Shown here: positions 1 through 64,000 of the stretch, piece by piece
Position numbering within the stretch: the stretch's first letter is position 1
Layout of the letters: the number at the start of each line of letters is the position of its first letter
Assembly: GCF_025698545.1 (NCBI RefSeq)
Contig: NC_068567.1
Span: 59,401,371-59,465,370 of the forward strand
DNA: 64,000 nucleotides
DNA from: Gossypium raimondii
Lineage: Eukaryota > Streptophyta > Magnoliopsida > Malvales > Malvaceae
Reading direction: 5' to 3'
The notes under the pieces: generated by a model
What the model was told of the DNA's origin: nothing
The model's input: the letters and a program-made list of their open reading frames with translations, nothing else
Databases searched by the model: none
Made by a program: the position numbers and the translations under genes

Positions 1-364
1 TTCATTTAGTCCCTTTAAATATTTAAAAATTTTAAATCAGTAAAGGTAAAATTGCACTTTGACTCCCCTAAAAATGATAAAAAATTGATTTAATATTTTA
101 AAAATTATAAAAATATAGACAATTTAATTTTAACCCCCTAAACTTTTTTCCTGGCTTTGCCCTTGTTTCGTATTAATTTCATATATATATAATATATTAT
201 AACATTAGATTATGACATATTCACGATATGAGTAAAATTATGTAACAAAATTTATGAAAAGTTAAAATGAAAATTAAATGTGATTTTAATTGAAATGGTA
301 AAGTTGAATTTATAAATGCAATTAGGTCTCCGATTCAAATTCCATCATCTATATGTATTTTTCT
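1..364. repeat. AT-rich dispersed repeat, no gene
   Basis: This AT-rich stretch has no credible coding sequence. Bases 1-175 resemble the reverse complement of 8300-8470: both carry a 'catttagtNcctttaaat' block, a region of the 'attgcactttgac' kind and a 'ggctttgccc'/'tacggctct' end. This suggests two diverged copies of one dispersed plant repeat. No terminal repeats or target duplication could be placed, so the class is unknown. Confidence 0.4.
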
Positions 365-493
365 ATATACTAGAACATACCCATAGCTCCTCCCCAACCC
401 ATAAATAGGAGGATAATGCGCTTCAGCACACTCGAACCCACGTCCTCTTACATTGGCAATAATGTCCATACTAATCAGGTTAAGACTCAATCA
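365..493 (-). repeat. tRNA-derived SINE copy, family 1
   Basis: Read on the minus strand it starts 'gattgagtctta' with a Pol III box A-like stretch. A box B-like 'gggttcgagtgtgc' follows, then a conserved body with 'cattatcctcctattt' and 'gggttggg'. The same layout recurs on the plus strand at 15863-16018 and 38728-38880, and a fragment of it lies at 671-706. The tRNA-derived SINE class is inferred from box A and box B; the family name is not known to me. Confidence 0.6.
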
Positions 494-670
494 ACGTCAG
501 TGTTTGTTTTTTAAATTGAAAGGGATGATTTTTTGTTTGTTTGTTTATTAAAAAATAAAGTGAGATTTTATTGATTTTGAACTTAATTAAGACATGATAT
601 TTTTTAAAATAGATTTCGGTGTTTATGGTTAAACCTATTAGTTTTCAATCATATAAGGTACTCATAATGG

Positions 671-706
671 GTCAACATGGGAGATAATGCGCTTCAGCGC
701 ACTCGA
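671..706 (-). repeat. SINE fragment, family 1 (box B region only)
   Basis: This short piece contains 'gataatgcgcttcagcgc' followed by 'actcgaaccca'. It matches the middle of the copy at 365-493 in the same orientation. The tRNA-like head and the tail are absent, so it is a truncated copy or a remnant of a local duplication. Confidence 0.45.
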
Positions 707-1083
707 ACCCATGTGATTTAAAATTAATACTAAACATATAAAAATTAACTCAGTTATAAAAATGTGATTCGACAAAGAAAGAACACATGTTAGGCTGTGG
801 ATTGGTTTGCAATTTTAAACTTAACAATGTTAAACTTAGGTACTATTTTATTTAATAGGAACATAAAATAAGTACCTAATTGAAACAAAAAAATATAGAT
901 ATCATATTGAACTTTCATGATAAATTCAGGTGTCATTTAATATATTAACCCTTATTATTACTAGTGTTAAGTGCCGCACTTGTGCTAGGGATTCATAATT
1001 TGATAAATTTTAAAATAAAATTTTAAATTATACATTATTAAAATTAAATTAAAAACATTAAATTAATACATTTTCTATGGCTA

Positions 1084-2438
1084 GTGTCGAAACCTTTTTG
1101 GGAAATCGGCTTTTTATTTTAAAATAAAAATGGGATTCGCCACCAATTACTTTTAAGAGGCATGATCGGGTCATCTCGTAATTTGATCATTTTAATAAGA
1201 GGTTTGGTTTATTAAAACAATATTTTTCGGTCTACAAAAATATAGAAAATGAGTTCGGGAGTTGGTTACACACGAGGAATGATTAACACCCTCATTGCGC
1301 CCAAGATTGGTACCTAGTTGATTACTTGGTGTCTTTAGTGTCGAAAATTGAAAATTTGAGGAGATTTTAAAATACGATCATTTGTTAAAATATTACTTAA
1401 TTAAATTAATTTGCGCGAAAAGAGACTTATTTTAAGTTAATCGAGAAGAAAGGATTACGTCCCATAAGTTAAGACATAATGCCTTGGATCCTTGAAAACG
1501 AGAATAAACGCTAAAAATTTTATTTTTTTTAAATATATTCAATTATCTCGATTTTAGAAAGAAATCATATTCCGTAAGTTAGAACATGACTTTTCTAAAT
1601 TCAAAATAATGAACATTGGCCTCGGTTTAAAAAAATTCATTTTATGCATTGTGCCAAGTTGAATATAAAATTTAAAGTACTGTGTATTTAGCTTATCTAG
1701 GCATAATATAAAAATACATAAATATGTTTAAAAACAATTCATGATGTAGTTATAGCAAAATAAAATAAAATAAAATGAAAACGCGTAAAATGAAACGATG
1801 ATATACGAAAAAATAAAAATATCATACTAGTAAATGATATAACCATAATAATAATAAAACACCAAATAATAACGATGACAATGATCATATTATGATCACC
1901 AATTCTAATATTAATTAAATAATAATATAAAATAAATAATTATAATAACGATAATAATAACAATAATACAATAACAACAAATGAGTAAATAAAATGCGTA
2001 AACAATCCATTTTAAATATATAAAGAGTAATAAATAAATAAATAAAATAATAAAATAATAATAATGATAAAGGCATAAAAATAATGCTTCAATAAAAGAA
2101 AATAAAAAATTATATATTAAAAAATAAGTAATAATAGATAAGTAAATAAGTAAATAAATAAATAAATAAAAGAATTAAAATAAACAAAGGACTTAATTGT
2201 AACTTAAATGAAATTAAAAGGGTAAATCAGAATGAAATAAAGGGGCCTAATTGTAATAAAATAACCAAATAAGGACTAGATCAAAATTTAAATGAAATTT
2301 AGGGGCGTAAATTGTAAAAAATAAAAAAAGAATAGGGGACCAAAATGAAACGCACTGAAATAAATAGGGACTAAATGGGAAAATATCCCAAAGCTCCTGG
2401 ACACGTGTCCTTCTCTAGAAGGTCAGCAGACTGAGGAC
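1084..2438 (+). mobile_element. LTR-like fossil segment, possibly Ty3/gypsy TAT type
   Basis: The segment opens with 'tgtcgaaacctttttggg' and runs through a low-complexity AAT/AAATA-rich tract. It ends in phrases of the 'ggactaaattgaaac' kind that are typical of long plant LTRs. Similar phrasing occurs at 56.5-57.6 kb inside the hAT element. No internal region, paired LTR or clear right edge was found. I recall such sequence from cotton Ty3/gypsy LTRs, so the family is tentative. It is an old, incomplete fossil. Confidence 0.4.
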
Positions 2439-2834
2439 TAAATTGAAACAATAAAAAAATTAAATGGTATAATTTCTAAAAGAAAAATAAATGTATTAGG
2501 ACCCAATTAAAACAACTTAAAAGGCATAAGGACTGAGAGTGAAATAGCCCATTTTTAAAAAAATACGCAGATCCCATTTTTTATATATATTGTGTTAGAA
2601 ATGTTTTTAAGAGAAATTCATGTCATCATTTTAATCGAAATGGTTAAATATATTAATTATTTGGACTAACTAATATAATTGTAAAAGTAGAAGACAAAAG
2701 TTGTCAAATTAAAATATAAAGACTAAGTCCCAAATGTGATTTTAGTAGGGATATCGAAATTGCAATTTTACCATTATCTTATAATGATTAAAGAAAAGAA
2801 AAAGGAGCCGTATCGTTTAGTTATTCCAAATAGT
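2439..2834. repeat. Duplicated block A, copy 1
   Basis: This block is matched at high similarity by 15181-15582, with scattered substitutions and small indels throughout. It starts at 'taaattgaaaca' and ends at 'ccaaatag'. It spans the apparent start of a possible copia-like LTR at 2593 and the flank before it, so the copies arose by segmental duplication and not by independent insertion. Confidence 0.75.
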
Positions 2835-3668
2835 TACCACACGTAATAATTTTGGTAATTATTATAAATTGTTTTAGAAAAGACTTAGTCCAACTTATTA
2901 GGCTAAAATATTTTTTGTTAAATAATAACTTTAAAAATACAGTAAAAATACTAAAATATTTTGATTATTTATTTTCATTCTTTTGGATTTTGTGCAATTA
3001 ATCTCGTGTTTATTATTGGACAAGAGATTGGATCAAATAAAATTATTTTTCAAGGATTCTTACGTGATCTATTTACCTTATATCTTGATATATGCAATTC
3101 AAGAATATATGCGTTGATTTTATGATTTTTGTATCATTCTATTAAGGATGATTGATTTAAGCAAATTAAAATGGACTTACTTTGGAGATTTTTTATTTAT
3201 TCGAACTTTACGGAGTATTTGTAAAGCCTTTTATGAGATTTTGATTGTAATTGATCTTTATATTAACAAGTCTTAAACACTTATATATTTGAAGTTTGTG
3301 CAAGTTAGAACTAACCATAGTTGATAGAACTTACTTGTTCACTGCGGAATTTGTAATTGAGAATTTATTGAGAGTGTAAAACAAATTTGTTACTTGGTTT
3401 TATAACTATAAGTTTGTAGGGGAAGAATTTAGAGGTAAGTGATCTAGATCTTCAACCACAAAAGTGAAGTTATTATGCGAGATGTGATAAAGACTTACAT
3501 CACTTGTTGTATTGGGATTAAAAATAACGGATTTACTCACTCAAACATAGGAAAATTGAATTGCATAAACAAACTTTTATCTTTTGTTTTTGTTTTGTTT
3601 TATGCAATGCTATCAGGAGTATTCACTTCCACTATCACTTCGATTACGCATTTTATTTTTCTTAAACA
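2593..3668 (+). mobile_element. Possible solo LTR, copia-like
   Basis: It begins 'tgttagaaatg', as many plant copia LTRs do. It contains a transcript-like region ending near 'tcttcaaccac' and closes with a pyrimidine/AT-rich stretch ending in 'cttaaaca'. No matching target duplication was seen and no internal domain is present. A truncated copy of its left third sits at 15325-15582. It is a fossil of uncertain boundaries. Confidence 0.3.
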
Positions 3669-3750
3669 ATTATCGGTTATAGATTCAGGTCAAAAAAGTC
3701 TTAATATACTCAAATTTTATTCGCTAAATAGCTTGAGCTCGAGGTGAAAC

Positions 3751-3995
3751 CTTAATCAGCTTATCAGTTTATTCAGTTTGAATACTCAAAATAAAAAATT
3801 GAATCGAAAATTATTTTAATTTATTCTGTTTATTTTGTTAATTTAACCAAAATTTTGTAGCGGGCACAAATTAAAATTAAAAACACATTCCCAGAAAGGG
3901 AAAAAAATGTGTATGATTTTTAAAGGGCGGAGATAGGGGCATAGGCTTGTTAGGTAATTAATTATTTTGGAACGTTTAAAGTTTTAGCCTTTTAG
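3751..3995. repeat. Duplicated block A2, copy 1
   Basis: The sequence from 'cttaatcagcttatcag' to 'gttttagccttttag' is repeated at 16072-16305 with few differences. In this copy AT-rich DNA leading to the solo LTR follows. In the other copy the plant mobile domain element starts exactly at the breakpoint. No gene is seen here or in 3996-4813. Confidence 0.75.
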
Positions 3996-4813
3996 GTAAT
4001 CATTTCTTTTAAAGGTTAAATTGTACTAAATCTAATATATTTACTTTTTATACTTTAATTTTATTAATTTTATTTTGTATATTATTCTAATTTTAAAATT
4101 TTAATCTTCACCAAACGATAACTATTAAATTCATTAAATCAAGTTATGTTATTTCCAAAATTTGATGCACCAAGCATATTATCATATATGTAGTGTTACG
4201 TTAAGGTATTATTTCCACATTTTACTCATTAAAAATGCAATTAATGGATTAATGACTAACATTTGTGTCAAGACTGAAATTTCAAATTTAAAAGGCATAA
4301 GAACTTAGAATGATCCAATTGGAGAATATGTACAAAATCTACAACTGTTTGCATTGTACATGACTAGTAATTGAATTTAACCAAACAAATTGAATTGCTA
4401 CTGTTTGGGGTAGAATTAAAATTTCAAAAGTACAGGGACTAAAATTGATCAAATTTAAAAAAAACAAATTTTACAACTTTTGTAAATTACAAGTAAACTT
4501 TAACATTTTAAAACGTTTATATATTAATGTTTAGTGAACATTTGAAACTTTTTTACTTAAAATAAATAGTTAAAAATTTTAAATTTACATCAAATTTGAC
4601 ATGTATAATATATATGAATGAAATATGATAGTTGGATCATTAAAATATATCGTATAAAAATATACAAAAGGGTGTAAAACTACTAGTTTAGCGGTGTAAG
4701 TAGATCTTACCCCCTAAAAATATATCATTTTTGAAAAAAAATCAAAACAAATAAAATGGGCGAATTTAAAATGGGCTTAGATTAACCATTTATAAATATG
4801 GACGGATTCAAAT

Positions 4814-7800
4814 TGTAACACCCCTAGCTCATCTTGATCGTCGAGACTGAGCTGCAGAATGCTCCATTACAAAATGGAACAGTTATAGACATTTAATAGA
4901 TAATTCAAATAAAAATTCATTATTTATCATGATATAAGTTATTCAGAACAAATTTAAACCTTTTCCGAGCTTAATACGAGTTTGCGTGAGCTTTAAAGTT
5001 AACTCGGGATCGAATAATGACAAAACCGCAAAGATTTCAAAAGTTCAAAACGACGTCGTGACGTGAGGGAGTTCCTCGTCATGACGTCGCCAAAACAATT
5101 TATCACTGCATGGTGTCGATCCACTTGACGTCGCAATGTCATTCACTGTTTGGCCTCGTTAAGACGACGAAGTTCATCGTCTCAACATGACATTACAGGC
5201 ATTTTCTCATCAGGACGACCACTATATGTCATCGTGACGTGAATTATGTTTTTGGTACATTAAGTTCATTTGATTCTTGCTTCAAATCAAGGTCCCTTTA
5301 GATGGGCAGTGCGTTTACCTGCGGTTAGTGTAAAAATAGTGGTGGTGGTGAGATTAGACACTGTAGTATGAGACAAAAATAAAACTAAACGCACCGCAAT
5401 GGAGATAAACACCCATCCAAAAGGGCCCTCAACCATTCAATTAGGCTAAAGAAATGCTTTTAACATAACATATAATCACATAATCAATCCACGAAACCAA
5501 TGTCACATTTTGCACCAATTCACAGCAAGTGTACACAAATCATTCCAAACCATTTCGTCTACTTAAGCCATTTCATGTCACTTAACTTTTCAAAACAATA
5601 AGTTGACTTAAGCATACCAAACTCATTATATTTGTCAATCCATATGAGCATGTCACTATGCCAAAACTATAAACATGAACAAATCATATTACCATAAGTT
5701 ACTATACGTGTTCAAGGTCAACTAAGTCTTACAAATAAGTAACATTTCATACAACTTGACACTCCTAAGTACATGCCACATATAACCAAGTTCAACAACT
5801 AAAAGTCCACTGAATTAGGAGATGGATAGTGTAAGCTCTTCGAGGATTCAATCGACACATTCTGAAGCCAAAATCTACAGAAATAGGAAAAGCAACGGGG
5901 TAAGCATTACAGGATGCTTAGTAAGCTTATATGAATATAAACAGTTAACTTAACTCATATAATAAGTACATAGGTTAAACTAATGTGTATAGCCAAAATT
6001 TACCTAATATATCAAAACATAATCACAAAACAATGAGCTTGATTCATATTCGATTACATAAGTATGCTCAAACTTGTTATCAAATCCTTTACTTTTCCAT
6101 ACTTGATCATTTAGTTCGTAACACATAATTTCCCTTTTCATATCATATAAGTTACCCGATGAAACATCGTAAAAGAACTCAATACACTGGTATCAATCTC
6201 GTTTGATGCTTGTCCGAGCTAAACATATATATATCCATTTGTGTCAAGTTACCTGTCTAGGCTAAACCTTTTATTGGCACGTCAAGTAGCTTGGCCAAAG
6301 TTGTAATGTATAGGTTAGGTTACCCGTTCGGACTAAACCTTTAAACGACCTCGGGTTGCTCGTCCGAGTTGAATATATATTAGTGTCAGGTTACCCGTCC
6401 GGGCTAAACCTTTATTGATACATTAGATAGTTGGCCAAAGTTGTATATACATGTAAGATTACACGTCTGGGCTAAACCTATAAAACGACATTAGGTACTT
6501 ACTTGTCCGAGCTAAACCTGTGTCACATGTATCTTTGAGTCTGCAATAAATGTTGGATCTCAAAATCATCAAAAATAAACATGTAATCATGTATACAATA
6601 CATTAACAAGGTTTCATCGGGGGTAATTCCATCATGTAAGTTCATATTCAACTCTTTACAATTCAGTCCAAATCTCACAATTTAGTACTAAGTTATAATT
6701 AATTCAAAATTTAACAAAACATACATATGTCCATAATATAATATCCATAAGGATTAAAACATAATTACACCATATGAACTTACTTGGGAAAAACAACAAT
6801 CGATAAGGTGTCAAAGACTAATCCGCAATTTTTCTTTTTCTACGAATATCCTCCGATTGGTTTAAATCTCAATCTAAATCATAATTTAATTCAATTATCA
6901 ATCCCAAACATCATTTAACAGCATACTATAGCTACATATTAGTTTAATTTCATTTTAGATTTCCTTCAAGTTTTACATTTTATTCAATTTAGTCCCTAAA
7001 ATTGAATTTGCCATAACTTTCAAATTTGAGTTTCGATTTCAAAACGATCCCAATTTAATCCTTATATAGCTCTCTAATATCTAAAATTACATAAATTTAA
7101 ACTTAATTTGAAAATATTTACACTTTAATCCCTATGTTCAAAACTAACAACTTTCACTTTACAAATTAGTCCTTTTTCATATCTAAGCTTAAAATCTATC
7201 AGTTTAGTAACAAAAGTTTCAAGATTCAACAATGGAAACTTTTATAAACTTTAACAGTTTTGGAAAATAGCCCCTAGGTTAGCTAAATCAAGCTTCTAGG
7301 ATCTCAAAAACATAAAAATTACAAAAAAAAAAAAGACTTGAAATCTCTTACCAATTTGAAGAACAAAGCTTGAAAAATTAAAGAAACCTTTCTTTCTCCC
7401 TTGGATGGTAATGGAGATGAAAATAGATGGAAGATGATAATTTTTTGTTTTAATTTAACTTATAAAGCTTAGTAAAATATTAAATATTAAGATCTTTTAG
7501 TTTAATCTTAATTAATCTATTATTAATCATGTTTAACTCTTTTAATATGCATGACAACATCATCATCCACCAAATATTACTAAACATTGGTCTAATTGCT
7601 TAATTAATCCCTTGACAACTTAAAATCTATAGAGATTAACTTTTACAACTTTTACGATTTAGTCTTTGTACCTTAATTTAACTATTTATTCAAATAAATA
7701 ATTGTACCAAAATTCAATATGATGCTAAAATAGTCTCATAAATATTAAATAATAATATTAATGACTCGATCATCGAAAAACAAGATTTTAAAACCACTAT

Positions 7801-7831
7801 TTTCGATACCACTGAAAAATAGATTGTTACA
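4814..7831 (-). mobile_element. Solo LTR of a Ty3/gypsy (Tekay/Del-like) element, about 3 kb
   Basis: The ends are complementary, TGTAAC at 4814 and GTTACA ending at 7831. The flanking 5-mers are CAAAT and CGAAT, a target duplication with one mismatch. The length suits the long LTRs of Tekay/Del chromoviruses. Its right part (6724-7831) recurs at 21331-22412 beside minus-strand gypsy pol sequence, which sets the orientation as minus. No internal region adjoins it, so it looks like a solo LTR left by LTR-LTR recombination. It is an old fossil. Confidence 0.65.
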
Positions 7832-8787
7832 CGAATAAAATTTTAGATCGATATTTCAAGAAGGATATGTTAATATAAAAATCAACTATGCTTTTTTTTT
7901 ATAAAACAACTTTGAACGTTATGAATATACGAACTATAATCCAAACAACTTTCTTCTTCGATCTTCGACATTGACCGTCAATTCAACTTGGATCTAAGGT
8001 ATGTTCTTCTACTCGTTGATGCATATTCAACTCACTGATAGTCAAATCGTTGCTTAGAGTTTACTAGCGAAACTTTAAAAAAAACTTAACAACCTAGTGA
8101 CTTAAATAAAAACTTTTGAATAATTCAGTGACAATTTCGTAACTTTTTGAAGTTAAGTGACCAAAACGTAAACCAAAAGTTTAGTGAAATTGGGTGTAGT
8201 TTACCCTTCTTTTTTCGTATATACGTTAGATCCAAATTATTCATTTGATAAGTATAAATATGTTTAAAATAATTTGATCAATGTTTTAAATATACTAACT
8301 AGGACAGAGCTAGAAATTTGTTTTAAAAGGGCTAGAAATGAATTATAAGTTTTAGAGAGTCCAAAGTGTAATTTACACTAACTTATAATTTAACAAAATT
8401 TAAAGGTACTAAATGAGAGATTTATCATTAGGGGGACAGGCCCCTACTTGTCCCCTTGTCTACGGCTCTAATACTAACAAAATGACCTAATTTAATGATA
8501 TTAACACTCTAAGAAGTTAATAAGAATAATTAAAGTTTGAAGCCTAATTAAGAATTTAAACTAGAGAGGGTGTTTGTTGCAATTAACCCTGTTTTAAAAA
8601 AGTCTTCTACACTGTTGGTTGGAAATAAAGCATCAAACTGAGCCTTTTGTAATGAAAACAACATGTATATATTCAAAAAGAGAGAAAAAAAAAACATGTA
8701 TACACACACACACATATCTATATTATGTAAGAAACTGGTAACCTAACCTAAACAAAGAATTGCACATATGACAACAATAATCATTAG
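7832..8787. repeat. Intergenic repeats, including a MULE-type terminal segment
   Basis: Bases 7832-7860 are shared with 22413-22441, just outside the duplicated LTR. Bases about 7915-8215, read in reverse, carry 'gggtaaactacaccca', 'acgttttggtcacttaac' and 'gtcactaggttgttaag'. They match the plus-strand segment at 11115-11460, so the two form an inverted pair of one non-autonomous family. Bases about 8300-8470 resemble 1-175 in reverse. No gene is present. Confidence 0.5.
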
Positions 8788-8899
8788 CTACAAGTATCCA
8801 ATGGAAGCAGCCAACGTAGAAAAATTTTTGCAATGGGCAGTGGAGGGGTTACAGTTGGAGATTTCAACTAACAAAAAGTAAACTACAAAAGCCTCAAAC

Positions 8900-9244
8900 A
8901 TGTCTATTAAGTCCACACCTCCATCATCTGCCTCTCCTACCTTCTCTGCAACTTCCATGGCTGAAACCAAGAGGATCTTCACTTTCCTGCTAAGGTTCAT
9001 AGCCTTTTGCACCACACTTTCAGCTGTTATTATAATGATTTCTAGCCGTCAAAGAGCTACTGTTTTGGTGTTCTCGTTTGAAGCTAAATACTCGGATACA
9101 CCAGCTTTTAAGTGAGTCATTTTCTTTCTGGTGGAGGGTGCCCACAAAGGGCAATCATCCCCACTCTTTTGATGTTAATGTGTGACTGAAAACTTGTTGT
9201 ATTTGTAGGTACTTTGTTATTGTAAATGCAATAGTAATACAATA
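8900..9244 (+). pseudogene. CASP-like (CASPL) membrane protein, 3'-truncated
   Basis: Exon 1 (8900-9113) encodes a serine/threonine-rich N-terminus, a first membrane span around 'FLLRFIAFCTTLSAVIIMIS' and the family's 'TPAFK' turn. A short intron (gtgag to tgtag) leads to exon 2 at about 9209, which continues 'YFVIVNAI', as CASPL proteins do after TPAFK. It then reads a stop within three codons, where AT-rich DNA begins. CASP-like proteins are four-span plasma membrane proteins related to the Casparian strip scaffold; spans two to four are missing here. Two family-specific blocks joined across a proper intron make the identity firm. The gene looks cut by an insertion or deletion near 9235 and is probably non-functional. 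Confidence 0.75.
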
Positions 9245-9412
9245 ATAATACAAATTATAAATAATATATGTTTGATAAAAATAGAATTAAAATTAACTAA
9301 ACACAAAAATATCAAAATATATCTAAATCTAAATCAAAATAAATTTAAACAAAACACACCCAAAATAAAATTAAAATAAAAACTAGCTAAAAATGTCAAC
9401 TTTTACTACCCC

Positions 9413-10622
9413 CAGCATGATTAAAACAGCTGAAATATATAGGTCCACCAATGGTACTAACCCACAAAGTGATTAAATTTCATGTGAATATTAAACTTCA
9501 CTCACCACCACTGCCTCTTTCTTGGTTTCATGTTTGGACTGAAAAGTACCTTAATTTCCTTTGCATTTGCCCTCAATTAAATTATATGACAATTCAACTA
9601 AGTTCCCATTGCACCAATCACATTAATAGCTTATAACTTCGGATAATAACATTTATACGAGTGATTGATTAATTTTTTTCAATCAATTCGGTCAAAATCA
9701 ATTATTTCAATTTAATCGGTTTAATCAATAACCAATGGGCTATCTTGCTAGACTCGCAAGGCTTCAACTACTCACCTAGGTTTTAAGAAATTTGTTTAGT
9801 CTATAAATGGACTAAAATTTTGCACAACTCAATGTAGGTCCCATTGGATTGGAGCTTGAATCATTAATAGACTCAAGAGGATTTCCATCACCCGTTTTTG
9901 CTTCAAAAATCCTTTTGGGAGCACGTCAACATCTCAATACAACTTTTAAATTATTTATAATTTTCACAATGAAAGTTAAATTGTTTTAGGAGGTGAAAAT
10001 TGAATTATAAATTTTTATATTATTATTATTTTAAAGGAATTAAATAAAAATATTTTTATTTTGTGAGATAGAGTATAAGCCTATTATATATTAATTTTTA
10101 TTTTTTTATTTGAAAAATTTTCACTAAGAAGTTTTCTCCTTTCTATATTCACCTTTGGTAATCTATTTAATCTATAAAACGATGTTCGAACTTTTATCTT
10201 TAATATAATTGAATTAACAAGGAAATAATATTACATTTATGTTTGAATTGATATATATATATATATATATATAGTCTAATAATGGAAATTAGGGGTGTTT
10301 ATTCGGTTAACCGACCCGAAATAATATTAATCGAATTAATCGACCTTTCAAAATTTTTAACCGTTAACCGAACCGAAATTTTTTCAAAAAAAATTAACCG
10401 AACCGAAATTTTTTCGGTTAATTCGGTCGGTTAACCGAATTAACCGAAAATTATATATTTTTTATTTTTGGTTAAAAATTAACCGAATTAACCGAATTAA
10501 CCGAATTGAATCACTACATAATTAAATTATTTTTAGACTTTTAGACTTTAGTTTTAGTTTTAGAATTTTATTTTTATTTATTAAATTATTTGTAATTTTT
10601 ATGATTGGGTTGGGTTGGGTTG
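9413..10622. repeat. Duplicated block B, copy 1
   Basis: The block runs from 'agcatgattaaaac' into the hAT-type MITE and is matched by 18748-19984. The second copy has a 13-bp insertion near 18903, a shorter TA microsatellite and a few base changes. Both copies share the same MITE at the same position, so the MITE inserted before the duplication. No coding potential is seen in the host part. Confidence 0.8.
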
Positions 10623-10875
10623 AATACTTGGGTTTGGATTGGGTTTAGGTGAATAGTGGGCCTATTTATATATTATAATTTTATTTATTAATTTTTCGGT
10701 TAAACCGAAAAAATTCTGTTAACCGACCGGTTTCGAACCTAATTAACCGTTAACCGAAAAATTAAAAAATAATTAACCGACTCCCGATCGAAAAAAATCG
10801 ATTAACCGACCGATTAACCGAATTCGATCAGTTAACCGAATTTTTTCGGTTTTACCCGAATTTTGCACACCCCTA
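10290..10875. mobile_element. hAT-type MITE, complete, with 8-bp target duplication
   Basis: The terminal inverted repeats are TAGGGGTGT and ACACCCCTA. The flanking 8-mers ATGGAAAT (10282-10289) and ATGTAAAT (10876-10883) differ at one base. TAGGGGTG-type ends with an 8-bp duplication mark the hAT superfamily. The body consists of many 'ttaaccgaatt'/'ttcggttaa' repeats in both orientations and has no coding capacity. A truncated copy lies at 19628-19984 inside duplicated block B. Confidence 0.75.
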
Positions 10876-10883
10876 ATGTAAAT

Positions 10884-12060
10884 ATGTTTGGACCCCATTT
10901 TCAACCTTAAGCTTATTGCATGGTCACGAAGTTATCAAGATTAAGGTTACATCATGGAAGAAAATATTTAAGGTTAGGTTATTTATTATTTTCTATGACA
11001 TGATGTCGACATTATTGTCTTACCATTTCACTTTTATTTTTTTTTATCTATTTAATTTTTTTATAACTTTACATCATGCATGGTTTATTTGATTTTCTTA
11101 CCTATACTTTTTTTATTCTTTGGGCAAATTACACTTAATATTGTTATTAAATTACTACTAAGTTTATGTTTTGGTCATTTAACTTTAAAAAATTACAAAA
11201 TAGTTATTAAACTATTTGAAAGTTTTTATTTCAATCACTGAACTATTCAGACAGTTTTATTTAAGGCATTGATCTGTTAAGTTTTTTTTGTCAAAACAGT
11301 CCGACTAGTAATCTCCAAGAGGCAATACAACGATCGGCTCGATAGATCAGTACCCAATGATGAGTAGAATAACATACCTAAGATTCAAGTCGATCTGACG
11401 ATTAATGTCAAAAATCGAAGATAAAAGAGAAGTAGAAGTGATTTTTTTAGTGTAAATGGTACAAATAAAGAAGGTCAACAATAGCGATTTTAACCGTTCA
11501 ATGATTTAATACTTTACTGTCATGCCTTGACCTTAATTTTGATCTTAAAAATTTTAATCCACTTAAACTTAAACCTGAAAATTAATTGTATACCCTATCC
11601 CGATCCAACTTGGCCCAAGTTCAAACCTTTTCTTTTGAAATTGTGATTAATTATTTAAAAAAATTGGCACCACTTCCCATTGGTTTTGATGTGTTCATTT
11701 TTTTTTGTTCAACACTGAAATTGTTGTGTTCATGGTTTACTTTTGGAGCTATTGTTATTTTCAATAAAGATCATGCTAAACATGATTTGGGAAAATAAAT
11801 TTTAAAAAAATTAGTGTGAAATGGGAGTAAAGGTGATAAAATGAAGTTGATAGTGATAGATTTTAAAGATTTTTAACCTATTTAATATTAAATATGTAGA
11901 AGGGTAAATTTATAAATATCTTAAGGCAGGGCGGGGTGGTTTCACGCTAAACTCAATCCAATAATTTTATGAAATTAATCTATCTCGCCTCAAAACTCAA
12001 TTTAAAGAAAACGACCCTAAGATCAACTCGGAACTCGTGGATTTTAAGTTTTTTTGCCAT
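10884..12060. repeat. Intergenic DNA with MULE-type terminal segment (about 11115-11460)
   Basis: Bases 11115-11460 carry 'gggcaaattacact', 'ttttggtcatttaac' and 'tgttaagttttttttgtc'. They match the reverse complement of about 7915-8215. This is a dispersed non-autonomous repeat without coding sequence. The rest is AT-rich DNA in which I recognise nothing; the short open frame at 11586-11798 shows no domain. Confidence 0.45.
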
Positions 12061-12234
12061 ATCTAGAGGAGAGTAGGGATGTTCAAACATAGATAAACTT
12101 TATTGACAAAAGAAGAGAAGCCATATAACTCTCTTCAGTAATAAACATCACAAAGTATGCACAACCAATGGGAAACTATGTAACACAATCAATAATATCA
12201 TAAAATGTTTTTCAAATAGGATAGAAGATTCAAT

Positions 12235-12375
12235 GTGATATGGCCACAATGAGGAAGAACAGTAATGAGAGTGTCAATTTGGTTATGGTGCTTCTATTCG
12301 ATGATGATGATGGTGATCCATCTTCCTCTGAGGATGGTTGATGGGTGTCGAATCCACCAATATAAACCTACACCT
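12235..12375 (-). other. Possible last exon with GPI-anchor signal, displaced from the LTP gene
   Basis: On the minus strand, after an acceptor-like 'ggtgtag', one frame reads a Ser-rich stretch with 'SPSSSSNRST', then a hydrophobic end around 'TLSLLFFLIVAIS', then His and stop. That is the layout of a C-terminal GPI-anchor signal: small residues, then a hydrophobic tail with nothing after it. It lies downstream on the same strand as the lipid-transfer protein exons at 14165-14941, which lack such a tail. Repeat DNA separates the two. The link is inference from order and composition; it could be the end of another GPI protein. Confidence 0.35.
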
Positions 12376-14160
12376 AATTTTGCAATTTTAAAGTATAGGG
12401 AGTAGGGTAGATCCCTCAGAGACTGGATTTACTGCAAATTGTTGCTCTCTTGACCAGATTTATGTCGGGGCAGTTATCGTGCCCAAGAAATTTGGGGGGA
12501 GGATAAAATCGAAAACCTTGAACCTGAAATAAATAAATATAATGCGTAAAAAGTAAAAGCTGGAAATAAATAATAAAAAGCAGTTAAATAAATCTGAAGA
12601 AAAATTAATTAAAATAAGCTCAGCTTTAGGCATAGATTTTTCCTCGTCTTTGAACCGATCCTCGAAATTAGATGAACTCCTCTTTTCCAATAAGCTAGTT
12701 ATAACTACCAAGGACGCCTCAGACACCAACTCTTCCTTGTGTAAATTAGTTATGGAACGTCCAATAACTAACCCTTACCGATCGAACAACCATGAAACGT
12801 TCGTGATTTAGAACTCCGACAGCTTTGCGTTCTAGAAGAGCCTAGCTCGAACCAATGCCCTCTACCGCGTGAGACATTTAAATTCGGTTACTACTTCCCT
12901 TGACAGAACCAAACAGCAATCTCCACTTAGCACGCCAATGTGTTCACAGAAAACCGATTAGAAATGTTCCTTTCGAAATTCCAACTGTACGTCTAACCAC
13001 ACTAAATCAAACGACGTCTTTTTTGACTTAGGGTCTGTTTGATTGACGAAATTGATTTTTCGGAAAATCATTTCCAACTTTTCCAGCGTTTGATTGGCGG
13101 AAAATATTTTCCATTTGGAAAATGAACTCCAAAACAAGGGAAAATGGGTTACATTTTAGGGAAAATGTCTTACCCTTTCAATTTCCGTAAGACATTTTCC
13201 GTGCTCTCCTCTCTATCGCCTCCTTCATTCCTTCCTTCATTTCCGTAGAAAATTGCTTCATTTATCGATTTTCCAAGAACTTGTTTTTTAATTATTCAAT
13301 ACTTATTTTTTAACACAATTACAAATAATTTATTTGATATTAGTTTTTTTCAATTTATAATGATTAATATTGTAGCTTAATAATTGAGTATTATTATAAA
13401 TAAATCAATGCAATATATGTAAAAATAATTTAAAATATAAAAATTTATTAATATATATTAATATATGTAAAACAACTTTTCCGAAAAATATTTTCAAAAA
13501 TCACCAAGCAAGAAAATATTTTACAGATTCAATCAAACACTAGAAAATATTTTTCAAGAAATCATTTTACGAAAAAGTAAAACATTTTCCAGAAATCATT
13601 TTACGGAAAATATTTTACTGGCAATCAAACAGACCCTTAATGTCGATCTGACTTTGTGAGTTGACAAAATCATACTCTTAATCCGGAGAAATAATAAGTA
13701 CTGGAATTTAGGAGTTAATTTGCTCGGGTGCGTAACTCACGGGTTTTGACGAGGCTAATTCCGGCCTAAAGCTGAAATGGATACTTAATAAAAAAACTTG
13801 GTAATTAAAAACTTGATTAATGACTTGATTCAAGACTTGATGATAAAATGAACAAAGTAGTCCACTATTTATACTAGTGGCTTTGCTAAATTAAGAGCCA
13901 ACTAGTATAGAAAATCAAGGAATAAAATATTAAAAATCCCTACATAATCTCCCACTAAGTCAACAAAAATTTCAGCTAATTAATCTTGAAAAAATTATGC
14001 TTTGGTCCTCCTTCTTTGCTTCTTTCTTCAATCTAGCCCAATTATCTTCTTTTTCTTCTATTTAGCCCCAAATTGCACCCCTGCACAAAATTCAACAAAA
14101 ACATGGAAAAATTAGTGGTGCACTCTCATAAATTAACCAATTTAATTACATAAAATATGT
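12376..14160. repeat. Uncharacterised repeat-like segment interrupted by a Tourist MITE
   Basis: This 1.8 kb lacks convincing coding sequence. It has long moderately GC-rich phrases such as 'gaacgtccaataactaaccc' and 'ctcacgggttttgacgaggc' that read like the untranslated part of a retroelement. I cannot name a family and saw no paired ends. The phrasing continues on both sides of the MITE at 13031-13636, so the MITE inserted into it. Confidence 0.3.
13031..13636. mobile_element. Tourist-type MITE (PIF/Harbinger), complete, 606 bp
   Basis: Perfect 15-bp terminal inverted repeats, GGGTCTGTTTGATTG (13031-13045) and its reverse complement (13622-13636), are flanked on both sides by TTA (13028-13030 and 13637-13639). 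A three-base TTA duplication with GGGTCTGTTTG ends is diagnostic of PIF/Harbinger MITEs. The inside is rich in 'ggaaaat'/'attttcc' motifs in both orientations, so it could fold, and it encodes nothing. Confidence 0.9.
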
Positions 14161-14164
14161 AACT

Positions 14165-14941
14165 TTAGCATTTAATCAATGGTACAGTTTTAGATCCACC
14201 TTCTGCACCAACTTTCAATATTTATCAATCAACATACTTATAAAGGATTGGGGTAACTATTTTCATGCTATATCTCTCTCTGTAGCTATGTGCAAGATAT
14301 GAATGTTGGACGTGAGTACTTCAACGGAAATGAGGAATTAAAGTAACATAGGCTTAAAGGAAAGGTTGATCAAGGCAATAACAATGATATACCTGTAGGG
14401 ATTGTACTCCCAGATTCTGGTGATCCAACTGGAGAGTCTGCAGGCGCTGGAGAAGCACGTTATAGTAATAAGCAGACAAGCATGGTGTTAGCAGAATATA
14501 TAGCAGATTGAGTAAATTACAATTATCTCTTAAGTACTTAAACAACTGTTTTTTTATTTTGGTTTCATATATGCAAGAATGAGATTGAAAAGGAACACAT
14601 AGATAGGTTAATTGCAACCATACCATTACAGGCACTGATGGGTGGAGTCTGAACATTGCATGCGCTAGGTAAGGCCAAAGCTTGAGTCCGGTTGACGTTG
14701 ATCCCCAGCGACAAACCACCACCATTAAGGACCTCACACAAGCATTGGGGTGACGAACGCACGACACTGGCAAGCTGTGTGCAGCATTGTTGAGACGGGG
14801 TCGACGAGTTTCCCGCAATGAAATTGAGGCAAGGTGACATGCTGACAATACAGTAGTGCAACCTGATTGAGCTTTAGCTCCCGCAGAAAACATGACCATT
14901 AGGACCATGATAAAACATGTTGCAATCTTCATGTTTGCCAT
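14165..14941 (-). pseudogene. GPI-anchored non-specific lipid-transfer protein (LTPG/YLS3-like), frameshifted
   Basis: Exon 1 (14624-14941) starts 'MANMKIATCF', has a signal peptide ending near 'AGAKAQ', then the eight-cysteine LTP fold: 'SGCTTVL', 'SPCLNFI', 'QQCCTQL', 'CLCEVL' and a final 'ISACN'. The frame shifts by one base between 'CTTVL' and 'SMSPCL' (about 14840), which fits loss of one G. Exon 2 (14393-14446) encodes the Pro/Ser linker 'APADSPVGSPESGSTIPT'. Exon 3 (14165-14202) gives 'GGSKTVP' and then stops after a few residues. All three exons have correct GT/AG edges and phases. The family binds lipids at the cell surface through a GPI anchor, which this stretch lacks. It is either a pseudogene or carries a single-base sequence error; a repeat insertion may have displaced the last exon (see 12235-12375). 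Confidence 0.75.
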
Positions 14942-15180
14942 TACTTTAATTTCTCTTGGTTAGATAAAATTTCTGGGAATTCTTTAAGGACTTTGCAATG
15001 GAACATATTCAAATAGGATTTGAATATTATCCTAAACCCTAAATCAAACCTGTTCAAGTAGGATTTGAGTTTGATTATTAGTTAAACATATTCGATTTAA
15101 TTCAGTTTTCAATTTACAAATTTAAAACTGCATTTATCCGAATTGAACCATTTTTTTTTGCAGCGCCCCGTGGTGCAACT

Positions 15181-15582
15181 TAAATTGAAACAATCAAAAA
15201 ATTAAATGGTATAATTTCTAAAAGAAAAATAAATAGAATTATGACCCAATTAAAACAACTTAAAAGGTGGAAGGACTGAGAGTGAAATGGCCCATTTTTA
15301 AAAAAAACACGCTGATCCCATTTTTTATATATATTGTGTTAGAAATGTTTTTAAGAGAAATTCATGTCATCATTTTAATCGAAATGGTTAAAGATATTAA
15401 TTATTTGGACTAACTAATATAATTGTAAAAGTAGGTGATAAAATTATGTCAAATTAAAATATAAAGACTAAGTCTCAAATGTGATTTTAATAGGGATATC
15501 GAAATTACAAATTTACCATTATCTTATAATAATTAAAAAGAAAAAGAAAAAGGAGCCGTATCTTTTAGTTACTCCAAATAGT
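15181..15582. repeat. Duplicated block A, copy 2
   Basis: This is the counterpart of 2439-2834. It includes the first part of the possible copia-like LTR starting at 15325 and breaks off at 'ccaaatag', where unrelated sequence follows. No gene lies here or in 15583-15862. Confidence 0.75.
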
Positions 15583-15862
15583 ATCTTTTAAGGTACGGCC
15601 CTGGAGTCGTTTGGAGGTATGGCCATCCAAGGTTGAAGGTTGAAAAATGTCTAAAATATTATTTTCCAGTTTTTAAGGGGTTCCGTCCAAAAACTTTTTT
15701 TTAAGGATCCAAAAATTTTTTACTAACTTTTATGGGACCTAAAAAAATTTTTCTCCAACTTTTAAGGAACCTAAAACCCCATTGTATTATTTTGCCTAGA
15801 GCCCTAAAAATATCAAGAACGGGCCTAGGTATTGTATATTTAAATATCGAGGTGGATTTGTT

Positions 15863-16018
15863 GATTGAGTCTTAATTCGATTGGTATCGGTATTGTTATT
15901 AGTGTAGAAAAATATGGGTTCGAATGAGTTGAAACGCATTATCCTCCTATTTAAGGGTTGGAAAAGGGGTTATGGATAATTCTAAGCATTGTATCAAAAA
16001 GAGTAGATATGATAAGAA
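15863..16018 (+). repeat. tRNA-derived SINE copy, family 1
   Basis: It begins 'gattgagtcttaattcgatt' and has 'gggttcgaatgag' as the box B-like part. The family body follows, with 'cattatcctcctattt' and 'gggttgg', ending near 'gtagatatgat'. It matches 38728-38880 along its length and 365-493 in reverse. Confidence 0.6.
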
Positions 16019-16071
16019 AACGAAATTAATATTCAAAAAAAATATTGAATTGGATTTAATGCTTAATCAGC

Positions 16072-16305
16072 TTATCAGTTTATTCAGTTTGAATATTCAA
16101 AATAAAAAGTTGAATAAAAAATTATTTTAATTTATTCTGTTTATTTTGTTAATTTAACCGAATTTTCGAAGCGAGCACAAATTAAAATTAAAAACACATT
16201 CTCAAAAAGAAAAAAAATGTGTATGATTTTTAAGGGGCGGAGATAGGGGCATCGGCTTGTTAGGTAATTAATTATTTTGGAACGTTTAAAGTTTTAGCCT
16301 TTTAG
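16072..16305. repeat. Duplicated block A2, copy 2
   Basis: This is the counterpart of 3751-3995, ending at 'gttttagccttttag'. The next base begins 'ctgggcaaattacat', the left part of the plant mobile domain element, so the block was broken exactly there. Confidence 0.75.
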
Positions 16306-18747
16306 CTGGGCAAATTACATATAAAAGCCCTTTTTTTTAAATTTACCGAAATGGGCCTGGAATATAATTATTTACCGGAATAGCCCAATTCCCCGAAAGC
16401 GCGTCCACGTCAGCGCGATATCAGGGAACGTGGCAGAAAAACGCGTCCCTGAGGAAGCGTTTTGCCTACGTGGACAGAAATCGCTCCCTCAAGGGCGCGT
16501 TTTCCTGCCACGTAAACGCTCCCCTGGGGACGCGTTTTGCTCGCACGTGAACAGTACCAACAGATTTTTTTTGACCGTTAGTGACCCCCCAACGGTAAAA
16601 AAAACTATAAAACCCCCCACCTTCATTTTTTCACAACTAAATCATTTCTCTCAATTTCTCTCTAATATTCTCTTAAATTCCTCTCAATTTCCTCTCAAAT
16701 TTCTATTTAAAAGAGCTTTAATTTTTTAAATTATTTTTAAAAAAGTTTAAAAAAAATTTGATTTTTTTTAAATCATAAAAATTTGTACCAATTTAGCAAT
16801 GGCCGAAGAATTGATTCGTCTTGATGACAAGCATATATCCGTCGAACAAATGAAAATGGTAAGTGTTAAATTTAATTTTTAAATATTATTTAAGATTTTT
16901 TTATTCATGCAATTTTAAATAATTTTTATTTTATTATTTGTTATAAAAGTTTGTAAATCGGATATTGCAATGTTATTTCCGTAATATGCATGGTCCTCCA
17001 TCACCGTTCGTAGAGAATTACCTGCGGGAGGCAGGTTTTTGGCACGTGGCGACGGTAGGCTAGGGATGCAAGTTGGACCTGAAACTTATCAGTGCGTTGA
17101 TTGAGAGATGGAGACCTGAGACGCACACATTCCATCTTCCATGTGGAGAGTGCACTATCACTTTGGAATATGTTAATTTGCAATTGGGATTGCCGGTGGA
17201 CGGGTACGCAGTCACCGGGTCTGTTCAATCTGGTGATTAAGGAGCAGTATGCTACGAGCTTTTGGGCGCTATTCCAGAGAATATTAACGGAGGTCGAATC
17301 GAGATGGGCTGGTTACGAGACACATCCTCAGATCCGGATGATGATTCAACCGAATTAGAAAGAATCCGATATGTTCGGGCATACATTCTTTAGATAATTA
17401 GAGGTTATCTGATGCCGGACTTGTTACGGAACCTCGTACATCTAAGATGGCTACTGAAACTCGTTGATTTTTGAGCAGCTGGTGAATATAGTTGGGGGGT
17501 CTACCGTGTTAGCAATATTGTACTGGAAGATGTGCGGGGTGACGCGACCGAATAAAGCGAAAATCGGAGGTTGCTTGTCATTACTACAGTCATGGGCACG
17601 ATTTCGCTTTCCATTTTTACGTCCTCAAGTGGACCACCCGTATACATTCCCACTCATAACGAGGTAAATTTTATATTAGATTTTGCAATTATTACGTAGA
17701 TTTAAAACATAATCGTATGCTAAAAATTTATTTAATTAGGTGGAACCATCGGCAAGTTATGCTCGATTACCTACCTCGCTTGAAGATATACGGCTTCTAT
17801 TGGACCAACGGTCGAAAGCACAAGTAAGTATTAAATAAAATAGATATTTCCATCATGAGATAGTCGATTGGTATAACCCGTATTTAGTATATAACTAATA
17901 TTTCCATCATGGTCATATAGTTTTAATGGACACCATACGAGCATCCGACAATTCGGGCAGTAATTTCGGATGAGTATTTCTAAAATCCAAACGCTTGGCA
18001 TACGAAAGTCCCATTGGTCAACTTTGCGACTGTGGAGATGCACCAATCGGACAGAGTATTACCACAGTTTGGATTCTGATAATCGATTCCCGTGGCACCT
18101 GGAGTGTTGGATGACCATCAAAAAATTGACCTACGTCAATTGCATATGGATTGGTCGAGATTCTGGTCACACTACATCCAAATGTGGGAAGATCGGTATG
18201 ATTATATACCAACTCGGGAACCGATCGTCATTCCAGAGTTAACGCGCATGCCGGAATACATTCCATGGTTTAGGATCTATGGCAAGCCGTATTTACTATC
18301 GGAAGAGGAGAGGCAGCGGCACTTGCGTGTCCAAAGGGAATGACGTGGCCCTTTAAATCCAAGAAGAAGGGACGACGACGCAAGCCCATCAACGAGGCCC
18401 AAACATTCACCTGGCTCATATAATCACCAAGCCCAGCAACAACACCGACACAGTCACTCGACCCAGCAGTTCAACCGACGATACCCACGGCACAGCCTCT
18501 TCATATGATGCCAGGTGCGTATCCTAGCCTTTTTATGTATCCTAGCCTTTTTTTGTATCCTAACCCTTATATGTTTCCTTTCTCTAGTCCTATGGCAGGT
18601 TGGAGTCAATGGCCTGATTCATCTTCATATTCGATTACACCGAGTGGACCGCCGATGTATAGGCCAGCGTCGCACGAGGGATCGCAAGAGGGGCCGTCGG
18701 GGAGCTCTTATTTTTACCAAACCCCATCACCGTATGGGTTTCAAACA
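16306..18747 (+). mobile_element. Plant mobile domain (PMD) element, broken, 3'-truncated
   Basis: A leader with GC-rich repeats (16390-16560) precedes a start at 16799 reading 'MAEELIRLDDKHIS', which I recall as the opening of the very abundant cotton proteins annotated 'serine/threonine phosphatase 7 long form homolog'. An intron at 16859 follows, then PMD sequence such as '[20 protein letters not shown]', 'LQLGLPVDG', 'LRWLLKLVDF' and 'PNKAKIGGCLSLLQSWARF'. A proline/tyrosine-rich tail (18505-18747) comes last. PMDs are found both in transposons and in host silencing proteins. The coding region is broken in several places and its end is replaced by duplicated block B. I cannot tell which superfamily mobilised it. 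Confidence 0.7.
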
Positions 18748-19984
18748 GCATGATTAAAACACCTGAAATATATAGGTCCACCAATGGTACTAACCCACAA
18801 AGTGATTAAATTTAATGTGAATATTAAACTTCACTCACCACCACTGCCTCTTTCTTGGTTTCATGTTTGGACTGAAAAGTACCTTAATTTCCTTTGCATT
18901 TTCCATTTTTGCATTTGCCCTCAATTAAATTATATGACAATTCAACTAAGTTCCCATTGCACCAATCACATTACTAGCTTATAACTTCGGATAATAACAT
19001 TTATACGAGTGATTAATTAATTTTTTCCAATCAATTCGGTCAAAATCAATTATTTTAATTTAATCGGTTTAATCAATAACCAACGGGCTATCTTGCTAGA
19101 CTCGCAAGGCTTCAACTACTCACCTAGGTTTAAGAAATTTGTTTAGTCTATAAATGGACTAAAATTTTGCACAACTCAATGTAGGTCCCGTTGGATTGGA
19201 GCTTGAATCATTAATAGACTCAAGAGGATTTCCATCACCCGTTTTTGCTTCAAAAATCCTTTTGGGAGCACGTCAACATCTCAATACAACTTTTAAATTA
19301 TTTATAATTTTCACAATGAAAGTTAAATTGTTTTAGGAGGTGAAAATTGAATTATAAATTTTTATATTATTATTATTTTAAAGGAATTAAATAAAAATAT
19401 TTTTATTTTGTGAGATAGAGTATAAGTCTATTATATATTAATTTTATTTTTTTATTTGAAAAATTTTCACTAAGAAGTTTTCTCCTTTCTATATTCACCT
19501 TTGATAATCTATTTAATCTATAAAACGATGTTCGAACTTTTATCTTTAATATAATTGAATTAACAAGGAAATAATATTACATTTATGTTTGAATTGATAT
19601 ATATATATATAGTCTAATAATGGAAATTAGGGGTGTTTATTCGGTTAACCGACCCGAAATAATATTAACCGAATTAATCGACCTTTCAAAATTTTTAACC
19701 GTTAACCGAACCGAAAGTTTTTCAAAAAAAATTAACCGAACCGAAATTTTTTCGGTTAATTCGGTCGGTTAACCGAATTAACCGAAAATTATGTATTTTT
19801 TATTTTTGGTTAAAAATTAACCGAATTAACCGAATTACCTGAATTAACCGAATTAACCGAATTGAATCACTACATAATTAAATTATTTTTAGACTTTAGT
19901 TTTAGTTTTAGTTTTAGAATTTTATTTTTATTTATTAAATTATTTGTAATTTTTATGATTGGGTTGGGTTGGGTTGAATACTTG
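18748..19984. repeat. Duplicated block B, copy 2, with truncated hAT-type MITE
   Basis: This is the counterpart of 9413-10622. The MITE part starts at 19628 and is cut at about 19984, where gypsy sequence begins. The right terminal repeat of the MITE is therefore lost, and the gypsy-side rearrangement is younger than the MITE. Confidence 0.8.
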
Positions 19985-21330
19985 GTACTCGATTGCCAAG
20001 TCGTAGTCTTTCAGTAGCTCTATCCAACATCATTGGCGTAGATTTTAATCCTTCTGTGTCATCAAGTACTTTAAACTCTTATGGTTTGAGAACACGCGAC
20101 ACTTCTCCCAATAGAGATAATATCTCTATATTTTTAGTGCTAGCACCACAACTGCTAGTTCTAAGTCACGTATTGGATAGTTCTTCTCATACTGCTTGAG
20201 TTGGCGAGATACATATGCCACAACCTTCCCTTTTTTCATGAACACACATCTTAGCCCATTTAGGGATGCATCAGTAAACAATGTACTCCACGCCAGACTC
20301 TGTCTAAGCTAAAATTGGAGCCTCTGTTAGAACTGCTTTCAGCTTGTCAAAGCTCCTCTAACACATTTCTATCCACTCAAAATTTTCTTTCTTTTTTAAC
20401 AGTCGCGTGAGAGGTGTCACCAACATGGCAAACCCTTTTAGAAATTTCCTGTAGTAACCCGCAAATCCCATGTAACTACGTAGCTCAGTGACATTTCTTT
20501 GCAGATTCTAATCGAGCACAGCTTTGATTTTATTAGGGTCTACTTTGATGCCTTCTGCAGAGATGACGTGACCTAGAAAATTGACTTCTCTCAGCCAAAA
20601 TTCGCAATTAATGATTTTGGCATACAACTTGTTCTCTTGCAGAGTTTTTAGCACAATCTTTAGGTGTTCTTCATGATCTGTCATGCTTTTAAAGTAGAAT
20701 AAAATATCATCTATAAAGATAACTACAAAACAGTCCAAGGCTGGAAGACCCTATTCATCAGATCCATGAATATTGTTGGTGCATTCGTTAATCCAAATGG
20801 TATTACTAAGAACTCGTAATGTCCATAGTGTGAGCGAAACACGATTTTTGGAACATCATCACCTTTAATCTTTACTTGGTAATAGCCAGACCGTAAGTCA
20901 ATTTTGGAGAAAATTGTAGCTCCACTTAACTGGTCAAACAAGTCTTCTATCCGAGGTAGTGAGACTTGTTCTTCACAATCACTTTGTTCATTTGACGGTT
21001 CCCATCCTTCTTTTTTACGAACAAGATTGGTGCACCTTAAGGTGAAACACTAGGTCGTATAAATCTTTTGTCCGGAAGATCTTGTAGCTAGTTCTTTAAC
21101 TCTTTCAACTCTAATGACGCCATCCTGTATTAGGCACAAGATATGGGTGCAGTACCAGGCGCTACCTCAATCAAAAACCCTATCTCTCTGTCTAGTGGCA
21201 CGCTTGGGAGTTCTTTCGAAAACACATCAGAAAAATCCTTCACAATCGGAACTTGGTTGATGTCCTTCCTAGACTCAGTGGAATCTATAATATACGCCAA
21301 GTAGGCATCTACGACTTTAACTATTAATCA
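19985..21330 (-). mobile_element. Ty3/gypsy pol fragment (Tekay/Del-like), broken
   Basis: The minus strand encodes recognisable chromovirus reverse transcriptase motifs such as '[11 protein letters not shown]', '[14 protein letters not shown]' and 'FIDDIL'. These are followed by the connection region ('[12 protein letters not shown]') and RNase H-like sequence towards 20000. The fragment is broken in several places and lacks gag and integrase. Its right edge joins a partial LTR of the family seen solo at 4814-7831. It is a fossil. Confidence 0.85.
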
Positions 21331-22441
21331 CATATGTCCATAATATAATATCCATAAGGATTAAAACATAATTACACCATATGAACTTACTTGGCAATGA
21401 CTAATCCGCAATTTTTCTTTTTCTACGAATATCCTTCGATTGGTTTAAATCCCAATCTAAATAATAATTTAATTCAATTATCAATTCTAAACATCATTTA
21501 ACAGCATACTATAGCTATATATCAGTTTAATTTCATTTTTTAGATATTCCTTCAAGTTTTGCATTTTATTCAATTTAGTCCCTAAAATCGAATTTGCCAT
21601 AACTTTCAAATTTGAGTTTCGATTTCGAAACCGATCTCAATCTCATCCTTATATAGCTCTCTAATATCGAAAATTACATATATTTAACCTTAATTTGAAA
21701 ATATTTTCACTTTAATCCCTATGTTCAAAACTAACAACTTTCACTTTACAGATTAGTCCCTTTTCAGATCTAAGCTCAAAATCTATCAGTTTAGTACCAA
21801 AATTTTCAAGATTCAACAATGGAAGCTTTTATAAACTTTAAAATTTTTGCAAAATAGTCCCTAGGTTAGCTAAATCAAGCTTCTGGGATCTCAAAAACAT
21901 AAAAATTACAAAAAAAAGACTTGAAATCACTTACCAATTTGAAGAACAAAGCTTGAAAAATTAAAGAACCTTTCTTTCTCTCTTGGACGGTAATGGAGAT
22001 GAAAATAGATGGAAGATGATATTTTTTTTTTGTTTTAATTTAACTTATAAAGCTTAGTAAAATTGTAAATATTAAGATCTTTCAGTTTAATCTTAATTAA
22101 TCTATTATTAATCATGTTTAACTCTTTTAATATGCATGACAACATCATCATCCACCAAATTTACTAAACATTGGTCTAATTGTTTAATTAATCCCTTGAC
22201 AACTTAAAATCTATAGCGATTAACATTTATGACTTTTACGATTTAATCTTTGTACCTTAATTAACTATTTATTCAAATAAATAATTGTATCAAAATTCAA
22301 TATAATATTAAAATAGTCTCATAAATATTAAATAATAATATTAATGACTCGATTATCGAAAAACGAAATTTTAAAACCATTATTTTCGATACCACTGAAA
22401 AATAGACTGTTACACGAATAAAATTTTAAATCGATATTTCA
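21331..22441 (-). mobile_element. Partial LTR of the same gypsy family plus shared flank
   Basis: Bases 21331-22412 match 6724-7831 of the solo LTR, with scattered changes and one internal gap. The match continues 29 bases beyond the LTR end, through 22441. An identical outer flank means the two LTRs descend from one insertion that was later duplicated with its surroundings. The inner part of this LTR is missing where it meets pol. Confidence 0.7.
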
Positions 22442-22474
22442 AGCAAGATCAAACTTGAACAAATATAAAATATG

Positions 22475-25356
22475 TTAACAACATTTGCATTTTAACTTGT
22501 TGATGCCGAGGAACAAAACCCTATAAAAAAACAACCATGGCAAAAAGTACCCCAAGATCAACCCACTTCGAGGTCGCCATTTCCACATGCCATATATCCT
22601 TGAACGCATCTTCCCCCGTTAAGATCATCGGCCTCGCCCCTCCACTTCCAACATTATTGTTATTATTATTATGATCATTCTCAAATCTCAACCCTTCAGA
22701 CTCGTTCTTTAACAATCTTTGGTAAGCATACTTGTGGAAAGCAATGTGGTGTAAAGGGTATTTCAGCACTGGCTTTGGAAGATCGGCCGGTGATCGGAAG
22801 AATCCGACGACCAACATCATTATACCTTGAATCCCAGCACCCACTATGTTTCACGTAAGGAAATTGGGTACCAAACTGGCAACGACCATCATTAAGCTCT
22901 CGATCAGCATCATAGAAGCAAATAAGGTGGATATAGAGAAAAAGAAGTGTTGAAACCCTTTTTGAAGACCCGGAATGTAATAACAGATGGTGCCTGGGAT
23001 TAGTGAAATTACTATCAGGAAGGGAATAGCCGAAATGGTGTTGGCTAAGACGAAAGCAATGATACCGTAGTGCCCGTTTAACCTTTCTCGTTCGAACACC
23101 TGAATATTGAACACAAACATATACATATAATGGAGGAGTTAATAGCTTAAAAAAAAAAGGAAGCGAATTTATTTAGGGTTTAGGTATTACAGACCTTCAT
23201 TTCCTCCACAAAAGAAGGGAATCCACCTACGGTCATGAAGGTCAGAATTGCAGTTACAAACAAAAGCAATGCACCTCTTGCCTGATTATTCAAATTTTAT
23301 AAAACTACTGTTTTAGGATAACAGTCCGTCATTCTCAAACTGAACCATAAATTTGAAAAAGGGTAACCTTAAATTTATTTGTCAAGGAAAAACAAAAGCA
23401 TTTTAAAATTATGGTGACTTTTAAAATTAGGGTTTAGGGTTTATGAAGAGTTTTGGCATATCTACCATAGAAATTTAGCATGAGGAGTAGAATTGCAGCT
23501 GGTTTCTGGGTTACCTGGATTGAACCGTAGCTGAGGCCGAGGTTGTTAAACAGGACGGCGAGGGTTAAAGCCAATGCAATATAGACAGCTAGACGCCATC
23601 TATAGTAACCTGGATCTCGATACATGTTAATGAAAGATCTTCTAGTAAGAACATGACACTGGGTAAAGAAGGTTACATGTCTTTTCTCCTTCTCCACTGC
23701 TCTGCTGTGCTGAAGTGAAATCCATAGAGTCCAACATGTGTTATTGTAATCTTTCCCCCCAAAAAACAGAAAGTGCCTTTTTGGAGACAGATTGCAAACC
23801 TGTTTACAAATTTGAGCTATCTCTGTCTGAGCATGTTGGAATATATCAGAAGACTTGTATGAGTTCACCAGAATGTTGATTACTTCCTCGGTGGGGATTT
23901 CATTAACGAAGCCTTCCTTAATATCCTAATGAGCAGAGAAGCAAACAATATTTATATATTTTAATTTCATCAAATATTCCTTAACTATGCTTAGATTTTA
24001 GATTTTAAATTTGATGTCTAATCAACACCTAATCATTAATTTAAGTATTTTATTACAACCTTTTAAAATTTAAAGATTTAGAATTTGATTAGGTGGAATT
24101 AACCCTATATTTAATGCTAAAAAATATCTCCAATGGAGTTTATGGGAAACATCTACGTACCTTGTCGAAATCCTTGTTAATGGTTTTGAGAAAATGATCC
24201 GATGGATTCTGAAGAGTCGGGCAAGGGAATCCATTGGAAGCAAAGAACTACACATTCAAACTCAAAATAGGTGATTCTAAACTTCATTCTTCTTCTAGTT
24301 CCATCGTGTAAATCACAAAATAATGCGAAAAACAAAGATGAATAATGCGAAAAACAAAGATGGGGTTACCTCGTTTGCAGCTGAAAGTGTACCAAAGTAC
24401 ACAGTTTTGCCTGCAGATAGAAGAAAAAGACTGAAATAACTGAAACACTTCAATGCTAGGCTGATGGATGGATGCGATGATTGTTCTTCGAACCCCATCT
24501 CTTCGATTCAGGCTGGCAATGCTTCTCATCACATGATACGAACCTGCACTATCAAGTATCAAGCCCACTGGTGGGTTCATCAAGGAACAAAAGCTTAGGG
24601 CGTGTTAATATTTCAATGCAAATGCTAAGTCTCCTCTTTTCGCCACCGCTTAGCCCGTTATTTGCCCCACCGACCCTTGTATTCATGGCGTCTTGCTGTC
24701 CCATTTCTCTGATCGTCGTTTCATCTCTTTGTTTCTTTTCTGACCTCGATATGGTATCCGGTAACTGCAGCTGAGCCGAGTAGTATACGGCTTCGGTTAC
24801 GGTCAAGGTATGAATCAGTGGTTCATCTTGTGTTACGTATGCCTGTTAAAGAAATGAGAACAAACCAAGATGGCGATTAATGTTTGATTTTGATTTTTGG
24901 ATTTGATACATATTGAGTGTCATCGTTCCGATGTTCCATAACCCATGGTCTGTTTATGCCCATTGATAAGAATATCTCCTGCCTTCCTTGTGTGAGGATC
25001 CAATATCCCTGGAAAATGAAATAATGAAGTGAAAAACATTTTACATTGAAATGGTTTTCTTTGAGATTATAAAAAATGCATGGCTTACAACCTGCTAAGG
25101 CATTAAGAAGGGCGGACTTGCCACATCCTGAAGGACCCATTATAGCCAAGAACTCACCGGGACGTGCAAAGCCAGTCAGGCCCTGTAGGATTGGTCGACC
25201 ATTTTTACCATTAACAACTGTGACCCACAAATCCTTCCATGTTAAGAAAACGCCATCCTCGGCATCCGTGCTGCTACTTTTTCCTGTATGAATCCTTGGC
25301 GTTGAGTTAATGGATTCCATTTCTAATACAGCCTCGATCTCCGGTCTATCCTGCAT
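22475..25356 (-). pseudogene. ABCG half-transporter (WBC family, ABCG11/ABCG1-like), pseudogene
   Basis: Eight exons can be placed: 25092-25356, about 24930-25011, 24370-24842, 24161-24247, 23800-23925, 23515-23709, 23195-23281 and 22475-23099. They encode Walker A 'GPSGCGKS', the '[14 protein letters not shown]' Q-loop region, signature 'GLSGGEKRR', Walker B '[12 protein letters not shown]' and H-loop 'SIHQPS'. The ABC2 membrane domain follows, with 'RRSFINMYRD', 'GGFPSFVEEMK' and 'RERLNGHYG'. Relatives export cutin, wax or suberin lipids at the plasma membrane. Lesions: a 7-bp tandem duplication CTTGATA right after Walker B (24550-24563), a frame change after 'EVFQLF', an apparent loss of the exon 2 donor, an in-frame TGA at 22851-22853 after 'VPNFL', and a run of seven T's near 22530 that shifts the last 15 or so codons. 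With that many lesions it is almost surely dead. Confidence 0.88.
24320..24363. repeat. 22-bp tandem duplication in an ABCG intron
   Basis: The unit 'ataatgcgaaaaacaaagat' plus two bases occurs twice in direct succession, just inside the intron between the H-loop exon and the '[10 protein letters not shown]' exon. Both copies are identical, so it is recent. Confidence 0.7.
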
Positions 25357-25772
25357 GCTGCAACTGCATCAAATATTTATATCAATGGCGAGAAGATGAG
25401 TTTGGATTGTTGTTATTTGATGTGGGAAAAGAGATTTTACATTAGAAAACCAGATAAGACAATCCCACAAGATCTGTTAGAATCTGCATTGATTACACTT
25501 CACATTTAATGTTTCTCCGGTAAACACTTTATCCATAACAGCAATGCAGATGAAGGAGTTGATGCTTATATAGAATTTCTTTCGGGCAAAGGAACTTTTG
25601 TTTTAGTCAGTTCCGCCTTGATTCCAGCAATATCCGCCAATGCGTACCATTTCAGCACAAAACTGGAATACACAAATCTTTATTTCAAATTGATATACAT
25701 TAGCTGTTGCATAAATAATGTTGAAAAAATATAAATATTTTATTTTATTATTGTTTATAGTAATAAAAATTT
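25357..25772. other. Upstream region of the ABCG pseudogene
   Basis: This is the 5' flank of the minus-strand ABCG copy up to the edge of the TIR element. It is not strongly low-complexity and has no other gene. I could not place a promoter element with confidence. Confidence 0.3.
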
Positions 25773-27066
25773 GAGAAAACTATAGAATTAGTTATCCAAC
25801 TATTAGTATGTTTTTGTTTCGGTTATCCAATTATAAAAATTTTCAATTTAGTTACCAATATTTTAGATCATTTCTATTTAGTCACTTACATTTTAGATTG
25901 TTTCTATTTTGGTCACACTTTTCGTCAAATGGTTAACAGAATTGATGATGTGACCTTCTTTTAACTGATATAATAACTCATTTAGTCATCAATACTTGCA
26001 CGCTAATTTGATCTTCACACACATATAATTAAATATAAATTATATATTATGAAAAAGTAAAAAAAATAATTTTATTTATATAAATAATGTTATATGTGTT
26101 TAAATTTAATTATAATTATAAGGCTCAAATATGCATTTAGCCCCCTAAACTTGACACCTTCTCCCAAGTTAGTATTTATGATTTTTTTTGTCCCAAGTTG
26201 ATACTTGAATTTTCATTTCGTCAAGGGTTTTGATACTTTTTTGTAACTGTGTTAAATATAGGATATGTGACATTCTTAGGTTGTGACACGTGGCACTAAT
26301 GATGCCATAATCTAATTTTTATAAAAATATTTAAAATTTAAAATAATATATATATTATATAAATTTCTTAAAATATAAAAGAAATTATAAATATAAAATA
26401 TATGTATCTAAAATTTAAAAATACTACAAAATAAAAAAATCTTAAATTCAAGTTAGGAAAATAAAAACCCAAAAAGTTACATCTTTTTTGATTAAACTAC
26501 AAATAAATTAGATGAAGATAAATTTTACAATAAAATTAATGCTTAGAGATGGGTGCAGATTATTACACAATTCTTCAAGTGACAAGAATATAAAAGATGA
26601 TGATTTGAAAAAGGCTTATAGGAAGCTTTCTTGTTTATTTTTATTTGTTAATTACTTGATAGGTTTCACAGGAAAAATTGGGTTCCTCTATGCTATTAAC
26701 ACGATCATGGATGAAGTTTATAAAAATCATAAATTTATTGAGTTTTGGGTTTATCAAAATCACAAATTTACATGTAAGTTTATCAAGATTTAATTATATA
26801 AGTTTAATTATAATTATATTTAATTATATGTGTTTGAGGTTCAAATTGATAGAATTTGAAAATGTGAACAGTTAAATTTATTGAATTATTTAGAATTAGG
26901 ATTAAGTTGATAGAATTTGTTAGTATTAAGGATTAAATGTGTTATTATACCAGTTAGAAAAAGGCCACATCATTGCTTTCGTTAACCATTTAAAGGAGAG
27001 TAGTGATCAAAATAAAAATGATTTAAAACACGCTGATAGTTGAATGACTAATTCTATAGTTTACCC
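25773..27066. mobile_element. MULE-like TIR element carrying a DnaJ fragment (Pack-MULE-like)
   Basis: Imperfect inverted ends of about 40 bp face each other: left 'aaactatagaattagttatc', right (reversed) 'aaactatagaattagtcatt'. The flanking 9-mers TAAAAATTT (25764-25772) and TAAAACCTT (27067-27075) agree at seven of nine positions, as for an aged MULE target duplication. Inside lies a start of a DnaJ domain (26547-26632) with no transposase. The end type recalls the dispersed segments at 7915-8215 and 11115-11460. Capture of a host fragment by a non-autonomous MULE is inferred. Confidence 0.6.
26547..26632 (+). pseudogene. DnaJ (HSP40) N-terminal fragment
   Basis: One frame reads 'MGADYYTILQV' and the neighbouring frame 'DKNIKDDDLKKAYRKLS'. 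Together these are the start of a J domain, helix I and most of helix II. A single base is missing at the frame change. The sequence breaks off before the HPD motif, so no co-chaperone activity is possible. It sits inside the TIR element at 25773-27066 and has no J-domain continuation. Confidence 0.75.
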
Positions 27067-27075
27067 TAAAACCTT

Positions 27076-28455
27076 CAACTTCAATCAACTTCAATCGTTA
27101 AAGTTTGCCGACTTTCAATTTTAAGGTTTAAATTTTAAGTAGAAAATGGAATAAAGAATAAAAAAAGTAAAGAATTTATATAACGAGAAAATGAAAAGAA
27201 AAAAATCCTTCAAAGTTTCACGAACACAATTTTATGTATACATTTTATAAAATTATCATCTTATATGTTTAGAATGAGATGATTTTGTTGTGGATAATTT
27301 TATTGTTTAACGTGTAGAATGATCATTTTTCCTTTTTTATTTTATATTTAAAATTTATTTAATCTCGTTTATTTGATATTTGCAAATGTTTTTATATACA
27401 TATTAAACAATTTTCAAAAGTATTGATAAGTCCAAGATGGTATGCGAAAACAAACCATCACTAATACGTATCAATTTCAGTAAAAAAACGGTGCACCACC
27501 AGTGTAGCACTAACTACCTTAGGTCGTGCACCACTCACAGCTCATTTTGACGAAGTACTCCCACTTTGTTGAACAAACCGCTTTAAGCAATCGGGCTCTC
27601 CTCCCGTCTCAATTTCATTTTTACTAATTATTTTAATATTCTCAATTTAGACTTCAAATATGAAAATTATGGTTAAGGAGAAAAAATTAAAGAACTTAGG
27701 TTTTTTTATAGTACATTTTTACATTTTTATCTTTTTAATAGTTACATATATACATGCGTGAATGTAAATTTCAAATAATGAAGCAGGATAAATAATTATT
27801 ATAACCTCTACATACCCACTAAAAAAAATCGCCCTCACCCATATTTCTGTAGCTTGTAAAGAAGATCTGTTGAGAAGGCGAGTCCGTCGAAGATGAAGAT
27901 GGGCAGCGAGATAGTTTTCTTAGGTTTCTGTTAGGGGAAAGGGGTTTTTTAGGATTTTGAAATATGGCCAGTTTTGGTTCTTTTTGGGCCTTTGTTTTAG
28001 TTTAGGTGATTGTTTTTTACTTTAGTTTTTATTTGAACAAAATGCAGGCCATGTTTAATTAATAAAAGAAAAGAACATTAAATTTATCATTTTGCTTTTA
28101 TTCCGTAATATTATTTCACTTAACCAAATAAAATAGTCTCTACTCTCACTCTATTTCATTCTCACGTTTAAGCACTTAAGCACCACCATCATTGCAGCGG
28201 TAGAAATGGAGTCTAAGCAAAGCCTTAAAGGCCCATCGGGCCAAAACCATGAGCTTAGTGGCTTACATGACCCATGTAATTAACATCTTTTATGGATGGA
28301 TAAGATTTGGTGATAGTGAAGATTCTGTCGGTTTTCAGTTGATCTTTCAAACCATTATCCAGCCACTGGGAAAATGAACTCAACTAACGGTCACCGGAGA
28401 GTTGAAAACCAATGACCCATTTTCGTTTTCTCCATCTTCTTGTAGAGATTGAGAT
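27076..28455. other. Intergenic, upstream of the ABC4 gene
   Basis: AT-rich DNA with no coding sequence that I can support. The last 300 bases, containing 'ctactctcactctatttcat' around 28140 and C-rich phrases near 28230, are the likely promoter and leader of the phytyltransferase gene. A TATA box could not be assigned with confidence. Confidence 0.35.
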
Positions 28456-31260
28456 ATGTTGAAGCCATTGACGACAACGCTCAGCTCCTCGTGCTTAGGG
28501 TCAGGTGTACGGATACACCATGTATACTTCACAAAGCATGGTGACCTTATCAGGTGAATTTTTTTTTTTGTTTTTATTTTCTCTACAATGATGCAATATT
28601 GTTCATATAATTGATGGTTTTTGTTTAATCTTAGAATCTTTTATGGATTACCTGTTAACATACAGAAAATGCTCCTTCCCCACTTGAATTAGAATATTTT
28701 TTCCCTCAGGTCTTATGAAGGGTCTCGTTTTACAAAAACTTCCAAAGGTTCATTGCATTTCAATTCTGATGAACAAAATTTTTCCCGAATTGGAAGATTA
28801 AAAACCAGGTGCCAGCACCAGCAACATGTATTTCCCAACAATATAGCACACATTTCAGCTGATGGCACTCATCAAGACCAAAATGATGTTTCTAAAGCAA
28901 CATTGATATGGAGGGCAATTAAGTTGCCGATTTACTCTGTTGCTTTGGTTCCTTTGACTGTGAGCTTCTTTTAACATATGGAAGTTTTATGATAATGAAC
29001 TAGATTATTGAGATAGCTTAATTTTGACAGAATTCACTTGATTCCTTAGTTCTAATGTGATCTCAAACAGAAGTGTTATAGAGCATTAGTCAATATCTTG
29101 CAGTGGTCAAACGAAACGTTTGTATTATTGATTTATTCTCTTTCACCAATGTGTGTCTCTAGAATCTCATTCAATAACTTTTTGTGCAATATTTGTTTAT
29201 AATTTTGAGCAGGTAGGTGGTGCAGTTGCTTATTTGCAAACAGGCTTGTTTTCAGCTAGGCGTTATATGACACTCTTGGCTTCTTCCGTTCTTATTATTA
29301 CTTGGCTCAATTTAAGGTGAGCTATGGGGGTGGAAAGCTAGTAATCAGAGCAATGCTTAGGATGCTACTTAAAATATTTAAGTTTTGTGCATGTGCAGCA
29401 ATGATGTCTATGATTTTGATACCGGAGCAGACAAGAACAAAAAGGAATCAGTAGTAAATTTGGTTGGCAGGTAATCTTATTGCCAATGTGTATCTTCTTT
29501 TATTTCTCTACTATGTTTCCTGGTCATAAAAAGTTCTGTATTGTGCTTGTGAAAGCCGGTCAGGGCCCCTTATTGCTGCCTATTCGTCACTTGCCCTTGG
29601 CTTCATTGGGTTGACATGGGCATCTGCAGATGCAAGAAATATGCGTTCATTGTTGCTACTTGGTTGTGCAATCTTTTGTGGTTACGTATATCAGGTAGAG
29701 TGAATTTTCATTCATTTACACGAGGGGCAATATGGTTTTTTTCAATGATCACTTCCATCCAGATACTATAACATTTATGAGATCCCGATACATACTTAAC
29801 ATCAGGTTCTATTGCAGTGCCCACCATTTCGGTTAAGTTACCAAGGATTGGGAGAGCCCTTGTGCTTTGCAGCGTTTGGCCCATTTGCTACCACTGCTTT
29901 CTACTTGTTACTGGGCAGCACAAGGTTGCTTACTGAAAACTAATGCAGAATTTCTAGATTTCAATTTTGTTTTCCTTCAATACATTAATTTTGGGTGATT
30001 TTGGCAGGGAGATAATCTTCCTCCCCTTGACACACACCGTTCTTTCTGCATCGGTGCTCGTAGGCTTGACGACTACCCTTATTCTGTTCTGTAGCCATTT
30101 TCATCAGGTTAATATTTCTCGGTCTTTTTGTGTGGGACAATTCACAAACTCATCATAGGTTTTATATGAATGACATGATTTTCGTTTATCTCAGATTGAA
30201 GAAGATATCGCCGTCGGGAAAATGTCACCTTTGGTATGTACACTCCATCAAGTATTGTGGTTTTTTCTCCGTTGCAGAGGCAGAAAAAAGAAATTTATTT
30301 CTATCACTTGGATTGCAGGTAAAGATGGGCACTGAGAGAGGTTCAATGGTTGTGAAAGGGGCAGTCTTAACACTCTATTCTCTTTTATTTAGTCTTGGTC
30401 TATGCAAAGCTCTTCCACTAACTTGCATTGTAAGTAAAAGGTTAAAATTGATTTAAGAAAATGAATTTAATCTGCTTGATGCTAAAATACTTGATGGTTC
30501 ATAAGTATGCATATTGTAACTGTTTGTGCTTGTGTTGGTTTTATCTAGGTGCTTTGTGCCTTGACCTTACCTATAGGGAAACTGGTGGTTAACTTTGTTG
30601 AAGAGAACCACAAGGTATGCTGTTAAACTTGCTTGATAAAGATTACCGATTTCAACAACCTTGTCTTTGGGTGGTGATTTGATCCATGAATTAGTACAAA
30701 TCAATTGAATTGGGATAAAGAGAAAAATCAACTGAGCCAAAGTTTCATCTGATTGGGTCATGTTCTTTTAGTTGTCTAATCATTTTTATTTTTTAATATT
30801 TTATTTACTTGAAACCGAACTGGCAGTGGGACTGAAAACCGCATCGACCACTGGTCCTATTCATAAAACAAAGAGATTAAAAAGTTTGCATTGGCATTTA
30901 AGGTCTAGAGTTTAAGTCTTGGCAGCATCCACACCCCCTTCAATTTGAAAAAATAAAAAAAGGAAACCCTACCCTAAGAATAGAGAAAGGGTTGCAGATA
31001 CCGTGGTTAAAATCCTAGACCTGTTGGATGCTGGGGTTTGAACCGTAAGCCTAATGAATGCTGAGATTTGAACTGTAAGCCTAATGAATGCTGAGATTTG
31101 AACATCTTAACATTAACCAACCGAAAATTCTGATTGAAATTCTTTCTTACAGGACAAAGGGATGATCTTCATGGCAAAATATTATTGTGTGAGGTTGCAT
31201 GCTTTATTTGGAGCTGCAATGACTGCAGGGTTGGTCTCAGCTAGGATACTTGTTAAATGA
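28456..31260 (+). CDS. ABC4: 2-carboxy-1,4-naphthoquinone phytyltransferase, chloroplast (MenA/ABC4 type)
   Basis: Eleven exons: 28456-28553, 28710-28959, 29213-29316, 29399-29470, 29556-29694, 29818-29924, 30008-30107, 30195-30233, 30319-30429, 30549-30614 and 31153-31260. All have GT/AG edges and consistent phases, giving about 397 residues, close to the Arabidopsis protein. A Ser/Thr-rich transit peptide starts 'MLKPLTTTLSSS'. The UbiA prenyltransferase core follows: 'WRAIKLPIYSVALVPLTV', the Asp-rich motif 'NDVYDFDTGADKNK', then 'CPPFRLSYQGLGEPLCF', 'FCSHFHQ' and 'MAKYYCVRLHALFGAA', with about eight hydrophobic spans. It attaches the phytyl chain to 1,4-dihydroxy-2-naphthoate in phylloquinone (vitamin K1) synthesis, needed for photosystem I. 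The start was chosen because it alone gives a transit peptide in phase with exon 2. No lesions were seen. Confidence 0.93.
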
Positions 31261-31819
31261 TATGTTCACAGCTTCCAATTCAGTTTTTCCTTACATCACT
31301 CCTCACATAAGTAGTTTTGGTTGCATTCAACTCTAACAAGGCTGGACATTAAGAGCTTTTTGCCACCTGGAACCTGTGTACTCTGAAGCAATCAGGAAAT
31401 TCAAAAATCATTTATCTTTTCTCGCCCTACTCAAAAAGAGGTCAAAAGTGAAAGTACTCAAATATTGGATAAAAAGAATCACTTAGGTATCAGGAGTAGA
31501 ATTCTGATGAGGGAAAACTCAATATTGAGGACGGCATGCGTGCGACACATAATAACATATATTTATACTATAAGGCTACAATTTAAACACAATAAACAGA
31601 TCTGCCATGCCAAAGGAGCACATCCTCAAGGCATAAGTGTAGACCACATAAAATAACATAATAGATAGGATACCAAACTCAGAATTCACAAAAAAGCCTA
31701 AGCTAACTCTGGGTCTTCACTATTCAAAATATCTAATACTAGGCAAAACGATCGGCATATAACACTACAAAAACCAAGTACTGACAAGGCCCACTGTTTA
31801 TCAAAACTTAAAAAGCAGT
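31261..31819. other. Convergent spacer between ABC4 and the RPS6 copy
   Basis: This holds the presumed 3' untranslated region of ABC4 on the plus strand and of the S6 copy on the minus strand. The two genes converge. No further gene was seen; the small open frame at 31465-31656 has no recognisable domain. Confidence 0.4.
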
Positions 31820-32850
31820 CTAAGCCACAACAGAAGGCTTAGAAGCAGCAGAGAGCTTGGAACTCCTCTTTGCTAAACTCTCACTACCGCGCTCCCTCTG
31901 CTCCTTCAACCTCATGGCAAGCAATTTCTGGTACTCAGCTGCCTCAGCCTTGGCCTTTGTAATTCTTTTCTTCTTCTCTGCAATTCTAGTTAGCTTCCTC
32001 TGGAGTGTCAATGGAGTTGCCAACCTCTGGATTTTTGGAGCTTTACTGACCTTCTTGCCTGCAAAACCAGAAAAGTTATCAGCAAGTAATATTTACAATC
32101 AAGAAATCATCATTTTCACCAAGCCTATATGATTCCAGCTGAAACCCAAAATCCAATATCCTACTTCCAGCATACACCACGCATGAGTAAATGGTAAAGC
32201 CAAACCTGTTTTAACTCCATAGGAAAGGTTGGCAATGGTGTGGCAAGTGAAGCATGCAAGTGCTACGTGCATACTCAACTTTAACAATGTTAGAAAGCTA
32301 TGGTTGGGCACACTGACAGGAACATCGGGAACAGACAGTGACGATAACAGAAGAAACCCTCACAAAATTCTACCCTATTTCTTTGCACATTAAGCACTGT
32401 GTTATGGTCTAGAAAACAAGTTTATACGTCAGAGGAGACCATTTCATCATAAGAAAATAATTGGAGAATGTTTACATCGCTATCGTAACATAAAACAGCC
32501 ACCTAGTCTCTTACATCTTGTGGCCATCCATTACAAAGGAAAAAGAAACTTTACCAGATTTTGTTGTGAAAGTCCTCCTGTAACTGTTGACGTACTTCCG
32601 GACATCATCTTCTTTGGACAAGTTAAAGAGCTTCCTAATCTTGGATGCCCTCTTTGGACCTCTCATCCTTGTCTTTTCAGTGTCAGTCAGCCCAGGCAAT
32701 TCATTCTCACCCTTCTTCACTACAACCAAGTTCAAAACAGACAGGTCATGGCTAACAATGCATCCACGAACAGACTTCCTTCTTCTCCCCCCATTACGCC
32801 TTCCATATCCCCGGAAGCGAGGGGTGCCTGCTCAAGCACCATAAACGCAA
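31820..32850 (-). pseudogene. 40S ribosomal protein S6 (eS6), 5'-truncated copy
   Basis: Two exons remain. 32555 to about 32850 reads '[20 protein letters not shown]', '[20 protein letters not shown]' and '[20 protein letters not shown]'. The other, 31820-32058, reads '[20 protein letters not shown]' through a charged helix to a C-terminus ending 'SKPSVVA'. The intron between them is kept, so this is not a retrocopy. The first 80 or so residues of S6, beginning 'MKFNVANP' in the family, are not found upstream to 33080. Normally conserved positions differ (Cys to Arg in 'TPCFRG', Glu to Gly after 'GRRNG'). S6 is the small-subunit target of TOR/S6K signalling; this copy cannot make it without its N-terminus. 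It could be a pseudogene, or its first exons may lie beyond a rearrangement. Confidence 0.85.
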
Positions 32851-32999
32851 TCAAGCTCCAATTCTGCAGAGGAAGACATGAAGGCAAAAACCTAGATTCC
32901 AAGTGAGACACCAAGAAATAGAGATCATAATGGTAAGGCAAAAGAAAATCAAATAACCAAGTCATGTATGATTAGAAACATGCTGTTACGTTTCCCCAC

Positions 33000-33825
33000 G
33001 TTTTGTTTGGCAGTAACAGAGAGACAGAGGTTGAAGGAAGAAGGTGGAAACATGGAGAGTTGAGCCGCAAAGGAAGTCAGAAAGAACAAAGAAAAAGAAA
33101 AAGAAATTCTAAAAATTTCAAGTCAGTTTTCCGTAAAAAAATTTAATAGCAACTAAGACCAAAATATTTAATTTTAAAAAATTTAGTAACTAAATTAAAA
33201 AATTTAATAATTGAGTGATGAAAATAGAATGAAATTTAGTTAGTTTTTATAAAAAAGGAATATTTAATTTAATTTCTTTAATCTATATAACTATATACAA
33301 GTGGAATACCTCTATTTTTTTGTATTTTATAGAAGAATGGTATAACCAATATAGTAAACACATCACATTTTAAAGGAAGGACGTAGGTTGAGACGATATT
33401 ATTAATTGGGATAATTAATATAGATCGTAGAATAACATAAAAAATAAACTTACATAAACTCAAAAAAAAACAATAAATAAAATATTGTTTTAAATGAAAT
33501 TGGAAAGAAAACATAAAATTGATTCTTAAAGTAGCAGCGTCGTAACGTAGGGTCAATATATACCTAATTGATAAGATATTGATATTTTAAGATTTAATTT
33601 AAAATAATTTAAAGTTTGGGACTAATTTGGAATTTAAGTGGTAAGTTAAGACATCTGATACAATTAATCCAAAAATATATTAAATGTATAACCTAAAAAT
33701 TCCATTAAAGTCCCTCTGGTAACATCCAAGGCAAGAACTCTCATTTCGTTTCTCCACAACTCAAACCTCTCAAATCTTTTTCAGTTTTCATTTCCCCATC
33801 CAAACGACGCCCTAAACCAAAAGTC
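33000..33825. other. Intergenic and 14-3-3 upstream region
   Basis: AT-rich DNA without a supported gene. The C-rich stretch from 33760 to 33825 is the likely leader of the 14-3-3 gene. Nothing else was recognised. Confidence 0.3.
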
Positions 33826-35564
<1,739 letters not shown>

Positions 35565-36940
35565 AGTCTCTAATCTTCATGGTAGTGTTTTACTTCTCTG
35601 GTTGTTTTTGTATGGAGAAGTTGCGTGGTCCTACTATCGTCTTCAATTACTTGTTTTTAGTAGATCAGGCCTCAATTTATGAACCTTGGAAGTACTCCTA
35701 AGAATTTCTTAGTGTTTCACTGGTTATTGTTTTTGAGTTTGAAGCCTTCTAGCTTTTGTAATGGCAGTGAAGTTATGTGCACACTTTCTTAATTGTTTTC
35801 ACGACAATAATGGAGCTGATGGTTGAGATATTTTCTATGCTTAAGGTTTGAAATTTGTTTTCTTCGAATTCTCCGTTCGATATTGATATAGCTTTTGTTG
35901 TTTTACCACAGGGAATATGCTTGCATCTCTTTATCCCCTTGTCCCTTATATTTCAATTGATGCCAATATATATTTGTCATTGGCTTCATCTACTAGCTTG
36001 CTCTAAACTTATATGCTTGTCTCGAGATTCTTCTTGGTCGAGTATGCACCATGAAAGATGATTACCTGGAGATTAAAACATGCTGCAAAACAGGTGTTCA
36101 TTGGTTTTTAATGCAATTTTTGAATCAATTAATCTTATGGTTATTATTGTAGATTTGCTTTGCTTGCTGGTCCTTAGTTTCATCCATGCCTCTCCCTATC
36201 TTCTCCCTCTTTGTATTTTGGTTGCAATTTACAAAGGAATGGTCCAAAATTCAAATAGTTTTGCAATTTGATTATGACAAATAAATGGGAAACTTTATGC
36301 TATGGCCCATAGTCAGAGACTTAATTATTAAGCCATGGGAAGAAGGTACCAATCAATTTGTGATCGCTTTCAACTTGTCTTTTTCTTGGTTAGGAATGGG
36401 AATAGGAATAGGAATAGGAATAGGAATAGGAATTGGAATCCCATTGCTTAGTTGCACAAATAATGGTCGAGCCCACCTATGCCATCTGTCGTTCACTGTA
36501 ACCACACAAAATCAGACGTCTAGCAGAACCGTTCTTAGTGCTTCAACTATCCTCGGGAAGCTTGATTGGTTAATTTTCTACACAACTACACATCAAAATT
36601 TGTATAATATAGACTATTAATATATTATAAAATTCATATAAAAAATCTATAATCCTTAGGGTTAATGCTCTATTTGGAATTTGAATTTGTGCTTAGGAGG
36701 TTCCAAGCTTTATCTGGTCTCAAGCTCAACTTGTGCCAAAGCAAGTTGTTTGGAGTGGGATTGGATAGCTTAGTGCGCAAGTGACCTCCATTATGCTGCA
36801 GGTTCGCTCCCATCATAGTATCTTGGATGACCCCTAGACACCATGAAAATTCCAACCATTTAGAAGTCTACCCTTCAAGGGTTCAAAACCAAGAAGGGTC
36901 ACTCTTGTTAGATCAACCTTGATATGTCTGCCGACTTATT
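35565..36940. other. 14-3-3 3' flank and intergenic DNA
   Basis: The first 300 bases are the probable 3' untranslated region. The rest is unremarkable AT-rich DNA except for the hexanucleotide run at 36393-36439. Short open frames here show no domains. Confidence 0.35.
36393..36439. repeat. Hexanucleotide microsatellite (GGAATA)n
   Basis: About seven imperfect units of GGAATA/GGAATG/GGAATT lie in direct succession. It is not the plant telomere repeat (TTTAGGG). It is useful only as a length-variable marker. Confidence 0.85.
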
Positions 36941-36949
36941 TATTTGTCA

Positions 36950-37345
36950 GTGTTTCTACTACCTGTGAATGTCTATAATCATCTCAATAGCATTATGAGC
37001 AATTTTCTCTCTTCGAGGAAAAAGCTGCATATGTTTAAGAGGAAGGATCGGTTTATGGCATGGCAATTTGCACTTTGAGAAGAAATGGTGTGACAAGCTA
37101 TGAAGAATCGCTTTCATTGTGATTGCTTGGTCCTTGTGGAACCATAGAAGCAAAATGATCTCTTAAAGGATCCTTGCCTGGGTAACTTGTTGGTGTAATT
37201 TGCACTATGACAACATCCTTCGCTTTCCGCAGTACATCCAAATGGATCAAGAGCAGCAACATGTGAAGATTACCCAATATTGGAAGCCTCCCACCCACTG
37301 GTCATTTGAAATTCAATGTTGATGGAGCTATGTCGGTATAGATGG
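36950..37345 (+). mobile_element. LINE 3' relic (zinc-knuckle RT tail and RNase H-like start)
   Basis: In one frame 'IVIAWSLWNHRSKMIS' is visible, and further on 'GHLKFNVDGAM'. These are typical of the region joining the reverse transcriptase tail to the RNase H-like domain in plant non-LTR retrotransposons. The stretch between contains stops and frame changes. No reverse transcriptase core or poly(A) tail was found, so this is a short, old, dead fragment. Confidence 0.55.
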
Positions 37346-38727
37346 CAATGCATCATGAAAGAGAGGGAAAACATACTAATTAATTTCATTTACGTCAGTA
37401 TCGAGTATAATTAGCTCTTGTATGTTCGAGAGATTTGATTTATGACGTTTTGTGTAATTTTATAAATTTGGTTGGTAAGTTATGTTACACGCGCTCCATA
37501 GATTTATTAGTATGTACTTTTTATCTGTGCACACATACTATCTTATTAGAGAACTGATTGAATATCATGAATTCGGTTTCAACTAATTAGATATGTATTA
37601 CTGGGAATTGAAAATGTGAATCCTTTATTTAGTGATGTGTTTTCAGATTTGGATATGCTAGCTACGTTGTGAAATTTTACACTTGGTGGATCTTCTAAAC
37701 ATGCTATAATGCCAATTTTAGTAATGTCATTATTTATGCTTAATCTTATTTATATGCTACTGAGATTTAATTCTAATGTTTGTTATTTAGAATGACTTTC
37801 AATTTAGTTTTAGGATATAGTATATTTGGAAATATGTTTTGTATTAATGAATTTTCTTATTCAATATGAAGATTTATTTTTCGTATATAGGTCTCAGTAT
37901 TTATAATTCATATTAGAGCTCAAGTAATGTTAATCTAAGGAAATAAACTATAATATCGAATTTGAAGATATGCAAAATGATGTTATGCATGTAATTTCAT
38001 TTAGGTGGCTAAATTTTAGTGAAATATATTATCGAATGAGAAATTTTGTGTTTTGGACTTGGATTGACATGTTTAGAACTTTTGTATATGTTTGGATATG
38101 TTTAGGAACCATTCAACGACATGTGAAAATAATTTGAATAGTTAAATTTTTGCGTTTTTGAGTAAAAGTCTTGAGATCTCATGAACATTTTATATGAGAT
38201 TGTGCATTTTCAAGTGCATGTGTCGGAACGTGAGGTTCTAAAACTCGAGACATGGTACCATTGTCTCGAGACACGAAACTTCAAAATTAAAAATTTGAAA
38301 TAGGGAAAACATGTCTTAAGTCATGACTTTATTGTCTCGAGACATAACCTTGTATTTTTTTCAATATGAATTTGAATTTGTGGTTTGACTTTGTATTTAA
38401 TTGTCTTTGATCTTGAATTATTGTATGTGGGTCCATTTGAGTTCATTTGACACTTAAATCTTACTTAAATTGTATCACTTTGTTTGAATTTATTTTAATT
38501 CTAAATTTTGGTATTTCTACATAAAATATGTTTATAATGTGACACTTTGCATCCGATCATCTTCCGAATCGAATGTAAAATGTTACACTATCAACGATAA
38601 AAGAACTTTAAATTATCTTCAACAAACTAATAAAGCATAAGTAACAAGATATTGGAAGTGACTAAGAAAGGAGAAACGGGAAAGTTAAAATGGGTTATGT
38701 GTCTGGGAATTAAAATTTAAAGTAGTC
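37346..38727. other. Intergenic, nothing recognised
   Basis: AT-rich sequence with no domain-bearing frame. Phrases such as 'catggtaccattgtctcgag' and 'atgtcttaagtcatgac' around 38220-38350 are less AT-rich and could belong to a dispersed repeat, but no second copy is in the window. Confidence 0.3.
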
Positions 38728-38880
38728 GGTTGAGTCTTAGCTCAATTAGTATGGATATTGTTGTCAATGTAAGAAGATGTAGGTTTGAGTGCGCTCAAGC
38801 ACATTATCCTCCTATATATGGGTTGGAGAGGGGTTACGGGTAGTTCTAGGTATTGTGTCAACAAGAACAGATATGATCAG
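38728..38880 (+). repeat. tRNA-derived SINE copy, family 1
   Basis: It begins 'ggttgagtcttagctcaatt', a good Pol III box A. A box B-like 'aggtttgagtgcgctc' lies about 60 bases later, then the family body and an end near 'cagatatgatcag'. It is the best preserved of the copies in this window. Confidence 0.65.
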
Positions 38881-39854
38881 AATTTATAATGAGATTGTTT
38901 TAAAAGAAATTAAAATAACAATATGACGGTATAGGATATTTTGTTTAAAAAATTAATTTTACCTAAAAAATGAAATTATCACATGGTTAAGAAAAAGAAA
39001 TAAAGAATATGGGTAACCGGTGTTCAAATAGAATCGTTGAAATGGAAATACTTTTGCTGACATAACTTAACTATTAATAAAAAATGTGCATTGATATATG
39101 ACAAATTATTTGTAGTGTATGTCTATTTCAACAAGTTCATGTAGCTTCCACTCGAAAAGTGAGAAGACTTGGGTAAAAATATAAGCTCGAAAAGTGAGAC
39201 TCGTCTTTTAAACAAGCCGAACCTTGAGTAAGATTTTTTTAGCCCAAGTCCGACTCAAATCAGCTGTTTTGTTGCTATCTCAATGCCATTTTACGGTTGT
39301 TTTGCTATCATCTCACTATTATATTATTACTGCTTTGTTGTTATTATTTGAATATTGTATAACTTTTATTTTATTGTTGAAAAATATTTATTTTAATATC
39401 TTTAATGTATTTAATTAATTATATTTTTTAAATTTATTTTATATAAAAAATAATTTAAAAAAATTAAATACAGATGGACCGAGTAAAACTCAACTTCAAA
39501 GATTTTTAATCTGAGTAAGTTAAGTTCATTTTTCTAACATTAAAAAACCAAATTAAAATTTTGCATCCCTCGAACCTCAACCCCACCCATTATCAGGTTT
39601 AGTCTAGACCCGTTACGCAAATTTTTGCATTAATATAGTTGCGCTTTAAGTTTAAGCGTAATATAAGAACAAACGAAATCAAAAGCTCTTTGCAAATGCA
39701 AAACCAACCATTGTTTTCTCTTCCCTACTGTTTTCGTGGGGAAGAGAAAATGAGAGGAATTACCCAGATAATATATGTACTTTATTTAAACAATAACAAA
39801 ATAGAATAGATTAGATTGTCAAAGTATTGTATAAAGGAGGAGATAGAAAGAAAG
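38881..39854. other. Intergenic, upstream of the LIMR gene
   Basis: AT-rich with short internal repeats such as 'ctcgaaaagtgaga' at about 39151 and 39186. No gene was seen. The last 100 or so bases should contain the LIMR gene leader. Confidence 0.3.
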
Positions 39855-42800
39855 ATGTTGTTTTTCTATTTCATCTCGTTGCCTTTAACAATGGGGATGG
39901 TGATTTTGACTTTGAAATATTTCTCGAGTCCAGACGTTCCTAATTATGTTCTTTTCACCGTTGGATATACTTGGTTTTGTTCTTTCTCCATTATCATCCT
40001 CGTCCCTGCCGATATTTGGACGGTACTTTTTTCCTTTTTTTAGATTAACAACCTTAATTCCATCTTGCAGTTCTTCCCATCATACTTATATTTTCTTGGT
40101 TACCCTTATTTTGTTTTTATTTGATCAATATTGTGGGTAGAAAGCTGAATTTTATTTGATCAATACGAGTATATGATTGTAGGCATTTGCTTTTGCCTAG
40201 AAATTATGCACTTACTTTTATTGATTGTTTGCTTTTCTTCTCTCCATCATGCAGACAATATTTGGTAATTACAGTGGTGGGATATCTTTCTTTTGGAGCC
40301 TAACCTATTGGAGTACATTTTTGCTAACTTGGTAAATATACTATTATCAACAAAATATTGTCTCCCACCATAAGTTCCTTTGGGTAAAAGTACTATAGAG
40401 GCTAGAAGTCATATTGCATTTTGTCTCCTCAACTAATTTGCTCATTTTTTTAGTGAAGGGAGCAAAATGCAATTGGTCATTCCTTATGCTTTCATTACCT
40501 TTTGTTTATCATGCTTGAGGTCTAGGGTAGATGTTTTAGAAGCTTAATGCTTAATAGATGCGTTGTTTTCTCATTGATTTATATTAAATTATTTCCTAAA
40601 CAGGGTTGTGGTGCCTACTATTCAGGGTTATGAAGATGCTGGAGATTTCACTATGGTGGAAAGATTGAAGACTAGTTTACATGAAAACTTGGTCTATTAC
40701 CTATGTGTTGGTTCTATTGCACTTGTTGGACTCATTTTATTCATTATTTTCAGCAAAAATTGGCATGTGTCCCTTCTATTCTTACTGATTGCTCTGTTTC
40801 ATTTGTGTTTTTTATTTATACTTTGTTCCTTATTTTGTTTGTGTAGACTGACCCTTTTCTTTTCTTTTGGGGGGAAGGAGCGGAGACATTCTTGGTTTTG
40901 CCATGGCTTGCTCAAATACTTTTGGACTTGTTACTGGTGCATTCCTCCTTGGCTTTGGTCTTAGTGAAATCCCAAAGGGCATTTGGAAGAATGTGGATTG
41001 GACTTTTCGCCATAAAGTTCTTTCACACAAAGTTGCAAAAATGGCTGTTAAACTTGATGATGCTCATCAAGAATTCTCTAGTGCTATAGTAGTAAGTAAA
41101 TCACAATCAAGTCTTGGTGGTATTATCTTTTTGCCTCTGCACAAACTAATGAAGGTGCAATTTATTTAGGTTGCTCAAGCGACATTGAATCAGATAACGA
41201 ACCATGATCCACTAAGACCCTATATGAATATCATTGACAACATATTATATCAAATGGTACCTCCCCACTTTGTCTATGAGGTCTGTTTAGTGTCAAAAAT
41301 GGAGTTTCCAAGTAGTTCCCTCAAACAAATTATATGTTCTATTTTGCAGTTAAAAGAAGATCCTTCCTTCAAACCTCAAGGTGGAAGGTTTGGGGAGAAT
41401 GATATGGACTACAATACTGATCACAAATCAATGGCGATGCTTAGACGCCGACTTAGGATAGCTAGAGAGGAATACTGTCGGTACCGAAGGTATGGACTAT
41501 TTGTTGCTTGATTCTGTCTCATTGAAGTTAACTCTTAGAATTTTGCAGTGAATATTCAAGCTTTGTGTTGGAAGCTCTCAAACTGGAAGATACTGTCAGA
41601 AACTACGAGCGCCGTAATATAACCGGATGGTGTGTACTTTGCACTCATACAAACCTTGCTTGCATATCAAGCTATATGCAGGACAGCATCGCTAAAAGTG
41701 TTTTTGTCCCTTTTTTTTTTTTTAAGTTTGCCCAAGATTCATTTTAAGGTGTTGCAGGAAATTCGTTTCAAGTATCAAGCCCGAACGGACAGGCAAGCTA
41801 GGACCATCTTTTGATATGATGGGTAAATTACTTTATCCTTAATGGTTCTTTGTTAAGTATCTGTTATGCATTTACCATTAACTCAGCTAATATTTTTTCC
41901 TTGCAGAGTTCATATGGCGTTGTGTTGTAAGAAAGCAACTAGAGAAACTCTTGGCAATAATTCTGGGATGTATATCTGCTGCAATTCTTTTAGCAGAAGC
42001 TACCATACTGCCCGCTGGTGTTGATTTATCTCTCTTTTCCATTCTCATAAATTCGGTGGGAAAGCAGGAAATGCTTGTCCAGGTAAATTATATTTCCACA
42101 ATTAGCCTATAGGACTTGGTGGTATCGATATCGAATGATCGTATTGGTTTGCAGGTTGCTGCTTTCGTCCCTCTGTTGTATATGTGCATCTGCACCTATT
42201 TTTCCTTGTTCAAAATCGGAATGTTGATGTTCTATTCATTAACACCAAGACAAACAAGCTCAGTCAGCTTGCTTATGATATGCTCGTAATACTCCCTTTT
42301 CCCTTCCATCTTAAAAAGCTTCTACTTGTTCTCTCATTTTCTAGGATATCTTACTCATAAATGTCTCTATTAGGATGGTTGCGCGATATGCTCCTCCGAT
42401 TTCATACAACTTTCTCAACCTTATCCGTATCCCTGATAATAGGAAAACGATCTTCGAGAAGGTTAGTCTATTGATATATACAAAAAATGTGGTTTGAGTT
42501 AGTCTCATGTAAACATCAATTTATATTGCAGAGAATGGGGAACATAGATGATGCTGTCCCTTTCTTTGGTAAAGGATTCAACAAAATCTATCCTCTCATT
42601 ATGGTTATATACACATTGTTACATGTGACAAACTTCTTTGACCGTGTCATTGATTATTTCGGAAACTGGAGAATATTCAAGTTTCAAAATCAAGACGATG
42701 ATGCAGATGGATTCGACTCGTCAGGTCTAATTATCTTGCAGAAAGGTAGTTTACTACACCTTGCGATATCAGCATTTGCTAAAATGTCATCTTCTTTGTT

Positions 42801-43446
42801 TTCTACAATCTACAAATTGTAAAATGTTCAGAACGGGCTTGGCTCGAGCGAGGACATAGAGTTGGTGAGCATATTATTCCATTGGCAAGGAATTTCAGCA
42901 GCATGAATGTTGACATTGAACCCGGAAGCAACAACACGGTATGTCTGCTCTTGCATTTGAACTTTTCATTTTTTTTATTTAAGTACCTGTGTCTGAAAAT
43001 CATATTCGTATCCGATACATATGCGGTACCAGCAGATGGCTAGTGCAGTAATTGGAACGATGAGTCAATTTAAACCACTGAATGAAGAGGTTCAACATGT
43101 GACAAGCAGAGAAACTATCACTAAGAAACATTCTAGCACAAGAGAACACCAGAACAAGCAAGCATCTAACACGAAGTCAACACTAGAAGAATCAACTTCG
43201 TTCAAGAGTGTAATGAGACCGAAATCTGAGAAATTATCCTCGAAATGGGAATTGATGAAGTCCGGTCTTGTAAATTTCAAATCTATCCTAGAAGTGAACA
43301 ACTACCTCCCTTTACGTCAGACAGAAGAAAACACATTGTCCTCCATCGCTTCCTCGTCTGAATCCCTTGATGATATTTTCCAGAGATTGAAACGACCGAC
43401 TCTGGACCTTAGAGACTATGGTGCTGACAATGATCGTATGTTTTGA
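39855..43446 (+). CDS. LMBR1 domain membrane protein (LIMR family)
   Basis: Fourteen exons in consistent phase: 39855-40022, 40255-40331, 40604-40762, 40878-41091, 41170-41256, 41350-41489, 41549-41629, 41758-41822, 41907-42082, 42155-42285, 42374-42461, 42532-42745, 42832-42938 and 43036-43446. They give about 705 residues. Key blocks are 'FYFISLPLTMGMVILTLKYF', 'YTWFCSFSIIILVPADIW', 'GFAMACSNTFGLVTGAFLLG', 'DPSFKPQGGRFGENDMDY', 'SLFKIGMLMFYSLTPRQTSS' and 'RYAPPISYNFLNLI'. The tail carries 'SSSESLDDIFQRLKRPT'. There are about nine membrane spans. The plant protein resembles animal LMBR1/LIMR and LMBD1 proteins; its function is not well established. Exon 3 most likely ends at a GC donor (TTG|gcatgt), because only that keeps the conserved Trp-Ser-Gly. 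The gene looks intact. The last acceptor could lie three bases earlier. Confidence 0.93.
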
Positions 43447-44333
43447 ACCGGAGAGCAGAAACTTTGGTCAGTCTAGATGTTGAATGTAACCATTTTAGGA
43501 AGTGAATCAGAAGATGACTTCATTTCTCACCGAGGTCCGAAGCATGCGTGTGCTTCTGTGGTAAGCAACACTGAAATGTTTTTACCAAAGCCACACAATT
43601 TTTGCTACAACTCACTTCGGAGTAGGGGAAGAAACAAATACACAGTCGAAAAACACCAGATACAATCTGAGGGATACTGTACACTAAGGTTGATCATTGA
43701 CTAAGAAAGTTTGCTTCCTTGTTGCTACAGATGGTTTGTTGTATTATGGAGTTCTCTCTTTACTGTAAAATGAAAGGCATTCTCATTTTTATCCCTTTTC
43801 CTTATTTTCACCCTCAACCCTGAATCTGTCTCAGTCCATATATGGACCTGCTTTAATGTACATGTACCAGGACAATTGTCTTTGGTGCAACAAATCCCAA
43901 AGGACACTATGATCTTGATACTTCAATTTACAGAACCAGTTTCTCATCTTCCTTAAATGTTTCTCTTATTTATATATATACTTATTGTTCTTAAACTTAA
44001 CTGAACCTAGTTGTCTCTGTCGATATGGCACTCACTGGTTCCTTGCTAAGCAGGTTTGGTATTGTCCTAGTCCGCTCAGCTGCAAAGAACCCTGAAAGGG
44101 ATGCAGTTGTGTCATAGCGCACATAATATAAAATGCAGCAAGAAAATGGTTATTAGAAGCATATTAAAACTTCGATAGCCTGCTTTATGGATTTCTATTG
44201 ATCATTACACACCTGAAAACATTAGACAGATTTCAAACTAAAGTAAGGAAGAACCATGGGAACCATACAAAAAAACTATTGTCAAATCTAGTTTCACAAG
44301 CTTGTCAATAGATGCTTCTTTGCATTATGAATC
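43447..44333. other. LIMR 3' flank and start of the RLP 3'-flank module
   Basis: The first half is the probable LIMR 3' untranslated region. From about 44140 it resembles the module found downstream of each RLP copy (also near 45740, 50110, 50900, 58460, 62100 and 62890), with 'ctagtttcacaagcttgtca' and 'gcttctttgcattat'. No gene is present. Confidence 0.45.
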
Positions 44334-44414
44334 CAAGGCTTAACTCGGTTTATGCAGTCATCTCTTAAAAGTGGCATCCAGCAGATTTAGAGTTTGAATC
44401 TCAACATTTGCATA
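44334..44414 (+). repeat. tRNA-like SINE copy, family 2
   Basis: It starts 'ccaaggcttaactcgg' (box A-like) and has 'gagtttgaatctcaac' (box B-like), ending 'atttgcatac'. It is the same element as at 45848-45926 and 51145-51231. Here about 105 extra bases separate it from the RLP coding end. Confidence 0.5.
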
Positions 44415-44519
44415 CACTTCCATTTTCTTCAAGTAGTGGTCTCCTTTGTACAAAAAACAAAATATGCTTTGCACTACCAAATACACAATTTTGGATGCAG
44501 CAATTCCTGTTTCAGATAT

Positions 44520-45530
44520 GATTCTCATCCTTTGGGAAGAACCCAGCCTGATTTGAAGCAAAAGAAAACAGTGAGCAGAAAACCAATTGCAGCTCCAATA
44601 CCAAAGTTCCAATCCGAAATCTTTATTCTTTTACCAGGGGACACAAGTGGAGAAATCTATTTTGTTTGACATGGTGCCAATAGTCTAGGACAGAGAGCCT
44701 CGTTCCCTTCAAAGCCTGCTTCAGGGAATGTCATGAATTGACCTTCTGAAGGTATCTCCCCGTAAAGCCTATTGTATGATACATTAAACACAGACAAAAA
44801 GCTGAGATGTACCAGAGAATGAGGTGTATCACCAGAGATATTGTTAGGAGACAAACCCAATACTTCCAAGCTTATCATCCCTGATATACTATCTGGAATG
44901 CTTCTTGAAAGGTTGTTTCTTCCAAACTCAACATGAAGGTTCTTCAACTTCCCAAAGCTTGGCCAGATTGGACCTGTAAACTTGTTAAACCAATAGTTGG
45001 CGGGAAGCTCCATACATCATTGTATGCCAAGCGAGGCTTACTTTGCTCTTTACTTTTTACCAGTGAGATGCATTCGGTATCTCTCCGGAAAAGGAATTGT
45101 TAGATAAGTCCAAGTAAAAGAGATATTCGAACTTGCCCATCCATGAAGGAATGGAACCTTCCAGCAAATTCCATGACAGATCCAACAATTGCAACATCTT
45201 AGAACTACTCAACCAAATTGGAAGAGAACCTCTCTGGTGACAAAATGTAGAAGTGCCTTAGCAGATTCACGTTGCTAGGCATTTCTTCCTGGTAAAAGTC
45301 CAAACCAAAGACCAATGTAGCTCCAAGTTTTTTTGTGTGAAAGATGAAGCTTTGTCAAGCTCGGGCAAGAGGATAGACTACCAGGAACTGGTCCCTGAAA
45401 ATTGTTAGAACCAAGACGAAGCAAGGTGACTCAGATCATTGCAGAACAATTTATTCTGATGGGACCGTCCAGACTGTTGCTGTGCAGATGAATCCTCAAA
45501 AGTGAAGCAGAATTCACCAAAGTCAATACA
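44520..45530 (-). pseudogene. RLP copy A: PSKR-like receptor-like protein, 3' half only, decayed
   Basis: The intact stretch 44657-45013 reads the C-terminal LRRs ('FTGPIWPSFGKLKNLHVEFG', 'NVSYNRLYGEIPSEGQFMTF') and the capping 'EALCPRLLAPCQ'. After a premature stop the same frame continues 'GIGAAIGFLLTVFFCFKSGW', the membrane span. Upstream to about 45530 further LRR sequence is recognisable but riddled with stops and frame changes, and it ends in AT-rich DNA, so the N-terminal half is gone. It is the most diverged member of the cluster. Confidence 0.85.
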
Positions 45531-45847
45531 TGACTTCAAATTTTTTTTCATTCATAATCAAATAACATTATTTTTCTACCAAAATCTTTAAAAAATAAGT
45601 ATTTTATAAAATAAATTATGTTCTATAAAAATAAATGAATCTCTTTTTACCTATTAAAATCCAAAAATCCTTAATCCATTTATTTTCTTCTATCACTCGT
45701 TACTTTTCTCTCAAAATTTTCTTTTAGGTTTGTTTACATTAGTAAAGACTTAAAACTCAAGCAAGAAAGAACCATGGGAATACCAGAGGAGTTGCATAAA
45801 AAACATTTTCTCAAGCTTGTTAGACATGCTTGTTTACATTATGAACC

Positions 45848-45926
45848 CAAGGATTAACACAATTGGTACATGCAGTCACCTTTAAAAAAATGACATCCGG
45901 TAGAACAAATCTCAGCATCTGCATAC
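45848..45926 (+). repeat. tRNA-like SINE copy, family 2, overlapping the RLP B stop codon
   Basis: It reads 'aaggattaacacaattggta' and ends 'ctcagcatctgcatac'. The RLP B stop codon (45912-45914) and its last three codons lie inside the end of this copy, on the other strand. Confidence 0.5.
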
Positions 45927-47972
45927 CCTTCCTTTAGGAATAACCCAGCCTGATTTGAAGCAAAAGAAGACAGTGAGAAGAAAACCAATTGCTGCACCAA
46001 TTCCAAAGTTCCAATCCATAATCTTCATCTTTTTACCAGGGAACACAACTGGAGGAATCTGTTTTCTTTGACATGGTGCGACTAGTCTAGGACAGAGAGC
46101 CTGGTTCCCATCAAAGCTTGAATCAGGGAACGTCATGAATTGACCTCCTGAAGGTGTATCCCCGTAAAGTCTATTGTATGATACATTGAATACAGACAAA
46201 AAGCTGAGATGTACCAGAGAATAAGGTATTTCACCGGAGATTGTTACAAGACAAATCTAATACTTCCAAGCTTGTCATCCCTGAGATACTATCTGGAATG
46301 CTTCCTGAAAGGTTGTTCTCTTCCAAATTCAATACATGAAGGTTCTTCAAGTTCCCAAAGCTTGGCCAGATTGGTCCAGTAAACTTGTTATGACTTAAAT
46401 CAATAGTCGGTGGGAAGGTGCATATATTGTCATATACCAAGTGTGGCCTACCTTGCTCTTTCCTTTTTACGAGAGAGATGTGTTCACATGATTCTTTCAG
46501 TAGAGCAGTTTTGTGGACAAGGTTTTCTAGTCCGGTTAAACTTTCTGGTATCTCCCCGGAAAAGGAATTGTTAGACAAGTCCAAGTAAAAGAGATATTTG
46601 AACTTGCCTATCCAAGAAGGGAACCTCCCAATGAATTCCATGACAGATCCAGCAATTGCAACATTTTAGAACTACTCAACCAAATTGGAAGAGAACCTCT
46701 CAGGTGACAAAATGGAATAATAAGTGCCGTAAGACTCGTGAATTGCAGATTTACATTGCTAGGCATTTCTTCCAGGTAAAAGTTCAAACCAAGGTCCAAT
46801 ATAGTCAAATTTTTGCAGTGTTGTAGTATCTCAAGTGCTGTGGATATATTATTGATGCTGGTGTTTCCGAGCGAGAGGAATTCTAGTGCGTGCAGATTTC
46901 TAAACTTGAATGGAACTACACCACCGAGTTTGGTGCGTGCAAGATTCAGAGCTCTCAAGCTCTGGAAAGAGGATAGACTAGCAGGAACTGGCCCCTGGAA
47001 ATTGTTAGAAGCGAGATCAAGTGAGGTGACTTGGGCCATTGCAGAACACTTTATTCTGATCGGACCGTCAAGACTGTTGTTGTGCAGATCAATCCTCAAA
47101 AGTGAAGTCGAATTCACCAATGAAGCAGGCAATAATCCAGTTAATCTATTTGAGCTGGCAGAGAAGGATTCTAGCTTTCTCAGTCTCCCAAAAACGTCTG
47201 GAAGACTTCCACTAAAGTCATTCAAGGAGATATCCATTTCAACAAGGTTAGAAAGGTTCCCAATTCCGTAACTCAGAGGCCCAGAAAACTGATTTTGTTG
47301 AAGGTGCAGAACTCGGAGATGTTGTAGCCGGAACAAATTCTCAGGGAAAGTTCCTGACAGACCATTTCCATTAAGGAAAACATACTGCAATGAAGTGCAA
47401 TTCTCCAAATATATCAAACCTTCTCCGAAGAAGTTATGTGCAAGATCAAGATATTGGATATGAGATGAACTTGTGCAGAATCGCATGCTAATGAAGCTAG
47501 AGAAATAATTCTTTGAGAGATCCAAGTACTTAATTGATGGTAAATGAATTGCAGAAGGAAGTGGACCGACGAGATAATTGTTACTCAAGTCAAGGACTTC
47601 TAGGTTCCGAAAATGAAACAAGTTGGCAGGAATTTTACCATGGAGAGAATTAAGCGAGAGGTTCAGGATTCTGAGTTGCTCCAATCCAACCAAGCTCTCA
47701 CATATTGTGCCTGTGAGTCTTTTGTTCCCAAGCTCTAACCCGACCAATCTTCCATATATATCAGAGGAATTGTCACAAGTGATGCCTGTAAATGAGCAGC
47801 AATTGGAGCTGCTCCAGTTCCACCCGCCAATATCCGGTTCTAAACATTTGGCGAAACCCTTGAGGGCCGTTAAGTCATTCATATGGCATGCTGGTTCTTG
47901 AGATCCCTGTATCATCTGCTGAAGCATGACAGCCAACAAAATGAAAACCAAAGACATAGTTGGGATGCCCAT
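45912..47972 (-). pseudogene. RLP copy B: PSKR/PSY1R-type receptor-like protein without kinase, two frameshifts
   Basis: The start at 47972 gives a signal peptide 'MSLVFILLAVMLQQMIQG', the LRR N-cap 'CHMNDLTALKGFAKCLEP' with the 'NCCSFTGITC' pair, then about 20 extracellular LRRs in a 454-residue frame to 46608. The frame changes there: 'GGTTCCCTTCTTGG' lacks one CTTC compared with copy C (GGTTCCCTTCCTTCTTGG), a 4-bp loss in a short tandem repeat. The next frame (46231-46641) holds the island-like 'LVKRKEQGRPHLVYDN' and 'FPPTIDLSHNKFTGPI'. A second, 2-bp loss follows near 46245. The last frame (45912-46199) encodes the C-cap, one membrane span and about nine cytoplasmic residues. The ectodomain plan is that of phytosulfokine/PSY1 receptors, but no kinase follows. 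Arabidopsis RLP3/RFO2 is a known kinase-less relative of PSY1R. Confidence 0.88.
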
Positions 47973-49203
47973 GAAGGAGCTGTTACTGTTTTTTTACTGT
48001 GTACTGATGAAGGTATGGTATCTATTATTATTTAGTTAATGTTGCTACAGGGCTTAACAATATAAAAGTATAGAGGAAAGAGAATGGTTGCTGAGGAGGT
48101 TGATTCACCAGTCGAGGCTGAGAGTTGGAGATTATGGAGAATAACTATGAAGAGAGTTTGAAGGTTGAGGGCTGGAAGAATGTTAACAGAGTTTAGGCTT
48201 ACTGTTCTTGAAGGGTTCCCACTTCATTATGGAATCGTAAGAGAGATATCTTTGATAGGACAAGGATATCTATGATAGGATAAATCATTTTATTCATGTT
48301 TCCAATTAAGATTAAACCATTCATTGTTCGGTTAGTCTACTAAGAGGGTGATCTCACATGTGACCACCGGACTTGCTTGTGGTAAGTTTACTGTTTAAGC
48401 GTCTTCTAAGTTTGCCACATGTTTGTCATGGATGGGGCTACAACTCTGACCTTGCATTGACTGAATCAACTTATGTTTTCTTTTATTTTGTGGGGGCTTT
48501 CCCACGTAATGTTTTGAGGAGGCAAAGCTCCATGACTTTTCAGAGCTCGGACGATCCATCGCTGTTGCTTCTTTCTTACAAATGTAACAGGATGATGTTG
48601 ATGATGATGATGTTACCCTCTATCTGTATTTGTTATTTAGGTACTCTCAACGTATAATTGACTTCAGAGAGAAGATACTGCTTTCACTGGAGTAATATAT
48701 TGCTATATTGATGTGGTTTTCTACTGCCAAGCATAAAACGTTAGCTCTTGAAAAGTCTAAATAAGGTTAGAGGATAAGATTCCAAAGATGAAATCAGGTT
48801 GCAGTGACACGCAAAGCAGAAGTTTTAATTAGGCTTCACAGCAATACCCTAATTGATGTTGATGGCAATGGGATATTAACATGATTTACCGTATTTTTAC
48901 CAAAGACTTGTTACTACTATCTTTATAGCATCTATCATCTGGGTTCAGTTCTTAGTAAATTAGAAGTTGGGATAATCTATTACTGTTTTTGTTTGATTAA
49001 TTTTAATCTATGGTCATTAATATTACTTATTCTACCACCCACCCACCATTGACAAAACGCATATGATGATCGCAGCCTGCATGTTCTCAGTAAGTTGTCA
49101 GGAGGAAGAAGAAGAAAGAAAAAAATTTATGGTGAGCTATTTTCTGGAAAATTGAATTAAGGCAGATTCAAACGGTATAAAATTAATATTTCCGACCGCC
49201 AAA
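47973..49203. other. RLP B upstream region and spacer
   Basis: The 5' flank of RLP B, repeated almost base for base at 59960-61194. It includes a GATGAT run at about 48592-48612. Open frames here are short and have no domain. A promoter is expected in the first few hundred bases but no element could be assigned firmly. Confidence 0.35.
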
Positions 49204-49689
49204 TTCAAACTAAAATGTAAAGAAATTGAAATTAAGGCAAACCTGCAATTGCTTTTTACATGACGAATCTCCAGCAGACAAAGAGAACTTGATGATGGGC
49301 AACAAAACCCCACCTGCTCTAGTAGTGGTACTACGCATCTCCGGCTCAGCCCGTAAGACAACCCCAACGTGCTTTTGCCCAAACGTTCGACGAATTGAGT
49401 AGCTTACGGCAGCATTCTGGTGATGATGGAAGTAGTGAGACCTATAAAAGCCCAAACTCGGACAAGTAAAGGGCTTAAGATAAAAAGATGGCAAGGAGTT
49501 GCCAGGCTTGTGGGGTTACTTCGACATCCAATTCCAATCACCAAAGCTGGTTTTGGTGCTTTTGATGTTGCAGACATGCGGTGCTTATGCTCAGAAATTG
49601 ACATCACCGCCAGATTAGATGCGGTAACGGTTATTTTGTGCATTGAATCTTCCATGACTATCTCACCCAAATTTAAAAGGATTTGTTAG
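49204..49689. other. Unrecognised open-frame region, copy 1
   Basis: Overlapping open frames exist on both strands: minus 49210-49494 (94 residues, opening 'MPSFYLKPFTCPSLGFYRSH') and 49404-49670, plus 49420-49689. The composition is less AT-rich than its surroundings. A 'gcag|gtttgc' donor-like site lies at about 49250 on the minus strand. I recognise no domain. It may be an exon of an unknown or decayed gene. The second copy at 61195-61680 keeps the same frames, but the copies are too similar for that to count as evidence of coding. Confidence 0.25.
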
Positions 49690-50099
49690 TAATTTCAAAA
49701 ACACTGCTGAATCTTGGTATGCCTTTGGAGGCTTGTACCTCATGCTTGTTCCTACTTTATTATTCTAATGCGGGGGACGAGAAACTTGAGTTTCAATATC
49801 TTTTTCATTTTGCTGTCATGGTATACAAGGCTTACTTCCTGTACCTTTGCAGAAAAATATGGTCAGTTGTTTCTCCATTATTTTAACACGGTGCAAAGCT
49901 TAAGCTATGTCTTAAATCCTTTCGTATGTAAAAGAGGTTCCACACATTTTGTTACTTATTATTTTGCAGGAGTATAAATTGTACATATGAAAGTCTGATA
50001 GTTGGGTATGATCATTTGGCAGAGTTCAAAAATACCTTGGTTGATGCAATAGGAAAGTTTTTTCTTCGACTTGCAGGCCAACTGAAGTTGAAGGCTTGA

Positions 50100-50449
50100 A
50101 GCTGTAAAAGTTCCAGGCAGTGGCTGTCAAGGTAAATATATTACCTCTCTTTATAAAGTTTCTAAATTAGAAGCGTACTAGAACTTTAGTAGCCAGCTTT
50201 ACAAGCTTTCATTGATCAATAAACTCCTCGAAACATTAGTAAAGACTTAAAACTAAAACAAGAAAGAACCATGGGAATAGCAGAGGAGTTGCATAAAAAA
50301 AGATTGCCAAATCTAGTTTCTCAAGCTTGTCAATAGATATGCAATGCTTCTTTGCATTATGAACCCAAGAATTAGTTCGGTTGGTACATTCAAATCACCT
50401 TTTAAAAACAGCATCCAAAATATTTAGAGTTCGAATCTCAATATCATGA
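50100..50449. repeat. Orphan RLP 3'-flank module with SINE family 2 copy (50364-50449)
   Basis: The 'gttccaggcag' to 'cttgtcaatag' stretch matches the 3' flank of RLP C (50890-51145), and the SINE follows at 50364. Here no LRR coding sequence comes next; unrelated AT-rich DNA does. It is probably the remnant of a deleted RLP copy. The counterpart in the duplicate is 62090-62437. Confidence 0.55.
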
Positions 50450-51144
50450 CTTTTTTGTAAAGTTACAGGTATTTAAATTTGTGTACTTTTCTTTGCTTTC
50501 CCATGCCCTTTGCCATGTACTTCATTGCAAATCTTGCATGGAGCCCCAAAACCTAACATACACCATTGCCATGCATTAATTGAGAAAGCAAATATATAAT
50601 ATATATACAAGTTGGGCTATGATATTTGAGAAAATATGGACTTAAAGCAAGCCCAAAATTAAAATTGGGCTAAAAGCTAGTGTCTAAAGCCCAAATGAAA
50701 AGTACGAAAAACAGGCTCACGATAGATCGAATTTTGATATATTTTAGACTGGAACTAACTTAAATATATAAACTAGTTTGCCCCTTGAAGAGTAAAAAGA
50801 CGATTATCTGACTGAGAATCGTGAAAGCCATAAGATAAAAGAAAATAGTGAAATTCTGTATACCAAGCTCTTGGCACTTGAGTGAAAGTCATAAGTTCCA
50901 GGCAGTACTGGCTGTTAAGGTAAATATATTACCTCTCTTTATAAAGTTTATAAATTAGAAGCATATTAGAACTTTAATAGCCTGCTTTACAGGCTTTCAT
51001 TGATTAATAAACTCCTTGAAACATTAGTAAAGACTTAAAACTAAGCAAGAAAGGACCATGGGATTGCAGAGGAGTTGCAGAAAAAAGATTTTCAAATCTA
51101 GTTTCTCAAGCTTGTCAATAAATATGCTTCTTTGCATTATTAGC
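50450..51144. other. Spacer and RLP C 3'-flank module
   Basis: Bases 50450-50885 show no gene. From about 50890 the RLP 3'-flank module begins again ('gttccaggcagtactggctg'). Repeated at 62438-63132. Confidence 0.4.
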
Positions 51145-51231
51145 CCAAGGCTTATCTCAATTGGTACATGCAATCACCCTTAAAAAATGGCATCCGGCAG
51201 ATATTACAGTTCAAATCTCAGTATCTGCATA
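51145..51231 (+). repeat. tRNA-like SINE copy, family 2, overlapping the RLP C stop codon
   Basis: It begins 'caaggcttatctcaattggt' (box A-like) and has 'cagttcaaatctcag' (box B-like), ending 'tatctgcata'. The stop codon of RLP C (51218-51220) and the codons for its last Cys-Arg-Tyr are read from this element in antisense. Confidence 0.55.
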
Positions 51232-52665
51232 CCCTTCCTTTAGGAAAAACCCAGCCTGATTTGAAGCAAAAGAAGACAGTGAGAAGAAAACCAGTTGCAG
51301 CTCCAATTCCAAAGTTCCAATCCACAATCTTCATCTTTTTACCAGGGGACACAAGTGGAGGAATCTGTTTTCTTTGACATGGTGCCAGTAGTCTAGGGCA
51401 AAGAGCCTGGTTCCCGTCAAAGCTTGATTCAGGAAATGTCATGAATTGACCTCCTGAGGGTGTATCCCCGTAAAGCCTATTGTATGATACGTTGAATACA
51501 GATAAAAAGCTGAGACGTGCTAGAGAATGAGGTATTTCGCCAGAGAGATTGTTACGAGACAAATCCAATACTTCCAAGCTTGTCATCCCTGATATACTCT
51601 CTGGAATGCTTCCTGAAAGGTTGTTCTCTTCCAAACACAAATCATGAAGGTTCTTCAAGTTCCCAAAACTTGGCCAGATTGGTCCACTAAACATGTTATG
51701 ACTTAAATCAATACTCGGCGGGAAGCTCCTTAAATTATTGTATGCCAAACGTGGCCTACCTTGCTCTTTCCTTTTTACCAGTGTGAAGTGTTCAGATGAT
51801 TCTTTCAGTAGAGCAGTTTTGTGGACAAGGTTTTCTAGTCCGGTTAAACTTTCCGGTATCTCCCCGGAAAAGGAATTGTTAGACAAGTCCAAGTAAAAGA
51901 GATATTCGAACTTGCCAATCCAAGAAGGAAGGGAACCTCCCAATGAATTCCATGACAGATCCAGCAATTGCAACATTTTAGAACTACTCAACCCAGGGAT
52001 TTAAATTGCGGTCGCGGTCGCGTTTTCGGTCGCGTCACGTTTGTCGCGGTCGCGGACATAACGAACGCTATTGCGGTCACTGCGGGTATCGCGGTCGTGA
52101 ATTTTTTTCAAATTCGCACAACTTACTGTAAAACATAGTAATTATAATTATAATTATAAAAAGTCACTTTTAATGATTTTTAGAGTGTTTTCTAACACTT
52201 ATGAACCTTTATTAATATGACATGAGACTTCAATATTTCTTGACAGCTTTGAAGATAGTGAAAATATAAATATGCTGCAAAAGGAAAAAAGGAATAGATA
52301 AATTAATGAATAGATTCTCATTAATTATTCCTATTTCCTACCACTTATTCTCATCTCATTCTACTTTCATATATAATTTAACATGCTTCGATTCTTCATT
52401 ATCTTTTCATAAAATATACTTCATTCATTTATCTAAAGATATATATTATTTTAAATGTTTTAATATCATCAAAATTAAGAACAATAACAAAAGATTTCTT
52501 TAAAAAAAAATACCTTACAAATAATGATAGTGGCACGATTTAGTTTTCACCAATTAGTGGAATGACGAGGAAGATCAAATCCTTCACCTTCACTTTGGGA
52601 GCGTTCTTGACTTGATTCTCTTGGCCTTTGTCCAAAAATATATCCAAAAAAAAAACATTTTCACC

Positions 52666-55600
52666 TTAGTTTTCATTCAATTGATATGGAGGATATATTT
52701 GAGGAGGAGGATACATGAAAGGTGGAGGTGGGTGATACATTGGTGGAGGAGGATACATTTGAGGCTGGTATGGCACGCCATAATTAGGAAATGGTGGATA
52801 ATAACCATATGGTTGTGGATAACCATGTGAAGGTTGTTCTGGTGGATAAAAACCTTGAGTGCTAGTAGATGAATCACTATACCCAAGGTTACTAGAACTC
52901 GATCTCCTACCACTACCAGATGAAGAGCCTATAGAAGTATGCTTCTTGCCTTTTCCCTTTGATGGAGCTCTAGGTTCACTTCTATCTCTCCTAGGTTCAG
53001 GAAACATATTTCCATCAAACTCTGATCTGTCACGAAAATGTCCACCAGTGGTACCACCCCCATATTCTCCTCCATACTGACTAGAAGACCTAATTTCACC
53101 TCTATCACCACTATATCCGTCATCCTCATCAATTGGACTTAAACCACCACCATCGGGTCCATCGCCACTCTGACTTGGAGTTGACCTAGAACTTGAATGA
53201 GACAAAATTTGTTGTTGCGATTGATCAACATCCATTTCATCATCAGAGGTATCCACAGGCAACACACCGGCATTTTCACCATCTAACAATGGATTCTCTT
53301 TCTCATGAAGCCATTCTGATAGTGGATCAACATCTTCAAAGATATAATCAAGGCTGATAGGATTAAAACTAGCATTTATATCATCAGTGCTCATTCTTTG
53401 TTGATGTCTCATCTTAAGCCTCATATTATAATAGGTAAACACTAGTTTTTCAAGTTTTTTATACTTTAACCTATTTCTTGCCTTGGTGTGAATATAACTA
53501 AATGTGCTCCAATTTCGTTCGCAATTTGATCTTTGAAGTTGTTTGACTAAGCACTTTAATTGCTAATTTTGTAATTCGGAACACATGTGCCGTATATCAT
53601 CCACCACTCAATTTGCATAATATTATTTAAATTTCAAAATAACTTTAAAATGTACAATATAATTAAATAATATAAATTAAATTAAATAATTTAATTAACT
53701 GCTTTACCGGATTCATTTGCTTCCAAGCTTTTTGTGCTTGTGGAGTACCGAATGTCTCATGTTTATCTCTAAATAGTAACAATCTGCATAAATAAAAGAT
53801 AGAGTAAAAATAAAAATAAAATTCTATTTCAAATTATTTAACTAAGTTACAAATAATAGTAGTTGAATCTAACTTGATTAACCATCCGACTTGAGTATCC
53901 ATAGAAGGTTCTAATCTTTCAATTCTTGATCGTGTACCTTCTAATGTTTCTATTAGTACATTCTCGAATGCTCCACCCCAAATTGAAATTGAGGTTGAGA
54001 AAATAACCTAAGTATAATTTATAAGAATATCATCAAATAATAATAATCTAAAGCTTAAAATAATAAAATATAAAAATAGTTCTTAATTATATGAAACATT
54101 TTATCTTACCAGCTGAATGCAAGTCGGAATGCATAAAATTCCATCTATTGTCAATAATCTTTTCATACTCTATGAAATATCGACAATTTTGTTGAATTGC
54201 TCGTTTAGCCCTATCAACGTCATAAATAAAGCCCATCGTTGGTTTTTCATCGCTCTCCACAAGTCTCAATACTCTTACTAAGGGCTCATAAACTTTTATG
54301 AGGTCATTGGCTTTTTTCCAAAAACCTTTTCCCAAAACAATTTTTTTGGCTTCATAAGCAGGCCCTGACTTTTGCTTTCCCCATTTTGATTCTTTAAATT
54401 CCTATATATTCATAAGAAAAATTTTAAAATAATATAATTTAAATTATTTGGAACTAATAAAATCACTAAAGGTTACTATATTTAAGTAATTATATTAACT
54501 AATTATAAAATACTGACCTTTGAATTAAACATTTCTCTCAAACCTTGCTTTTGTCTTGTTATCTCTTCAAGTTGAATGAAATGAGTTGCAAATCGAGTAA
54601 GAGCAGGTCGAAGTATTTGTTTCCCTGGTGTATACTTCTTCATCAAATCAACAGTCCAAATGTGATTGTATATAAAGCAAGTCACTTTCTTTTCCTCATC
54701 TAACACTTTTGCTACACTGGGCTTTTTCCCAATATCTTCAAGGCATAAATCTAAACAGTGAGCTGCACATGAGGTCCAATATAGATGTTGTCTTTTCAAC
54801 ATTAATTTTTTCCAGCAGACTTTCATTCTTTGCCTCATTATCGATCACTATTTGGACAATGTAATTTTCTCCAATTTCTTCTACAACTGAATCTAACAAA
54901 CGGTAGTAGAATTCAGCATCTCTACTACGGACACTTGAGACATCTACCGATTTCCAAAAAATGGTTCCTTTACTGCAATAAACAAGAAAATTAATGATGT
55001 GCATTTGATTCAAACTGTTGGTCCAACCATCACACATTAGAGTTGCACCCAATTCTTTCCAATAAGTCTTTAGTACATTTACCCAATCATGAACTCGTTG
55101 ATACTCTGACTCCAAATACACATCTGAAACCTCATAAGGTGTTGGGAGCTTTACACCTTGTCCAATTTCTGTTGCCACTTGAATTAAGTTATACAACCAT
55201 GGAGAGCTTGCTAATTGAAAAGGAAGTCTTTCATATATTATAAATTTAGATACCGCTTCACCTATCTTCCTTCGAAAACTCTTTAAAAAAGAGTCATTGA
55301 CCTTTGGTTGCTTTGAACTTTTGCTTCTAACCAATTCAGGTATAGCTCCCCTTAAGGTAAACTCAGACTCACCTGGAATAGATTTACTTGTTCTTTCTCT
55401 ATTATGTTCTCTAGCTGATCCATGAGAAGATCGCCTTCTTTATAAATGTTATCCCAACCACCAATTGCTTCGTCAATTCTTCCCTTCTATGCCACTCGTG
55501 TTGTGATTGGATACTTTCTCGAGTTGCTTGCCTTATAGCAGAAACCTCATCAATGAATCCCTCGTGCTCATCCTCATCTTCTGTTAATTGAGATAAGAAT

Positions 55601-55995
55601 TCATCTTTTCTCCTCTTTTGTCTATTTTCTTTGTGTTGCTTTCTTTTAGTACATTCATCATACTTTCTCTAATGAAACACATTAATAAAATAAAATAATT
55701 CACACTTTATATTATTATTAATTATATATAATCTTTATTGATAAATTTACAATAACATTTAATAATAATAATAAAGTATCACATACCAATAACATTAGGG
55801 CATGGTGCAACATTGCTGGTTTTATGAGCAATGTGCTCTTTAAATCGTGTTATTCCTCCTTTCACAACTTTACCACAAAGTTTACAGACGATACTTCCTC
55901 TCGCATTTGGCAATCGGAGTTCCAAAGTGCCAACCTATATCATTACTTGGTGCACCCTCCAATCCTTTAGTCGGGAACTCTTCACGTGGTGGCAT
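52666..55995 (-). pseudogene. hAT transposase gene (BED-DUF659-hAT), broken
   Basis: The start is at 55995 ('MPPREEFPTKGLEG'). The first exon ends at a GT donor near 55787. Further coding stretches are about 55334-55670 (charged, with 'EDEDEHEGFIDEV'), 54738-55334 (DUF659), 54503-54838 and 54087-54335 (core; 'IRQQN'-type DDE region degraded) and 52666-53530 (dimerisation and tail). The last 250 residues are acidic, Ser/Gly-rich and then a Pro-Tyr-Met tract with 'YGYYPPFPNYGVPYQPQ', which suggests a disordered tail. Frame changes occur in the BED exon and in the linker exon. It would normally bind the TIR region and catalyse cut-and-paste. Confidence 0.85.
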
Positions 55996-56159
55996 GCTTT
56001 ATTTTATTTATATAAGAAACATAAAATTATATTTAGAAATATAAGCAACTCATTACTTATATTATCAACAATATAATACCAAAAAAGTAAACAAAATTTA
56101 AAGCTAAAGTAAAGACCTAATATTATAGAAATAAATAAATAAATATTGTGTAAAACAAT

Positions 56160-56203
<44 letters not shown>

Positions 56204-56262
56204 CATGATGATGATGATGATGATGATGATGATGGTATTAATAATAATAATAACAATAATAA
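56160..56262. repeat. Trinucleotide array (AAT)n then (ATG)n
   Basis: About fifteen AAT units switch to 'catgatgatg' with about ten ATG units and then back to AAT/AAC units. It lies in the 5' non-coding part of the hAT element. Confidence 0.85.
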
Positions 56263-56449
56263 AAATCTTAAAATTAAAAATTATATGAAAGGATATACTA
56301 TATAGATAAATAAAATTATATAATAAAACAAATGTATTTAAAATATTTAGGTAAATAAATATGAAAAGAAATATAATTGAAATAATAATGCAAAACTAAT
56401 TAAATTTTAATAATATGGTAATAATAACAAGTAAATAAATATTAAAATA

Positions 56450-57590
56450 AAATAAAGGAAAAATAATAATAGTAATAGTAATATTAAATTAATTAATTTA
56501 ATAATAAAATAGCAAAAATAACAAAAACGGGACTAAATCGAACTTAAAACATAAATTTGCGGCAAATCTGAAATAAATAAAAAGAAAAAGGACCAAATTG
56601 AATGCACAAATAACAAAAATGGATCAAATGGGAAATAATCCCCATCCTTCAAAATGCACAGCTTCAAGGTGGACCAAATTGAAATACGAAATAAATTATA
56701 GGACAAAATTAAAAAAGAAATAAGCTTGACTGTAAATAATAAAAAATAGGAAGGGCTAAAAGCGTAATTAACCCTTCCGTTAAAAACACACGGATCCTAG
56801 GAAACGGGTCGGGTAAGTGCGCGGGTTAGGCCAAAACGGCGTCGTTTTGGTGCCAGAGTGGCCTGCCCAAAACGGCGTCGTTTTGAAGGCCTATTTAAAT
56901 AAAAAAAATTTCAGAATCTTCATTTCAGCCATTCTTCAAATAATTTTTTTTCCTTTTTTCTCTCAATTCTCTTTTTTCTCAGCCGTTGCCCAGAATCCGG
57001 CCATCGGCCACTGTGGCAGCCGCCGCTCACCGGCGACGGCGCCGTCGTGCACGGTGGTCGGAAATCGTCGAAAATATTTTAAACCCCCTTTTTTGTGTAG
57101 AATATAGATCTAGGGATAAAAATCTCAAAAAATCACTCTATGTTGCAGATTCAAGACATGCAAGTACTTTACTTACTGGGTTAGTTTTCTACTTACTTGA
57201 TCTATTGCTTTGCTTGCTGCCTGTGCCCTGTGGCTATGTTTTTTGCCTTGCCGAAATATGGAGAATGAAGAAATATATTTTGCCTTTTCGTTTGCTTGTG
57301 ATTCTGTGAAATGTGAGTTTGTGAGTCTGTGACTTACTGACTTGTATTGTGATTTGTGAGTGAGTTTTGATTTTTTAATCGACTTTCAGTCTTTTACTTT
57401 ACTTTACTTTACTTTGTTTTGATTGAAAGTTTGAAACTTGACCGATTTTGCAGGTTGGAAGGGAATATATTCCCTTGCCTTTTGTTTTATTATCAAGTAC
57501 ATTGATTCAGTCTTTCTTCTCACTTTTCACTATTCATTCAATATTTCATTCACCAGAATCACCATCCATCTACAGCACTTGATTTTTTTT
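56450..57590. mobile_element. LTR-like segment in the hAT 5' leader, family uncertain
   Basis: Phrases such as 'gggactaaatcgaactta', 'aaggaccaaattgaatg' and the double 'caaaacggcgtcgttttg' at about 56832 and 56868, followed by 'ggcctatttaaata', recall the promoter half of long cotton Ty3/gypsy LTRs and parallel 1084-2438. No LTR ends or target duplication were found. It may be an old partial LTR nested in the hAT or a shared promoter-like region. It is a fossil without coding capacity. Confidence 0.35.
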
Positions 57591-58353
57591 TTAATTTATG
57601 GAAACGGAGAATAACGGGAATAGCGGCCCGTTATTGTCGCAATTGTCCGTTATCCGTTAAATTGCGGCCGCTATCCACCGTTATCGGTGTGAATCCGCTT
57701 CCCTCCGTTATTTTCAGCAATAGCGGTTTCGGTCGGCGGCGCTACCACTATATAACGGCCGCTATTCTGAAAACGTTCCGTTATTTGAATCCCTGACTCA
57801 ACCAAATTGGAAGAGAACCTCTCAGGTGACAAAATGTAATAATAAGTGCCTTAAGACTTGTGAATTGCAGATTCACATTGCTAGGCATTTCTTCCTGGTA
57901 AAAGTTCAAACGAAGGACCAATATAGTCAAATTTTTGCAGTGTTGCAGTATCTCAAGTGCTGTGGATATATTATTGATGCTGGTCTTTCCAAGCGAGAGG
58001 AATTCCAGTGCGTGCAGATTTCTAAACTCGAATGGAACTACACTATCGAGTTTGTTGCGTGCAAGATCCAGAGCTCTCAAGCTCTGGCAAGAGGATAGAC
58101 TAGCAGGAACTGGCCCCTGGAAATTGTTAGAAGCGAGACGAAGTGAGGTGACTTGGGCCATTGCAGAACAATTTATTCTGATCGGACCGTCAAGACTGTT
58201 GTTGTGCAGATCAATCCTCAAAAGTGAAGCCGAATTCACCAATGAAGCAGGCAATGATCCAGTTAATCTATTTGAGCTGGCAGAGAAGGATTCTAGCTTT
58301 CTCAGTCTCCCAAAAACGTCTGGAAGACTTCCACTAAAGTCATTCAAGGAGAT

Positions 58354-58556
58354 AGGCGCCATTAAAAAAACATACCATTTTGGTAATTAATTTTTCTGAC
58401 ATCCTATTTCGGTATTTAATTTTTTTTTTTAATATTTGGGTGAAAAACCCACGAAAGTTCATGGGAATTGCAGAGGAGTTACAGAAAAAAGATTTTCAAA
58501 TCTAGTTTCTCAAGCTTGTCAATAAATATGCTTCTTTGCATTATTAGCCAAGAAGG
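58354..58556. other. Rearrangement junction between RLP C and RLP D
   Basis: Bases 58354-58450 are foreign to the cluster and begin 'attaaaaaaacatacca'. Bases 58452-58548 match the RLP 3'-flank module (as at 51046-51142) and then join, at about 58556, to mid-LRR sequence of RLP D. No SINE and no RLP C-terminus lie between, so a deletion or recombination fused a 3' flank to an LRR interior. Confidence 0.6.
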
Positions 58557-59959
58557 GATTGTTAGACAAGTCCAAGTAAAAGAGATATTTGAACTTGCCT
58601 ATCCAAGAAGGGAACCTCCCAATGAATTCCATGACAGATCCAGCAATTGCAACATTTTAGAACTACTCAACCAAATTGGAAGAGAACCTCTCAGGTGACA
58701 AAATGGAATAATAAGTGCCGTAAGACTCGTGAATTGCAGATTTACATTGCTAGGCATTTCTTCCAGGTAAAAGTTCAAACCAAGGTCCAATATAGTCAAA
58801 TTTTTGCAGTGTTGTAGTATCTCAAGTGCTGTGGATATATTATTGATGCTGGTGTTTCCGAGCGAGAGGAATTCTAGTGCGTGCAGATTTCTAAACTTGA
58901 ATGGAACTACACCACCGAGTTTGGTGCGTGCAAGATTCAGAGCTCTCAAGCTCTGGAAAGAGGATAGACTAGCAGGAACTGGCCCTGGAAATTGTTAGAA
59001 GCGAGATCAAGTGAGGTGACTTGGGCCATTGCAGAACACTTTATTCTGATCGGACCGTCAAGACTGTTGTTGTGCAGATCAATCCTCAAAAGTGAAGTCG
59101 AATTCACCAATGAAGCAGGCAATAATCCAGTTAATCTATTTGAGCTGGCAGAGAAGGATTCTAGCTTTCTCAGTCTCCCAAAAACGTCTGGAAGACTTCC
59201 ACTAAAGTCATTCAAGGAGATATCCATTTCAACAAGGTTAGAAAGGTTCCCAATTCCGTAACTCAGAGGCCCAGAAAACTGATTTTGTTGAAGGTGCAGA
59301 ACTCGGAGATGTTGTAGCGGAACAAATTCTCAGGAAAGTTCCTGACAGACCATTTCCATTAAGGAAAACATACTGCAATGAAGTGCAATTCTCCAAATAT
59401 ATCAAACCTTCTCCGAAGAAGTTATGTGCAAGATCAAGATATTGGATATGAGATGAACTTGTGCAGAATCGCATGCTAATGAAGCTAGAGAAATAATTCT
59501 TTGAGAGATCCAAGTACTTAATTGATGGTAAATGAATTGCAGAAGGAAGTGGACCGACGAGATAATTGTTACTCAAGTCAAGGACTTCTAGGTTCGAAAA
59601 TGAAACAAGTTGGCAGGAATTTTACCATGGAGAGAATTAAGCGAGAGGTTCAGGATTCTGAGTTGCTCCAATCCAACCAAGCTCTCACATATTGTGCCTG
59701 TGAGTCTTTTGTTCCCAAGCTCTAACCCGACCAATCTTCCATATATATCAGAGGAATTGTCACAAGTGATGCCTGTAAATGAGCAGCAATTGGAGCTGCT
59801 CCAGTTCCACCCGCCAATATCCGGTTCTAAACATTTGGCGAAACCCTTGAGGGCCGTTAAGTCATTCATATGGCATGCTGGTTCTTGAGATCCCTGTATC
59901 ATCTGCTGAAGCATGACAGCCAACAAAATGAAAACCAAAGACATAGTTGGGATGCCCAT
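58557..59959 (-). pseudogene. RLP copy D: duplicate of RLP B, 3'-truncated, extra frameshifts
   Basis: It matches 46567-47972 nearly base for base, from 'MGIPTMSLVFILL' at 59959 to the LRR ending 'NSLGGSLLG', and shares the 4-bp CTTC loss of copy B. Beyond 58557 the C-terminal LRRs, membrane span and tail are absent. Against copy B it has four further single-base losses, all in runs of C or G (near 58984, two near 59320-59335, and near 59595). These cut the frame into four pieces. Such run-length losses are also the usual error type of long-read consensus, so some may not be real. Confidence 0.88.
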
Positions 59960-62900
59960 GAAGGAGCTGTTACTGTTTTTTTACTGTGTACTGATGAAGG
60001 TATGGTATCTATTATTATTTAGTTAATGTTGCTACAGGGCTTAACAATATAAAAGTATAGAGGAAAGAGAATGGTTGCTGAGGAGGTTGATTCACCAGTC
60101 GAGGCTGAGAGTTGGAGATTATGGAGAATAACTATGAAGAGAGTTTGAAGGTTGAGGGCTGGAAGAATGTTAACAGAGTTTAGGCTTACTGTTCTTGAAG
60201 GGTTCCCACTTCATTATGGAATCGTAAGAGAGATATCTTTGATAGGACAAGGATATCTATGATAGGATAAATCATTTTATTCATGTTTCCAATTAAGATT
60301 AAACCATTCATTGTTCGGTTAGTCTACTAAGAGGGTGATCTCACATGTGACCACCGGACTTGCTTGTGGTAAGTTTACTGTTTAAGCGTCTTCTAAGTTT
60401 GCCACATGTTTGTCATGGATGGGGCTACAACTCTGACCTTGCATTGACTGAATCAACTTATGTTTTCTTTTATTTTGTGGGGGCTTTCCCACGTAATGTT
60501 TTGAGGAGGCAAAGCTCCATGACTTTTTCAGAGCTCGGACGATCCATCGCTGTTGCTTCTTTCTTACAAATGTAACAGGATGATGTTGATGATGATGATG
60601 TTACCCTCTATCTGTATTTGTTATTTAGGTACTCTCAACGTATAATTGACTTCAGAGAGAAGATACTGCTTTCACTGGAGTAATATATTGCTATATTGAT
60701 GTGGTTTTCTACTGCCAAGCATAAAACGTTAGCTCTTGAAAAGTCTAAATAAGGTTAGAGGATAAGATTCCAAAGATGAAATCAGGTTGCAGTGACACGC
60801 AAAGCAGAAGTTTTAATTAGGCTTCACAGCAATACCCTAATTGATGTTGATGGCAATGGGATATTAACATGATTTACCGTATTTTTACCAAAGACTTGTT
60901 ACTACTATCTTTATAGCATCTATCATCTGGGTTCAGTTCTTAGTAAATTAGAAGTTGGGATAATCTATTACTGTTTTTTGTTTGATTAATTTTTAATCTA
61001 TGGTCATTAATATTACTTATTCTACCACCCACCCACCATTGACAAAACGCATATGATGATCGCAGCCTGCATGTTCTCAGTAAGTTGTCAGGAGGAAGAA
61101 GAAGAAAGAAAAAAATTTATGGTGAGCTATTTTCTGGAAAATTGAATTAAGGCAGATTCAAACGGTATAAAATTAATATTTCCGACCGCCAAATTCAAAC
61201 TAAAAATGTAAAGAAATTGAAATTAAGGCAAACCTGCAATTGCTTTTTACATGACGAATCTCCAGCAGACAAAGAGAACTTGATGATGGGCAACAAAACC
61301 CCACCTGCTCTAGTAGTGGTACTACGCATCTCCGGCTCAGCCCGTAAGACAACCCCAACGTGCTTTTGCCCAAACGTTCGACGAATTGAGTAGCTTACGG
61401 CAGCATTCTGGTGATGATGGAAGTAGTGAGACCTATAAAAGCCCAAACTCGGACAAGTAAAGGGCTTAAGATAAAAAGATGGCAAGGAGTTGCCAGGCTT
61501 GTGGGGTTACTTCGACATCCAATTCCAATCACCAAAGCTGGTTTTGGTGCTTTTGATGTTGCAGACATGCGGTGCTTATGCTCAGAAATTGACATCACCG
61601 CCAGATTAGATGCGGTAACGGTTATTTTGTGCATTGAATCTTCCATGACTATCTCACCCAAATTTAAAAGGATTTGTTAGTAATTTCAAAAACACTGCTG
61701 AATCTTGGTATGCCTTTGGAGGCTTGTACCTCATGCTTGTTCCTACTTTATTATTCTAATGCGGGGACGAGAAACTTGAGTTTCAATATCTTTTCATTTT
61801 GCTGTCATGGTATACAAGGCTTACTTCCTGTACCTTTGCAGAAAAATATGGTCAGTTGTTTCTCCATTATTTTAACACGGTGCAAAGCTTAAGCTATGTC
61901 TTAAATCCTTTCGTATGTAAAAGAGGTTCCACACATTTTGTTACTTATTATTTTGCAGGAGTATAAATTGTACATATGAAAGTCTGATAGTTGGGTATGA
62001 TCATTTGGCAGAGTTCAAAAATACCTTGGTTGATGCAATAGGAAAGTTTTTTCTTCGACTTGCAGGCCAACTGAAGTTGAAGGCTTGAAGCTGTAAAAGT
62101 TCCAGGCAGTGGCTGTCAAGGTAAATATATTACCTCTCTTTATAAAGTTTCTAAATTAGAAGCGTACTAGAACTTTAGTAGCCAGCTTTACAAGCTTTCA
62201 TTGATCAATAAACTCCTCGAAACATTAGTAAAGACTTAAAACTAAAACAAGAAAGAACCATGGGAATAGCAGAGGAGTTGCATAAAAAAAGATTGCCAAA
62301 TCTAGTTTCTCAAGCTTGTCAATAGATATGCAATGCTTCTTTGCATTATGAACCCAAGAATTAGTTCGGTTGGTACATTCAAATCACCTTTTAAAAACAA
62401 AGATCCAAAATATTTAGAGTTGAATCTCAATATCATGACTTTTTGTAAAGTTACAGGTATTTAAATTTGTGTACTTTTCTTTGCTTTCCCATGCCCTTTG
62501 CCATGTACTTCATTGCAAATCTTGCATGGAGCCCCAAAACCTAACATACACCATTGCCATGCATTAATTGAGAAAGCAAATATATAATATATATACAAGT
62601 TGGGCTATGATATTTGAGAAAATATGGACTTAAAGCAAGCCCAAAATTAAAATTGGGCTAAAAGCTAGTGTCTAAAGCCCAAATGAAAAGTACGAAAAAC
62701 AGGCTCACGATAGATCGAATTTTGATATATTTTAGACTGGAACTAACTTAAATATATAAACTAGTTTGCCCCTTGAAGAGTAAAAAGACGATTATCTGAC
62801 TGAGAATCGTGAAAGCCATAAGATAAAAGAAAATAGTGAAATTCTGTATACCAAGCTCTTGGCACTTGAGTGAAAGTCATAAGTTCCAGGCAGTACTGGC

Positions 62901-63132
62901 TGTTAAGGTAAATATATTACCTCTCTTTATAAAGTTTATAAATTAGAAGCATATTAGAACTTTAATAGCCTGCTTTACAGGCTTTCATTGATTAATAAAC
63001 TCCTTGAAACATTAGTAAAGACTTAAAACTAAGCAAGAAAGGACCATGGGATTGCAGAGGAGTTGCAGAAAAAAGATTTTCAAATCTAGTTTCTCAAGCT
63101 TGTCAATAAATATGCTTCTTTGCATTATTAGC
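59960..63132. repeat. Second copy of the RLP B to RLP C spacer
   Basis: This matches 47973-51144 at near identity, with single-base run-length differences and a small change at 62398-62421 ('aaaaacaaagatcc' against 'aaaaacagcatcc', plus a lost base in 'gagttgaatctc'). It contains the second copy of the unrecognised open-frame region (61195-61680), the orphan 3'-flank module (62090-62437, with a SINE at 62354-62437) and the RLP 3' flank (from about 62880). No additional gene is present. Confidence 0.85.
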
Positions 63133-63220
63133 CCAAGGCTTATCTCAATTGGTACATGCAATCACCCTTAAAAAATGGCATCCGGCAGATATTACAGTTC
63201 AAATCTCAGTATCTGCATAC
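63133..63220 (+). repeat. tRNA-like SINE copy, family 2, overlapping the RLP E stop codon
   Basis: Identical in layout to 51145-51231. The RLP E stop codon (63206-63208) falls in its end in antisense. Confidence 0.5.
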
Positions 63221-63981
63221 CCTTCCTTTAGGAAAAACCCAGCCTGATTTGAAGCAAAAGAAGACAGTGAGAAGAAAACCAGTTGCAGCTCCAATTCCAA
63301 AGTTCCAATCCACAATCTTCATCTTTTTACCAGGGGACACAAGTGGAGGAATCTGTTTTCTTTGACATGGTGCCAGTAGTCTAGGGCAAAGAGCCTGGTT
63401 CCCGTCAAAGCTTGATTCAGGAAATGTCATGAATTGACCTCCTGAGGGTGTATCCCCGTAAAGCCTATTGTATGATACGTTGAATACAGATAAAAAGCTG
63501 AGACGTGCTAGAGAATGAGGTATTTCGCCAGAGAGATTGTTACGAGACAAATCCAATACTTCCAAGCTTGTCATCCCTGATATACTCTCTGGAATGCTTC
63601 CTGAAAGGTTGTTCTCTTCCAAACACAAATCATGAAGGTTCTTCAAGTTCCCAAAACTTGGCCAGATTGGTCCACTAAACATGTTATGACTTAAATCAAT
63701 ACTCGGCGGGAAGCTCCTTAAATTATTGTATGCCAAACGTGGCCTACCTTGCTCTTTCCTTTTTACCAGTGTGAAGTGTTCAGATGATTCTTTCAGTAGA
63801 GCAGTTTTGTGGACAAGGTTTTCTAGTCCGGTTAAACTTTCCGGTATCTCCCCGGAAAAGGAATTGTTAGACAAGTCCAAGTAAAAGAGATATTCGAACT
63901 TGCCAATCCAAGAAGGAAGGGAACCTCCCAATGAATTCCATGACAGATCCAGCAATTGCAACATTTTAGAACTACTCAACC
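63206..63981 (-). pseudogene. RLP copy E: duplicate of the RLP C 3' piece, cut by the same hAT insertion
   Basis: The 257-residue frame is the same as that at 51218-51991: C-terminal LRRs, island-like segment, C-cap, membrane span and short tail. It ends at ACTCAACC (63974-63981), where the hAT terminus CAGGGATT begins. Any upstream part lies beyond the window. The tract shows no frame damage of its own. Confidence 0.88.
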
Positions 63982-64000
63982 CAGGGATTTAAATTGCGGT
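63982..64000 (-). mobile_element. Start of a second copy of the hAT transposon
   Basis: The last 19 bases, CAGGGATTTAAATTGCGGT, are identical to the left end of the element at 51994 and sit at the same point of the RLP sequence. The duplication therefore includes the transposon; the rest lies outside the window. Confidence 0.85.

Follow-up and report, generated by a model that had tools for sequence, protein, structure and literature searches.

Two nearly identical sequences of about 12 kb stand end to end within a cluster of receptor-like genes in the Gossypium raimondii assembly, which raises the question of whether the second copy exists in the plant or only in the assembly. We analyzed a 64-kb window (C3:59401371-59465370) and numbered the contiguous downstream sequence, L013, onward from it; such continued positions are given as ext coordinates.

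Extent and content of the repeat unit

The preliminary description had reported that bases 46567-52012 reappear at 58558-64000, and self-comparison of the window confirmed this: aligned to 58553-64000, 46562-52012 shows 3 mismatches and 13 gaps (99.707% identity), a similarity far above chance level. The tandem arrangement of about 12 kb was confirmed as well, but the window end is not the end of the repeat, and a full unit of 11,988 bases is present twice. Unit A, mostly corrected text, occupies 46562-58549, and unit B occupies 58558-64000 in the window (match from 58553) and continues for 6,476 bases beyond it to ext 70476 (L013:6476, C3:59471846). Over the whole unit, BLAST counted 128 mismatches and 122 gap openings at 97.74% identity; the MAFFT alignment contains 171 columns with substitutions, as well as 80 deletions and 31 insertions. 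When the genome was searched (750.8 Mb, 281 contigs), the whole left part of the unit was found at two places only among the best 40 of 51 candidates, and the whole right part at these two places only among the best 30 of 2,567 candidates, which are so numerous because of a common transposon inside it; the remaining right-part matches listed were copies of this transposon or of the receptor stretch. There are no runs of N in the 64-kb window or in L013, and the junction between A and B is gapless. Elsewhere in the assembly, 5 of 20 sampled contigs (C9, C12, C20, C100 and C281) start with N runs of round length (500-3000), which may be either assembly gaps or withheld sequence.

Unit A begins inside a receptor gene that is spread over three overlapping open frames (45912-47993), partly before the unit and partly within it. 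The part inside A (46608-47993, minus strand) encodes LRRNT_2 and LRRs in an open frame of 461 residues, and its counterpart in B (58599-59980, minus strand) is broken into four overlapping frames. A transposon divides a second receptor-like gene into 51218-51993 and 57796-58386, both on the minus strand; the frame of its C-terminal half (51218-52000) extends a few bases into the transposon. Beyond the transposon, 57796-58354 is 96% identical to 46674-47232, also within unit A. The cluster comprises several such receptor-like gene pieces (44152-47994, and ext 72030-76419 in L013/L014) that are 74-97% identical to one another. The window also holds older direct repeats, 9413-10631 with 18746-19985 (95%) and 6723-7866 with 21330-22449 (92%), which differ by substitutions and indels. 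Just after unit B, receptor-paralogue sequence seems to be interrupted by an element of 1.5 kb (L013:6493-7986, ext 70493-71986), whose direct terminal repeats are 389 bases long and 93.8% identical.

The transposon (51994-57795, minus strand) has many relatives genome-wide and is flanked by perfect copies of an 8-bp target site duplication, ACTCAACC, at 51986-51993 and 57796-57803. Its ends are short inverted CAGGG repeats, with CAGGGATT on both strands, and a Pfam scan of one open frame (54738-55439) returned DUF659. The target duplication, the ends, the DUF659 frame and the many copies are shared with the hAT superfamily, to which we presume it belongs on these features rather than on a transposon library. 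The listed copies of the element mostly carry about 110-190 additional bases between positions 215 and 216 of the query, where the transposon of unit A seems to be internally deleted.

Kinds and placement of the differences between the copies

According to the preliminary description, homopolymer length accounts for almost all differences between the copies. This holds for the first 5.4 kb, where the MAFFT alignment has 16 events before 52012, mostly in run length, with one small cluster at 50409-50432; every example that the description had given (the cluster at 62399-62421 as well as 46992, 48985 and 49772) is present in the alignment. It does not hold for the whole unit. We merged neighbouring alignment events into 148 change loci and sorted them, in this order, as run-length, no more than two columns from a CAG/CTG of A, CCG/CGG, other CG, and other. 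The tabulation, of the kind that description had proposed, gave 53 run-length loci, 61 at CAG/CTG (CWG), 25 at CG motifs (14 CCG/CGG, 11 other CG) and 9 elsewhere, the run-length class being defined by an identical run-length-compressed sequence and so taking in a few within-run substitutions such as 46566. The alignment shows recurrent recodings: CTG becomes CG, CTTG or ACG, CAG becomes CG or CGA, and ACGG becomes GCGG. At five of the nine other loci (53611, 53925, 55464, 55474 and 55679), a CAG/CTG is present in B and absent from A; two more (53702, 53783) are B-supported and lie within a block of A errors, and the last two are a multi-base change at 57641 and an isolated substitution at 54522.

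A and B are identical between 50451 and 52015, beside the transposon, and dense differences start at 52015. Among the CAG/CTG sites of A, 3 of 156 are altered before 52012 vs 73 of 102 after it (Fisher p 3e-36), a step that coincides with the transposon. In the same right part, 7.9% of trinucleotides other than CHG/CG are touched, even with the neighbours of damaged CWG included. The errors are thus concentrated at motifs that can be methylated, as expected of methylation-linked nanopore error. Of the 72 CWG sites that A has in the transposon, 7 show deamination-like changes in B, 22 show substitutions of other kinds and 19 carry indels; indels affect 1, 3 and 2 of these sites in the transposon copies L039, L040 and L041, from which 1, 5 and 26 of the sites, respectively, are absent.

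The two related receptor stretches of B serve as a same-sequence control. In the one beyond the transposon (57796-58354 in A coordinates), 21 of 24 CAG/CTG sites are altered, compared with none of 22 in the other (46674-47232). Restricting the comparison to the 18 sites whose 9-base context is identical gives 15 of 18 and 0 of 18. Since the context is identical, sequence alone does not explain the contrast and base modification would, which is indirect evidence, obtained from the assembly rather than from a methylome, for dependence on modification. It is unlikely that the clean stretch of B was merely corrected, because a leftover run-length error lies in it (46992) and three more lie just beyond (47328, 47344 and 47607); all four are polarized against B.

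CHG methylation is common in plant transposons, and the CAG/CTG pattern fits nanopore miscalls at methylated CHG, where we infer both the platform and the methylation. The differences between A and B are almost certainly errors of nanopore type. The long-read error that had been suggested earlier is therefore strongly supported, with the addition of a class not noticed then, namely, errors at CAG/CTG, probably methylated. We also consider it somewhat probable that the uncorrected stretches of B form a readable record of methylation, with most CAG/CTG sites of the hAT-like element and of the adjoining receptor fragment scarred and the 96% identical neighbour clean. For bacteria, it is documented that nanopore consensus sequences contain errors at methylated CCWGG and in homopolymers (Wick et al. 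2019, PMC6591954). Compared with the excerpted text of that source, both error classes recur here, and CCWGG likewise contains a methylated CWG. The present case differs in that the setting is a plant-type receptor cluster, that CAG/CTG in general is affected within a transposon, and that one sequence is read clean in one place and wrong in another. Among the papers listed in our literature searches, we found no description of CHG-linked nanopore errors in plant assemblies, which does not prove that none has been published.

Block-wise distribution of errors in the two copies

Two sets of outgroups indicate which copy is wrong. Paralogues within the cluster cover 29 differences and favour A at 24, B at none and neither at 5. 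At each of the 4 differences located within 46575-47990, the paralogue matches A, from which it follows that the frameshifts of B in this stretch are sequencing errors; the gene part of B that is split into four frames (58599-59980) contains the run-length differences at A positions 46992, 47328, 47344 and 47607. The preliminary description had left undecided whether the extra frameshifts in this receptor gene (its RLP D) are real; they are not, and should not be annotated as such. Between ordinary receptor paralogues, the differences are substitutions and gaps are few. By comparison, an alignment of the last receptor stretch of B to its paralogue opens 13 gaps over 560 columns; measured against 46674-47232, 57796-58354 of A has 22 substitutions and no gaps, and its copy in B has 49 substitutions and 13 gaps. 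Outside the unit the text appears clean, the terminal repeat pair after B differing by 24 substitutions with no gap.

Three other transposon copies cover 105 loci (52229-57790), supporting A at 55, B at 16, both at 7 and none at 27. The loci that support B are clustered, with 8 in 53566-53992 and 6 in 55464-56001; only 52243 and 57628 are isolated. We also applied an internal rule, by which the longer run, or the version with more CAG/CTG, is taken as right; it polarized 126 of the 148 loci and left 22 without polarity. By this rule there are 96 errors in B and 30 in A, falling into 17 polarity runs, and as few as 17 runs occurred in 0 of 20,000 shuffles. Outgroups and internal polarity together delimit two blocks in which A is wrong and B is right (53566-54217 and 55433-56080). 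In addition, A is shorter at four run-length changes in 48536-49211, a stretch with no outgroup, where the direction is inferred. As the assembly reads, A and B each hold uncorrected errors, in separate blocks. Since the outgroups show B to be mostly wrong and A to be wrong in tight blocks, both copies probably predate polishing. A gap fill of B alone after polishing was rejected, because A is erroneous in two blocks where the outgroups match B.

Origin of the second copy

We favour, with a probability of roughly 0.6, the reading that the second copy is a homotype false duplication, on the grounds of its non-homologous ends, near-zero divergence and mutually exclusive polishing. A and B would then be two nanopore-consensus versions of one 12-kb sequence, with errors in run length along its entire extent and with methylated CAG/CTG (and CG) sites miscalled in the hAT-like transposon and in the receptor fragment on its far side; the context dependence, the same-sequence control and the outgroup polarity are observed, and the platform and methylation are deduced from them. 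In layout or joining, overlapping stretches would have been placed end to end and not merged, so that the draft held both copies before correction with accurate reads. These reads may then have been assigned block-wise to either copy, so that each copy stayed wrong where its counterpart is right; the blocks themselves are seen, and polishing is their presumed cause. In the excerpted text of PMC9516828, homotype false duplications share with this case near-identical adjacent copies, error-like differences and no sign of a second haplotype. Here, too, the copies differ by sequencing errors and not by heterozygous variants, as far as the assembly text tells. The same excerpt names gaps between copies as one mark of false duplications; the present case differs in being gapless, and in being known from assembly text alone.

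Several observations count against an artefact. The usual gap between copies is absent from the window and L013. The first 5.4 kb of B are good consensus, with errors not rising towards its start, so B is unlike a poor contig end. Furthermore, a similar competition for polishing reads would arise if both of the identical copies were real. An assembly artefact, one of the two origins put forward in the preliminary description, is the more likely source, and the other, a real duplication, retains an appreciable though clearly smaller chance. It would be a very recent tandem duplication by non-homologous or microhomology end-joining, with basecalling and polishing errors laid over identical copies. 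The contiguous gapless text, the probable presence of both copies before polishing and the other, older duplicates in the cluster speak for it, as does a possible templated insertion at the junction.

This junction (58550-58557) reads TTAGCC / AAGAAGGG / ATTGTTAG. In 104 kb, the junction-spanning 11-mer CCAAGAAGGGA recurs only at 46612 in A and at 58603 in B, 55 bases on. Real end-joining sometimes leaves templated insertions, and the junction leans towards being an 8-base insertion templated by a site some 45 bases within the right breakpoint, hence a real event. Among random 8-mers drawn from the region, 2.6% had a match no farther than 60 bases from the breakpoints, and 0.04% when the CC..A flanks were required as well; for 524 purine-rich 8-mers the values were 7.4% and 2.9%; and of 1,789 variants that differ from the parental 8-mer by three substitutions at most, 27 matched near the breakpoints, 2 of them with the flanks. 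Alternatively, the junction may be read as the left side ...CCCAAG minus one C, followed by the right side AAGGAATTG with one substitution. On one paralogue, the left side of the junction matches 51057-51145 and the right side 51870-51993, which places the two sides about 700 bases apart in register, so the breakpoints do not lie at homologous positions of the flanking paralogues, and unequal crossing-over between receptor paralogues was rejected on this ground. That the unit ends are non-homologous despite 96% identical paralogues nearby also weighs against a real duplication. Moreover, double the reads would be expected to leave more blocks corrected in both copies, and the scarcity of plain substitutions means that the event must be very recent.

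This scarcity also makes it unlikely that a second haplotype is present. The preliminary description had also suggested a heterotype false duplication, in which two haplotypes of a single locus stand in tandem; this is the main cause of false duplication in the assemblies treated in the excerpted text of PMC9516828. Plain substitutions would then be expected, but only 9 of the 148 loci fall outside the run-length, CWG and CG classes. In the first 5.4 kb, free of CAG/CTG damage, substituted columns are confined to 50411 and 50412, plus 46566 at the junction, and beyond, where substitutions in CWG/CG context are indistinguishable from miscalls, only 54522 stands isolated; we regard this origin as very improbable. 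Least credible are real older paralogues with a fast-diverging right half, for example through deamination at methylated sites: changes at CAG/CTG and CG within the transposon would suit them, but the excess of indels over deamination-like changes in B, the few indels in the other transposon copies and the block-wise flips of polarity do not.

For near-identical copies in nanopore-based plant assemblies, these observations suggest a test, namely, whether the differences are located in run lengths and at CAG/CTG, and whether their polarity flips block-wise; where it is positive, the differences are uninformative on age and may report methylation. Copy number and broken frames in receptor-gene clusters are counted as biology, and one extra copy here is doubtful. 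If the reading of the scarred stretches is correct, the transposon-split receptor copy would be CHG-methylated and its neighbour would not, a difference readable from the assembly itself, and further nanopore plant assemblies could be mined for methylation likewise.
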